Of a DNA stretch of 64,000 nt, positions 1-64,000 are shown piece by piece; the stretch's first letter is position 1, and the number at the start of each line of letters is the position of its first letter. The stretch is taken from positions 2,857,501-2,921,500 of the forward strand of contig WAEK01000004.1 in the NCBI GenBank assembly GCA_011634665.1. Reading direction: 5' to 3'. Under the pieces are notes generated by a model that saw only the letters and a list, made by a program, of their open reading frames with translations, was not told the DNA's origin and ran no database searches. This stretch comes from Mortierella sp. BCC40632 (lineage: Eukaryota; Mortierellomycota; Mortierellomycetes; Mortierellales; Mortierellaceae). A program made the translations under genes and the position numbers.

Positions 1-1235
1 GGACTCGCAAGACAGGAATCCAAGGTCTGGCTCAGGAAAGGATTTGGGATGATCATGGTCCTAGCCCTTCTCAGCAGAAAGGCTAGTCATTTCATTAGCA
101 GTTAAATGTTCAACAGACCAGCCAGCGAAAGAGCATTTACGTCAACACGACAACAGCAGCAAATAGTAGTTTATGTTATTGGAGAGACATGAATGAAGGG
201 CGAAAGGAATGTTCAGCCTTTCTAGAGCTGGTTGCCCTTCTGTCTTCTGCCAGCAATCAGCCATACCTTTGGATCCGTCATTTGGACGGAGGTCCTGCAA
301 TCCTAGGGAGCGGGGAAAGAAGGAATTAGGCCACGCTGAACACATGTCGATAGGGCTTTGCGGCTAAACAGAAAGAACAGTACTGGTCCAAATCTGGGAC
401 GCAGAAAAAAGCCTGAGATTGAGTTTCGAACTCAACTCTCTGTTTGTCATGGGGAAGGAGAACTTGGACCTTGAAGGAACATTTATGCATGGTATCCAAT
501 GCGTTGGTTTGCCCCGCCCATGAATTGTTGTCAAATCAAAATGCATGTATTTAGATAGGATGCTCTTGATCTTCTAGCTCGTTAGACGTGAGGCAAGACT
601 CAAGAGGTTCAATGAGAGGACCAAAGTTCCTCCGACTCGGTAGCGAGTGAAAGCGACTTTGGGTTCTGACAGGAGCTTTTGATACATCATGCAATAGCCT
701 GGACCACTCTGCTCCACAGACGCACTGACCTTGATAAACAAAAGGGGTAGAGGACTTGCGGATTTAGCCAAATTGAAGTCCTTCTGAGATGCTTATCGCT
801 TCCGCCCATGCTTGCCCAGAGTGCATACAAAGAGAGGCCACACCGAGTCGCGCCTCTGGGCACAAGATTGTGGATAAAAGGAGGGGAGGATTGAGAAACC
901 GAGCCATCGTCGATGATACAGTTCTTTTCAAACCTCCGTTCAGAAAAGGGGAGGAATGAAGACTTGGACAATGGTTCCTATTCGGAGTGGGGTTCACTCA
1001 CATGTGTTTAAGGTGTGGTGGATGAGGTGGAGAAGGGAAAGGAGGGGGGGGAGAGCACCCTGCTGTCTATGCCACCCTTGACCTATGTTTAGGACAACTC
1101 GAAGGGTCCATTGCCTCTGTTCCACCTTTATATGTTTCTAGGACTCGTGTTGCCTCCGCCCTTTTCGGATGAAACGAATGTCAGTCGCTTCTCTGTTGTT
1201 CTACCAGAAAATAAACACTTTTATTACTCAAGTTG
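1..1235. other. Intergenic stretch, no gene recognised
   Basis: Both strands have only short ORFs (up to about 95 codons) with no recognisable domain and no convincing splice-linked exons. Nothing repetitive stands out apart from a G-rich patch near 1045-1053. It probably contains the 3' flank of the minus-strand gene that ends at 1236 and possibly a gene end cut by the window edge. Confidence 0.5.
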
Positions 1236-2077
1236 CTAATAGTAGTAGGCTGGCCGGCCAAAGATAGAGGCAAATATGATAATGAGCGCCCAGATGATGG
1301 CCATGATGACGCACATCCGAGCCCACCATCGTTCCCTTGGATCAGGAGATCGCAAGAAGCACATGCCAAAGAGGTATCCAATCCATGTGCACAAACTACC
1401 GGAAGCAACCCCCAGAAAGAATGCCCGTTGCAAAGTAGGAAGGTTAGCATCTGGTGGATTCCGGCTTTAGACAATTTTCTTTGTACCCATCTCCTTTTAG
1501 TGCGGAAACAACCCCTTGTGTTGCAACAAATAATCCTGAACACAACCGCTCATCTGTTCTCGCTTACCCAAAAATGAAGCAGATCATGGCTACAGGAAGG
1601 CCTCCGTTCCTTCTCTGTGCCTCGGCATATGGATCCTCTTCGACCACATACAAGACTGTTGCATTTGGATTGTCTAGAGGATTTATGGAAGTTTTGTTAA
1701 AAACTGGCCTCTTGCTAGTCCTGGTCACGACAGTCATCCGCCGTGGATAAACAAAGCGAGATAGATCTCTTACTAGGAGCAGGCGGATATCCTGCGGATG
1801 AAGGAGGGATGTACGCTCCTGTGGGTGGATATGCTGCCGGCTGAGGCGGATATGGAATTGGCTGTGGGGGATAGCCGGAGACTCCTTCTCCTAAAGGCTG
1901 AGCTTGGTAGGCAGCACCCGGTCTTCCAGCATTAGAGCCGCTAGTGCTGGCACTATACGATGGTGGTGGTGGTTGAACCGGACCATCCTGGTTAGAATCG
2001 TTTGCGGGATTTGAATCAGTGCCGGGGGCGGAGTCGGCACCAGGGTTGGTACGGATGTCCTTTGGCTCGGCATCCAT
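1236..2077 (-). CDS. Proline-rich PPxY protein with two C-terminal TM segments (3 exons)
   Basis: Three exons join in phase on the minus strand: 2077-1774, 1703-1568 and 1464-1236, giving 222 aa. The start at 2077 gives MDAEPKDIRT; an upstream in-frame Met at 2113 is possible. The first 100 residues are rich in Pro, Gly, Ser and Tyr, with a PPSY motif near residue 38 (the PPxY class binds WW domains) and repeated YPPQP-like units. Exon 2 adds an acidic stretch (VVEEDPYAEAQ) and runs into a hydrophobic segment (PVAMICFIFG). Exon 3 carries a hydrophobic stretch around GSLCTWIGYLFGMCF and a TM segment (CVIMAIIWALIIIFASIF), ending in AYYY. This fits a small membrane adaptor of the PPxY type that recruits WW-domain ubiquitin ligases; that role is inferred. 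I do not recognise a named family. Confidence 0.75.
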
Positions 2078-2745
2078 TTTGTCTTTTAAATATGGTGTGT
2101 GTCCAAAGCGCACAAATCTCCTGGGTTTTAGTGTAGCGACGTGAGGAAGGTTCGTCAGGAGCGCGCGTGTCTATTTTCTTGATGGATCTGGCTGAGCCGA
2201 GCAGCAAACGAGGAGTTGGGCTCTGGATGCAATGATTGTCTATGCAGGATCTGTAAGTAGAGATGAAAACGTGGTTGCTGCTGTTGTGGTCGAAAAAAAG
2301 AGAGCGAAGGAGAAAGAGAAAGAGAAAGAGTGTGTGAGAGAGTGAGGAACAAGGAGAGATGAAGTGGGTCGAGGTAAAGAGCCAAGTCGACGATCGAGAG
2401 CGTGACAACGAAACAGACGAGTCCATTCTTGTGTCTCTTCTGGTTCCTCTTCTTCCTTTTTTTTTTCTTTCCTGCCACAATAGCAACCCAACATTTTTTT
2501 TTTGGTCCCAATAGCCGTTGGGCCACTGAAACATAGCAAAGCCCAGCTGGCGGCTGCTTTGGTGAAAAAAAACCCGCCGACGCGGTCTCAACCCTGGCTT
2601 GTAGTCCGCCCAGCCCTTTTTTATGCTGCTGTGGCTCGCCGGTCTGACATGACTCTGTCTGGACTCACCACTGTGCCACAGTTCTTCAATGACTGCCTAG
2701 AAGGCTTTATTTATTCTATCTCTTCCAGAGAAGGGGGGCTACTGT
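2078..2745. other. Spacer between two minus-strand genes
   Basis: This 670-bp gap holds the promoter side of the PPxY gene and the 3' side of the F-box gene. On the minus strand, 2280-2470 is strongly CT-rich, with T runs at about 2458-2466 and 2494-2502. A pyrimidine-rich leader of this kind also precedes other genes in this window. The ORFs here are low-complexity Ser/Lys translations and are not supported as genes. Confidence 0.5.
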
Positions 2746-4566
2746 TTACTGACGAAGGGGACGAGGGGACGAGAACATTGGGCTCGAAAGTAAGAACCCT
2801 TGTATCAGCTGTCGGTGCCGCTCTACCATCCGGACCATCTCTTTAGCCTGAACCGCACCATGTGTTGGCATCGATCTCTCAAAGATTTTGTAGCTATCTG
2901 AAGCTAGATTGGCTTTGCCTGTCTCCAAGTCAAGCACACACATGTATCCGTAAACCATCACAGCCGCCCGGTCGATCGGCAAATCACCCTTAGACCGGTC
3001 CAAGAAAGTCTCGATAAACGTACTCGTCGGAAGAGTGTTGAAGTGTCGTCCCAGCAATGGCAGAAAACACAAAATCCGGGTCAAATGTGGGATGGATTGC
3101 ATCCGGCCTAGTCGGAGCAGACGTTGTTGTGAAGGAAAGACACCTTCAGTTAAAGCCATCGGTCGATCGGGCAGTCCAGAGAGTGGGATGTTACTTGAGC
3201 CTTTGTTTCCTTTTCTGCTAGTCCTGCTGCTGTAGACGCTAGTACTACTGCACTTGGGCGAAGGCTTGAACGCAAAGAATTGAGGTTGCGATTCATCCAG
3301 GGTAGCGGTTGGCGAAGGGAAGGAAGAGTCATCATGTCGATTGGCTGATGAAGGAGAGACTCGGCCCCTGGGTGAACCGGGGGGAGGGGGAGAGGGCCTC
3401 AGTAGATTGAGAACGACTGGCACCAAGTACTGGAAACAGAGCTGTCCAACAGACACTCTTCCCGAGTTAATGGGCACACGAAGGGTTAAATTTTTATCAG
3501 GTGCATTGACAAGGTATTGAAAGTGGTCTTGATCATGGAGACTGCAGAGGCACTGCAGGATAAGAACAGCTGTCTCTGGTAGACAGAATCCTCGACAGAC
3601 CTGGTCTGCGATGACTCGGGCGAGGATATGGAGGTTCTCTGTCGAGGATACATATGGGTTCAGTGCAGGCTCAACACCGGAACCAGGGGCGCCATTTGAA
3701 TCCTGAAGAGCACTGAGGGTTACTGCCGTGATGGAATTCAGCTCCTTTATACCACTGCAGAGGACGTTTCTATCGCTGTGGTCGTTGTCGATATCATCGT
3801 TATCGTTGCTGTGGTGGTTGCGATTGTTACTCCTGGCGGTGTTGTTCCAGTGGCTAGTGTGGGTGTGTAGGGAGTGCAGCTCAGGGAGTGAACTCTCCTC
3901 GCAGTCGGTGTCCCCATCTACGGGGTGATGGGAGGGCAGGTTTATAGGATCGATTAGGTAGAGTCGTCTGAGAAGTTTTTTGCAATACTCCAGTGCAAGG
4001 ACGACCGCCTTTCTGGCCTCGTCTGTGGGTTGACATGCTCTCTCGTCCAAATAAAAGTCGTGGAGTGCTAGCCGGATATAAAGCTCAAATTCGGTCATGG
4101 GCGGATCCTCGTCGTTCTCGTTATGAACTTGGGCGTCATTGTCGATTTCATAGCGCCTGTCGTCCCTGTCATCATTACCGTCATGAGCTCTGCTGATATA
4201 CCCGCGACGCTTCTCTTCCATGTCCTGCGATGAATCCTTCTCACATCGTGCACTCTCCTCCACATGGTCATCTATAGAGGGCGCATTAGATGGATCGATC
4301 TGTCCAATGTAATTTGCGTTATCTACGTCGCACGCTTGCTTGGTCTCCCATTCAAGACGCTTTTGAGCGGTACAAATCTTGGACGAGATCTTCAAGCCAT
4401 AAACATGCTCCATATGCCAGAGTGAGAGGGCTCGCATCCATGACGAGACTTGTCCCAAATCCATGACCTCCCGAAGAAGCAGGGAATCCATAATGCAGAG
4501 GATGATCTCTGCGGGGAGAGAGCAAAGCTTTGCCATGATCAGTCCGTGGTTGTCGTCTGTGGTCAT
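2746..4566 (-). CDS. F-box domain protein, 606 aa
   Basis: A single uninterrupted reading frame of 606 codons. Residues about 14-46 read LPAEIILCIMDSLLLREVMD followed by LGQVSSWMRALS, a good match to the F-box pattern (LP.EI...I...L...D......V...W). F-box proteins link substrates to Skp1-cullin ubiquitin ligases. After the F-box come an acidic, Asp/Glu-rich region (about 90-155), an Asn/His/Asp-rich stretch (about 235-265) and a Ser/Pro-rich region (about 395-470); a Leu-rich helical tail closes the protein. I see no LRR, WD40 or Kelch substrate domain, so the target is unknown. About 300 bp upstream of the start is GA-rich on the plus strand, so the leader is CT-rich. Start chosen at the first Met; a second Met lies at residue 11. 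Confidence 0.75.
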   Translation of the reverse strand: MTTDDNHGLIMAKLCSLPAEIILCIMDSLLLREVMDLGQVSSWMRALSLWHMEHVYGLKISSKICTAQKRLEWETKQACDVDNANYIGQIDPSNAPSIDDHVEESARCEKDSSQDMEEKRRGYISRAHDGNDDRDDRRYEIDNDAQVHNENDEDPPMTEFELYIRLALHDFYLDERACQPTDEARKAVVLALEYCKKLLRRLYLIDPINLPSHHPVDGDTDCEESSLPELHSLHTHTSHWNNTARSNNRNHHSNDNDDIDNDHSDRNVLCSGIKELNSITAVTLSALQDSNGAPGSGVEPALNPYVSSTENLHILARVIADQVCRGFCLPETAVLILQCLCSLHDQDHFQYLVNAPDKNLTLRVPINSGRVSVGQLCFQYLVPVVLNLLRPSPPPPGSPRGRVSPSSANRHDDSSFPSPTATLDESQPQFFAFKPSPKCSSTSVYSSRTSRKGNKGSSNIPLSGLPDRPMALTEGVFPSQQRLLRLGRMQSIPHLTRILCFLPLLGRHFNTLPTSTFIETFLDRSKGDLPIDRAAVMVYGYMCVLDLETGKANLASDSYKIFERSMPTHGAVQAKEMVRMVERHRQLIQGFLLSSPMFSSPRPLRQ

Positions 4567-4928
4567 TGTATGTTAGATCAGAGTTTTCAATTCCGTGCGC
4601 TCTTCTTGGACAGCTTTCTCGGGCAATGCGGCCAATGGTTCGGAGTCTTGAGTAGATCCTGCGTGTCAGAAAGGGTATCGAGTGTGTAGACTTGCAAGAG
4701 GGTGAGTCAAGCGACAGAGAGGAGAGAGAAGAGAATGAGAGGGGAAGTGAGAGAAAGAGAGAGAAAGAGGGATAGAGAAAGAGAGAGAGAGAAAGAGCGA
4801 GCAGAAGGATGAGTAGGTGAGAAGAGGAGAGGAGAAAGAGTGAAGAAATGAGAGAATCATGCGCTAAACGAACAAGAGACTATATCCACCTCATGATATG
4901 ATATGCCTCACTCTATTCTTTGCTCTCT

Positions 4929-4978
<50 letters not shown>

Positions 4979-7900
4979 GTGGAAATCGCCATGCAGGAAG
5001 AGAGAGCCGCACCAGTGACATTGGTAGCAGCACCAACCAACAGAGGCACCCACAGGACAAAAAAAAAAGGGAGGAATGAAAAAAAGTTTCAAGAGCACAA
5101 GTATAGGCGTCTTCCAGGAGACGGAGAGCTATTACCCGAATGACGACCAAGTGTCGCGAAACATGTCTGGCTCTTGCCCTGTGTGTATTCGTGTGTGTGT
5201 GAAGGTGGAGGTGTTGGAATGAGTGTATGTGTTCTCTTTTAGTCTCCGCAACTTACATGCGTACAGTTCTCATCCTCCATTGACCATCCACCATTCACCT
5301 CTTTTACATCAATGCTCATCTTCGCCCCCTTGCATTCATAGCCGCTGGCTCATCCAAACCATCTCCATTGGCCACCAAGAGCAGCCTCCAAGGCCTCATT
5401 ACCATTTTGTCCCCTATTCCAGTTGTCCTAACCAGAAGACTAACTGGACGAGGCTCTCTCGACAGCGAGGTTAGAAAGAAAGAATGAAAGAAAAAGGTCA
5501 GCTGGAGTGAGTCGATCTCCTTTGCGTGCTCCTTTGGGCACAGGCTGGATTTGTCAAGTTTGTTGTCTCTTTGGACTCTCGGGTAGTGAAAAGGACCGCA
5601 TCTTTGGAAGAGCAGATCGGCTGAGAATACACTGGACCAAGATCGCACCATGGGCTAATGTCAGGATTTCAGCATTTCGTCAAAATATAGTGCAGAGGCA
5701 GTGGTAGCTTGTCTCTTTCGGAATGGCGGCATCTATTATTAAAAAAAAAAAAAAAAAAATCAACAACAACCAGATATGTACATGCCCGACAGCAGGACAA
5801 AGGGAAAACAATTACATGTTGCCAAACGGATCCGTTGGATATGAGCATTTTGAGGACCCAAGGATCGGTCAACGGAGACAAATGCAATAAGGGATCATAC
5901 GCATCGGAAAGATATGTATTTCGAGGAACCATATCTTATGCTGTGGAATTGCACCCTCTGATAAAAAAAGCTTGCCAGAAAAGCCCGCCATCTCGCTCTT
6001 CAGGAGAAGCTCGAGCCGTTAATGAGGCATGATACTCTGAAGAAACCCATCCCCTCCGGCTCTAACACAGTCACTTCCAAGTAACTTGATAGACACTCGA
6101 GGACCGTACGGAGAGTTGTTGTCAACCGTCTCGAGCTGATGAGGCAGATGAAGGATCCTCAGTCCTCTCTCCTAGAAAACACCACCAACACCAACATATC
6201 CAAGAGACAAATAGCGGTAGTCAAACTCTTGCTCATACATTGGACCCTTCATTGTTGAAATCAAGGCACTGCGCTCTTCTGCATCTACCGCTTTTTCGGA
6301 GCAAGTTCTTGCATTCATACTCACCTGTAGGCCTTGTTATTACTACAAGGACGGATAAACGAATGTCCTTTGGTTTGAGCCATCTTCTCCTCCGACAGCT
6401 GTTTTCTCTTGATTCATTTATTCTCTCTCTCTTTGGACCTGAAAATTGGACTTTCCACCAGAGGATTTGCAGGCAACCCTCTTCTCATTTCGTTTTACTA
6501 TCTCTCTTGCATAGCTCATGAGCATGTTGTGGAGTGAACAAAGCATGTACAAGAGATGATAGCCTCAAACTTTGGGAGCGAGGGCGATATATTTCTGTTC
6601 TGCCTCTAGCAGAAATAGAGGGGGACTATTCGGCTGCTCCATCCAAATTCGGCTTTATCCTTGGCAAATCAAGTTGGAGCAAACTCAGCCAATAATGCAT
6701 TTTCTTTGTTGTCTTGTAAGGCTAGATCTTTTGCAGCTTCGTCTAAACGCGCCTAGAAATGAGCCTGATTGTTGGCCCAGTGGCACGATTGCCTTTCGAC
6801 GAGCTGCCGGAATGGAGATGGCTCTATACCTGTATTGCAATGGAGGGTCCTCGGTGGGACAGACATCTGCTCAGAAACAGGGACAATGTATGTTTGGAAT
6901 GGCATGAGAGTTTAGTCGTGGTCTGGAGAAGAGTTTTGTAAGATTGCTGCGAAGGGAATAAAGATTTCGAGGGAGCTGACGGAGGAGCATTTACATCAGC
7001 AACATGCTGAGATATCACAGTCAGATCGGGGTGCTGAAAAAATTGCCAGCAGCACCACGAAAGCCTTATTTGGGGAGTCAGGTGTTGCAAGACATCCCTT
7101 TGATCAATTGACTTCAAAAGTAGTGTAAAGAAACATCCCAGTTTGACACTACATGATATCCCCTCATTCCTTTTTCGACTCGTGCCTTCTTTCATTCTTA
7201 ATGCCCTGCCTGTCAAATGGTTTAATGAACCATTCTATTGGTCTATCTGGGCAAAATCTTTCAATATGATCCTTTTCAGATCCATCGCTCCCCCACTACA
7301 ATGGTCTGTGCACAATACCCCCCGAAAGATCTGTGATGCATGATCACTGGAGAGGATGCGATACTAACATGATTCGACTAGGGTTGGCACCACAATCCCT
7401 CCTCAAGGCTCAAACAAATAAAAAACTCGCATAAGTAGATACGTGACTGATTAGCACCTTTTCTTCAAGAAAGAAGAACAGGATATGTTCAGCTATCGCA
7501 CTGTGGTTTTAAACTGGGTTAGGTGCCTTGGCCATTATCGGTAGTGAAACATCTATTGGACAAGGAACAGCTGTAGAAATAATCTTGAAAATCTGTGTCC
7601 ACATATGGTCGAGAGTCTTGTTCCTTACAATGGAACCACATTGCCTTTAGTATCAACCACCCCACGACTCCGAGCGTGGGTACATGGAGACCCCTAGATC
7701 ATCCCCACTATAAATGAGGTGAGCAAGAGAGCACTCGCTTCCGAAGTCAACTCAGAATACAACTCTTCTTTCGCTATTCCTCTACTCTCCGTCTCTCTAC
7801 ATTGTCTACCGTGTTGTCCACCAGGACTACTATCATTACCGTGCTTGCCACTGGTTTTTTTTTTTTTTGGTAGTTCTCTAACCCTTTGATAAGCTGTCGA

Positions 7901-8636
7901 GAGGAGAAAGAAACCCAACACACCGGTAACTGTTGTTGTTTCGACCAAACCCCACCAATGGAGTTCGATTGACAAGGAGATGTGCCGCAGAGTTATATCA
8001 TTGCAACAGCGATAATGAACGTTGTTTTAACAAGGGCTACTGCCTGTAGACGACATTTCAGTTGAACAAGAAGGATTATTGTTAGTGGAGGATGTGCCTT
8101 GTTCACTTAGAACGGACTGAGATAAAACTAGTGCACTGTATTAAGTCCAACTGATTCTAGAGAATTTGTGTTTTTTCGAGTATTTTGTAGTCCTGTGCTA
8201 GGATCTGTACTAGTCTTCGCAAAGAGCATAATCGATTTTGACTCAGTTAGATGACAACTCAATATGGTAAAAGCGTGCACTTGATTTGACGAAAACCTGT
8301 GTAGTGAGCTCCTGTTACCCTCTTTCAACCGCGGATAGCATTGCTAGAGTATTCGACGAAGAGGGCTAGGTTGAAAAAGAGAGATGGGGGAGAAATCGAC
8401 CCAAAAGACTTTTCCAAGAGCATACTCAATGTCTCAGTGACAAACTATTAGATTCTCCAGACTCCCCTATGTCTACTTTGACCGAAGACTTTAAAACAAA
8501 ACGTTTCCCTTGACCCCCAAGCAACATTATCCCGTACCATTCAAAATCAACTAGGCTACACCCTCAAACCCCTCCAATATGAATCTACCGACTATAACAG
8601 CCTGAGCGTGCCCAAGCTCGCTCGGCATGGGCGCAA
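4567..8636. other. 4 kb gene-poor stretch with simple repeats
   Basis: No ORF here has a recognisable domain or coherent exon structure. It holds the CT-rich leader of the F-box gene (about 4680-4850), a (TC)n microsatellite (4930-4978), a poly(A) run (about 5741-5758) and a T run near 7857-7869. The sequence looks like ordinary intergenic or decayed repeat DNA. From about 8470 onward weak similarity to transposase-type coding may begin, leading into the remnant at 8637. Confidence 0.5.
4930..4978. repeat. (TC)n microsatellite
   Basis: About 23 uninterrupted TC dinucleotides, lying upstream of the F-box gene, whose leader is also pyrimidine-rich on its own strand. Confidence 0.95.
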
Positions 8637-8945
8637 ATGTTCTTGGAAATGGCTACGAGTCTGATAGAGGCTGTCTTTGTGGATGAAGCTGGTTTCAACC
8701 TATATATCGTTTATTGGTTTGGACAAGCCCCTCGAGGCCGAGGGTCAGTGGGAGTACGACCAACACAACGTGAAAGAAACCTCTCACTAATTGTCATTGT
8801 TGGACATGAAGGGGCCATTGCTTCAGACATAAAACTTGGCACCCTCAACAAAGAGTCATATGGAACAGCAGTTTCTGGGGAAACTGGACAGTTACCGCAT
8901 AAACCTCACGAACAACGCACGTTCTTCGCACCTCATAATCAATAA
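8637..8945 (+). pseudogene. DDE transposase fragment (IS630/Tc1-mariner type)
   Basis: A 102-codon frame contains VFVDEAGFNLYIVYWFGQAP and, after it, RERNLSLIVIVGHEG. This pattern (first catalytic Asp in VDEAGFN, then W/FG.APRG and RG.N.T.I..I) is typical of IS630/Tc1-mariner-like DDE endonucleases. The upstream helix-turn-helix part and the downstream second Asp and final acidic residue are not readable in frame, so this is a short decayed fragment. It differs from the better preserved relic at 43.9-44.7 kb. Confidence 0.6.
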
Positions 8946-9409
8946 ATAATGTCGTCAAGAGCCATGGACACACAAACATGCGACTGCCATCTTTCAGTCT
9001 CTGCTAAGACCCACATCAGACTTCAAGGGTTAAGGGACCAAGAAACAGTAACTTGGCACATCAATAATGCTATCCGGCGCAAGACTCCAACCATTACAGC
9101 TCACGTGGCTGTTGCCCCAAGCAACGATTGCCATCTCTCTCGAGACGTTTAAATAGTTGAGAAAAAGATCATTACCAGAAAGGTATCCTCCCCGTCCTTT
9201 CCAACACCCCCAAATGTCGCCGTCCTGCTAGACTGTCGAGCAGGGAGGTATCAGCCAACGCTGCGTCGTTCTGTGCTCCTGGGCATCGTTGCTCCTGGTG
9301 ATCAACAAGAAGGGATCCGCACTGGCAGGCGTCAGCAGGGCATGCAAACCCATGGCCATCGCTCCAGCGTCCTCTTGCTCCTTAGGAAGGGCCTTTCTTC
9401 TTCCCCGGG

Positions 9410-10640
9410 GTGATTCCATGTCTTGTCTCCCATGCCACTGTTGTCTCACAGCGTTCTTTCCATATTGTTTCAGTTGCTTTCGTGTCAATGTAACTGACAA
9501 GACGGTGGGCTACCAAAGCTGCCACTGACACTGTCACCGCGAACAACCTCCATGTCTCAGTTAGAGCTGTCGGTGTCAATCCTCGGCAGAGGGAGCCAAG
9601 GGTCCAAGGGGATCTTAGTAGCATCCTACCATTGTGTTGAGGGTCTGGTGGAAAGTCCGGACCCCCTTGTATAAAATCGAGGCTACTGACCACCATACTG
9701 GCCGGTACATCTCTCCAGAACATCTGTCTAGGGATCCTCAATCCTGGCACGTTATTCTTTCTCTGCCTTTCGAATGCCTCCTTAGCTTTTCTGTTGGCTT
9801 CATTGACCGCAGTCCTTCCCCAGTCATCGAGCCTCCTTATGGCCTCATCTCAATTTTTTTTTCTCTGACCCCCAGATGCTGGTGCAGCGTAGAGGACCAG
9901 CACAGGGGGAAAGAGCTCGCGCTGCTTGGCAGGCAGGTGTGTGAGACCTATTGGGAAAGGGGATTGCCAGCATAGAAGAGGGAAACATACTGATCACGAC
10001 GCGTACCACCATTCTATAGAGAGAGAACAAGGTATGAGAAAAGACTCGCAAATGAACAATATCTAGCTACAGGATCGCACCCCCGGGGTGGGCAGACGAG
10101 TGGACCTGCTCCAGACGGTGAGTATTCACAAACGGATCGGGAAAATAAAGGAAGAAAACAAAACTGCTCTTTATTGAATGGTGTCGAGGGACACCATCTA
10201 TACCCCTCCTGGTCTAGGGGCCAGAAGGTCGCCCAATCGTGTTTGCTACACCACACTGGACACCTCCACACATGGTCATTATCCTCTTCTTTGTAGTCGC
10301 AGAGCCTACACCGTCCATCTGGGTACACTTCTTGGTTGCGGGCATGCATTGCTTTCCCAGTAGGCATCATTCCAAAAAGCCTTTTCATCCTATGGGCTCG
10401 ATGATGTGTGTCTTTAGTACTGCTGAAGAACGTACGCGCTTGTTGGTTGCGGTGGATAATCGCCAGTGTTGATCGCCAGTCTACATCTTCCATTTTTGGC
10501 ACAGCTCTCTTTGTCCATCGTTGCGCTAACCAGGTCTGATGTCTCCTCAATGCTGTCTGACGCTTCAGAAACTGACGAGCATCGATCTCAATATCTTTTT
10601 CCGCACACCTGGCTAACAAAGTGAGCTCGTAGACTGGTGA
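9410..10640 (-). mobile_element. LINE (non-LTR retrotransposon) 3' fragment, copy A, interrupted
   Basis: On the minus strand the reading frame starting at 10619 runs through WRSTLAIIHRNQQART and ends in a Cys/His knuckle, CRLCDYKEEDNDHVWRC (C-x2-C-x7-H-x3-C; about 10320-10260). This is the C-terminal zinc finger seen after the reverse transcriptase of many LINEs. The post-knuckle C-terminus (GLRIPRQMFWRDVPASMV) resumes at about 9750 in another frame. Between them (about 9880-10250) lies unrelated DNA, absent from the second copy at 18.7-19.35 kb, so copy A was disrupted by an insertion. No RT domain is present; the element is 5'-truncated and dead. Confidence 0.75.
9880..10010 (+). repeat. 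Fragment related to the XPG/PIN ORF family
   Basis: Within the DNA that interrupts LINE copy A, the plus strand encodes HRGKELALLGRQVC. This resembles TKGKRLALLGRHGC at the C-terminus of the XPG/PIN-like ORF at 45.7-46.6 kb, and the nucleotide sequence around the shared CCCTTTCCCAAT core is similar too. I read it as a scrap of the same repeat family carried into the LINE. The boundaries are approximate. Confidence 0.4.
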
Positions 10641-10974
10641 CGTAATAGTCCGATGCGCCGCAGCAAGCTTCCAAAATTGGAAGGTTGCTTCTCACTTCTA
10701 TTCACATCTCACTCTCCTACTCTCACTCTTCTCATTCTCCTACTCTCACTCTTCTCACTCTCTCTCCATTCTCTTCACTTTTTTTTCGAGAGCGAATTAT
10801 TCTGCAGGCTATCGCCAACCACAGCCAGCCTCTGAAGCGTGTCGCCTTTCCATCACCACATCCCTTCGGTTGTTTACAGGTAATGGCAGGGTCCTTGGCA
10901 GCCAAGCATAACGTTGTGTACGGATATCGAGGGTCGATGCGAGTAGGGTCCACCTTGGGCACTTTGCTGGTGAT

Positions 10975-11560
10975 AGGCCATGCCGGAGCGCTGGACTGCC
11001 AACATTTATGGCCTGCCCACCGTTTGTTGGTGGTCGGTTGGATTTGAACGTTGTCTATGGCTGCGCCGTGGGTCCATGAAAGGAATATAGGCCATGCCGG
11101 AGCGCTGGACTGCCTCTTGCTATGACCTCTCTACCGCCATTGAAGTGGTTGCACTCTCAATGGTTGTGTGGAGGGCTGCATCCTTAACAACTGTTCTCCG
11201 TCAATCTCGTGGGTCCATGAGGGAGAAGGGTATTGCGGAAGAGTGAAACATACACCCTCCATATGACCTCGTCTACTTTTCGGTGTTCTCTCTTCGCTAG
11301 ATCGAGCAGGGAACCATATGCTTGCGATGAAGGGTCAGCTCCGTGGGTCCATGAGAGGAAAATAGGCTATGTTGGAACACTGGACTGCCTCTTGCTATGA
11401 CCTCTCCACAGTTGTTGGTGCCCAAAAGCCCTTCGTTGTGGTGGCATTGCTGACTTGGAGTTGCTCGCTGTTGATTGTTCCATGGGTCTATGGGAGGAAT
11501 ATAATCCATACTAGAGCGCTGGACTGCCTCTTGCTATGGCCTCTCTGTCACCCATGGAAC
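10975..11560. repeat. Imperfect dispersed or tandem repeat units
   Basis: A motif of the form GCCGGAGCGCTGGACTGCC, usually followed by TCTTGCTATGACCTCTC, recurs at about 10982, 11096, 11377 and 11512. It is often preceded by GGGTCCATGAGAGGAA-like sequence. Spacing is irregular (about 115-280 bp) and the copies diverge, so this is a degraded repeat cluster rather than a clean satellite. I see no coding role. Confidence 0.5.
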
Positions 11561-11788
11561 TCGCTCTGTGGCTGATGGTTGTGCTGCTTTCGATGCTGTC
11601 TCTTGAGATAGCTATGGTGACCAAAGTCTCCGTCTAGCTGCGGCTGTTTTCACCACTGGGTGACTGGGGCCACTATATTGTTTAGGTTAATAGCATCACG
11701 GAGGATGTACGGTTATTCTTGTTTACTCGGTTCACTGACCATTACAATATTTTCTTATAGTGCTGCTCGTCGCGCACCCATCTACGAA

Positions 11789-13667
11789 ATGCCAAAGAGA
11801 TCGTCTTCTGAGCCTGCCAATGTGGTAAGTGCCTTTGCAAAGGTATCTTATGGTGGTAATATCCTAGCCATAGTAAATTTGTGATGATGATTTATCCTAT
11901 CCATCATAGGGTCCAAGGTGCACGAAGCGAGCCAATCTCGATGACGACGGTGATGAACAGGTAAAGAATAAAGGATTAGGACTAATGCTGTAGTCCTGCT
12001 GTTTCGACCGTATTTCTAACTCTTTCTTTGCTATCTCTAGTCTGGTTTGTTGGTAGAGCTTATCCTAGACATCGTCTTTGGTTCTCGGCCAAGTGCATCA
12101 CGGAGAAACAGCGCTGAGTATCTCGTCAGCATGCGCCATGCTCCTATTCTTGATACTTCAAAATATGTCGAGTTCATGAAGGCTCGGGATTCCTCTACGT
12201 CACTTGAGGCCATTTCTACTACATGGAACTTCCTTAGAGATTGCTTTGGCCAAAAAGACGCAGACGACTTCAAACCACTCAAGAACCTAATGGATGTGCC
12301 GGCGATAATCAAAGCATTCAGAGACATTGGTCCACTTAACCTCCACGAACCCACCAATGAAAAAGCACCGTCACCACCATCCCCCCACCTCGTCGGTGCC
12401 ATCGCCACCACCACCACCACCACCCCCCACCCCGTCAGCGCCATTGCTACCATTATCTACATCATCCCCATCGTCTAAGCGTTCGAGAAACAGTAGCAAC
12501 AGCAAAAGCAGCGAGATACTCTCAAGAATGCGATCTGAATTCCTACAGAACTTCTCTGCATTCAAAGGAGACCCGTGGAAGCTGCCGTCAGGTACAAACG
12601 TCGATAAGAGGATTGCAGAGAGCGTTCGTGATCAAGTTCACGAGTCCTCATTGCACTCTTTCATAATTGAGGATGTGGCCGATGTGATTGCGTTGTTCCC
12701 CTCCGATGAGGATCAAGCCGCGCTCAAAGCTGTAATTGAGGAACGACCTGGGGAACAACTTGCAACTTTGTCCTCTTCGGAGGCTACCTTCCTTCGTCTT
12801 TACGATGTAGGCCCAGAGGAGATGAAAAATCTCCTGAAGTCAGGTTGGGGAAACATGGGAAGTGCACTCGGCGATCTCCCTGCTGAAGACTTCCGCTCGC
12901 TGGTGCACAGCTGTTTCGACTACATACGACGGATCTACAAGATGAACGACATGTCGATCCCACCCAAGCAGAGTGAGTCTTGGCACATGACCAAGATATG
13001 GGGCTTCCTCAATATCCTTTTTGACGCCGACACCAGGCTAAAGCACCAACCTGGAGAGGTTATGTGTGACGCGTCAGCACAACGTAAGAACCGCACTCGC
13101 AGGTTGGGCATCAAATGCGCGTTGGGAAGGAAGGTCGATGGCTTGGTCCTGTCATCATACACACTACTGGAGATTTGCCTTATCGAAGCAGCGAAGAAGG
13201 ACGTGGGGTTGACATCTACAAAGGATCTAGCGGATACTCGCAAAATGGCCAAGGCAATGAAGGACATGCATGACGAGATCCGATTGAAGGCATCGCGGAA
13301 CATCCGCTCGGACATGGTCACCTACGGTATCAGAATCTCAGGTCGATCAATTACTTTTTATACACTCCGACAACGGGAGGGTCGTTTTTATCAACTGTGC
13401 AACGAAGGAACTGCAAGCCTCCCTGCGAAGTGGGACTCCAGTGGAGAAACAACAAAACTAATTATCTTCGTGTTGGAATGGCTCTTTGTATTTAGAAAGG
13501 ACATGTCCATCATGGTGAGCAATTTTCCTACCTGGACATGTGGGCCTGCAAGAACCAAGGTGAGCGACCGAGATCACCAAGCCATAACACTGACAACCCC
13601 CATCACCTCCCCACAACTGTTGCCAGATACTCCGACATCCTCTTTACCGTCTCCCCTGGTGATTTGA
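11789..13667 (+). CDS. Candidate PD-(D/E)XK nuclease-like protein of a fungal multicopy type
   Basis: Exons 11789-11824 (MPKRSSSEPANV), 11910-11960 and 12041 onward join in phase at clear GT/AG sites. An earlier exon is possible, because TTTTCTTATAG precedes the ATG. Near 12390-12440, in a Pro/His-rich tract, the frame moves by one; either a 43-nt intron (12396-12438) or an indel would explain it. The C-terminal 440 residues are otherwise continuous. The core has RKVDGLVL, about 14 residues, then ICLIEAAKKD: the Asp...ExxK spacing of a PD-(D/E)XK fold, as in the nuclease part of Crinkler-like and fungal repeat-associated proteins. Later blocks (TYGIRISGRSITFYTLRQ, LIIFVLEWLFVFRKDM) look like the tail of the fold. 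The nuclease assignment is inferred. The 3' end may contain another intron after about 13514. Confidence 0.55.
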
Positions 13668-14899
13668 GTGCCACGAAATATGCGTTAAGAAGCAAGCATG
13701 AAGCTACAGGACCTTGTCTGGATCCATGTCCTCCCACTCAATGACCAGCAGTGCACACACGCCCCGCGAGGTACGAACTTGGATGCCGGTCGTTTTGCTA
13801 GTTGCAATGATGTCATTGTTTTAAGAGGGGTGATTGACCTGTTGATATACTATGCAGGCTGGTGTGAATGATGCGCTGCAAAGGGTTTGAGGGTCGCTCT
13901 GCTGTTCTGGAGATTTGATCTTTTACAAAGCAATAAAACAAGACCGCATACTTTTTCAGTACCGTGAGGCGCAAAAGACTAGTAGAATGCGTGGTTCAAG
14001 ACCCAACAGCCATCACAAAGTTGCCACTCTTCAAGCACACGGCTCCCGAAATCTATAGGCTCTAATATGGTAATTGCTTTGTCTTATTGGTGTTCACATT
14101 CCCCCAAAAGCAGCTGGAGCCCTTGGGACAACATCAATAGACACCCATCGAATTCAAGAGCCTTTGTTATCTTACGACAAAATCAATCCATGATGCGACA
14201 TTGTTCAAAAGCTGGTAAGGAGTCTCGCTCAAAGAAGAGACAGACTTGTGGAGCAGTTTCAGAGTACGTTGGAGGTTGAAAGCTCTGTGAAGGATGATAC
14301 ATTACCCAACGATCCAACTTGCAGTGCATTCAATTCTCCATAGTCGACCTAGAAGGGACGTGGAACTGATGCCGTTTTCTGTTTTTCCAAGCAGGTCCAG
14401 TTTATGTCCCTCCCAACCGGCTGCTCACTCTGCTTCGCCAAGCGGTCACATCAGATCGAGAGTCCTTAAATCAGCGGTAAATTTACTCCAGGCCGCCAGA
14501 ACTCCCCCCCCCCCACACCCACCGCAAGCCACCCCTCCCTACTTTCCCATGACCTATCCTGCATACAGATAGACATCCTGATATCTGACAGTTCCTCATA
14601 TATGAAGTGCCCCAGGATGGCTTTTTTTTGCATAGTATCATTAGCAAAAAGTGAAGAGGGGATTATCGCTGATCTTTTGATATAAAATTTGCGTGTTCAT
14701 TTTTGAGAAATGAGTTTTTTAAGCCAGATGTCAAGTTCCGACCTCAACTTTAGTAAATTTTCATTGACTCAAGGATTTCGGGAACACCAGTTCCGTTGGT
14801 CTGGGTCGAGAATGAACTGAAGTCCCCTTGCTTTTCTAGCCCATAGGCAAATCGGACATCCACCTCTCTTTCAATTACTAGTTTAATCTATATATTTAT
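13668..14899. other. Intergenic stretch with a possible gene remnant
   Basis: No intact gene is recognisable. At 14395-14475 the plus strand encodes PVYVPPNRLLTLLRQAV, ending at a possible donor (CG|GTAAAT). It resembles the RLLTLLxQA helix of LisH/CTLH regions found ahead of some WD40 proteins, but no WD repeats follow and I cannot join flanking exons. I treat it as a possible gene scrap only. The rest (13740-14390 and 14580-14880) shows short ORFs with no domain. Confidence 0.35.
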
Positions 14900-17740
14900 T
14901 TAATAGTTCATTCTCTGGCGTTTGCTATGGACATTGAAGACGGACGCCTCCTGTTCGCAAAGGTTGGCTAATTGAGAAAATAGATCATCTATCTTTTCTT
15001 CGCTCGCCAGAGGTTTACTTTTATCTCTCTGAGCGATCAAGTCATGCACACGGTCTGAAAGGTGATCGGTCCTGCCCACTAGGGCCGCCTCTTGAGTGTA
15101 TTCTAGATATCCTTGATGGGCTTGCGCAAACAGTGCACGTTTGTTGTCTTGATTTCCTTGGACGTCCTCCTTACCATATCTTGTCTGAATATGCGGTATC
15201 TGTAGGAGTACCAACGCAATGTGCTTGCATGTTCCGCCATTGTTGAAGAAGTAAGGACAGGAGCATGATGTGATATGACCGTGTACAGACTTGGTGAAAT
15301 CAACCTCGATATCGTATGCTTTTTCTAGACTTGTGAAGGACTCCACGCGGAGTATCCGACCAGAGACCTGGACGAGAGGCTCACTTCTGTAGCCTTTGGA
15401 ATCTCTTGCTTGGATATGTTCCTGAGCGATCTTCGTGAAGCGTAGCTCAGTCTTTCGTGCAGGATCCATTCGGCCAACCCTCAAAGCACTTAGACTGCAC
15501 TTTTTCTGAAAGTGAGGGATAGCCATGAATGCAAGAATTTAGATGACCCAGTCAGCTCTACGTTGGTGCCGATCCCTGAAAAAGTGGCGCTTGAGAATAT
15601 TGTGCCAAGACTCAGTGTAGTTATTAGTATCGATCGAGGCATAAGACACGTCTTGGCGGTAGCACACCATCCACGACTATCGACGTTTCTCGTTCTCATC
15701 ACTCAAGTCCCCAAAGTAGTTCTTGTTCAAATAGTCAAGTAATTTTTTATGATGCCTCCACTTGTGTTGGTACAGTTCAATCAGTAGCATGACTTCAGAT
15801 ACGCTGGCTCTTTCAAAATAGAGCGAAGGTCGGCAATTGCCTAGAGATCCCGGAGAGCAATGGAGTAGCGTTATTCCCAACTAACAAAAAAAAAAAAAAA
15901 AAAAGCCCTGGGATTCAATCATTAAAGAGCATTTGCCTCGTACCTCTGCTTTTTTCCCCTTCTTCTCATCAAGGGAGAGATCCTCAAGGTCAAAATGTAA
16001 AAGAGAAGGAACTACGCGTTCCCACACACGATAGACGTGCCATATAAAAAAGAATATTGGCACAGTCTCTCCTGGAAAAGCAGACCTAATCGCCAATATC
16101 TCGACATTTCCTTGGTCAGTGATCACAGCATTCGGCTTGTAAACATAGACGAGTCCTTCAGTGGAGTAAAGATCTGTCATTTTTGCTCGAATAGCTCTTA
16201 ACCACCCAACTAAGATGTGGTTTTCTGTGCTCTTTGTTAGCAAAAAAGCAACTGGAATTCCGAACCCGGTGCTTGTGTTTTTTAAAACAAGGGTGTAGAG
16301 ATATGTTTTGGGACTGAGAAGAAAGGTTAGAACAGCGTAACAATGCAAAGGTGAACACCAACGATTTGAGATAGCCAACCTACCCAAACACCTCATGCGT
16401 TCCGTCAAAGCAAATTGTTTTCCCATAGGATCGCAACTGAGCCAACTGCCACGTGGTCGAGAAGCCGAAATATGTTCCGTCAGTTCGGTCCTCTTTGTTA
16501 AAGTATGTCATTGCTCCTGCCTTATCAAGCTCCTCCATCCACATTATTGCTGACAGTACTAGGTCTTTGTTCTTGGTCATCTTCGTCTGGATGATTTCGT
16601 ACCAAATGTTGTAAACATCGTGGTATGAAATAAAGTCATCGCGGGAGAGCTGCCCATTCTCACGTAGCACTTGCTGAAACTTGTCATGCTCCATCGTGAG
16701 CTGTTGCATAACCATGTTGATGGTCGAACCTTGCAAGATCAGACTCCGGATAGTTGCTTTGATTCCTGCAGACTTTTGTCGAGTACCAAGATTTTAAATG
16801 CTTCCTAGTGAGTGGTTGTGATTGTAAAAATATTGGATATAGTATACTTCGGTCGTGGTCCCATCGTCATTTGGCCTCCTCCGCAACTTTGCATGGATCT
16901 TTGACAGACACCCCTGCTTGATACTCTCTTTGCGAATCCTTGTCTTGCCAGACTTTCCGCCTTTCTTTTGGTCCTTTCGTACATATCGTTTGCCAGCACA
17001 CTGACACTGGTAGTAAATTGACGACTCTCCAGCCCGGGATTTCCCAACGCACTCATATCTGTTTGCTGCTGCTAAAAAATTAGTTGAAATCCTCCTTTGA
17101 TGCTGCTGTCTCCACACTTCAAAATCTTCCTTCCCAAGATAGAAAGTGGCCTTTGTATCATCAATAATCAGGTCCTCAAATGACGGTTGAGATTTCGTAA
17201 TAAACTCGTCTCTTTGTAGCACTTCGCGTAACTCGTTGAGCATCTTGTCGGAGAAGTTGGCTGAAATGCGCCTTTTCAGGTCCTTTAATATTCGAATAAG
17301 TTCGCTGTTTAATGTGGATTCCTACCGGAATAGGTCTATGATGTCGACAAAGGATAGTGAAAAAAATTACCTCTATCTGGAAGTGGTCGCCCGTCTTTCG
17401 GTTGTACTCTTCGATGGTCTCAGGGCGGATGCCGTCGCTGTCCTCTACTTCTGAGATAGCTTGAGAATCTCCACTGGTCCATCTTTCAAAAACCTCTTTC
17501 TAATCAACAAAAAAGCAATCGTCAGCTGGCTGATCAAACTACGGTTTGAACCTTTGGCGAAGAACAGGTCAGGAGATCAGTATACCATCTTGTCTATGCA
17601 GGAGAGCACCACTTGCTCTACCTGATCTCGATTCTCCTTATCCAAATAGACATTGTCTTTCTCTACAGCACAGTCGTCGGGGAATAGTGGGGGCACAGTC
17701 GTCAGGGACCATAGCAGGAGCACAATCGTCGAGAAGCATA
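14900..17740 (-). pseudogene. MULE (Mutator-like) transposase, FAR1 + MULE + SWIM, with two in-frame stops
   Basis: Read on the minus strand. An N-terminal acidic part (about 17740-17370, KEVFERWTSGDSQ, RPETIEEYNRKTGDHFQIE) leads to a FAR1-like zinc region at 17243-16794 (YECVGK, YYQCQCAGKRY, FYNHNHSLG). The MULE core follows: CFDGTHEVFG (first Asp; exon end near 16380), an intron, then PKTYLYTLVLKNTSTGFGIP, AVITDQGNVEIL (second Asp) and FFIWHVYRVWE. The last part has IDTNNYTESWHNILKRHFF and a SWIM finger, CSCPYFFNNGGTCKH (15526-14900). In-frame stops interrupt it at 15677-15679 (TAG) and 15539-15541 (TAA), so the copy is probably dead. An A run (about 15886-15904) gives the intron before the SWIM exons an extreme T tract on the sense strand. 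No Ulp1 domain is seen here, unlike the two elements at 25.8-43 kb. I could not find its TIRs. Confidence 0.8.
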
Positions 17741-18490
17741 ACGGGAGCATAGTTGGGAAGCATGAGGACTCAGGACATCTCATCAGTCGGTGCAGGCGCC
17801 ACCGCGGCGAGTGTAAGTAGAGATTTAACAATTAGGTTCTGGATTGGAGGCATCCTGCCGAGCAACCTTGAGCAGCGATTCAGGAGATGCCTATACTGTG
17901 AAATATCATCCAGCAGGAATCGCATCCTCCCTTTATGGCGATGAATCTAATATTAGTGCCTTGAACAACAGATAGCTAACTCATCGTGATAGCTCCTGTT
18001 TAACATGATAGCACCTTGTCCTCTCCGGAAGATACGACAAAGTCGTGCAGCTGCATGGTGTGACTACTGAGCAAGTCTTCAAGACCTTCGGTAGTCATCA
18101 GCCTGTTGTATCCAAGGTTATTATCAATCCTCCTGACAAGCTGATTGTAAGCAAATAAGAGGATATGACCATCAAGTGTTGGGTTCTGGTGTCAGGAGTG
18201 TGCATCAAGACCGTCACTTCACACTTGGGAGAACTGACATCTGTCACCATGAGCCCGAACGGACCCCTTCTCCACAGCAGATCGAAAAGACAGTTTGAAT
18301 CGTATATAGGATGTACGAATGGTAAGGACCAATTGCTATAGAGCCAGGAAATAATGTTTGATATCGCTATTGTACTGCTGGTCCCGTAGACTCGCCCGCT
18401 CCGTAGGCCAAGAGGCCACCTGAATACATCCAAGAACAGGATTCATGCATAGCTCACATGGCGGGTTCCGAGGAAGGCCTTGTCTCCAAT
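17741..18490. other. Stretch without a recognised gene
   Basis: The largest frame is 111 codons on the minus strand (18433-18098), containing RVYGTSSTIAISNIISWLYS. I do not recognise it. It could be coding scrap of a retroelement, given the adjacent LTR, but no protease, RT or integrase motif is visible. Confidence 0.35.
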
Positions 18491-18705
18491 TGTTGTAGAT
18501 CACAACATTTCTCTAGGCTAAGTCGATAGATAGGAACCTAAATAGAGAGCCAGAGGAGACGTTTATAGGTCGTCTGCAGCGTGAGCTGCAGACAGGGCCA
18601 TTTACTCCCCTGGCTGGCTTAGCAGGGCCAGTATAAATACTGACCCTAGCCCTTGAATAAACCACACATTCTATCTCACCGACACCTCTGTACTCAAATT
18701 TATCA
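18491..18705 (+). mobile_element. Solo LTR, copy 1 (about 215 bp)
   Basis: It begins TGTTGTAGATCACAACA and ends TTTATCA, a TG...CA LTR form. It aligns along its length with the copy at 31056-31278. Internal features in order are a perfect 9-bp hairpin (GTCTGCAGC / GCTGCAGAC, 4-nt loop, 18572-18593), a TATAAATA promoter core within CCAGTATAAATACT, and an AATAAA signal. The flanking 5-mers are CCAAT (left) and CCATG (right), which match imperfectly, so the target duplication has mutated or the LTR recombined. It sits on the 3' end of LINE copy B. Confidence 0.8.
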
Positions 18706-19353
18706 CCATGTCTACCATGCCACCGTTGTTGTGCAACGTTCTTTCCATATTGTTTCAGTTGCTTTCGTGTCAATGTAACTGACAAGACGGTGGGCTACCA
18801 AAGCTGCCACTGACACTGTCACCGCGAACAACCTCCATGTCTCAGTTAGAGCTGTCGGTGTCAATCCTCGACAGAGGGAGCCAAGGGTTCAAGGGGATCT
18901 TAGTAGCATCCTACCATTGTGTTGAGGGTCTGGTGGAAAGTCCGGGCCCTCCTGTATAAAATCGAGGCTACTGACCACCATACTGGCCGGTACATCTCTC
19001 CAGAACATCTGTCTAGGAGTCCTCAATCCTGGCACGTTGTTCCTTCTCTACCTCTCGAATGCTTCCTTGGCTTCCCTATTGGCCTCACTGACAGCTCTCC
19101 TCCCCCTGTCATCGATCCTCCTTATGGCCCCGTCCCACATTTCACATCTCTGTTCCTCTGTAGCTGGGCATCTCCACACGTGGTCATTGTCTTCCACCTC
19201 ATAGTCACAGAGCCTACACCAACCGTCCATCTGGGTACACTTTTTTATAACTGGGTACACTTCTTGGTGTCGGGCATACATAACTTTCCCGGTAGGCATC
19301 ATACAAAAAAGCCTAAAGCAACCACATTTCGGTGGCAACCACTTATTAGTCAT
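18706..19353 (-). mobile_element. LINE 3' fragment, copy B
   Basis: Near-identical over long stretches to copy A at 9.4-9.9 kb, sharing the 3' part from TTCTTTCCATATTGTTTCAG through the C-terminal coding region. On the minus strand 19353-19048 encodes the knuckle CRLCDYEVEDNDHVWRCP, then ATEEQRCEMWDGAIRRIDD and KEAFER, uninterrupted here, which shows what was split in copy A. An internal duplication near 19230-19265 adds a few residues before the knuckle. 5'-truncated, with no RT domain. Confidence 0.75.
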
Positions 19354-19506
19354 ACCATCTATACGAGGCCACTGGCCCCAGGGGCTGGTGCCCCACGCGA
19401 GGGAGCCCTCAAAATTTCAGATTATGCAAGGAAATAATGTTTATGTAAGGAAATAAAGGAAACATGGACGACCTGGCCTTGGATTGGTCGCTTTCACAAA
19501 TCGCAA

Positions 19507-19578
19507 GCAGGATTAGCTCAGCGGTAGAGCAGCCGACTGCAGATCGGCAGGTCTCCGGTTCAAACCCGGAATTCTGCT
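19507..19578 (+). tRNA. tRNA-Cys (GCA)
   Basis: A 72-nt cloverleaf. The acceptor stem GCAGGAT pairs with ATTCTGC with one G-T wobble. The D-arm is GCTC/GAGC, and the anticodon arm GCCGA-CTGCAGA-TCGGC gives anticodon GCA. The T-arm is TCCGG-TTCAAAC-CCGGA, and the discriminator base is T (U73), as is normal for tRNA-Cys. There is no intron. A run of five T directly downstream serves as Pol III terminator. The T-arm holds a good B box (GGTTCAAAC). Confidence 0.95.
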
Positions 19579-19759
19579 TTTTGCTTCGCCTTCTTTTTTC
19601 GAACTGAACATGGAAAGTGCTCGAATCGTCATTTTTCTTCCTTTTTCCCATCGTGTAGTGATGCATGAGCAAGCCTTTTTGCACCCTCTTCCTCTTTCAT
19701 TCTCTTTTAATCAACTCCGAGATTCTTCCAAGTAGGAACACACATTCATTTTCCACATA

Positions 19760-20771
19760 ATGTTTGGCTGTATTGTTGCTGGCCGTCTGGTAATGATCGA
19801 TTTGCGTCTCTGGAGAGCACATGCTGGTTGTGGGTCAGTTGGCTGATCATGGTTAAGGCGTCTTCACCTCACCGTTGAACGATTGCAATTCCTGTTATTA
19901 GGTTCAAACAAACCTCCAGCAGGTCGACGTGAACAAGTTCACTTTCCAGTTGGACGACGCTGAGAACATCAATCATATCGTGGTCTTTCTTCTCGGCACC
20001 ATTCCGTTCCAACAAGGATATGCCGCAACTGTTCATCTTCTCTGGCCAAACAAAACATGGCAGTTACTTGGAATGTATGGCCTTGTCTGACTGCCCAATT
20101 TTGTATGCTGTCTGTGCTATTGTTTAACTCCTAATCGTATCTTTTTTTTTTTTTTTTTTTTTTTATACCGCAATCGTAGGCTTTCAAATGACAAAGCGAG
20201 CGCGATCTTCCGGCTCAAATCCGGTAGCAGCTCAAAAACACAACAGTCAACTATGATGGCTTCCCTCGGCGCGAACGAAATGGCCATGGATAGCAATAGC
20301 TCATCATCGATGACTGGAAACCCGGTTACAGCCACACTTGGAATCTCGATCGAACCACTGGAAGCAGTTCTTGCTCAAACCTCGGCCATGGCCTCGGCAC
20401 TTCCCAACCCTTCGGTCGGATCAGCACCCTCTTCGAACAACGCCCTAGTACCGCTTGGTGGGGCTGGCCAAAAGAATATTTCCCCAGACTCGGTGGTGGC
20501 CCTTGCCCAGAAGGTCATGACTCATCTCTATAACCATGTCACGTCGTTTGCTACAGCGGTTTTGCCTCCAGGATCAAACATCCTTGTACCAACAGGCGGG
20601 CCAGGATCAGCGGCCAATGTCCTCCAGGGGGCTGTCGCAGGGGCATCAGGAGGAGGCAATATTGGTGGTAACGCGGATACGAGTTTCTTGCCTGTGAAAG
20701 CTTTCAACGACTGGTATCAGACTGTAGTACGGAAAGCAAGGTCGGATCCGATGTTCCTCACGCGTGAGTAA
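19760..20771 (+). CDS. OPI10: Hikeshi / Opi10-family protein (3 exons, 264 aa)
   Basis: Exons 19760-19789, 19902-20074 and 20180-20771 join in phase. The N-terminus MFGCIVAGRL, then VQTNLQQVDVNKFTFQLDD, VVFLLGTIPFQQGYAATVHL, WPNKTWQLLG and LSNDKASAIFRL are the characteristic Hikeshi/OPI10 domain. The middle of exon 3 is a low-complexity Ser/Ala/Gly linker, and the C-terminus holds FNDWYQTVVRKARSDPMFL, the conserved helical end. Hikeshi carries Hsp70 into the nucleus after heat stress in animals; the yeast homologue Opi10 is linked to inositol regulation. Length (197 aa in human, 246 in yeast) fits. Intron 2 contains a 23-T run (20142-20164) just before the acceptor. It lies 180 bp downstream of tRNA-Cys, on the same strand. 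Confidence 0.93.
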
Positions 20772-21362
20772 GCAGGCGGCTGAAAATGGAAAATTTGGTA
20801 GAGTAGACCACCATAGTCTCATAGAAAGTCGCAGCGACAACGAGGCAACTTCAACGCTGCAGTAATATGCTTTAAGTAAATAGTCCGTAGCGACAGAGGG
20901 TCTTCTAGGGATGGGTGTTGAGCTGAGGATGGGTCTAGCTTTTGGGATAACAAAGAGACTGCAGAGGGACGGTCTATAGAAGAAAGAGAGTACAGACAGG
21001 CGAAAGACGTGGAGGCGTGTTGGTCCTCGTCGTCACTTGGTGTTTGGGAGCACATGCAAAGGCATGCCTGCCGCGCATGAGCCGACGAGAGTCAGCTCAA
21101 GTCCAGCAGACATAATATTTTAGGCAGCAGCCATCCAGTCAAGACCCGTTGCCAAGACCCGCTGCCACCCGTCCGTGTGTCCATGTCTATCCGACTCAGT
21201 CTGTCTTTTATGTCCGCCTTTTATTGCTCTCTACGTTCTCGACTATAACTCGGCACCTTTGAATCCAGCCTTCATTCACCCTTCCTCCTCCTCCTCTTCC
21301 TCCTCATTCTTTCTGTCTCTCCCTTTTTTTTCTTTTCTTCTCTCTCTTTCTCTCTCTCTCTC

Positions 21363-21394
<32 letters not shown>

Positions 21395-21501
21395 TATACC
21401 CAACATTGACCGACCATTCTCAAACAGCAACCACAGCCGTTTGCAATCATTCCTCTCTTTACGCTGTCCATCTGACTTGTTCATCGGGCCTAATTTCAGC
21501 A
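20772..21501. other. Spacer and 5' leader of the EEP gene
   Basis: This 730-bp gap holds the Hikeshi 3' end and the promoter side of the next gene. From about 21285 it becomes strongly CT-rich, with a long T run at about 21369-21396, ending some 100 bp before the start codon at 21502. Frames here are translations of simple sequence and are not supported. Confidence 0.5.
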
Positions 21502-22518
21502 ATGCAGATTGACAGTTGCGCTCAGGGACAGCCACCGAACGTTGCGCGACATTCAGCCATTCGCACTGGCACTGACCCGACTAGGCCCGTGCCTCTACCA
21601 CAACCTGGAGAGCTTCTGATATACGACTGTCGCCATACAAAGACTTGGCTACCAGAAACAGCTGGGGCCGGCCCGGTTACGGAACTACCCGATGCCATTT
21701 CCTCCACCACAACCACTTCATTAACGTCAATCCCTCCGCTCCTGCAGAACTCTGCGACGGTTGGAGAGGAGGGGCTACGACAAAGAAACAGACGCAGACA
21801 GGCGAGCGACGCACAGAAGCAAGGAGGGCAGGAGGAAGATGGCGAAGATGAAAAGGGGGAAGGGGGAGGCGCCTTCACATTACCAAAGGACTCCAAACTC
21901 TCCTGCCTCAACAGGGCAAGCGAAGATGAACAGAGCAGCAGTAACAACAGTAGTAATGTACAAACCACCGCCAAAATTTCTGAGCAGGCTCCAGCTCAAG
22001 GCAAAGGAAGGAGCGATCACAACAGGTCCCCGCATATTCATGCATTCGCAGCAACTCCAGTAGAGACCACAGAACAACCCTCGTCCTCACAGCAGAATCG
22101 ACCGATCCGGTGTCTTCAATGGAACATTGAGCGGAACTACAAGTCATCTGAGATTCTTGAAACGCTTTCACGCATTGACGCCGATATTCTCTGTATCCAA
22201 GAGATTGACATTGGCTGCCATCGTTCGGGCTTTGACCGGGACCATTTTCTTGAGATCTGTCAATCACAGGGACTTTATGGGGGTTTTGTACCAGAGTTTT
22301 GGGAGCTCGAACATCCCGGCCGAAAGGACCGAGACCAAGGCGGAGGTGTCCATGGTAATGCAATCTTTTCAAAGTGGCCAATCAATGGGTTTAGGGTCCT
22401 TGATCATGTCCATCATGCGTACGAGTGGGAGCGAGATGGCCATAAGCTGAACGAGCCCAGACTGGGAAGGTATCTACTTATTTTTACTCATCGCTATTTT
22501 CTCGGAATATGCAAGTGG

Positions 22519-22583
<65 letters not shown>

Positions 22584-24682
22584 ATTCTATCGCCACATTT
22601 AGTAGACAACTTGATAGTTCTAACAACATCTTCATATCTCCCGCCTTTAGACGGTTTACGATTGTCGCCGACATTCAGACACCATCTGGACCGCTACTTT
22701 GCTATTGCGCCCACCTGGAAGTCTTTTGTGGAATTGTAGGCCGTATCTCAGCGATCAGTGATATTCTTGCCGACTCTGAGCTTTACTCTGAGCGATATCC
22801 ATACCAAATTCTCTTTGGTGATCTCAACACGATTTCTCATTCGATTGCACGGTTAGCCAAGGCAATATCGACGGATCAGTATCGCATCGGATCCCTGGGT
22901 TCAGATGAGGCTGAGTGGTGGGATCAAAACCTGTGGAGCTGGCATGTAATGGATGGAGAGTTCAACTTGGGTCTTGCTACAGGAGGATGGACATGGCTTA
23001 GACAGTTTGGGTTCTTGGGCTTCAGGACTGGCGATCACTCTGCAGCAACGTCTAAAGAAACTAGAATTTGGCCTAAATGGTCTGCAGACTCCAGATACAC
23101 TTCATGGCTAAAAAAAATTGTGGGAGGAGGACTAGAGCAAGTTAAACAGGCACGACGAGAGCAGTTCTTGAAGGATACTTTCATCTCTACGAATCATCGC
23201 TTTTTACATTTCACCAAAAAAACCGAGAAGATTGAAGTTTCGGGGTCTATGCCATCTTCTGGAACAGTATGGGCAAAGCTGGAAACCGAAATTGTCTCTG
23301 GAGCATCCTTCGAAAGTGAGGAGATTAGAGGCGAAAAGAGCTGCCATGGCGACGGAAGTGTTATTTTTGTAGACCGACCGAGGTCCCCAAGTATCATCAC
23401 CTTGGACTCGAGTGCGATTGATATCAGCGAATGTACCTCACCGTGGTCCACACTCTCAAGTCCAGAAGACCTTCGTTTTGGTATTGGTGAAAATGACGAC
23501 GAATCAGGATCAGAAGATAACCACGACTTGAGATTGGGCACGGGAAATTGGTCTACTGGACCCCGTTCAAATTCGACAGCGCCCTCCACGCCATCCCCCA
23601 CCCTGCGTCTTATTCCCCCAACACCAAAGCAAAGACATTCGAGACTGTTAGATACCGATATTGAGAATGACGGAAGCGCTGAGCTTAATACACAACTGAA
23701 AAAACGATTGGAAGAGAACGAACGAGGAATTACGCTTCACATGGATGAGGGCGAGTATGATGAAGATAGTCACGATTCGCAGCAACGGCGACGTGACTCA
23801 CTTTACCAATCTCGACAATACAATACCACAAGCTCGATTTATGATAATGAATCCAAACTCACTAATGACATTACTGTAACGACCAGTACACTAACGAAGC
23901 ATGAAACAAGTTCAATGCGACAATGGCAGCAACAACAGGAGCAAGGAGAAGGAGAATATCAATCGCAACATGAGTCGATTGAAAATACACCAAGACAGGG
24001 GCAGAACCAGCCAAGCACCAGTGACACAAAGGAGTTCCAGGAACCTCAGCCTCCTTTCCTACTTTCAGCATTCAATGAAACTCCATTGACAAGTCAACAG
24101 CTCTGGTCTGGGTTTACACCATTGGTGTTGCATCAGGCTCGCAACCCTGGGTTCTATGATCCTTGGTCAGCAAGGCGCGATCTGACGCTTCATAACCCAA
24201 ATTATTTTGGACTGCTGAGGGCAAAGCTTGACTATACCTTGCTGATGAACCTAAGGTGTGTCCGACGTGAGATCGGAAATCATGACTATGGCGCAAGTGA
24301 CCACAAGTGGTTGGTGGTAGAAGTGGAATTTGAAAGAGAATTTAAAACAAAGGCCAAGGTCCAGGAGCCATGTGGAGAAAAACGACAAAATGAAAATGAA
24401 AATGAGTCCCTGAGCAAGGAGGCTTCAAAGGCAAAGGCAGCGCAGGATACAAGTCTGTCATCGCCCTATATTTTGCCTTCCAAGGAGCAACGGTATCTGT
24501 GGTGGAGAGAGCGACGACAAGAATTGGACCAACCCGTTCAGTCTATCCTGCTCGACCGTGTAGAAGTCAAGCATGATCTCCGAGATAACGCAAAGAGGAC
24601 AGGAAAAATGGGCTCAACAGTAGCCATGATCGTATCTGCTGTGACATTGGGAGGACTGTGGTGGTGGGTGAAGCGATCATAA
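21502..24682 (+). CDS. Tail-anchored endonuclease/exonuclease/phosphatase (EEP) domain protein, 999 aa
   Basis: Two exons, 21502-22469 and 22651-24682, join in phase across a 181-nt intron. The EEP (DNase I-like) motifs appear in order: CLQWNIERN (Asn), DILCIQEID (catalytic Glu), GGGVHGNAIFSKWP, LCYCAHLEVFCG (His), ILFGDLNTISHS (Asp/Asn) and, after a 400-residue insert, SDHKWLVVEVEF (the SDH catalytic pair). The N-terminal 200 residues and the insert (about 430-780) are low-complexity, acidic and Gln/Ser-rich. The last residues form one TM helix (TVAMIVSAVTLGGLWWWVK) with a basic end, suggesting a tail-anchored enzyme facing the cytosol. The substrate is unknown; phosphoinositide, sphingolipid or nucleic acid phosphodiester cleavage all occur in this superfamily. 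The start was placed at the first Met after the CT/T-rich leader; the frame is open further upstream only through simple sequence. Confidence 0.85.
22522..22579 (+). repeat. 58-nt poly(A) run inside an intron
   Basis: Uninterrupted A run in the single intron (22470-22650) of the EEP gene, on the sense strand, between the donor and the ordinary acceptor CCGCCTTTAG. It may be the tail of a retroposed sequence or slippage growth. Confidence 0.9.
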
Positions 24683-25700
24683 GATTTCTCTTCTAGGACT
24701 GGCAGCACAAGTAACGGCTCCGATGCGGATGACTCAAACCGCGAGGATTATCGACTAATTTAGCACCATCGACTTCCTGAAAGACTGGTCAGTTTTGACA
24801 CCGAAGCTATTTGTTGTTCATTAGGTCTCTTCTACAACTGCCTCAGCTTGCCTCACCTTTTTAGATTCAGTTTGCCATGTCTTTTTGTCGTTCATTTACT
24901 ATTCTCTCAATAAACAGGGAGATGTCGGAAATTTGGTGATGGAATGAACTCTCTCTTTGAAGTTTGGGGCTGCCAAAAGCGTTATTATTTTATTTTATTG
25001 TATTTTTTTACATGGCGATGGCAATCCCCCCAATAGCTATGTCCACTATACGTTGCCGTTGATCCCACGCAATGACTCTCATCCCTCACAGGATGTTGAA
25101 AGGTTGAAAAAGAGTTTAGGTTACCGGAATGGGAATCACCTCATTCGCTCCATCATCACCGAGCTGCCTTCCTGTCAGACTGTCCAGCGAACGAGTGTTT
25201 GCTGCTTTCATATCAGCTTGAATACCTAGACAACGTTCTCCCTCATGTCTTTCTAGCGGTGTCTCGCATGGATATGCATCAGGGGCACAGAGGAAAACGT
25301 AGTCATTGCTCCCATTTGCTCTGGTTCCCTTAGACTTTTTTTTTTTTTTTTTAACAATCTGATCTGCTAGAATAGCCATGCAGGCAAAGCTAAACTAAGA
25401 GTACTAATCCAACCCCGGCCAACGCTTTTCGATGGCATTCCTCCACTAACCATGTCAGCTTATGTGGCCGCCTCTTTTGAGTCGTGTTTAAATGCTGGGA
25501 ATTTTCTGCAGCGCAAGAGTCTTTTTTTTTTTAACAATCTGTTTCCGCTGCAGCGCAGAGAGTCCAAATGACGTTTTTTTTTTTCAATCAAAAAAAATTT
25601 GATTGATACACCAAGTTGGACAAGAATATTCAATCACCGACAAACCTTAACTTTACGCTGGATCTTGAATAGGGGGGCCAGTATCTGGGGCATGACGACA
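24683..25700. other. Spacer upstream of tRNA-Cys 2
   Basis: It contains the EEP 3' flank with an AATAAA at about 24909, then gene-free DNA with several T or A runs (about 25337-25353, 25521-25531, 25574-25584). No ORF has a recognisable domain. Confidence 0.5.
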
Positions 25701-25772
25701 GCAGGATTAGCTCAGCGGCAGAGCAGCCGACTGCAGATCGGCAGGTCTCCGGTTCAAATCCGGAATTCTGCT
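25701..25772 (+). tRNA. tRNA-Cys (GCA), second copy
   Basis: Same cloverleaf as at 19507-19578, with two substitutions: one in the D-loop (GCGGTA to GCGGCA) and one in the T-loop (TTCAAAC to TTCAAAT). Anticodon GCA, discriminator T, no intron; an eight-T terminator follows at about 25781. It lies 68 bp upstream of the target duplication of transposon element 1. The surrounding DNA is unrelated to that of copy 1, so the pair is not a recent tandem duplication. Confidence 0.95.
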
Positions 25773-25839
25773 CTTTTGATTTTTTTTGTAAATTTTGTCC
25801 TCGGTCTGAATGTCGACCGAGTTGCCAGAGGATGCATGG

Positions 25840-25849
25840 CGATCGGCAC
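25840..25849 (+). repeat. 10-bp target site duplication, left, of element 1
   Basis: CGATCGGCAC, repeated exactly at 33511-33520 on the other side of the element. A 10-bp duplication fits the 8-11 bp range of Mutator-like transposons. Confidence 0.9.
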
Positions 25850-25974
25850 GGACAAAGCTAAACTTCGGGACTCCCGAACGTTAGTTATCGTTCGGGACTG
25901 TCATTTTGCCACTTAAAATTCGGGACCCACAACCTCTTAAAATTCGGGATTGCGGTCGCTTAAAATTCGGGCTG
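25850..25974 (+). repeat. Element 1 left TIR
   Basis: About 125 bp, inverted copy of 33387-33510 with very few differences. It contains a small inverted pair, CCCGAACG/CGTTCGGG, around TTAGTTAT, and three spaced copies of TTAAAATTCGGG. The motif continues just inside the TIR (about 25981-26009). Spaced motifs of this kind may be transposase binding sites (inference). Confidence 0.92.
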
Positions 25975-26317
25975 CCACGTCATAAAATTCGGGATTGTAA
26001 ACTTCGGGAGCAATTTACATCTTTCGTGTCTACGTGTTCTTGCTTTCGTTATTTTTTTTTTTTTTACGCGGGTTTCCTGCGATGCTCTGGCTGTCAGTGC
26101 GATGTTGTGCACTCCCAGGGGGTGGTGCAGGTGCAGGTCCCAGGTAACGATTATGGGCTCTCAAAAAAAAAAGTAACGGACAAAACAAACAAACAAAAAC
26201 AAAAAATAAATAAATAAAAAAAAAAAAAAAAAAAAAGATCATCAATCTTTTGACCTACCACAACCACCCGCCCTGTCACATCCACCCGCCTAGCCACAAC
26301 CACTTCCAAAAAAAAAG

Positions 26318-29300
26318 ATGACCGCTATCGAGATCAACGAGTCTGCCCCTGTTAGGGGCCTATGACTACCAGAAGCTGTATGGCATGTCAGCAAAGATCT
26401 TCTATTCCAAGAAGTGGGCTCCTGGTCGACAGTCGTTCCAAGTGGCTCTGCTTGATTCAACCACTGTCGATCCTGCCGACGTTATGACAGACACGGCGAT
26501 AAAGGATGCACCCACCATCCCGGACAACCTCGCAGTCAACAAGGCCTACATGCTACTCGGGGAAACGCAGAACAGAGCGCACCTCAAGTTCGCTTGCTTT
26601 GGTACTGTCGATGTCGCTGGGCTTGCAGCGTTACAACGCGCCAATCATGCTCTGGACACCATCGAAGAAATGCAAGCCCTGATTGCTTGGCTCAAGAACA
26701 ACCAAGAGAACCCTAGAACTGGCAAATTTTGTCGTCAGCTTTTGGAATTAATCCCCAAAAAAAACCCAATGTCGTTCAGGTTCACTTCGTTTTACAAGCA
26801 TTCCAAGAGCCTCACGATGCACCAAGTTTCATTTTTCCGCCCAGGTGTGTGGCTCGGAGACGAGCAGATCGATACCATCCTCCACACCCTGGAAAAAAAG
26901 CACGAGGGTACAAGCAAGTCCAAGTTCCTCATTCTGCCGCTAGAACTAGTACGAGCCCATGTCGACGCTATTGAGTGCAAGAGATCTGTAACCGTTGCCT
27001 GGGGAAGAAGATCGCCGCAAGGTTATGCTCGACTTGCAAGACTATGCGGATGCCAACCCGGGCTGTAGTGCCAAGGCGTTCACAGTTCTAAACACTGTTA
27101 ACCATTGGGCCGTTTTCGGTTTTGACCTTGCGCTCAAGAGACTTCTTTTCGGTGATTCATTGGACCGTGGACGCCTCCGCCGTGCGCGCCCAAGCTGGCT
27201 CGATGCTGCAAGACACTTGCTTCAATCCTGCTGCATTGGAGATCGACGCATCCGCTCCGAAGAGTGGAATTTTGAACCGGTTAGATTCCCAGTCTCGCAA
27301 CAAACCGATAGCAGCTCTTGCGGCATTATAGCGCTTAATGCTATTGAGCACTACGTGCAACCGTCAGTAGAGCGATGGACACAAAAAGCGAAGCGACTTC
27401 CATCGACTGAAGTACTTAATGTACGCAACATCAGTCTACCGCCCAGTAAGTTTTTGCTAGCAACCATTCACAAATTCATCCCCCTATGTCTGCAAAAAAT
27501 AATAAAAAAAAAAAAAAAGTCTCCATACGCCAGATGCTGACACAAAATGGATTCTGTAGGCTACTTTCATCAAAAGTACCCCCAGGGAAAAGTCACGCCC
27601 AAGAATAAGGACTCGGTCACCGAGGAGTCTCATGAAAAAAAGAAGAACTTGTCGAGAAGAGCAAAGTTAAAGGGGGAAAAATTAAACACTGGAGAAGAGG
27701 CCGCCGAAGAAGAACGCCAAGAGGTGCGTGAGGATGAACTCAGCACTTCCGAAAAGTCGCTTGAAAAGGAGGAAAGAATAGCCAAGAGTGATAAAGCAAG
27801 CGCTGTAGAGGAGACCATCGAAGAGGAACGTCAAGAGACGAATGACGATCGATCAAATCTGACTCGGAGTATTCCGAGTCAGAACATGGCAACACAGAGA
27901 CGCATGATACTCGCGAAGGTAGGCACTGTTTTTTTTTTTTTAATTCGCGAGAGAAAGCTCAGGGCCAATGATCGACAGGACAACAGAGCATGTTAGTCTT
28001 AGTTCAAAGCTTCTTACCTTCAACTGATCTCTTCCACAAAATAGGACGGAATAAATGGTGACGAGGAGTATCCGTGGATAAACGATCAGTTCGTTGACAT
28101 TGACCATGCTCTTAAAGTCATTGGTGAATGGGCACTCAAGCGAGGCAACATACTTCGCAAAGGGAGCTCTAAGAGGTCTTTAAATTACAGTATGTCGACT
28201 TCTGGTACTCGCTGCGGGGTGTGTGGATCAATTGCCGTGGACTAATGCAACCTCTTGCTCCCCTTCTCTCCAGGGCAACTTGAATGTTCTAGGGCAGGGA
28301 AATGTGCTCCTGCGAAGGCTATCGACCCCAGAAAGCGACGCGACAGAGGATCCGAACGATGTGGTTGCAAGTTTATGATCCAGCTGGTTCACGAAGGCTC
28401 GTTCACAGGGCCACTCTCTGTTGACAAGGTCAGGACTCACCCCTGACGCCAGGCCAGAGGATGATGGCCATTGCCATCCTTCGGATCGACAAGCAAACGA
28501 TCACAGCCGACAGGCACGGGCACTGAACGATGACCACAAAGATGAGATTCGGCGAAATGCAACTAACAAAGCAGGCATGGCTGCAACCATGAATGCTCTC
28601 AAAAAGAACTTTTCCTGACAAAGTTTTCGATCGCAAAAAGGGTTCAATACGTGTACAGAAATGCTTGTGATGAGATATTGGATCAGGTTCGAACTCAAGC
28701 TGGGCTCAACGAGGCTCAAGCCGTCCTTGAACTGTTACTCGCAAAGCGGCGGCAAGATGGTGCGTGGTATGTCGCATGGGATCATGATAACGAGAACCGA
28801 CTAACCCGGCTCTTCTGGATGAGTCCTTCACAGAGACTATTGTACCGAAGGTATGTGTTAGCAGTGTATCAGTACCGGGTTCTCATCGAACATTCGACAC
28901 CGTGCTAGAGCCATGTAAAAATTTTCGAATCGAATATTCGACGAGAAACAATTATTTCAGTACCAATAGAGCATTTTACATTTTGCAAAGACGGAATCTA
29001 ATACGTTCATAATTCATCACACATACACACACTCAAGATACTACGATGTTGTTTGGAATGACAGCACCTTCAATTCAAACCGGTTCAGGTTCTACCTTAA
29101 CGCTACCGTCGTCGTTGACTGTGATGGCAAAACCCGCCTAACAGCTGTTGCTTTAATCCAGCAAGAAACGACTGAGAGCTATACTTGGATCCTCGAACAC
29201 CTCATTATTGCAGGCAATAACCAACGCCCAACGGTTATCATGGTCGACGAAGCTAGAGCTATGGAAGCCGCCATTTTGTCAGAGTTGCCCGATACTACTC

Positions 29301-31026
29301 TCATCAATTGCCTCTGGCATATTGAAGAGAATCTCAAGAAACATTGTCCAAGGGCTCGGCGACCAGAAGTGATGAAGATGTTCAGGAGAGCGCTAGCAAG
29401 TATTACTCCTGACGAGTTTCAAGGTGCATGGGACCTTTTGAAGAACCTGGCTGGAAGCAGTGGCCAACTTAAGGATCACCTCAAGAGGCTTCTCGAGAGA
29501 CGCAAGAACTGGGCACGCGCTTTTGTGGGTTACCACTTTACAGCCGGCGCCAAGACTACACAGAGGGTGGAGAAGATGCACGACCTCGTGAAAAAAGACC
29601 TTGATACTAGATCCTCATTAGACCAGTGTCTTGCTGCGGCTGTCGAACGTGAACACAGTGAGTTCCTCAGGCGTGAGACGCTCCTGTACAAAAGGAGTAT
29701 TATCCCAAGGCTACACTCCAAACACGCTGCTGAAGAATTTAAGGCAGTAGTTGATGAGAACTTTGAGTTCCTCGGAGATTTTGCCTGCTTCTCAATGATG
29801 GACGAGATCGCACTGTCCTACTTCTATGATGCGCGAGTTACTGATCTTGAAAGTCTTGAGGTAACGATTGGACATTTAATCTCAAAATCAAAAATGAGTA
29901 CCATTCTGGAGTCTAAAAGTCTAACTTTTTTTTATTTTTTTATTTTTTATTTTTTTAAAAAAAAAAGGATCGTCCAGTTGAGCTAGAGGAGCACAAGAAA
30001 GGTAGTACTGACAGTGAAATCACTGGGAACAGCGACAATGATGACAACAGTCTTGACAGCAGCGACAACGATGACAACAGTCTTGACAGCAGAGACAACG
30101 ATAACAGCAGTCTTGACAGCAGCGACAATGATGAGAGCAGCCTTTACAACAACGACAATGATGGCAGCAGTCTTAAAAGCAACGGCAGTGATGACGGCAG
30201 TCTTGACACCAGCGGCAAGAACAAAGACGATGGAGGCGCCAACTGCAACAAGAATAACGATTGCGAGAGCGATGAGGAAGATCATGGAGCATGTGACAAG
30301 TCCTCTCAACAGCTCCGTGAGCATGCACAGAGGGTTATCCTAGCTACTCTAGGCAGAGATAATGTCACGTCTGCCTATCATGTTGAGTGGCGCAAGAAAA
30401 GTCGACAGCAGCTCCTCTTCCTTTTGAAAGATGGGAGCTACTTCTGTTGCTGTCTGCGCCTTCAGAAGGTTGGGATTGTCTGTCGCCACTTTTTCAAGGT
30501 CATGAGAGAGACTCCTGAGGCGAGGTACCATGTCAGTCTTCTTCCTCAGAGGTGGTTTAAGGAGGATATGCAGAGTGACTCGATCGACCACCTCAGAGAC
30601 CGCTCGTTTATCGGTTATGACGACGAGCAAGGCGATAGAGAGGATGCTGGGGAACCAGGCGCCAACTTTATGCAATGTCTGGAAAATATTTCGCCGACAA
30701 AGATCCAGGATATCTCAATGAGAAACCTGGAGCAAGTCAAGGATGAAAGCAGGCGCCATTTATTGAAGCGCCAGGCCAACGCATTCATAGACGGAATAGA
30801 CACGGTGTCTGCGGGTGATTCTGAGATGGTCTCCGGGTGGATTTCTGGGTTGGAAGACAAGTACGATGCACACAAGCGCGGTGTCGTGCCTGTGAAAGAC
30901 CCAAAAATTGCTACACCCAAAGTAGGAGGTCGGCCACGCTCTAAGAGACTTAAGTCAGTGTATGAGGTCCAGAGCGAACGGGCAGCCAGAAAAAATAGAA
31001 GAGATAGTCCTGATCAAGAAGCTTAA
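26318..31026 (+). pseudogene. Composite Ulp1-protease / MULE-transposase gene of element 1
   Basis: Exons, all with GT/AG ends and matching phase: 26318-27445, 27560-27918, 28045-28189, 28274-28850, 29038-29860 and 29968-31026. Exon 1 encodes a Ulp1 (C48) fold with the full triad in view: NHWAVFGFDL (His), FGDSL (Asp) and QQTDSSSCGIIALNAIEHY (Gln, Cys). Exon 2 is an acidic Glu-rich linker. Exons 3-4 hold a FAR1-like part (YPWINDQFVDIDHALKVI, RCGCKFMIQLV). Exons 4-5 carry the MULE core (RLFWMSPSQRLLYRR, YYDVVWNDSTFNSNRF, TVIMVDEARAMEAAILSELP, NCLWHIEENL, GYHFTAGAKTTQRVEK). Exon 6 has a 30-bp coding repeat and a SWIM-type finger, YFCCCLRLQKVGIVCRHFF. Frame breaks lie near 26353, 26985, 28432 and 28612, so no intact protein is made as sequenced. 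Desumoylation by the first domain is inferred from the triad. Confidence 0.85.
30031..30210 (+). repeat. 30-bp coding minisatellite in the MULE-SWIM linker
   Basis: Six imperfect 30-bp units encode SDNDDNSLDS-like decapeptides (Asp/Asn/Ser-rich) between the MULE core and the SWIM finger. Being a multiple of three, the repeat keeps the frame open and can vary in length without breaking the protein. It is absent from element 2. Confidence 0.9.
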
Positions 31027-31055
31027 GTCCTGTTCTTTGTCCTGCCCTTGCCCTC

Positions 31056-31278
31056 TGTTGTGGATCACAACATTTTTCTTGGCTAAGTCGATAAATAGGA
31101 ACCAAAATAGAGAGCCAGATGAGACGTTTATAGGACGTCTGCAGCGAGAGCTGCAGACAGGACCATTTTTATTCCCCTGGCGGGCGAAGAAGGGCCAGTA
31201 TAAATACTGGCCCTAGCCCTTGAATAAACTACACACCAATCTCACCGACTTCTCTGACCCTACCCTCAAAATATATCA
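31056..31278 (+). mobile_element. Solo LTR, copy 2 (223 bp), with 5-bp TSD
   Basis: TGTTGTGGATCACAACA at the start and ATATATCA at the end, flanked on both sides by CCCTC (31051-31055 and 31279-31283). That is a clean 5-bp target duplication of the Ty3- or Ty1-type integrase class. Inside are the 9-bp hairpin at 31137-31158, TATAAATA at 31199-31206 and AATAAA at 31223-31228. No internal retrotransposon part remains, so it arose by LTR-LTR recombination. It landed 29 bp downstream of the stop codon of the Ulp1-MULE gene, inside element 1, so it is younger than that insertion or at least than that copy of the element. Confidence 0.92.
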
Positions 31279-31391
31279 CCCTCAATCAAAGACACGGCTA
31301 GTCTTGTTAATCCACATAATTCTCTCTCTCTCTTGTCGAAGATAACTTTAATAAAAGAACTTATTGTCTCGTAACGTATCAGGTACCACTA

Positions 31392-31394
<3 letters not shown>

Positions 31395-31447
<53 letters not shown>
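31395..31447 (+). repeat. 53-nt poly(T) run
   Basis: Uninterrupted T run between the solo LTR and the minisatellite of element 1. Confidence 0.95.
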
Positions 31448-31522
31448 CGATGATGGGTCCAGCTTCCACGCTGCTTCACTCTAGACACGCACGGGCCGCC
31501 CTTCCCAGACCTTTACGTTCTT

Positions 31523-32040
31523 GGCGCATTCAATGCTTCAATGCGGCCTTGTTCTTTCCGCATTCAATGCTTCAATGCGGCCTTGTTCTTTCCGCATTCA
31601 ATGCTTCAATGCGGCCTTGTTCTTTCCGCATTCAATGCTTCAATGCGGCCTTGTTCTTTCCGCATTCAATGCTTCAATGCGGCCTTGTTCTTTCCGCATT
31701 CAATGCGACTTTGTGCTTCACGCATTCAATGCTTCAATGCGGCCTTGTTCTTTTCCGCATTCAATGCTTCAATGCGACCCTTGCTCCTCCCGTATTCAAT
31801 GTCTCAATGCGACCCATGCCCCTATTCAATGTGGTTTTTATGCTTCCCGCATTCAATGTCTCAATGCGACCCATGCCCCTATTCAATGTGGTTTTATGCT
31901 TCCCGCATTCAATGCCTCAATGTGGCTTTTGTGCTTCCCGTATTCAATGTCTCAATGCGAGGTTGCCCCCTATTCAATGCTTCAATGTGGTTTTGTTCTT
32001 CCCGCACTCAATGCCTCAATACAGCACATACTCCTCCCAT
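31523..32040 (+). repeat. 34-bp minisatellite upstream of the element 1 accessory gene
   Basis: The unit contains ATTCAATGCTTCAATGCGG followed by CCTTGTTCTTTCCGC. The first five or so units are near-identical; later ones diverge (CTCAATGCGACCC, TTCAATGTGG) up to about 32040. It ends some 160 bp before the accessory start codon. Element 2 has a different minisatellite in the same place, so the position rather than the sequence is conserved. Confidence 0.92.
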
Positions 32041-32200
32041 CTCATCAGTCTTTCTTAAGTCGAAGGCTTAAATACAAGATATTCAGCTCCTTGGTTCACT
32101 ACACACACACACTCACTCACTCACATTCTCTCTTTTTTCACACACACTCTCCCCAACTTATCTCTCGCCCTTCCTCTACTTCTCTTTTCTCTCTCAAAAT

Positions 32201-33087
32201 ATGCCAAAGGTCTCCCAGTGCTCCTTTCATAAATGTGCAAAAAAAATCTAAATGATGATAACAGGGAGAACTTTTTGTACTTCTGAGGAATCTCATTGGA
32301 GAGCATGCCACACCAATGAACCAGCCAAGTTCCCTTGTCCCTTTACGAATAAGACAGTTGAAATCCATCGAAATTCGGAGAAAGACTACAAGTTCACCTG
32401 CGTGTGCGAAAAATCATTTATCCTTAACGCAGGGTCTGTAAGGCGTCACTATGAATCTTGTACAGTAGCCAAACGGCTGGCTCTCCAGGCTGCTTCAACA
32501 GTTCCAGATACACAGGCTGCTCTTGCAACCCCAGAAACACAGGTTGCACCAGCAGCGGCCCAGCCTCACCAAGCATCCAGCGAACTTCCAAGCCCATCTC
32601 AGGCTCAAGATAAGAGTCCTTCCCGAGAGACAAGTCCTGCAGCGATATCGTCACCAGGGACCATTGTTTTCCGGGATGGTATTCTTGACTGCTTCCTTAA
32701 TAAATGCTGAGAATGAGAATAACTCAATTATTGCACTGGAAGGTAGATACTAACAATAATCTACTTTAGGTGTTACGGAAACTTTAGATGATGTTCTGTG
32801 GTATGTCCGCCGAATGGACGAAAGACAAGAGCGAATAGAGGACTACCAGTTGTATTTGGGGCGTACTTTGGAACAATTAGTTGGATTTGTGAAAGGGAAC
32901 CCAGCAGGCGCAAGTCCACGGACGCCTTGTGAGTTAACCATTTCGTCCATCATAGTGCAATCAGGATGAGTGTTGACCATTAGGCTAATGTGCTACTTTC
33001 TAGTAAGTCTCGTTCATAATTATAGGCGTCCTACACCATATCCGGCCCCACCGAAGGCAAGCGGTAGTGAAACAACAAGAAGATAGG
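32201..33087 (+). pseudogene. Element 1 accessory gene: Cys/His zinc-type plus coiled coil
   Basis: It starts MPKVSQCSFHKCAKK after a CT-rich leader with CACTCACTCACTCAC, then breaks frame at an A8 run (about 32240) and continues FPCPFTNKTVEI, YKFTCVCEKSFI, SVRRHYESCTVAK. The C-x-C...H-x3-C arrangement suggests a zinc-binding fold. A Ser/Pro/Gln-rich linker follows. After an intron (donor in CGGGATG|GTATTC, acceptor CTACTTTAG) comes a helical, probably coiled-coil part (LDDVLWYVRRMDERQERIED). A third exon follows ATTATAG at about 33026; its end is uncertain because it runs to a poly(A) tract. The gene is the counterpart of 40187-41172 in element 2, which is intact. Function unknown. Confidence 0.6.
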
Positions 33088-33386
33088 GAACAGCTGAGAT
33101 ATTTAAACAAGTGCAAAAAAAAAAAAAAAAAAAAAAAAAAAACAACAACAACAACAACACTGTGAAGAATAAACCAAAAGAGAAGACTAAAAAGCCATCA
33201 ACCGATGGGTTTAGAAGCGAAAGATAGGCTAGGAGGTTGGAGAGACGCAGGTTAAAAAAACTAGCAACCCATTGATGGACTCTGTTAGGCGAGGCGAGCC
33301 ACAGGAGGAGCTGAGAAAGGTATTAGTGGTGCGAGTTACCGACCCTCGATCCCGAAGATTAAGGTTCCCGAATTTTAAATTTTGGC

Positions 33387-33510
33387 CAGCCCGAATTTTA
33401 AGCGACCGCAATCCCGAATTTTAAGAGGTTGTGGGTCCCGAATTTTAAGTGGCAAATGACAGTCCCGAACGATAACTAACGTTCGGGAGTCCCGAAGTTT
33501 AGCTTTATCC
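33387..33510 (-). repeat. Element 1 right TIR
   Basis: Inverted copy of 25850-25974. It contains the same three AATTTTAA/CCCGAA-type motifs and the CCCGAACG...CGTTCGGG pair, and ends TTTAGCTTTATCC. The motif also continues inward (about 33355-33380). Confidence 0.92.
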
Positions 33511-33520
33511 CGATCGGCAC
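33511..33520 (+). repeat. 10-bp target site duplication, right, of element 1
   Basis: CGATCGGCAC, an exact match to 25840-25849. Confidence 0.9.
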
Positions 33521-33608
33521 TGTTGAAGAGTTGAGTTGAGTTGGTGAGTTGGTGAGTTGAGTTGAAGAACACTAGCGGGGGACAAAGGGGGCGAATCTAT
33601 TTTTTTTT

Positions 33609-33927
33609 GGATGAAGATATTCTCACATATATGTGAGCGGCTTATTCTCAGTCATATGTGAGAATAGCTCTCAAACTCATTTTTTTTCTTAATCTCACAT
33701 ATGTGTGAGACGCTTATTCTCACACATATCTCCTGAAAAAGGCCTCCAGCTTACTCTCACACATATCTCAACGTTCTGCTCTCACATTTATCTACAGTCC
33801 CAGCTTTTCTTTCTTCCTTTTTTTACAGGCCCCGTTAGGGGTTTTATTCATTTGTGCGCACCCGTCCCATGTTTTCCAGACGTGGCTATCTAGTCCTCAA
33901 TCCACCAAGGAAAAGGAAAAAAAAGTA
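33609..33927 (+). repeat. Element 2 left TIR
   Basis: Inverted copy of 42669-42990. The outer 200 bp contains many TCTCACATATGTGAG-like palindromes (at about 33621, 33652, 33690, 33719, 33757). The inner 100 bp is a LINE tail (T run, then ACAGGCCCCGTTAGGGG and onward). LINE-related sequence goes on without the partner copy to about 34045. Confidence 0.9.
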
Positions 33928-34231
33928 AGAGAATAGGTGGAAGGCGATCCAGAGAAGAGGAAAAAGACCAGGGTACAATGAGCACCCGCAGAGGGGCAAG
34001 TCAAAGGCAGGGACTACAACTAGGGCAGAGGTCCCAGCTTTTCAGCCACTCAATACGACTGTTATGTCATCGGTCTATGATGCCGATTTGACACATCGTC
34101 AATTGTGCTTCCCTTTTTTCTTACTCTTTTCGCCACTACTCAAAATCCTAGCACTCCTCGGTCGTCCTTTGGTCTTCACTCTTCTTGGATCGCCGACGGT
34201 AGGAGTCTCACCATCGTTTTGCACAGCTGCT

Positions 34232-34850
34232 TCACTTTCCATATCCTTTTCCAGAGATCCCTGAATTTCCTCCATCTTGCTCAAAATCTTCACATGCATA
34301 AGTGGATCGTTGCTCGAAAAGACCTGCGATCTTCTTTCCGAGTCCTGTTATTTCTGCGTGCCGTCTCTTCCTAGATTGGGTCTCCTTGTGATAAGCGACA
34401 GATTTTTTGTCGGAGGAGAACAGGTCAGAAACACTGGTCATGAAAGAATCCGAGGGATACCCCATTCTGGTTGACTTGTGGTGCCGAGAAGCGGCCTGGA
34501 AAGACTTGCGTCCAATCCTCTCACTAAGATCGGGGATGTCTTGGATGGATTCCTTATACCAGCGGCGGTGCACTAAACTGATGTGATATCGGCACTCTGG
34601 CTCTTTCCTCATGACGCAGAAAAAATGGCGGCAAACGACTCCCAAATTTTGGAGGAGTAGACAAGTGCAGAAGTACGAGTGATCGGTCAGAAGTATGACG
34701 TATTCCTTCTGTTCGCAGCCCAACGTGTCCTTTGCCCTGAAAACGAAACGCGTATCGTCTTGACCAATCCTAGAGATCAGAGAAACGAGAGTTGATATAC
34801 GCCCCGATTCATCCTATTACACGAGACGAGGCAATATTAATATCCTCTTC

Positions 34851-34891
<41 letters not shown>

Positions 34892-37800
34892 GTGTGTTGG
34901 ATAGGATACTTGCCGAGTCACTGTCTGGGGGGTAGAGCTCCAAGAGCTCCTGTAGACTCTTGAGACGCGCAGAAAACCCAAATGATGAGTCCATCTCCCG
35001 CCTCATTTTGGCCTTAGCAAACGAACCCAAAAGATCCTCATTGGATTGTAGTACTTGCTTGAACGCCTTTTCTGACATGGTCGGCTCTAAAGTCCTGGAA
35101 CTTGCCTCTCTTCTGGCTGCCTCACCTTCAGGACAGCTATTGAATTTTGCCTCAAAAAGTTCCTTCTCTATCTTCACCCCTGTAGCTTTAAGGACCCTTG
35201 TTAAAGAGGAACCACCATTGAGATTCAGCATTTTAAGAAGATGGTGCGACTTCTCTACTCGTTGAGTGGATTGCATCCCAGCTGTGAACTGAGTGCGCAC
35301 CCATGGCCAAGCCCATCGAAAACGGTTCGAATACAAACGATCAAGATAGTTGAGGACGATGGGGTTTTGTTGATATTTCTCGCACAGCTTCTGCCACTTG
35401 GCCTCGAATTCTCTGGAAATCAAAAGAGCGGGTGACATCTTGAAAGCGGGTGAGAATTCATCCCAATCTTTCCCAAGGGCTTTGAAAAGGCGTAGCCTAA
35501 TGTTCTTGTTTGCGTGCCACCGGCAATTGACTATAGTTGTATCAGGGAGAAAGGTTGTACTGACAATGTTCATTGCTGGATCTTTATCCAGCATGAGGGT
35601 CTTTGGGGGCTTATTTTCATTCAGCTCTAGCAGTTGCGAAAGGACCCATTCGTAATCTGAGGTCTCTTCGCCAGAGGTAAGGGCACAGGCTACCAGTCTT
35701 GTCCGAAAATTGTTGTCAACTACAACGAAGCAATGGAGCGGCATACCGAATCGATTGGTGGATGCAGTTGTGTCGTGGACGACAACGTCATGATACCTCC
35801 TGTATAAATCCTGTTGCGCCGGGCACATCCAAAAGACAGCCTGGAGACGACCGGCCACAATCCTGTTCCTGGAGAGCCATTGGCCTGGGATTTCTCCAAG
35901 CAAGTTGAACAACTGGGCAGCATCAGAAATGGTGTTAGACGATGCACGTTGTTTCGAGATATAGTTGGCTATTTTTTTCTGGTCGAACAAGTACTTGGAT
36001 TTCGTAAAAGAGGCGCTTCGGGTTATCTGAAGCATCTCTATCGTTTTACCAGTTCCCCAACCCATTTCTGCAGCCTGTCTGATTAAATTGAGGTCATACT
36101 CTGTAAGAGGCTCAAATTCTGGACGAGGTTTTCCAAGGGCGTGGTTGTGCAAAACAGAGATGCTGGAAATACGCCATCGTGGCTTGATAGACTTTGGGCT
36201 GTTAAGGTATACAGCGTATTTGCAGCCACAGCGGACTGAAATACTTCCTGGCCGCTGCTTGGATGGATCAAAACCTTTTTTGAGGTGTGTGTGCCCTGGC
36301 GAGTGCAAACGATTAACCCTTGGAAAAAAAAAAAAAAAAAAAAAAAAGGCTCCTAAGTCTCCCGTTGTGCCAACGCCCTCTTTGATATCGACATAACACA
36401 AAGTTGACAACAACTCACTTACCAGTCGGATAAGTAGCATTTTTCGAAGAAGAGTTGGCCCTCGTTCGGAAACCATTGCGGCAGGCATAGTCGAGCATCA
36501 TGGACTTGGCCTCCTCGAAATCCGAGAATTGATCATCGACTGCGGGGCTCCATCCAACAGCATCCACGTGCTCTCCTAGAAAAGGAAAGCGTACAAATTT
36601 AGCACAACTCGTAGGCTAGTCTCAAGTGCAACAACTGCTAGATTCAATAGCGCACGCACCATAGCTCTGACACTCCGTGTTGTCCCTGTTGTCATGACCA
36701 CTTGCAGATGAGGCCTCGCCTCTGAGGCCTTCTAGATCTTCTGATGTATCCGACTCATTGGGGCAGAGAGAAACAGCGTCGTCCTCATCACTTTCGTTCT
36801 TTGTGGAACTATTGTCACTCTCGCTGCTGCTTGAAGATGAGGTACAACTCTCAGGACAATCAGGGCTGTTCGATCTATCGCCGTCGGACTTTTTCTTGCC
36901 AATTGTTCGGATACCCTCGTCTGGGCCTCTAGTCTTTTCCAGCTCTTCGACACTTGGCTCCTTTTCGCTCTCGTTAAGCTCCCTACTGCCAGTAGCAAAG
37001 CTTTTCGTGTCTACAATGATTTCTTCCAAACTCTCATAGTCGAAGTTGTCATCGGAGCTGGCCAAGTTGTTGTAATGATCAATGTAGTCGTCTGAATCCC
37101 TATCCACATCCGTGTAATCACTCTCGTTAGTTATAGGGCTCAGCTCTCTGCTTTTTGGATACTTTGCTTCTTTCTGGCCCTCGCAAAGAACTGTATTGGC
37201 TGACTTTCCTAAGTCCTTGAGATACTTCTTGAACTTCTTGTCCAAATTAATGACCTTCGGACTGTTCCCTTTCTCCTTCCAAAAGTGCTTTACGACATCG
37301 TCTTCCGTGACCTAAACGTAGATGGATACAACTTAGATACTGGAGTTCCTTTTATCTTCCTCTACCCTTTTGTGATGACCTGCCATTTTTAAAAAAAAAA
37401 AAAAACCGCCCTCTCACAGTGCTCGGTACCTTAGTGTAAGCGACTAGAAGACGTGTGTAGCGGATTCGACTCATTATGGGATTGGTGTATCTGACCCAGT
37501 CATACCCAGGAGTCACATCTTGCTCAATGGCCTGAAGAGCGAGGACACCACAGCTGAAGTCGTCATCCTGTGCTTGAACAGTGAATGCACTGTGTTCATT
37601 CATGGCTGCCAGCTTTTCTAGATCAACCTTAAACTCCCCTTTCGGATCCTCCTGTCGCCCCTCTAGTACTCTCAACAGCCAAGTCTTCAGATGACAAACT
37701 GTATCCTCGGGTGCTCTCTTGCTGAGTGAGTCACCGATTAAAACAGTGTACTGAACAAGGTCGAATACCATCACGCCCCAATGATTCCCGTAGTGCACTA

Positions 37801-38682
37801 CAGTGTAGACTTTCTCTGTGCGACTCCTTCGGATGTATTTTTTCGAAAGGTTTTCCGACACTATCGTATCCGAATCCTGGGCATCGAACAGGCATGAAAA
37901 CCCGCCTTCCTTGCTCTCCGTAAACAAGGTGGAAGAACAAAATAATGTAGTTTATCACATCGTCGTTCAACCACTCATTACCACAGAGGATGAAGAGGTC
38001 ACGCGCGGTCACTCCGTGATCTGGGGAGAAATGTTGGTTGGAAGGAGATAAGGCGTAGTTTTTCTTCATTCAACAGTCTGTTTTGAAGCCATTTAACAAA
38101 CTCTTTGATTTCATTGTTCAATGTCGATTTTGACCAAAGCCAGCGCATTGAGTTATTAAAATCATCAATGAACTTTCTTGTTGTAGCAACCTAATGAAAG
38201 CAGTTGAACAGATTACTTATTAGTTACAGTTCGGGCGTAGAGCATTGCTCCGCGTCTCAATAAAGAAAATTCAACACACACTCCTCCAACAAAACACGAG
38301 TCTGTAGTCCAGTAACATCTCATACCTGATTCAATACAGGGATGGAATCCAGATCAAACACGAGCTCATTGATGCCGTCGAACACCACCATAAAGTCTTC
38401 TCTGTTTTCTTTTTGATGACCTCGCCGTGTCGCATCCAATAGAATTTCAATTTTGGGGATGAATGGAAGCTTGATCACATCCTTGATGTCGCTCTTGAAA
38501 AATGATTTCCGCATAGTCTGCGATTCAGCTTCAACCAGTGTTCCCAGGCCGGTGTCTTTCAAAACGGGGATCAAATGACAGCAATTTCGCAGATCCTTAG
38601 CGGATTGGACTAGGAGCCAATTGGAGCCAAAGCGGAAGTCGTACTTTTTCTTGTTTGCTTGGTGGCGGGAGATTGAAAGCAT
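34232..38682 (-). pseudogene. Composite Ulp1-protease / MULE-transposase gene of element 2
   Basis: Minus-strand exons in phase: 38682-38326, 38190-37430, 37311-36660, 36575-36423, 36318 to about 34914, and 34723-34232. Exon 1 is a helical N-terminal part. Exon 2 is a Ulp1 domain: GNEWLNDDVINYIILFFHLVYG, HYGNHWGVMVFDL (His), IGDSL (Asp), QDDDFSCGVLALQAIEQ (Gln, Cys). Exon 3 is an acidic Ser/Asp/Glu linker. Exons 4-5 hold the FAR1-like part (DDQFSDFEEAKSMMLDYACR, RCGCKYAVYL, VLHNHALG). Exon 5 then carries the MULE core (VFWMCPAQQDLYRRYHDVVV, TLMLDKDPAMNIV, NCRWHANKNI, TQFTAGMQSTQRVEKSHHLL). The last exon is the SWIM finger, YFCTCLLLQNLGVVCRHFF. Frame breaks lie near 38058 (A5 on the coding strand), 37870 and 36278 (A6), so the copy is not intact as sequenced. 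A TATA box stands upstream of the start. Confidence 0.85.
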
Positions 38683-38740
38683 GATGGGTAGTTGCGTAGA
38701 GTGAATGGTGAATGAATATTTGCCGTAGCCGTGTTGAGTC

Positions 38741-38750
38741 CCTTTTTATA
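38741..38750 (-). promoter_or_regulatory. TATA box of the element 2 Ulp1-MULE gene
   Basis: TATAAAAAGG on the minus strand, about 60 nt before the start codon at 38682. Confidence 0.6.
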
Positions 38751-39054
38751 GTGTAATGCTAAGCTGCATGGTTGTGGTGCTTCACCTGACTCTTGCCCAA
38801 CACATGCGGTTCCCGGGTTGGTACGAGAAAGCCCGTTGAAAAACTGCTCTCACTTAGTGCTAGAGTCAGATTAGACGCGTCCGCTAAAAAAGTTTGATCT
38901 CTGCTCCTACACCTTGCTCGTTTGCCACTCTCGTTTCTGTTCATGATTTGCGAGGCCCCGATTCTCAACAAACCCAAGGTGAACATGGGTCACTCTAAAC
39001 TACCGTCCACCACAAAACTTTGCTTTGACTCAAAGACTATGCCAGTGAAGTACC

Positions 39055-39720
39055 AGAGAAGTTTATGGTTGCTCAGAGAAGTCTATGGTTGCTCAGAGAA
39101 GTCTATGGTTGCTCAGAGAAGTCTATGGTTGCTCAGAGAAGGGGAGGGTTGTTCAGAGAAGGGGAGGGTTGCTCAGAGAAGTATATGGTTGCTCAGAGAA
39201 GTCTATGGTTGCTCAGAGAAGGGAGGGTTGTTCAGAGAAGTCTATGGTTGCTCAGAGAAGGGGAGGGTTGTTCAGAGAAGTCTATGGTTGCTCAGAGAAG
39301 GGGAGGGTTGTTCAGAGAAGGGAGGGTTGCTCAGAGAAGTGTATAGTTGCTCAGAGAAGTATGTGGTTTTTCAGAGAAGTATATGGTTGCTCAGAGAAGT
39401 CTATGGTTGCTCAGAGAAGTATGTGGTTGTTCAGAGAAGTGTGTGGTTGTTCAGAGAAGTCTATGGTTGCTCAGAGAAGGGAGGGTTGTTCAGAGAGGGG
39501 GAGGGTTGTTCAGAGAAGGGGAGGGTTGCTCAGAGAAGTATAGTTTTGCTCAGAGAAGCATGTGGTTTTTCAGAGAGGGGGGAGGGTTGTTCAGAGAAGT
39601 CTATGGTTGTTCAGAGAAGGGAGGGTTGTTCAGAGAAGTCCATGGTTGCTCAGAGAAGGGAGGGTTGTTCAGAGAAGGAAGAAAGTTTTTTCAGAGAAGG
39701 AAACGAGATGTACAAAGAAG
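39055..39720 (+). repeat. 20-bp minisatellite between the two divergent genes of element 2
   Basis: Around 33 tandem units of the form GTTGCTCAGAGAAGTCTATG, with variants in which TCTATG is replaced by GGGGAGGG or TATGTG. A short related block (GTTGTTCAGAGAAGTACATG) continues at 39811-39915. All three frames are open over much of it, so the long ORFs here are artefacts of the repeat. It sits between the TATA box of the minus-strand gene and the CT-rich leader of the accessory gene. Confidence 0.95.
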
Positions 39721-40127
39721 TGGGCGCACAGCTTAGATAAAAGATGGCAAAAACAGAGAAGCGGGCAGCACAGCAAAGAGAAGGAAATGGGAAGTATGTG
39801 GTATTTAAGAAAAGTATGTGGCTTCTCAGAAAAGTACATGGTTGTTTAGAGAAGTACATGGTTGTTCAGAGAAGTACATGGTTGTTCAGAGAAGTACATG
39901 GTTGTTCAGAGAAGGGAGACAAGGAAACAGGATGTTCAAAGAAGGGGCTGGGGTGTTCATAGAGGAGTGGAACGAGAGACCAGCGTGAGAACCAAGATTT
40001 ATACAAGGAGGTAAGTTCAAGTGGTAGTCTCTCTCTTTCTCGCTTACTCTCTTTTCTCTTCTACACGCACTCACTCACACACATTCCCACTCACATACAC
40101 ACATATTCTCCCTCTCTCCCTCTCTCC

Positions 40128-40161
<34 letters not shown>

Positions 40162-40186
40162 TTTCACGCTTCTCTGCTCACCTCTT

Positions 40187-41172
40187 ATGCCAAAGCAGAC
40201 TCCGACTAAGTCAGAGAACTCTCTGGCAGCCAAGTCGCCCAGGAGCAGGGCGGTGAGGGACGATTCGGCAACAGCGGAAGAAGCGAAAAGAAAAAAGACC
40301 AACGAGGGGGTTGGTTGCACTTATTTCCAGTGTACTCAAGGACTCTTGAAGAAGCGGCGATCGCGGATTCTCTCTGCACAGGATGAAGATCACCTTTTGC
40401 GATACCACCAAGATGTGCCCCTCCGATTCCGCTGCAACAAAATAAACAAGGACATCATTATCACACGAGACCCCACCGCCGAGATGCAGTACCGCTGCCT
40501 ATGTATGACAACAATCAATTTGAGGTCATCAGTTAAACGACACTATGATAGCTGCGAGCTTGCACAGAAGGCGGCTGAAGAAATGACCAACAATCCTTCA
40601 ACATTTATTGCTTGTCAGCCATCATCATCGCTCGAAGTAGCGGATTCAGACATGACAGAGCATTTCAACCAAACAATGGCCACCTACTACGAAAAATTTA
40701 CCACCAAATTGTCTCAGCGAAGCGATAGGATTGAGCAACAACTCAGGGAGCACTTCATTGGCCATCGTGTCCTCATAGACGAGCTTTCAAGAGTCACAAA
40801 GCAGCTGGTGCAGGCAGAAGAGCGTCAATCCAAGAGACTAAGCGACTCTCTACACGTTAGAGAGAGACTGGATAGTCTTGACGATAGGTTGAGGGCGATC
40901 AATAACTATTTTGAAACCTCGACACCAGGTAATCTTACAGATCACTTTTTGCTGCCATTGCAAGCCATCTCCTCATGATATCTATTCTAATATGCCTGAT
41001 AGTACGAGGTTCTTCACCTTGGAGTCAAATAGATCCATTGTCTCCCGAGCCAGAAATGGGGATATTTGTCAAGTCTTCTGAAACTGGTGAGTTTAAAGCA
41101 CATGATTGGAAGTAAAGACCCTGTTTGTGACACTTTCTAACATGAAAAATAGGTGATGATGATTCATCCTAG
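40187..41172 (+). CDS. Element 2 accessory gene: Cys/His zinc-type plus coiled coil, 281 aa
   Basis: Exons 40187-40928, 41003-41086 and 41153-41172 join in phase. It starts MPKQTPTKSENSL after a leader of CACTCACTCACACACA and a long CT repeat. A basic N-terminus is followed by CTYFQCTQG, LRFRCNKINKDIII, QYRCLCMTTINLRSSVKRHY and DSCELAQK, a Cys-x-Cys...His-x3-4-Cys arrangement that could bind zinc. Residues about 155-245 form a long charged helix, probably a coiled coil (KLSQRSDRIEQQLREH, LDDRLRAINNYFE). The tail is acidic (GDDDSS). It is homologous to 32201-33087 of element 1. I know no named family; a DNA-binding or transposition-accessory role would be inference from its position. Confidence 0.75.
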
Positions 41173-41580
41173 ATACATCCCAGCTAGTAAATAAAAATGA
41201 GTTTCAGGAACCCGGTTGTAGACTTCCAATGCCGCAATAGGGATCTGTGCGCCAATCCCAATGTTTGAGCCGGCTCGAGTTTACAGAAGCAATCCTCTTT
41301 TTTGAACTCTTTTATCATTTTTAAGTGGTCTCCTATATCGTGTCACATGCACATGCTACCCTAGTCAAAAAGAAGTCAGTATAAAATGAATGATCTTTCG
41401 TTACGACTGAGAATAAGATCTCGCAGCTGTTGGATCTCTCGGACCTTTTGCCCCTAGTTGTAGACCCTGTCCTTGACTGCCCCCTGTGGGGTTCCTTTTG
41501 TACTCTATCCCCCCTCTTCTCTGCATTGTATTTTTGTAGCTATTTCGTTTCTGGGTCGCCTTCCACTTTTTCTCTTACCT

Positions 41581-42668
41581 TTTTTTTTTTTTTTTTTTTT
41601 ACAGGCCCTGTTGGGGGCTTTATTTGTCAGCGCGCGCCCGTCCCACGATCTGCAGACGTAGCCAACTAGTTCTCAAGACTAACCACAGAATAGAGAGAAG
41701 AAAGAAAAAGTGGAGGGCGACTCAGAAACGATATAGCTACTAAAAATACAAATGCAGAGAAGAGGGAAAAGACCAGAGTACAAAAGAGCACCCGCAGAGG
41801 GGGGCAAGTCAAGGGCAGGATCTATAACTAGGACAAAGGGTACGAGGGGTCCAGGAGCTGCGAGAGCGGCTCCTAATCAAGCAGGTCGACCTCAGCAACT
41901 TCAGCACGCCTGATGTCGGGCGGCTTCGGTCTTGCGCGGGAGCTGGAGGAGTATATTCCCCTGGCATGTCTAAGAAAGGACCATAGACAGGGGTGGGCCA
42001 CATCCGACCAAATGTCACTTCCTACTTGGACACCACAATGTACGGAGGGTGGTTCCAAGTCTCGTGCATCCGCTTGTAATTGGCGTCTGGTGTTGCTGCT
42101 GCTTTTGGATTCATTGATTGTTGTTTGTTATCCTTGAGTTTGGCTTGTTGGAGTGCTGTGTGTGCACGGAGCTTGAGGCTATTGACTGTGAGCCAGAGGA
42201 GATCATCCGCTGAGCCGTCTCTTGGGGTTGGCCCGGAAGTAGCTTGTGGATGGCGACAAAAGTCTTCCAAATGCCGTACAGGACCACTGAGTGTGTGTAC
42301 TGCGATGAGGGGCAGGCTTTTAGCTTCTGGCCATCCCAGCATGCAGTTGTCAGGCAGACTGTTGACGATCATGCCCAGGATGAGAGTGGCGATCCAAGAG
42401 CGGGCGGCCTTCTAGAGGGTCCACACTGCTCCGCAGTTGGCGAAGGAGTGTCGTGGATCCTCTATGCGGGGCTCCTGCCCGGGGTAGTCGATGAGACAGC
42501 GCTTGCACTTCTTATTGACGTCTTCGCTCCCACGTAGTTCTGGCTTTATCTGTTGAAAGACCTCTCTTTTTGGTGACCTAAGGAGGCGGTGTGTGCGATT
42601 GAACACTGTGTCCCACCACTTGTCAGGATAGGGGTCGTTGTTCTGCGCAGGAGACTTGAGCTCCAACC
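41581..42668 (-). mobile_element. LINE fragment, copy C, with poly(A) tail, inside element 2
   Basis: On the minus strand the coding part begins at the inner edge of the right TIR: DKWWDTVFNRTHRLLRSPKR, then a knuckle CKRCLIDYPGQEP...RHSFANC. After a frame change it continues WLTVNSLKLRAHTALQQAKL and ends with NHPPYIVVSK, followed by a 3' UTR with AATAAA (about 41621-41626) and a 22-nt poly(A) tail (T run about 41579-41600). The knuckle differs from that of LINE copies A and B, so this is a second LINE family. 5'-truncated, no RT domain visible. Confidence 0.75.
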
Positions 42669-42990
42669 TACTTTTTTTTTTCCTTCCCTTTGGTGGATTG
42701 AGGACTAGATAGCCACGTCTGGAAAACATGGGACGGTGTGCGCAAATGAATAAAACCCCTAACGGGGCCTGTAAAAAAAAGGAAGAAAAGAAAAGCTGGG
42801 ACTGTAGATAAATGTGAGAGCAGAACGTTGAGATATGTGTGAGAGTAAGCTGGAGGCCTTTTTCAGGAGATATGTGTGAGAATAAGCGTCTCACACATAT
42901 GTGAGATTAAGAAAAAAAAGAGTTTGAGAGTTATTCTCACATATGACTGAGAATAAGCCGCTCACATATAATGTGAGAATAGCTTTTTCC
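42669..42990 (-). repeat. Element 2 right TIR
   Basis: Inverted copy of 33609-33927, including the LINE tail (plus orientation here, ending GGGGCCTGTAAAAAAAA at about 42780) and the CTCACATATGTGAG palindromes. It ends AGCTTTTTCC. One notable difference is an extra base in the outermost palindrome. Confidence 0.9.
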
Positions 42991-43005
42991 TTTTTTTTTT
43001 TTTTT

Positions 43006-43450
43006 ACTGGCCCCGTTAGAGGTTATATTCGTCGGCGCGCACCCGTCCCACGTTCTGCGGACGTGGCCAACTAGTTCTCAAAGACTATTACCCTAAAACA
43101 AAAAGAATAGAGAGAAGAAGGAAAAGGTGGAGGGCGACCCAGAAACGATATAGCTACTAAAAATACAAATGCAGAGAAAGGGAAAAAGACCAGGTACAAA
43201 GAGCGCCCGCAGAGGGGGCAAGTCAAAAGGCAGGATCTACAACTAGGGCAAAGGGTCCGAGGGGTCCAGGAGCTGCGAGAGCGGCTCCCAATCAAGCAGG
43301 TCTACGTCAGCGACGTTTGCTCGCCTGATGTCAGGCGGCTTCGGTCTTGCGCGCGAAGCTGGAGAAGTGTACTCCCCTGGCATGTCTAAAAAGGGACCAT
43401 AGCCAGGGGTGGGCCACATCCAACCAAATGTCTCCTCCTCCTTGGACACC
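43006..43450 (-). mobile_element. LINE 3' tail, copy D
   Basis: A direct repeat of the 3' part of copy C (about 41601-42045), about 90% alike by eye, with its poly(A) tail (15 T, 42991-43005) abutting the right end of element 2. Minus-strand coding scraps include PWLWSLFRHARGVH. Beyond about 43450 the similarity to copy C ends. I infer that element 2 inserted into this tail. Confidence 0.75.
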
Positions 43451-43929
43451 ACAATATACGGACGACGTTAAGGGAGACGGAACCATGTAGGTATCCGCCT
43501 CCCTGTCACGCTGGTGAAACCTTAAGCTACTAGGTTGCCCATACCTTTCACCAACAGCCGCTCTCACCTCTCGCGCCACTGCTAATCTTTCATGAAGTTT
43601 AATTGACAACCTAGTTGTCAAATACCCAGCACGAATTTGACTGACAACCCGTTGAAAATTGGGTGGCAACCCTTGGATTGCCTCCGCATCCCATTCTTTT
43701 TTTTTTACTAAGTCTTCTTCTTTTAATGTTCTAGAGGTATCCCCGTCAGATGGATGGTGTGGTGGTTGCCAACGGCACCATATAGCGCGTACCTGGGGCA
43801 GCTACCAGCACCCGGCTCGGTGTCGCAAGAATGCCCCATCACTCATCCCAGTGATGCATACCTGTTCATATTCACAGGAGATAGTTCAACTTACTATGCC
43901 TCCAACATCAGTTAGAGATGCAATGGGGG

Positions 43930-44718
43930 ATCCCTGCGGTACGCAGGGCAAACTAGGCTAGTCCATGATGACGATACTATTCGCCAGGGGCCAGGGCTGA
44001 AGATGGGGAAGGAGGTGATTAACAATGGCTTCGTAAAACTGGGCTTGGTTGAAAGTCTTATCAATAATATGCCAGTCAATGAAACCGCGGCAGGAGAACA
44101 CTGCCATCGCAGAAAGCCTTTTTCCCTCGAGCAAAAGGAAGTGTCACAAAGGCTGGAGAGCCGATCGTCGACCACGCATGATCCCGCACGGCAGCACGCC
44201 CGTCTTTGCTCGTTTCGTCTACAAATATCAACTGCTCCCGATTCAGGTACCATGGTGACAGGCGTGCCTTGAAATCCTCGATTTCTTGAGGAAGAGCTTC
44301 GCGAGCACGCTTGGTAAGTACCTTCCTGCTCAACCTTAGGTCATGTCGAAGAGCGCGGCAAAGAGTACTCAGGGACAAATTCTTCAGGCCTGGGAACTTG
44401 TCGCGGAGTGCTTCTTGGAGCTCTTCAAGAAGGAAGCAGGGATGGCATTCGGCATACTGTCTCACATAGTCAATAACCCCATCAGGCCATCTTGACTTCC
44501 GTTCAGATACTATTCTATGCGCCACTGAACCAGTCTTGCTGAACATCACTATTTCAATCAGGAGCAAGTAGTCTTTGAATTGCTTTCTCTGTCTTGCCTG
44601 TCCATTGGAGCAGGCTCGACTCTGAAACAGACAGCAAGGCAGCCGTATCGGTTTTTGATAGCCCATGGAAGCTGTAAAGTATCACTGCTCGCAGTCGCAG
44701 GTCTTCAGAAATAGTCAT
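43930..44718 (-). pseudogene. IS630/Tc1-type DDE transposase, broken
   Basis: Minus strand. The start at 44718 gives MTISEDLRLRAVILYSFHGL, a helix-turn-helix N-terminus. After a frame change the body continues SRWPDGVIDYVRQYAECHP, ALRHDLRLSRKVLTKRARE and LIFVDETSKDGRA (first catalytic Asp). A second frame change at a five-base homopolymer (44119-44123) leads to DWHIIDKTFNQAQFYEAIV and NSIVIMD (second Asp), which is followed at once by a stop. The C-terminal acidic residue and the TIRs are not found. This is a relic of a family different from the MULE elements. Confidence 0.75.
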
Positions 44719-45716
44719 TGAGGAGAGGAGTTATCAAGGTGGTGCGATGTGGTGTGAAAAAAAAAAAAAAAAAAAAAACTGGGGCGATGGCGAGAAACTG
44801 GTGGCAATGTGAGTCAAGGTAGCTAGCAAAAAAATAAAGGCGAACTCTTGGAAAGAAATGTGAATGCCGAAAAAGACGAGGGAGAACCCGCACTTTTGGT
44901 CTCCAAAACGTACCAAAAATGCGTGTGTCTACTTTATTTGATGGTTGAGACGATGCTAATTCACGAGGATGACTGAGTTATTAAGGGACTTGGCACGGTC
45001 AGTTGACAGATTGACGGTAGGAGAGCATCCCTTGTTGTCAATATTTACTTTGCAGAAATCAAAAACATATGAAATGGGACAATAATCATGCCTTCCTCTT
45101 AAATGTTTATATGCCTACAATCTGACATACTATCCACCTTCCACCTCTTACGTTCTATTGATAATCCTGGCAGAGTTGCAATGTCCTGTGTACTCAACAC
45201 AATGTCCCCTCGAGCTGTGCAACACTTCACTAACAACGGGTGGAATGATATCGTTAAGGGAGCTGTGAATCGTGCTACAATTTCGACCTTCGAGAAGCAC
45301 AACTGCCTTACCATCCTACCACAGTATTTGCGGGTCCTACAGGAGCACAATATCCAATATCTATCCCGGTAGCTCGTACGAGACCGACATGAACTACAGG
45401 CGCCTTATGATCTGAACAAGTCACTACCTGAAGAGCTTCGAATGCATGATAGGGGGTATATAAAAGGCACCCCCCTACAGCATTTTATAAGGGCAGTTCT
45501 TTTTTTCCCTCCTTCTTCTCGATCCGTTAGTTTGAACACTTACCTTCTAGAGCAGGTCTGCCTGTTAATTCGCCCCACAGGCGAGACCCTGCAGCTAGAT
45601 TTTGTTCGCTCACAAATCTTCTGTACCACTTTGTTCCTTCCTTTCCCTCTTCTTCAAGGAGATCGTTTGATGTGCATTGGTTGGATTGTCCCCCTTATCC
45701 CCTTTCCCAATCCGGG
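44719..45716. other. Stretch without a recognised gene
   Basis: It contains a T run on the minus strand (A run about 44757-44779) just 5' of the transposase relic. The frame at 45103-45372 (plus) has no domain I recognise. The last 60 bases belong to the repeat related to 9880-10010. Confidence 0.4.
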
Positions 45717-46595
45717 TTAACAACCGTGCCGGCCAAGCAGTGCGAGCCGTTTCCCTTTTGTGCTTGTTCCAAATACTATTTTGCACTGGACAAGCTTGTG
45801 ATTGGTGACAATCCCCAGTGTTGCAATGTTTTTGCAGTAATCGTTTCGTGGAACAATGGCAAGAAGAATGAACTGATTCTGGGTCAAGCGTAGAGTCTCC
45901 AGGATCGATGCTTTTTCGTAAACAAAGTATCTACGTCGTTTTCCTCGACCGAACGATCGGTAAACGGTTTGGATATTGCAGTATACAAGAAAGTCCGAGT
46001 CGATGGAAACAGCAATGTCGTCGGGTGCACAGTCGTACGCAATCGCGACATCAGCCTCCGTCTGGCATGCTACAATACTCCAGCCCTGTGATTGCATAAA
46101 TGCCACGAACAATCGCCTGTGTTCTTGTGTCCAATAAAATGCCTGGTTGATAGCTTTGGTGATTCTTCTAATTTGGCTTTTCCGTATTCGCTTGATACGA
46201 TGCTCAAGAGTTCCCATCTCCCTTTGTGCTCGTTTCAATCCTTTGCGACGTGCTTCTTCGCGTCGGACGCAGGTGTCATGTTTCTCTAAGGCTGGATATC
46301 CGTCGACGAGTAGAGAGGTGTGGGTATATGAGGAAATCAGACGATAGTGGCGTGAACGTGTGCGTGGAAGGGTGAGAAAAGGGAATAGCCCAGGCAACTT
46401 TTTTCCGTCGAGTCTTTCAAGCATCTTGTGGGATTTGTTCGTTGCGCGGCCCAAGCGGAGCCAAGTGGAGACAGATGCGCGACGCGTTGCTCTAGAGACT
46501 CGAGGGGGAGAGAAGGTCATATGATCAAAAGAACACCATGACGACAAATCGACGATGGAACAGGCAGGGCCAATAGGCAGCACAGGATGAGGCAA
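45717..46595 (-). pseudogene. XPG/PIN-nuclease-like ORF, partial
   Basis: A 292-codon frame. LLVDGYPALEKHDTCVRREE resembles the N-terminal Asp-containing block of XPG/FEN-type nucleases. Then GWSIVACQTEADVAIAYDC (Glu, Asp), AVSIDSDFLVYCNIQTVYR (two Asp) and LAIVPRNDYCKNIATLGIV form a good XPG-I plus helix-hairpin-type block. The metal-binding acidic residues are present. XPG proteins cut branched DNA. The usual N-terminal motif and the rest of the C-terminus are missing and related scraps occur at 9880-10010, so I read it as a truncated member of a dispersed family, perhaps a mobile gene, rather than the host repair enzyme. Confidence 0.55.
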
Positions 46596-47116
46596 AGGAT
46601 GGATGCGAGAGGACAGGAGGCAGCCGAGCGAAAAAATTTGTCTTGCATGGAGTTTACAGCTGGCCGTTGCAACCCCGACGGGTACTTAAGTGACCCTGCT
46701 TTCCTGGCCACAGAACAAATTTTGGCCCACAAGCTACACACCCACTTTCATCACCCTGTACATAGTCTATACTGCACTACTACTTGATCACGTCCCTGTA
46801 ACGACTTCCTTCTATTCACTCCATCCAAGCCCATCTTTGTTCATATCCTGCCACTGTACAGAACACCAGGCAGAAAAAAAACACCCGTTTTTTTACCAAC
46901 AAAAAAAAAAAGTCAAAAAAAAAAAAAAAAAAATCAAAGGGAAATTCTCCCACGGCAATCAACGCGCCTTCTACAATATTTGCTACTATTGCAAGCACAA
47001 CCATCTAGCACTCCAATTTCTACCCTACGCCAGACAATATTAGCGTAACGACTTTATGACCTCCTAAGCATCTGCACCTTCACTCTTTGTACTGGCACCA
47101 TAGTAACTTTTCAACA
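46596..47116. other. Promoter side of the giant gene
   Basis: There is no gene. It contains A-rich runs (about 46872-46934) and CT-rich patches. A TATA-like element is not obvious. The start codon of the next gene lies at 47117 in CAACAATGTACGG. Confidence 0.45.
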
Positions 47117-50100
47117 ATGTACGGAAACAAGAGCCCAAGTGAAAAAGTTCCAAAGGCGGAGCGCCTGTCGAACAGGCATAACCGTGCCTACAGTCCTCAC
47201 GATGATACTCTCATGCAGTCGGAATTCGACAGTATCCATCCCAGATCTCGCTCAACACCCATGCGTGTTGCAGTTACCTCGCGACCTGACGAACGCGAGT
47301 TCAAGATTGCAGAGTTCGAACACGGTGGCGGGTCTGTGCAACAAAAGACCCCGCCCTCTCAACAGCAACAACAGCAGCAAAGTCAGGAGCCTGTCCTCTT
47401 GAACCAGTTTGGTTTACCTTTGCCGCTTGGTAAGTTGTGAAGGGAGTTTGTCTCTGTCTGACAATGAGAATATTTGAATGTTGGTGGCCAGTCATCCCAT
47501 ACCCCACAATCTGACCACTATGATCACACTGAACGATTAGACTCAGCAGTGGCCAGAGAGATCACTACGGGCCGCAAACCAGGGGAGGCGATAAACCACA
47601 ACCGGAGACAGTACGAGCACCAAGTCCGTGTTGGCCTCGATAAGCCTTCCCTAACTATCTATAGCTCGATGGGTGGTGGTCGCACAGCGGCCCCTACCGA
47701 AGTTGCATTTGGTCGTCAACATGGTCTCAAGGCCGCTGGAGATCAAGAGCCTAGGGAGTTTTTGTACCGTGAGGAAGACTTCCAGCCCTTAGCCGCAGAG
47801 AGTAACACTGCAAGACGACTGTAAGCACAAATGCTTGTTGGATGAGAGTTGGTTGTGTGTGGATCGATGGGCAGTGCTCTTCCCGGTGCTTACCACATAT
47901 TCCATGGATTCTATAGGAGCGCAAAGGGCTCTAACAGTCAGAGGTTGGAGCCAAAGCAGCGACTCCCTATTGATAGGTCAGATGAACCTACCGATGGAAG
48001 GTATGAGAATTTTTTCTAAAAGATGGTGGTTTTTGCTTACAAACTGGTGACATCTGCAGTCAAACTTACTGTGACATGTTTTATCGATGGTTGCCACTAG
48101 CAAACCTGAACCTCAGTATGCACCTACAAATTACTTTGGTTTAAGTCCGTCGTTTTTCCGCCGACAGCCCACAGGCTCGTCGCACCAACCTCAGCCTCAA
48201 CAACAATCCCCACAACACCGCAAAACTGAGCAGTTACGGGTCCAACAAGCAAAGCACCTAGCGCGCGAGCATCAGCATGACTACCAGCGCGCTCAATCTC
48301 CTCAGTACGACTTGGGTGTTTTGTTTCCTGATCAGGGAGACAGAGCTGACTCGACTCTACATCGAGGACAATCGATAGGACAGGCAGCCTATTCGGGACC
48401 GTCTCATGGCGGTCATACAACTAGCCAAACTCACGAATCTCTGAATCGCAGTGACACACCAGTCATGGATCTAGGATCGTTGTTTCCGGAAGAGGTGGAG
48501 AAAGCTGCATATGAGCAGAAAACACCCGCTCGGTCGCGTCCTCGACTCTGGCAGCCTGTCCCCACCCTTCCCAGTACCGCGGCTACCCAAGCCAAGCATA
48601 CTCAAAATCGAAGCGTTACTCCCGAGATGAATCTAGGAGAGCTGTTCCCTGAAGAGGTGGAGCAAGCTGCATACAAGAAGAGTCCATCCAAACCACTGCA
48701 CTCGCGATCAAGACCACAGTCAGTCTTTGGTCGACTCGGCCATGTTCAGCCTGATCGCCATATTCAAGATCGTAGTGCGACCCCAGAGATGAACCTCGGA
48801 ACTCTCTATCCAGAAGACCAAGAGTTGAAGGCATACAAGTCCCCTTCACGCGCAGCCTATCAAACGCAACGACATCAGACATCAAGGACTGCCCTTCCCA
48901 GCCAAGCTTCTGCAAGGCGTGCCCCTATTTCTCCTGATCGAAGCGCCACCCCAGAGATGAACCTCGGGCAGCTGTTTCCAGAAAGTGTGGAGCGAGCTGC
49001 TTACAAGCCTGTCAAAGATCGACATGCACGTGTCCGTGTCTCACACGCTCAGGACCGAAGCGCTACTCCAGAGATGAATCTTGGTAATGTCTTTCCTGAA
49101 GACGTTGAAGAGGAGGCATATCACAGAGGCTCATCAAAGGGATTGCAGGGTCGCCATCCAGCGCTAAAGAGGGTTCAACCATCCAAAGCCATCGACCGGA
49201 GCGCCACTCCCGAGATGAATCTAGGTAGTGTCTTCCCTGAAGAGGTCGAAGAGAAGGCTTACAAACGAGGCCCATCCTCTCGGGTACAAGGTCGTTATTC
49301 AGAGCTGGAGAGAGTCCAGTCGTCCAAGACTATTGACCGAACTGCCACCCCTGAGATGAATCTCGGGAATATTTTCCCTGAAGAGATCGAAGAGGAAGCC
49401 TACCATCGTGGCCCATCTATGCAAGCGCAAGGCCGCTATTCAGCGGTTGAGAGGGTCCGCCCATCTAAAGCCATCGACCGAAGCGCTACTCCTGAGATGA
49501 ACTTGGGTAGTGTTTACCCTGAGGAGGTCGAAGAGGAGCCTTACAGGCGAGGACCGTCCACTCAGGTGCAAGGTCGCCAACCAGCATTGGAGAGAGTTCG
49601 ACCGTCCAAAGCAATTGACCGAAGTGCCACGCCAGAAATGAACCTTGGAAATCTATTTCCTGAAAAAGTTGAGAGGGGAGCCTACAGACGAGGACCATCA
49701 ACAAGGGTGCGAGGTCAACATCCAGCACAAGCAAGAGTCCAGGCTTCCAAGGTGATTGACCGAAGTGCTACCCCAGAGATGAACTTGGGAAATCTATTCC
49801 CCGAGAAAGTTGAAAGGGCAGCCTACCAACACGGCCCTTCCTTGCGAAAACAGGATCGTCACCCAACAGTGAAGAAGCTTCAGTCATCCAAGGCTGTTGA
49901 TCGAAGTGCCACTCCTGAGATGAACCTGGGAAGTGTTTATCCTGAGGAAGTTGAGGAAGAAGCCTATCATCGAGGTCCATCGATGAGAACTCAAGGTAGA
50001 CAAGCAGCATCTGCAAGACTCCAAAAGTCTGAGACTATTGATCGAAGTGCAACCCCCGAGATGAACTTGGGAAATCTATTCCCTGAAGACGTTGAAAACA

Positions 50101-53100
50101 AAGCATATAATCGACGTTCTAAGAGAGCTCAAGATCGCCAGCCAGCATTGGAGAGAGTTCGACCGTCCAAGGCGATTGACCGGAGTGGCACGCCAGAAAT
50201 GAACCTGGGAAATCTATTTCCTGAAAAAGTTGAAAGGGTTGCCTACAAACAGGGGCCATCCACAAGGGCGCGAGGTCAATATCCGGCACAAGCAAGAGTC
50301 CAGGCTTCTAAGGCGATTGACCGAAGTGCTACCCCAGAGATGAACTTGGGAAATCTATTTCCCGAGAAGGTTGAAAGGGCAGCCTACCAACAGGGCCCTT
50401 CCTTGCGAAAACAGGATCGTCACCCAACAGTGAAGAAGCTTCAGTCATCCAAGGCTGTTGATCGAAGTGCCACTCCTGAGATGAACCTGGGAAGTGTTTA
50501 TCCTGAGGAAGTTGAGGAAGAAGCCTATCATCGAGGTCCATCGATGAGAACTCAAGGTAGACAAGCAGCATCTGCAAGACTCCAAAAGTCTGAGACTATT
50601 GACCGAAGTGCAACCCCCGAGATGAACTTGGGAAATCTCTTCCCTGAAGACGTTGAAGAGGAAGCCTACCGTCGAGGCCCATCCACTCGGGCGCAAGGCC
50701 GTCATCCAGCTTCGAGAAGGATACGACTATCTAAGACTGTTGACCGAACTGCCACCCCTGAGATGAATCTCGGGAATGTTTTCCCTGAAGAGATCGAAGA
50801 GGAAGCCTATCACCGCGGCCCATCTATGCAAGCGCAAGGCCGCCATTCAGCGGTTGAGAGGGTCCGCCCATCTAAAGCCATCGACCGAAGCGCTACTCCT
50901 GAGATGAACTTGGGTAGTGTTTACCCTGAGGAGGTCGAAGAGGAGGCTTACAGGCGAGGACCGTCCACTCAGGTGCAAGGTCGCCAACCAGCATTGGAGA
51001 GAGTTCGACCATCCAAAGCAATTGACCGAAGCGGCACGCCAGAAATGAACCTTGGAAATCTATTTCCTGAAAAAGTTGAGAGGGAAGCCTACAGACGAGG
51101 ACCATCAACAAGGATACGAGGCCAACATCCGGCACAAGCAAGAGTCCAAGCTTCCAAGGCGACTGATCGAAGTGCTACCCCAGAAATGAACCTGAACACA
51201 CTCTTCCCAGAATCGGAAGAGTCGCCACGGCGAAGGGCGCAGACTCAGCCCAGTATCAAGTCCAACGCTGGTGAGCAAACTCGATCCAATCTCCCCTTCC
51301 ATCTCACAGGCCCTGCAAGCTGGCTCCATGCTGCGCTTAATCCAATTATTCGCCAAGACCAAGCCGAGGCATTTGAGACGAGTCTTGGTAGCCTGTTCCC
51401 GGGAGGAGAGCAAAGTATGTCCTCATCGTATTTTTGGATACCTCAGCCAACATCAGACGAACAAACTAGCACGTCCATGTCACTCCCTGGCGCTTTCCCA
51501 TCGGAGAAGACAGAGATGAGGGAAAAGAAAAGAAGAGAGGAGGCACGAACTCCAGAGATGAATCTTGGTTCACTCTTCAATGAAGATGAGGCTGCTGCTC
51601 CAGGAAGTCAACAGCGTAGCCAAACACCACAGAAGCAAGAACCCAAGTCCTTGAGGACCCATACTCTTGGCAAACCCGATGAACCATCTCAATCATCCAA
51701 GAAGCCTCAAGGCAGTGTACTTGGTGCTGGAGCTGCAGGGTTGGGAATAGGCGCCGTCGCCACAGGCATCATAGGAGCGCGATCACCCCAAGATAAATCG
51801 AGAGAAATGCCTGCGACAGGTTCTCAATTCGGGTTATCTTCGAGATTTTTCCAAAACAAAGGAACTGGTGAAGCTAGTGCAACTGAAGGTCACTTACATG
51901 GAACAGCCATTCATCCTTCAGCAATGCCGCCCGTCCATCACGAGGCACCAGCCCATCATAGCGCTCCTAGGCGACATGAAGGAGCTCTGGGATCTCAGCC
52001 AGTACCTGCTAATACACAACCAGGGCAAAGTAAGCCAGGGCTCTCACAAGCGTTTTAGAAATTGAATAATTTCAGGTGCCTAGCTAACTATTTTGACTTT
52101 TTTTTGTTTTTAGGTCTCCAGCAGAAAACATCTGCTCCTTCCAGTTACATTGGACGTACTCAGGCAGCGCTTGCCCATTCAACAAGGGTGTCCGCGCCTC
52201 CCCAGCAGCAGCAATACCCTTCGTCCGCCTCATCTTCTCAGGCACCCACGGGTGCACCTGCAATGAGAAAGACGTGGTACGGTGCTGACGTTCCTGTTAA
52301 ACCAAAGAAGAGTCCATCTCGCAAGGCACTGGGACTTGGATTCGGGTTCAAGGAACTCAAGAAAGCAAATTCAGCTGCGAGGAGTGCCCAGATGTCGGCT
52401 GGAGGTCCATCTCAGAATCCGACGGCTTTCGCCCAGGCCCCAGCGCCAAAGGGTCCAATATCTACACATCCAGTTGCTCAGGCAGCCTCGAGATCATCCG
52501 CTCCTACATCCTCTGGGCTAACCCAAGGAGCGGCACCACTTGGTTTATCAACAAGAACACTTCCTGTTCCGGAGGCTGCCTCAAAATCGACTTCGGAATC
52601 GACTCGTGCTCTAGAGCGAGACTGGACATCCGTCCCCACCCAGTCGCCGGTAGAGGCACAGCCAAAGAGTCACGTCAAAAAGCTTAGCAAGAGGCAGCGA
52701 AAGGCAGCCAAAAAAGAAGAGATTGCCAAGCAACAAAGTGTACTTGAGAACATCAGTTCAACTCTTATTGGCCGCAAAAAATACTCTGTCTCGACTCCAG
52801 TGATGCAATTGAACGAGGTGTTTGTCGAACCCTCTGATGATCCCCAGGAAGAGGAACAGACTGCTGTTCCCGAGAATGCTGCAACAACTGTCTCAACAGG
52901 ACTTCGCTCACTCTTGGGCTCGTTCCATATACCAGCGCTCATCACCAGACAGCCTGTAGTCAATCATCCCACGCAGCCTGACGAGACCAGGGCAGCATCG
53001 AGTTCTACTCATGACAGTGCGGTGAGAGGAAATCACATGGAGCATTCTCCTTCAAAAGCTGCTGCATTGAAAAAACCCAGGCTAGATCTTAGCCTCTACC

Positions 53101-56100
53101 CCGAAGAGCAAGCTGACTATCCGCGCGGCGACCAAACTGGTTCCCATGACTACACAGCCCCTCACGTCGATCATTCCCGGAATATCCGCGAAGAAAATGC
53201 CTCCTCACAGCCAGGCGCTTCCAGTTCTTACATGGGTTCAACAACTGAGAATACGCCTAAGTCAGCTAGGGTTGCCGCAGCCTCCTTAGCTGCAGCAACC
53301 ACTCCTCTTATCCGCTCTTCCAGAGCAGGAGCCACTACTTCTTCGGCGAAAGGCACCAGTGAGATGTCTCCACTTTCTGCCAAGAACCAGACACACTCCG
53401 CTCTTGGAATGGATACTGCAGTACAACCAAATCAAGGTAGACGCCAATCTAACTCAGTAACTCTTAAGAAACCCAAGACTGATTTAACGCTTTTCCCTGA
53501 AGAGCAAGCAGATTACCCAACTGGCAGTATGCTAGGAGATCATGCAACCCAAGTCCTCTCTTCAGATCACATCAGGGATATTGAAGAAGTAAATGCTACC
53601 GCAAAGCCTCGTACAGCTCTTGGAGGAACCTCTGTCACAAGGCCTTTGACAGCAGCGGCAGTGTTGGCGATTCCGACAGCAGCGGCTGTCACGACAATCG
53701 CTGGGCAACATTCGGCACCGAGGGCGGGGCTAGAGATGCAAACAGGGCTGCAAGGAGCTCAAAGACTACCTCCGAGCGAGCACCCTTCGAGCTCGGTAAC
53801 ATTGAAGCGGCCAACAAAGAGAATTGATCCTTCTCTCTTCCCTGAGGAGCAAGAAGATTATCCGCGGGGAGATTTGGTCGATAACCAGGACAAGTATAAG
53901 GACTTTACTCCCTTCTACGACTATATTGACCATGTCAAAGATATCAAAGAGATTTCATCTCAATCAGCTCCAGAGGTCCATCGTTCTTCTCGATCAGCCA
54001 ACATCCCCACTACAGCTACTACAGCCATGGTTGGTGCACCCCTGACGACACTTGCTGGGGCAACAATGGCGCCCGCCATTAGCAAGCAAATATCTCACTC
54101 GAACTCTGTTGCATTGAAGCAGCACAAGATGGCCCTTAACCCGTTGCTTTTCCCTGAAGAGCAGGAGGATTATCCAAGGGAGGATGCTCCAATTGTGCCA
54201 GTAGGTGAAGTGGGATATACTCCTTTTTATGATTATATCGATCATGTCAAAGACATTAAGGAGATTCCTCTTCAACACCACTCCTCCCGGTCTACGGTTG
54301 CAGCCGCTGCCCCAATTGCAACTGCGGCTACTGCTACTACTCTGAAGCCGTATGGAGTCCAAGATGAACCATCGATCCAAACCGGTGGGAAAGGCGCGTC
54401 CAGAGGGCTCCATGGGAGGCCTCCTTCAACCTCAGCGACATTAAAGCGGCCCATGGCAAGGATCGACCCGCTACTCTTTCCGGAAGAGCAGGCCGACTAT
54501 CCACGGAATGATACCTGGAATGAGGCGACAGATAAGGCTCCATTCTACGAATATATTGATCACGTCAGAGATATCAAGGAGGTAGAGGCGAAGGATGTTC
54601 CTCACCATTTCACACGACAAATGAATGTTGGCGCCGCCGCTATCCCGGCAGCCATGGCAGCAGGACCTCTGCACCACATGGTTCTAGACTTGCACTCACA
54701 CCGCCACGTATCGCATCAACCAGTAGCTGGACATTTGGCGTCGAAGGTACATGCTACCCCTGACGCTAAAATAGCATCCATGCACCAACGTCCGCAACAC
54801 CATTCGGCCGCACCAGCTCTCTGGAGGCCAAAATATAGTCACTTCCTTTTCCCAGAAGAAGAGGCAGACTATCCCCGTGATGATGTACATGATCCTCAAG
54901 CGAATGCACCATTCCGAGTTCGCTTGCCCACCAGAGATATAAGGGAAATTCAACTTGATTCTGCTCATCGCCACCCTCACCACGATCTGCATCCATCGTT
55001 CAGCGAAGCAGCAGCAGCAGCATTGAGGTCCATGTTTGGTGGTCTTGCATCCCATGCAGAGGAAGCTTTAGCCACAACAGCTGTTGCGGCCACAATTGCG
55101 ACTACGGCAAAACATCATGTCCCTGAAGCGCCAAGGATCGAAAGAAACAAAGTTCAGCCGACAGAGATCAAGTTCCCAGAGTCACATGAAGTAGATCCAC
55201 ATTCTTTTAAGGATCTTGAGCTTGATTTAACTCTGGGGGCTCCTCAGGACTCTCTTGCCAAGGGATCAGGTATCCCAGCCAGAACTCTTTCAAAGGATAC
55301 AGCCTCCGGTACTGGTCAGCAACGAGAGCCAATCTCGAGGATACCGCGAGCAGCCAACTCGACTGTTGACCCGCCACCAGGTAAAGCTGCCCTTCATATT
55401 ATCCCTTGCTTTGTTGTTCTGCATCCTCCTGAAAGGATTAAATCTCACTCCAAGTCACTATTTAGGATTCTCTACCTCCAACAACCAAAGGCACCCCGAG
55501 ATCGTCCCTGTTTATATAGGTGAGTCGAGTCGCCTCTTTGGGTAAAATTCTCTTAAGTGACCATTGTATGAGAAGCCTAATTGTAATCCTCTTCACCTGA
55601 CTCTAGAACCTGCAACTCGCATGGAGCCCCCAGTCCCAAAGCGGCCTTCCAAGGGCAGGCAACTTGACAACAAGAACCTGGCCCAAGGTGCTACTGCAGC
55701 AGCAGCCTTAGCTGGAATTGGGGCACATGCACAGAGTGGTGACGAAACAGCGTCAATAGCTCCTCATCGCTCTTTCCAGCCAAGCGAGCACCACAGCCGA
55801 GTGATGGTGATTCATAGCATTACAGATGACCCTGAAGAATATCTTCTCTCAGCTGATGAGTTGCATTCACCTGTGGTTCACTCTGCTCATTCCTTTGATA
55901 GCATGGGCCCTCCAGCAGGCTCGGTAGCCTTACTGAACAGGAAATATGAGCCACTCTCAGTGCTTCCAGAGGCCCCAGTTCTCACCAAAGGAGTAACGAT
56001 TGCACGTCCAATGGGTAATGAGCACCATGATCCAGCAGCTAGGGTTGTTCTCCCACTTGCGGCCACTGCAGCGGCGGCAACCGCCATTAGTTCCTATCAA

Positions 56101-58619
56101 GATCAGGACGAGCTAGCCCCAACATTGAAATCACAGTATAGGATTCCAATTGCCCAGCCTCCGCCAGAGCTTCTTTTGGCGACCAAGTCATCAAGACAAG
56201 GAGCCAGAGGTCCTTCTTCCGAGATGGCCTCTCAGCCAATGGCCCAGGCGCATTCTGATACGAAGAGCAGAACATCTGAGTCTACACTCTCTTCGGCCCG
56301 ACACTCATCCCTGCCTTTATCTGAGGCTATCCGATCTGCAGCGCCGCTGATGGGTGCGGCTGCAGCCTCGGTAAAGCCTGACAGTGTCATTATTATGGAG
56401 AGTGAGCCCGCGTTCCATCATGACAATAGCTTGTACCAAGATGGACCAAGAAATATCGGTCCAAATCTATATCGAGGTCTTGGAGAAGATGGAGCTCAGC
56501 AATCGTTACCACCCTTGACTCTGTCCCAGAATGCGAGTCCGCAGGGACGATCGGTTTCCAGTACTCCTGCGGCAAAAGGGCTCGAAGAGCCTCATGCCAG
56601 CAAAATGATTCCTTTGGCAGCAGCCGCAGGGGTGGCAATCCCGACCTTGGCGGCAGCTCCTAGAGCGGCCCAAGCTGCAATGCATTCTGACGCAGACAAG
56701 ACTAACACAGGGTCAAATCTTTACGCAGCTGATATTAAGCCTCTTACTATTCATTCCAAGGATCCAATTGTCCCTTCCAAGGTCGAAACATCCGAACCAA
56801 GGGACTCCTTAGGCACACAAGGAGCGATGCAAGGACATGACCATGACCACCACCACGAACACGACAGCGAAAACAACCACCCTCAACCGCATCTCGCCAA
56901 CGTGACCACGCCTCCATTCCCGATCCATCACCATCAGCACCGGCCAGATGACAAGACAGTTCACTTGACGAACGTGGCTGCTCCGAGATTTCCAGTGGAG
57001 CATCACCAACATCAGTTAGGTGATCCTTCTGTCCACTTGACCAATGTTGCGGCACCTCGAGGTCTCCATTCAATGGAGCAGCCACATACTTCTCAACTTC
57101 AGCATGAACAACAGCCGTATTCAGAAGAAAAGCATTCTCATTCTTTGCCACATGGAGCAGTCCCTGCAGCAACTGCAGCAGTTGGAGTAACAGCAGCGGC
57201 CATTGGAGGAACAGAGGTTGCAAAGCATTTGACGGACACTTCGAGCGAACATCCAAAGTTGCCGATATTCGGTCAAGATCGCCATCGACACTACCACGAG
57301 CCAACCGATCCTACCAAGGATCTGCACCAGGCACTTCCAAGTGCGCTCCAAGCGACCGGTGACAAAGGTAAGAATAAAGTCTGTAAATCATTTTCATTGT
57401 GGTATTTGAAGCGACGGATCCATCTCGAGTTCCGATCATGATGGAAAACCAAATGACCAAGTTACTGACTACCAATGGCGCTCCTCCAGGCGTTCCTCCT
57501 TATACAGCGTCTAACACTTCAATGCCTACGACAGCTTCTACACCAATGGCTAGTATCGAGACCACGAGGCCTGAGATTGAAGAGAATATCGCAAAGGGGG
57601 CTCCTGCTAGCGTAGAACCGACTGCAATTCCAAGTATGGCGCCGCCGTTGGTTAAGGCTAAGGCATACGAGGCGGACAAGGATACTGTTCCAACAAAGAG
57701 CAGTACTGGCAGCACAGTCAAGCCGATTGTTCCAGTACTTGGAGCTGCCACGGGAGCTGCTCTTGCATCAAAAGCCCTGGACGAGGACAAGACTCTGTCT
57801 ACCTCAGAATCTGTTCCACTGGCAAGTCATTTCGAGGCACCTCCAGTCTCGTCTGCGCTGGCTCCTGTCCCAATCCCAAGTGGTAGACCGATCACGATGC
57901 AATCCACAGACGAGCCCAAGTTGACTGCCACGTCCATGGACGAGGACATGGGCACAAAGCCCACAGGGGCTCTAGGCTCACATTGGGACAAAGTCGACTC
58001 TTCTATTCCTTATCATCGAGAGGAACCTATTTCGCACACAGGATTGACCTCAGTCTCTGCTCCAATGGTAGCTCCTGTTCAACCTCTGATGTCTGGATCA
58101 AAGGCCGAACTTAGCACTGGACAAGAGCTCAAGATGGAGGGCCAGCAGGGGTTGGGGTCCAAGGCAGAATTGCATTCAGAGCCCACATTGTCCAAACCTG
58201 CAGTGGTAGCAGCAGCAACTGCGTTACCAGTCGCCGCGGCGGCAACTGCTGGTAAGAAATCCACTCAATATGAATATGAGCCACAAATTCAGTCGACGAC
58301 TTTCGACCCAGCAGTGGTAATGCCTCCAAGAGTGGAAGGAACAAGGGATATGGATATCGATTCTTCGACTCATCCAGTCCAGCTTCAGCAGCAAGTAACC
58401 CCGGCGCCTCCTGAGGGTTACAGTGGTCCGATGCCCCAGTTGAAGGAAGGAGAGACGGTCATCTGGGTGAAGAAGGTGTACACGACGGAGGAGTTTTATG
58501 ATTGTGAGGATGAAGCAGGACATCAACTGGATGAATATGGTCACCGACGCGACCACGATGTGAGTCTGCATCTGCCTCGCCGTCAGCAGTCTGAAGCTAA
58601 GCATGGTCTTAGCCAGTAA
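47117..58619 (+). CDS. Giant repetitive disordered protein, about 3,637 aa, 7 exons
   Basis: Exons, all phase-consistent: 47117-47429, 47469-47820, 47917-48000, 48101-52029, 52114-55380, 55607-57367 and 57412-58619. Exons 4 and 5 alone code 1,310 and 1,089 residues. Exon 4 holds about 21 copies of a 47-aa unit with core SATPEMNLGNLFPEEVEEEA. Exon 5 has at least six blocks with the core LFPEEQADYPR, several followed by FYDYIDHVKDIKE. Exon 6 contains His-rich repeats (VHLTNVAAPRFPVEHHQHQ) and exon 7 ends with a conserved-looking segment (GETVIWVKKVYTTEEFYDCE). Short hydrophobic Ala/Gly/Thr patches recur, but I see no clear signal peptide. The protein is very probably disordered and scaffold-like, with short linear motifs. 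I do not recognise the family. Alternatives are a structural septum or Woronin-type tether, or a stress protein; all are guesses. The acceptor of exon 2 (AATGAG|AA) is the least certain join. Confidence 0.75.
48300..51620 (+). repeat. 141-bp coding tandem repeat with higher-order units
   Basis: About 21 units of roughly 141 bp (47 codons) in exon 4 of the giant gene, each with GAGATGAACCTGGG-like core. The first five and last three are diverged. In the middle, blocks recur at longer range: about 49,768-50,016 equals 50,329-50,577 almost exactly (offset 561 bp = four units), and 49,486-49,734 matches 50,893-51,141 (offset 1,407 bp = ten units). This points to recent unequal exchange or gene conversion in whole-unit steps. 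Confidence 0.9.
53050..54920 (+). repeat. Second coding repeat class (FPEEQxDYPR) in exon 5
   Basis: Six diverged blocks, at about 53070, 53460, 53805, 54110, 54440 and 54825, each of the form SxTLK(K/R)P....L(F/Y)PEEQxDYPR. From block 3 on, most are followed by FYDYIDHVKDIKE. Spacing is 305-390 bp with Ala/Thr-rich spacers. The acidic core LFPEE echoes the FPEEVE of the exon 4 units, so the two classes may share an origin or a binding partner. Confidence 0.8.
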
Positions 58620-61596
58620 ACGCGTGAGCGGTTGCTGCTCTTGTTGAGAGAGGAAAAAAAAAAAAAAAAAAAGAGAGAGAGATGATAAGAAAAAGCGGGT
58701 GATGTAGGCTTCCTCTTGATTATTAAAAAATTCTGTTTTCCTTCATGCTAATGAGTAAGTTGAGATCATATTCAGGAGCCTTCGGGCCGGATTTTTGAGT
58801 CGGTTGTGAGTTTATTTTCTCTCGAGCAAATTGTTTTTTCTCCTTGAATAGGAGAAAGTGATCATCTGCCGCAGAAAGATCCAATGCAAAGTTCTGCAAC
58901 TAGAACTTTTTTGTGGTTGGACTTTTTTTTTGGTTGTCCCCAGGTAAAAGATACGAGAGCGCTGTTGTTCGGGAACAGAGCCCATGAATTTGTTGGGCGG
59001 AGTCCTGTTGCCTCGGGCCTGTCGTACGAAAAAAAAAAAAAAAATTGCTGAGCTTGATACCATTGGTCCGAGCATCCTAATGTTCCGTATTGAGAATCCC
59101 AAGGTCTCCATGAGCTCCATGACGAGGCTGTTGAAATGAGGATCAGCTTCCTGTAGTTCTGCTGGCTCCAGTGAGTCTCTCTGGTTCCTAATGGAGTTCC
59201 AGCCTACAGCGCTCATGTGACACTGTTCATTCGGAGGGGTGGCTTTGTCTCTCTTGTTCAAAGCCTGTTCTGGTGGCAATCTACTCTACTCTGCAACGTT
59301 CCATCATGCTCGACGCGCTCCATCATGGTAAGTCAAGGAGCTATGCAAAGGACCATCGACAGCTCTGGAACTCTCTTCTTGTTTGATGCTTTGGTCATGT
59401 TGCAATAGATTAGCCTCTGACGCGTTTTTTTTCCTTCTCATTTCCTCAATCGCAGGACTCGGAAATCACTCAAACGAACGCGTCGGACATCTCAAGACTG
59501 GGTCCATCGGAGAGGTGTCTGCTCATTCACTGAGCCATGCACCCTCTCTCTCTGCTTGGCTGACTCGTAGCGGTGACACATGGACCCTTTCAGCCTCTTA
59601 GCCCGCCGGTCTACCTGGACAGATGCTTGAGCTTCTTTACAGCTCGCTCTGCTCCTAATGGTGTAGAGGTAAGTGCAGTGTGAGTGGTCCAAGTGCCATG
59701 AGGATGGCAGCACTTGGCAATAGCATCTGCGAATGAGGCTTGGACATCCCCTATCACTCATCTTCATGTGCGGCAGTGAGAAGCACCGGGAAGTGCATTT
59801 GGACCGACGCTGAAGAGCACTGGTCCCTCTGTCTGGGATTGGAGAGAATTGTTTCCTCCCTTCTCCAGATATGGCCCAGCGTCTTGGAGGTTGAGGTTCG
59901 ATGTCTCCCATGTGTCTCTCCTGTTTGACATGAAGCATATAGAGTAATAGAACAGGGATGGGAGCAGATGTCTGGCCACTTCCACCTCCCCATGCTGGCA
60001 GATACCCTCCTGGCTGGCAGCATACCCCCGAGGACTAGTGCCCAATATACCCCACACCCGAGGTCTAGTGCTTCTTATACCCCAGTCCGCTCTATGGCAG
60101 GAGGGTAACTCCTTCCTGACAGGCGGCATATACCCAGAAGCCTATTCTCTCATATACCCCTTGCCCACCCATGCCGGGAAGCTAGCAGCTGGCGGATACC
60201 CTCCTGACGGGTGGCATATTGCATGCCTGCCTTTGTCAGGAAGTCGGTGTTAGCAGATACCCTCCTGGTTGGCGGCAAACCCCCGGGCCTAGTCTCTCCT
60301 ATACCCCTTGCTGCTTCATGCCAGGAAGTCAGCAATGATCTATTGCCTTGTGTGGATGAGAGTGCGCTATTTTATAGCCTCAGTGGGACCCTCCGGCACT
60401 TTCCCCGATTTTGTCCCATTATCCATTGCTGGTAGGTATTCTGGAGGCTACTGCATGGCCTTGCACAATCCATGGATCGCGATAGAAAGGGTCAACAAGC
60501 ACGGGAGACAGGACATGCGGATCGAACCTGGGACGCCTCTGGTAAGTTGGATCTTTTTCTTTTGGGTCTGAATGTGTTGTGTTAGAGTGAGAGGTCCTGG
60601 TTCAGAGAAGAAGGAGAAGGAACCAGTGGCCACTGAGGACAGGATGGCTCGTATTGCTCCTGTTTGTTTTGGTTGTATGACCAGACGAGCAGCAGCAGTC
60701 GAGTATTCAATACGTCCTTGTAAGGCGGGCTATTGAACCCCGTCCTCACGCGACGGGCCATTTATCTGGAGTGGGTGGGTGGGCTAATTTTTTCAACGCC
60801 ATTGAGTTTCCCGCTCTTTGGTGTTGATTAAAAGCAGATAAAAGGCCAGTCTGTGAGGACAAGTCGCAGAACCGTGAATCTCCATTACTTGGATAGAGAC
60901 ATGGTTCTGCGACCACTTTTTTCAAGGCAAGTGATAATCGATGTTTGTCTTTGTGCACGCTTTTTTTGTCTCTCAAGTCCGTTGGTTGTTGATCTTTTTA
61001 TTATGGAGGCTAACTATCTTTCTTTCATCATGGAGCTTGACTTGACTCGTCTTCCTCTGGAAGGCGAGTCGAGTCCAGCAAAATAGTGGAAGAGAAAAAA
61101 AAAGTGAGATGACGGCGAACAAGAGAATGACGAGCAGGATGGTATTTATGTAGGCTACCTGCACTTGATATCGGGGCAGGACTCTGACTCTTCTTTGGAT
61201 ATGAGCCCACGTAGGCTTTTTTCTAGTGGCGGTGGATCCCAAGGATCTACGAGGATGGATGATAAGATGGCAATAGCAAATAAATGACACTCTGTTAGGT
61301 GATGGGAAATTACAAACCAACAATGAGGATGCAAGGCTGCCAGATAGTTAAGAGTTGTTTTGTTGCGTCTGATCGAATCAATAAGGTCCTTGTTTTTTTT
61401 TTGACTTTGGGTTATCAATCCTTATCCTTCTTGGGCCAGGACCATATATGTGTAACCTTCTTTAGTGAAATAAAAACCCGAATCTCCAGAAAAAATACTA
61501 CATAAAATTCTCTGCTATGGTACTACTGCTCTTCATCTTCTTTAGTTTCGCCCGGAACGCTCTCCGCATCCCAAAGATTTTCACTCCCTACACCAT
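58620..61596. other. 3 kb gene-poor stretch
   Basis: It starts with the 3' end of the giant gene (A run about 58652-58670). After that no ORF has a recognisable domain. At about 60515-60525 the minus strand carries GGTTCGATCCG, a good Pol III B-box, but I find no A-box or cloverleaf with it. A and T runs occur at about 58922-58931 and 59029-59043. Confidence 0.45.
59995..60330. repeat. Imperfect repeats of a TACCCTCCTG / ATACCCC motif
   Basis: GATACCCTCCTG(G/A)(C/T)(T/G)GGYGGCA-like blocks recur at about 60001, 60196 and 60256. Related ATACCCC blocks occur at about 60024, 60048, 60078, 60128, 60155 and 60300. Copies are diverged and unequally spaced. No coding role is visible. Confidence 0.5.
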
Positions 61597-64000
61597 ATGT
61601 CAAACCTCAATCAAAATGAAACTATCAATGCCATTCAAGGGCAAATCGCCGCATTGGCTCGCCAACTGGCCACACTTCAATCTCCTCAGGACTCTGACCC
61701 CCAACTGGAGAAACAATCCCCCCTTTGCCTCTTCCACCCCTCAACTCAGGAAGCAGAACGATATCCTCCCATCAAACCTGAGAACATTTTGGACTTCTAC
61801 CAAACTGCCTCCTCTGAAGACGACTTCTGGGAGCACATTCGCCGATACCCCAAGAACTCGGCCATGGGTTATGAGCCTCCCAAAATCCCTGGAATTTACC
61901 AACTGTCTAGTCAACAAAAGCAACAGGACAACCAGCTACGAACACTTCAGAAACGTATCGCTGCCCTCACTCGACCTGTCGACATGTTTTACACCAAACT
62001 TGGTCTATGGAAGGAGACAACTCCATCCCACCCGAAGACGTATTGGAGCTCAGCGCCGCATTCGCCATCCTCATGCGAGATAACCTTGCGTCAATGGCAG
62101 GCAAGATCAACGAAATGCGCACCGACAACTTACGGACCAGTCAAGGCGCCAACGTCAAGCCCGACACGCTGGACCTGGTTGACCCTAGCAAGTTCCAGGA
62201 AGAAATTATATCCACTCGAAAACTCATCAATACTTTCAAGTCAAACAAGAACAACTACAACCGTCCCAACAACAACTCCTCAAACGATCAGCAGAGGACC
62301 CAGAACCAACCCTACCGCGGTCACAATGGCAACAATTCCCATTTTCACAGGGATTCAGACAACAGACGGAGGAACAAGAACAACGACCAGCGAAGAGACA
62401 ACAGTCGCGGCCGAAAAAGACAACTACCAACCTCGAGGAAGAAGCAGCAGCAAACGCCCTACACGAAGAAGGTCGGAGGACGGCTCTCTCTCTTCCTAAA
62501 CGAATGGCAGACTACTACAGACGACCAGGAGATTCTCAATATCGTCAAGGAGGGATACACCGTCCCGTTCAAGGCCAGACCACCGACATCAATATCACAC
62601 CTCCGCCACATCCACTGTCGGAGGAGGAGACAACAATTGTCGACAACGAAGTGTCCGCTTTGCTGACCAAAGGAGCAATCGAGCCCGCGAGTGGTCCAGG
62701 CTTTACAAGCCAACTTTTCGTCATTCCCAAAAAAGACAGGGGACCTGAGACCCGTACTGAACTTAAGACCACTGAATGCATTCCTACCCACAAAACACTT
62801 CAAGATGGAGACAATCCAGCACGTATGCAGCATAATAAAGCGAAGAGATTTCTTGACCTCTATAGACCTCTCCGACGCCTTCCTTCATATCCCAATTCAC
62901 CCATCATCAAGGAAATATCTTCAGTTCCTGTGGAAGGGCCAACTGTACCAGTTCAAGGTGCTACCCTTTGGCCTATCACTGGCTCCCCTGGTGTTCACCA
63001 AGACACTGAGACCCCTCCTCCGATGGGCCAGGAAACGAGGAATCAGGATCTCAGCTTATCTGGACGATCTAATAATTGCCGCAGCATCAAGGACCAAGTC
63101 GCAACAGGCCACCAAGATGGTACTTCAGAAACTGGAACGCCTTGGGTTCTTGACAAAGGAATCCAAATCGAGTCTCAATCCATCTCAAACCTTGGAGCAT
63201 CTGGGGTTCGAGTTAGACACAGTATCGATGACCCCTGAAAGTCCCAGGCAAGAAGATCAGGGACGTACGCCGCGAGGCAGCCAAGTTAATCAACAAGAAT
63301 ACCTGCACTGTTCGTCAGCTGTCGTCGTTTATCGGCAAAGCTATCGCCATGACAGTTGCAGTCTTCCCTGCCCGTCTCAAGATTCAACATTTGATGGCCG
63401 ACAAGATTCGTGCTCTCAAATCGGAAGCATCATGGGAGAGCCCAGTTCATCTTTCCCAAGAGTCCTTGAAGGAACTGCATTGGTGGATAATGCATCTGAA
63501 GGAATGGAACGGCTTATCTTGGATGACATCGATTCCCCAGATGGATGTGTACACAGACGCATCAGAGATGGGATGGGGATAGTGATCGACAATCGGACAT
63601 TCAAGCGGGACTTGGTCCGCTCGACAGCAATCGTTCCATATCAACTACAAGGAGTTGTTAACAGTCAAGATTGCCCTTCATCAACCAGAAGTGGAAGGGA
63701 AGGTAATAAACGTAGTATCGGACAACATCACGACCATCGCCTATCTCAACCGTTTCGGTGGGACTCGATCAATGAAATTGATGAAGCTAGCGACCGACAT
63801 CTGGGAATGGTGCCTGAGGACGGATACCAGGATCAAGACCACATATGTCCCTTCAGCATTCAATCCGGCGGACGCGCCATCCCGCCGCCTGATCGGCCAA
63901 CTGGAGTGGTCAATAGACAAACAGTACTTCAAAAGATCGATCGCAAGTGGGGCCCTCACCTCGTCGATCTCTTCGCATCGCCAGACAATCACCAATTACC
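61597..64000 (+). mobile_element. DIRS-like retrotransposon, 5' part, frameshifted, cut by the window edge
   Basis: The first part (61597-62500) is Gag-like: SNLNQNETINAIQGQI, then an Asn/Arg/Gln-rich basic stretch, with at least one frame change near 62000. The RT part starts at about 62520 (EILNIVKEGYTVPFKARPP, PLSEEETTIVDNEVSALL, GPGFTSQLFVIPKK) and breaks at an A6 run near 62730. It goes on through DFLTSIDLSDAFLHIPIHP and VLPFGLSLAPLVFTKTLRPL to the catalytic AYLDDLIIAA (about 63053-63082). RNase H follows with VYTDASEMGWG (63547-63579). Near the edge, WGPHLVDLFASPDNHQL is a hallmark of DIRS/tyrosine-recombinase elements. The recombinase and methyltransferase-like parts, if present, lie beyond 64000. 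Terminal repeats were not located. Confidence 0.82.

Follow-up and report, generated by a model that had tools for sequence, protein, structure and literature searches.

A Mutator-like transposon of Mortierella located beside tRNA genes, with a MULE transposase gene apparently led by a Ulp1-type protease domain

The transposases of the Zisupton/KDZ elements, DNA transposons of animals and fungi, contain or accompany a Ulp1-like domain. Indeed, Ulp1-type domains recur in several unrelated kinds of DNA transposons. In plants, passages of PMC2528002 and PMC13317346 report such a domain in MULEs of Arabidopsis (Kaonashi), melon, rice, and grapevine; in melon and rice, it has the same orientation as the transposase (passages of PMC2528002). 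Both sources agree with the preliminary description of the present DNA, which had regarded the plant Ulp1 genes as cargo. Rice CACTA proteins hold Tnp2 transposase and Ulp1 domains according to a passage of PMC2528002, so that Ulp1 is known to be fused to a transposase of a different type. The TSDs of MULEs span 8-11 bp, and one Mucorales group has a 10-bp TSD (passages of PMC6446971). The main text of that study contains no Ulp1, protease, peptidase, SUMO, or tRNA, and the main text of PMC12730594 does not mention protease, peptidase, or SUMO. Rhizopus, Phycomyces, and Mucor harbor MuDR-type elements that carry Fanzor1 and have 9-bp TSDs (passages of PMC3627910). Among the literature matches listed, titles and abstract openings describe neither a fungal Ulp1-MULE fusion nor a MULE neighbouring tRNA genes.

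The element under study (element 1) resides in a window of 64,000 nt, the whole stretch of DNA analyzed, from Mortierella sp. BCC40632 (contig WAEK01000004.1, positions 2,857,501-2,921,500, forward strand); all coordinates refer to this window. As the preliminary description had proposed, it is a complete MULE (25850-33510) with TIRs of about 125 bp and an exact 10-bp TSD, CGATCGGCAC, repeated on the left (25840-25849) and on the right (33511-33520). TIR comparison places the left TIR at 25850 to about 25977 (plus strand) and the right one at 33387-33510 (minus strand), the two being 98% alike across 125 bp. Its assignment to MULEs relies on a PF10551 domain, a TSD length within 8-11 bp, and long TIRs. 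The genome holds eight further complete copies, each with its own TSD of 9-10 bp; among all nine, TIRs are present in 9/9, and the TSD measures 10 bp in eight and 9 bp in one. Because nine complete copies with matching TSDs occupy different sites, the reality of element 1 is far beyond chance. Relative to the majority sequence, nine copies (eight plus the nested C12 copy) carry 5-27 substitutions each over about 5.7 kb and 33-104 indel bases each, homopolymers holding 350 of the 536 indel bases. This excess of indels, mostly in homopolymers, suggests unpolished sequencing error in the repeats, and the broken frame of the window copy is apparently an assembly error. The family-1 copies are nearly identical, which points to young insertions. 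The family also comprises short copies devoid of any genes.

Gene models were built from the splice consensus and a comparison of several copies, read jointly because single copies are frame-broken. All parts lie on the plus strand. Exon 1 (26318-27445), delineated by copy comparison and Pfam, encodes an N-terminal region and the Ulp1 (C48) domain with H, D, Q, and C. Its frame is broken in the window copy by copy-specific indels and open in L058 and in the majority of copies; exon 1 of L058 bears a short in-frame deletion. Intron 1 (27446-27559; GTAAGT...CTGAC...TAG), directly 3' of the Ulp1 domain, has a homologous position and phase (phase 0) across four families. The ensuing exon 2 (27560-27918) encodes an acidic/Lys-rich linker, and splice signals delimit intron 2 (27919-28044). 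By reading, exon 3 (28045-28189) comprises the first part of a FAR1-like domain, and exon 4 (28274-28850) its zinc-binding part (RCGCKF) and the region before the DDE domain. Pfam assigns the MULE transposase domain to exon 5 (29038-29860), with PF10551 at 29051-29332 (E 2.2e-19; 70.2 bits vs a cut-off of 27.6) and a CxxH after the second Asp. Exon 6 (29968-31026), likewise by reading, contains acidic repeats, a SWIM-type motif (CxC...CxH), and the stop. The proposed joins from Ulp1 through the linker to FAR1, MULE, and SWIM agree with the splice signals, although the Ulp1 exon is not one open frame in the window copy and its frame emerges only from a comparison of copies. The FAR1 and SWIM exons display their motifs but returned no Pfam match in the element-1 pieces scanned. 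A second gene (32201-33000, approximate exon ends), recognized by homology to its counterpart in element 2, encodes a zinc-finger-like protein.

The core motifs NHW, GDS, QQ, and SCG of the element-1 Ulp1 domain contain the His-Asp-Gln-Cys set noted beforehand, and the PF02902 matches of the window copies lie just above the cut-off (21.1 vs 20.7 bits in element 1). In five aligned Ulp1 sequences, HW, GDS, and SCG are invariant (5/5) and the Gln is present by reading (5/5); PF02902 matches three of the five at E<=1 (best 3.6e-5). The Ulp1 profile matches SENP5, SENP2, SENP1, and yeast Ulp1 chains (E 5e-4 to 5e-3). Judged by its catalytic His, Asp, Gln, and Cys, the domain is a predicted C48 peptidase, with SUMO cleavage as its putative activity. 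Between the four families, the Ulp1 domains share 24-36% identity. Compared with a diverged relative, the Ulp1 exon exhibits a dN/dS of 0.42 over 347 codons (Fisher p 2e-6), the same comparison giving 0.67 for the linker and 0.50 and 0.70 for the FAR1/DDE parts; by this ratio, the exon is under purifying selection. The C11 copy has seven changes from the majority in this exon, too close for an informative dN/dS. A genome-wide PF02902 search (20 candidates) recovered only the C25 copy and a gene presumed to belong to the host (C5:1349639-1350381), and the elements therefore hold no recent copies of the host Ulp1 gene.

In family 1, Ulp1 lies 5' of the transposase in every copy that contains a MULE region (12/12). 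Of the 35 PF10551 loci in the genome, 25 have Ulp1 5' of the MULE domain and on its strand, with a spacing of 1.2-2.0 kb at 24 and of 8.6 kb, via a nested insert, at one; the other ten lack Ulp1. A chance juxtaposition is rejected, since one order and spacing is kept at 25 loci. In P0005, an annotated partial protein of Mortierella alpina, the end of the Ulp1 domain, FAR1 (41.9 bits, a clear match), and a weak MULE match form one chain, with Ulp1 joined to FAR1 at the same junction as in the elements. The arrangement put forward in the preliminary description, with Ulp1 at the head of a MULE transposase gene, is thus supported at the sequence level by fixed order, a shared phase-0 intron, and P0005. 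In the relatives P0001 and P0002, where Pfam returned no match, Ulp1 and FAR1-like parts were recognized by comparison and reading. Ulp1 is absent from four of seven protein relatives, P0003, P0004, P0006, and the plant FAR1-related protein P0007; P0004 starts with a Met, P0003 and P0006 do not. The full fusion (1281 residues), used as query for published fusions, gave no match. Family 4 is not established as a Ulp1-MULE: its Ulp1 and FAR1-like part are discernible by comparison and reading, Pfam is silent on its pieces, and no MULE was found beside Ulp1 in the adjoining sequence examined.

Element 2 (family 2a; 33609-42990, minus strand) is complete, with TIRs of about 315 bp (33609-33924 and 42674-42990) and T9 flanks, a duplication that lies within T-runs and is weak evidence alone. 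Its Ulp1-linker-FAR1-MULE-SWIM gene (34099-38682, minus strand) has the intron after Ulp1 at 37429-37312 and a weak FAR1 match (17.7 bits vs a cut-off of 28.1). The divergent second gene (40187-40978, plus strand), homologous to that of element 1, encodes a zinc-finger-like and coiled-coil-like protein. Retention of Ulp1 as a rule among TIR copies with a transposase holds for family 1 (12/12) but not for family 2, where Ulp1 is present in ten copies (2a) and a Fanzor-like ORF takes its place at 13/13 loci of the sister form 2b, a form that the preliminary description had not anticipated. The replacement occurred inside the intron that follows Ulp1 in 2a, the Fanzor-like ORF directly preceding the MULE gene; this exchange within one intron amounts to the swapping of modules at the 5' end of a gene for a transposase. 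Simple 5' truncation is rejected for nine of the ten Ulp1-less MULE loci, because these nine share one intron junction and an adjacent Fanzor-like ORF. The tenth (C6:2618244), a match below the cut-off, falls outside that explanation. Fanzors are recognized by a C4 zinc finger and, after it, the RuvC RD close to the C-terminus; CxxC, CxxxxC, and RDVNAA can be read in the 2b locus L072, for the C-terminal end only. For this end of the 2b ORF, PF07282 scores 17.4 bits, below its cut-off of 26.3, and the only PDB match is Parasitella Fanzor 1 (E 0.9). Form 2b has been amplified although it is devoid of Ulp1.

ARAGORN reports a tRNA-Cys (GCA) gene at 25701-25773 (plus strand), and element 1 starts 76 bp past the 3' end of this gene. 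All nine complete family-1 copies and six of the eight short copies with both ends are located 49-101 bp downstream of tRNA genes, so that this single window on one side accommodates 15 of the 17 insertions with both ends. The target tRNAs are of 11 named kinds, and the TSD sequences differ. No tRNA gene was present in the flanks read of the complete short copies L025 and L066 and of three one-ended fragments. For a random site, the probability of such a position is about 0.003 even if all 1589 tRNA candidates are real. In family 2a, among the 63 of 1589 candidates listed, a tRNA gene lies within about 100-220 bp of at least five of ten copies, a family-1 end intervening in two of these five, and no near tRNA was listed for the other five. 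The siting of the complete copies appears to be an unusual, testable case of targeted DNA transposition. If a DNA transposon inserts at a fixed spacing from many different tRNA genes, it would parallel the Ty and TRE retrotransposons and might serve as a tool for safe-site integration.

Taken together, element 1 is probably a recently mobile, two-gene Mutator-like DNA transposon in which one spliced Ulp1-linker-FAR1-MULE-SWIM gene encodes a fusion inserting beside Pol III genes, with a conjectural role for Ulp1. The ends, the TSDs, the fixed Ulp1/MULE order and spacing, the catalytic residues, and the 49-101 bp tRNA offset are read directly from the DNA. With the gene ordered as N-terminal region, Ulp1, phase-0 intron, acidic linker, FAR1, MULE DDE, and SWIM-type zinc finger, the parts from Ulp1 to SWIM would be translated as one protein. 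In this model, the DDE domain would cut and paste the TIR-bounded unit, the FAR1/SWIM zinc domains may bind its ends, and the integration complex could reach the Pol III machinery at tRNA genes via protein contact. Ulp1 might deSUMOylate the transposase itself or chromatin proteins at tRNA genes, which would aid binding or targeting or help the element to evade silencing. In yeast, SUMO regulates Pol III (abstract of PMC6128692). A bolder version, which we rate as rather unlikely, is that the transposon finds tRNA genes by protein contact and not by sequence, the fused Ulp1 acting on SUMO-modified Pol III machinery with insertions about 50-100 bp downstream, and that the 5' module is interchangeable, a Fanzor-like nuclease standing in the place of Ulp1 in 2b and possibly spliced to the transposase too. 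The apparent fusion in several families, the kept catalytic residues, and the sharp tRNA target make a SUMO protease role in transposition directly testable.

The separate transcripts allowed for in the preliminary description would imply two genes, the first (Ulp1) terminating within intron 1 and the second (MULE) having a promoter and start of its own farther downstream. The unspliced family-1 Ulp1 frame does end at a stop inside intron 1, where an AATAAA within an A-run makes a short Ulp1-only transcript possible in this family; the Ulp1-less P0004 begins with Met, and the family-3 linker has an ATG at codon 53. However, the linker frame is open past the intron for 120 (family 1), 193-229 (family 2), 209 (family 3), and 172 (family 4) codons, and its first in-frame ATG comes as late as codon 109 in family 1 (majority frame) and codon 160 in family 4, and at codon 186 or nowhere in family 2. 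A separate transposase start therefore meets 100 ATG-free codons in families 1, 2, and 4, family 3 being the exception. Since the same phase-0 intron also recurs in four families, the introns of families 2-4 lack AATAAA, and P0005 is annotated as one chain, two genes seem improbable. Gene-fragment capture is frequent in MULEs, and plant MULEs have captured Ulp1 (passages of PMC2528002 and PMC13317346). The view of Ulp1 as passive cargo, a fragment taken from a host gene in the manner of Pack-MULEs, is nevertheless rejected here on the conserved residues and the dN/dS of the Ulp1 exon; as four families preserve the catalytic residues and their order at such low identity, and the elements hold no recent copies of the host gene, we give it hardly any credence.

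Spacers beside tRNA genes are safe for insertions, and genic insertions are purged by selection. The observed siting might accordingly reflect the survival of harmless insertions, old ones in genes having been lost, and not targeting. This is very doubtful, because the copies are nearly identical and hence young, and because the narrow one-sided window is so improbable for random sites. A real fusion whose Ulp1 serves anti-silencing, like plant VANC/KIU, or self-processing, unrelated to the tRNA targets, is a serious contender that falls somewhat short of an even chance. KIU-carrying Vandal MULEs hypomethylate their kin (passages of the review PMC13317346), and nothing direct speaks against this reading. 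The main text of the VANC paper PMC5735166 contains neither Ulp1 nor KIU. The amplification of the Ulp1-less form 2b also fits a Ulp1 role apart from tRNA targeting.

The fusion reading sets element 1 apart from known systems in several aspects. Like Kaonashi and the other plant Ulp1-MULEs, it is a MULE carrying a Ulp1-type protease domain, and those of melon and rice are also TIR-MULEs according to the passages cited above. In contrast, KI-MULEs are without TIRs and have Ulp in reverse to mudrA (passages of PMC2528002), whereas TIRs are present here in 9/9 complete copies and both domains share a strand at 25/25 loci. The same plant passages describe the Ulp1 domains as captured, while Ulp1 is here 5' in the apparent same gene in several fungal families; a fused plant Ulp1-MULE gene may exist, this comparison being drawn from passages of PMC2528002 and PMC13317346. 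CACTA elements with Ulp1 have a CACTA transposase and occur in plants, as opposed to a MULE transposase in a fungus, and the transposase here is a PF10551 MULE, unlike that of Zisupton/KDZ. The fungal MULE groups of Dupeyron et al. 2019 also combine MULE and SWIM, with FAR1 in some, and TSDs of 8-11 bp (passages of PMC6446971). Fanzor1 MuDR-type elements encode no MuDR transposase in the passages describing them, whereas the Fanzor-like ORF of 2b directly precedes a MULE gene. Dictyostelium TRE3 are non-LTR retrotransposons with an unrelated enzyme, whereas the present element is a DNA transposon. Lastly, Dada elements are likewise DNA transposons tied to tRNA genes (passages of PMC3706591), but they occupy a fixed site inside the tRNA or snRNA gene with 6-7 bp TSDs, whereas element 1 and its copies insert 49-101 bp outside with TSDs of 9-10 bp.

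The window was placed at C4:2857501-2921500 of the 49.9-Mb genome, and the closest protein relatives returned by the protein searches come from Mortierellaceae. The complete MULE-type unit with an exact TSD proposed in the preliminary description is borne out: the TIR limits of this element (element 1, the window copy of family 1) are at 25850 and 33510, with the exact duplication CGATCGGCAC at both flanks. Used as a query, its TIR returns 40 matches in the genome. Complete family-1 elements occur at nine loci and are 7.5-7.7 kb long, one being 14.6 kb with a nested insert; all nine have matching TSDs (10 bp in eight, 9 bp in one), and all of these differ from one another. Six further TIR pairs delimit short copies (717-736 bp) that consist of the two ends and nothing else, five of them with matching TSDs. 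Among ten single-TIR loci, L009 and L025 are short copies that retain both ends between matching 10-bp TSDs, and L012 and L032 are short copies trimmed at one end. Twelve family-1 copies were aligned over the 5' 5.4 kb, and substitutions and indels were counted in nine, namely eight complete copies plus the nested one on C12, the partial copies on C11, C10, and C35 being excluded because flanking sequence was aligned along with them. As compared with the majority, each counted copy carries 5-27 substitutions but 33-104 indel bases; homopolymers hold 350 out of 536 indel bases in total, their share being below half in two copies (C6 and the nested one on C12). Frames break at differing places from copy to copy, the window copy included, and the indel pattern looks like long-read error that would have remained in repeats. 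The majority frame of the Ulp1 exon is open, as it is in copy L058, whose single open frame runs from an ATG to the end of this exon and has lost a short in-frame stretch next to the active site. Minisatellite-like arrays at 31500-32050 in element 1 and 39040-39960 in element 2 (the family-2 unit at 33609-42990) are located between or beside the two genes, with registers shifted from copy to copy in the alignment. The window also holds an intact 1327-codon ORF with ~47-residue repeats (48075-52058) that, unlike the transposon copies, is devoid of frame breaks.

Reading the copies jointly, the main gene begins with an exon comprising an N-terminal region and the Ulp1 domain, followed by intron 1 and an acidic linker, two exons that make up a FAR1-like part, and the MULE domain, 3' of which an intron with long A/T runs precedes a SWIM-like part. 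Pfam analysis backs the MULE domain, is silent on FAR1 and SWIM in the scanned pieces of families 1 and 3, and reports a weak FAR1 match in family 2. The proposal that Ulp1 is spliced in phase to the transposase exons has been strengthened by the predicted post-Ulp1 intron, found at one place and in phase 0 in four Ulp1-bearing families, and, in three of these, by a long open linker with a late ATG or none. The junction residues are SVYRP/ATFIK in family 1 (intron of 115 bases), VAYTK/VTEDD in family 2 (118-124 bases, or 112 if a second candidate donor, four codons downstream, is used), TNFYK/FKKPD in family 3 (69 bases), and LASQE/PLATD in family 4 (93 bases). Past the acceptor, 120 codons remain open in family 1 (first in-frame ATG at codon 109) and 172 in family 4 (codon 160); in family 2, the open stretch is 229 codons long in the window copy, with no in-frame ATG, and 193 codons long in copy L071 (codon 186). 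The best explanation for such a long start-less stretch is that translation proceeds from the Ulp1 exon, from which the linker would be read through; family 3, with 209 open codons and an ATG at codon 53, contributes nothing to this argument. The product is most likely one spliced protein, a reading in which we place considerable confidence. The element and its Ulp1-led gene structure are real, recurring across several families within this genome and having relatives in other Mortierellaceae.

The MULE model PF10551 matches 35 loci in the genome, a lower bound as protein search shows a few more. At 25 of these, an Ulp1 match is located 5' on the same strand, at 1.2-2.0 kb in 24 cases and at 8.6 kb in one. 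The other ten are devoid of any Ulp1 match: nine belong to form 2b, a sister form of family 2, and the tenth (C6:2618244-2618480) is below cut-off and is not form 2b. Eight Ulp1 matches have no MULE match inside 10.5 kb, including the presumed host Ulp1 gene (C5:1349639) and family 4 (C5:1169678). In the family-4 locus L070 (C5:1168500-1173500), Ulp1 bears a Cys-rich insert and the FAR1-like part is joined via an intron at the same place; no MULE was found beside this Ulp1. A region with a weak Ulp1 match and two zinc-finger-gene matches, flanked by tRNA genes on both sides (C4:2575593-2584445), is possibly another family. Regarding the protease domain, W, HW, GDS, and SCG are common to five Ulp1 sequences (families 1-4 and the annotated protein P0002), with 24-36% identity to that of family 1. 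The Ulp1/C48 model PF02902 matches three of the five at E<=1, and the Ulp1 profile matches chains of SENP1, SENP2, SENP5, and yeast Ulp1. When the diverged relative L061 is used for comparison, the Ulp1 exon gives a dN/dS of 0.42 (over 347 codons, with 27 removed), the linker gives 0.67, and the FAR1/DDE and second DDE parts give 0.50 and 0.70, respectively; these are probably upper values since L061 is decayed. The Ulp1 exon evolves under constraint (Fisher p 2e-6).

Form 2b carries a Fanzor-like ORF where Ulp1 stands in form 2a. The two forms are 95-99% identical from window position ~37354 to the 3' end and unlike before that point, which falls within the intron separating Ulp1 and linker. 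Upstream of one 2b junction (L072), a stretch of 821 bases contains an ORF end in which CxxC, another pair of cysteines, and RDVNAA are present, as they are in TnpB/Fanzor proteins. This piece scores 17.4 bits against the Fanzor/TnpB-related model PF07282, below the cut-off of 26.3, and its sole PDB match is Parasitella Fanzor 1 (E 0.9). Its relatives stand directly before the shared sequence, on the same strand, at 13 out of 13 loci (e.g., C12:714053-717651), the gap being <=8 bp at nine and 27, 32, 127, and 149 bp at the others. Four of the 13 (C55, C54, C56, and a 321-bp stretch at C4:336573) are just 72-90% identical to 2a, which means that the junction is old. A Fanzor-like relative lies ~3 kb from Ulp1 in both family-3 copies (C14:312687-313109 and C25:194811-195233), and the genome search scored 150 Fanzor-like pieces, in places several per locus, indicating that they are common beyond 2b. 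Outside element 2, a shortened remnant of the L072 Fanzor-like region is present at 43694-43962 as a two-piece match.

Two protein searches, the second of which scored the 7990 candidates with the most shared words, returned seven relatives (P0001-P0007), in which joins are annotations and not transcripts; a third, with the entire fusion as query, returned none. P0005 (Mortierella alpina, 821 aa, partial) starts at the end of the Ulp1 domain (SCG...RIRYLRLLTAHTK) and continues with the linker, a FAR1 match of 41.9 bits, and a weak MULE match that, at 21.2 bits, stays below the cut-off of 27.6. Comparison and reading indicate that Ulp1 is joined to a FAR1-like part in the Entomortierella chlamydospora protein P0001 and in P0002, a partial protein of Mortierella sp. 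AD094; neither gives a Pfam match, MULE is absent from both, and the annotated P0001 model is devoid of the Cys region. Ulp1 is absent from P0006, which is unlisted in the comparison, and from P0003, P0004, and P0007, which are not significant in it; the first residue is Met in P0004 and not Met in P0003 and P0006. A second, zinc-finger-like gene is present in each of families 1, 2, and 3, single comparisons giving E 4e-12 between elements 1 and 2 and E 5e-11 between families 3 and 2. Its direction is that of the transposase in element 1 and divergent in families 2 and 3, and its Pfam matches are below cut-off.

The evidence for a tRNA neighborhood of family 1 is very strong. A tRNA gene lies 55-101 bp from all nine complete copies and 49-76 bp from six of the eight short two-ended ones (L062-L065, L067, and L009), none being found in the flanks read of L025 and L066. 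Overall, 15 of the 17 two-ended insertions are 49-101 bp from a tRNA gene (25701-25773 in the window; flanks of L049-L057, L009, L062-L065, and L067), the element being downstream of it in 15 out of 15, with either element end able to face it. The named tRNA kinds comprise Cys, Ala, Glu, Val, Ile, Ser, Thr, Pro, Met, Arg, and Asn, and a single gene was detected by Rfam alone. Even taking all 1589 candidates as tRNA genes, the probability that a random site lies <=105 bp from one, on the appropriate side, is 0.003. In the trimmed copies L012 and L032, the surviving end is ~55-75 bp away from a tRNA gene, and for the one-ended fragments L016, L021, and L068 the distance is ~40-55 bp; none was found at L036/L058, L038/L059, or L060. 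In total, 20 of the 25 family-1 loci examined have a tRNA gene nearby, C2:2145519 being outside this count. For family 2a, five of ten copies have a tRNA gene at a distance of ~100-220 bp, two of the five with an intervening family-1 end, as counted from the best 63 of 1589 tRNA candidates and with element ends estimated from the window element. By arithmetic, element 2 would be ~160 bp from the same tRNA-Cys without element 1. No tRNA gene was found at L069 (family 3) or L070 (family 4), the ends of those elements being undefined. Family-2a elements adjoin family-1 ends at four places, some ends being estimated (33511-33608, C7:408450-408596, C2:2365070-2365236, and C4:2840608-2840616), perhaps through common tRNA neighborhoods or a family-2 preference for T-runs. 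We hypothesize that the protease might have a causal part in targeting.

Among published systems, the terms Ulp1, protease, peptidase, SUMO, and tRNA are all absent from the main text of the MULE survey PMC6446971, as are Ulp1 and KIU from that of a VANC paper (PMC5735166), and excerpts of PMC7175516 and PMC12062965 contain nothing on Ulp1 or MULEs at tRNA genes. KIU-carrying Vandals are tied to anti-silencing in an extract of PMC13317346. Excerpts of PMC2528002 describe the Ulp1 of plant Ulp1-bearing MULEs as a captured domain in either orientation and put on record rice proteins combining Tnp2 and Ulp1. According to parts of the respective reports, Fanzor1 is known from Mucoromycota MuDR-type elements without transposase (PMC3627910), Dada inserts within tRNA genes (PMC3706591), and the insertion sites of Dictyostelium TRE3 lie 40-150 bp downstream of tRNA genes (PMC5911963).
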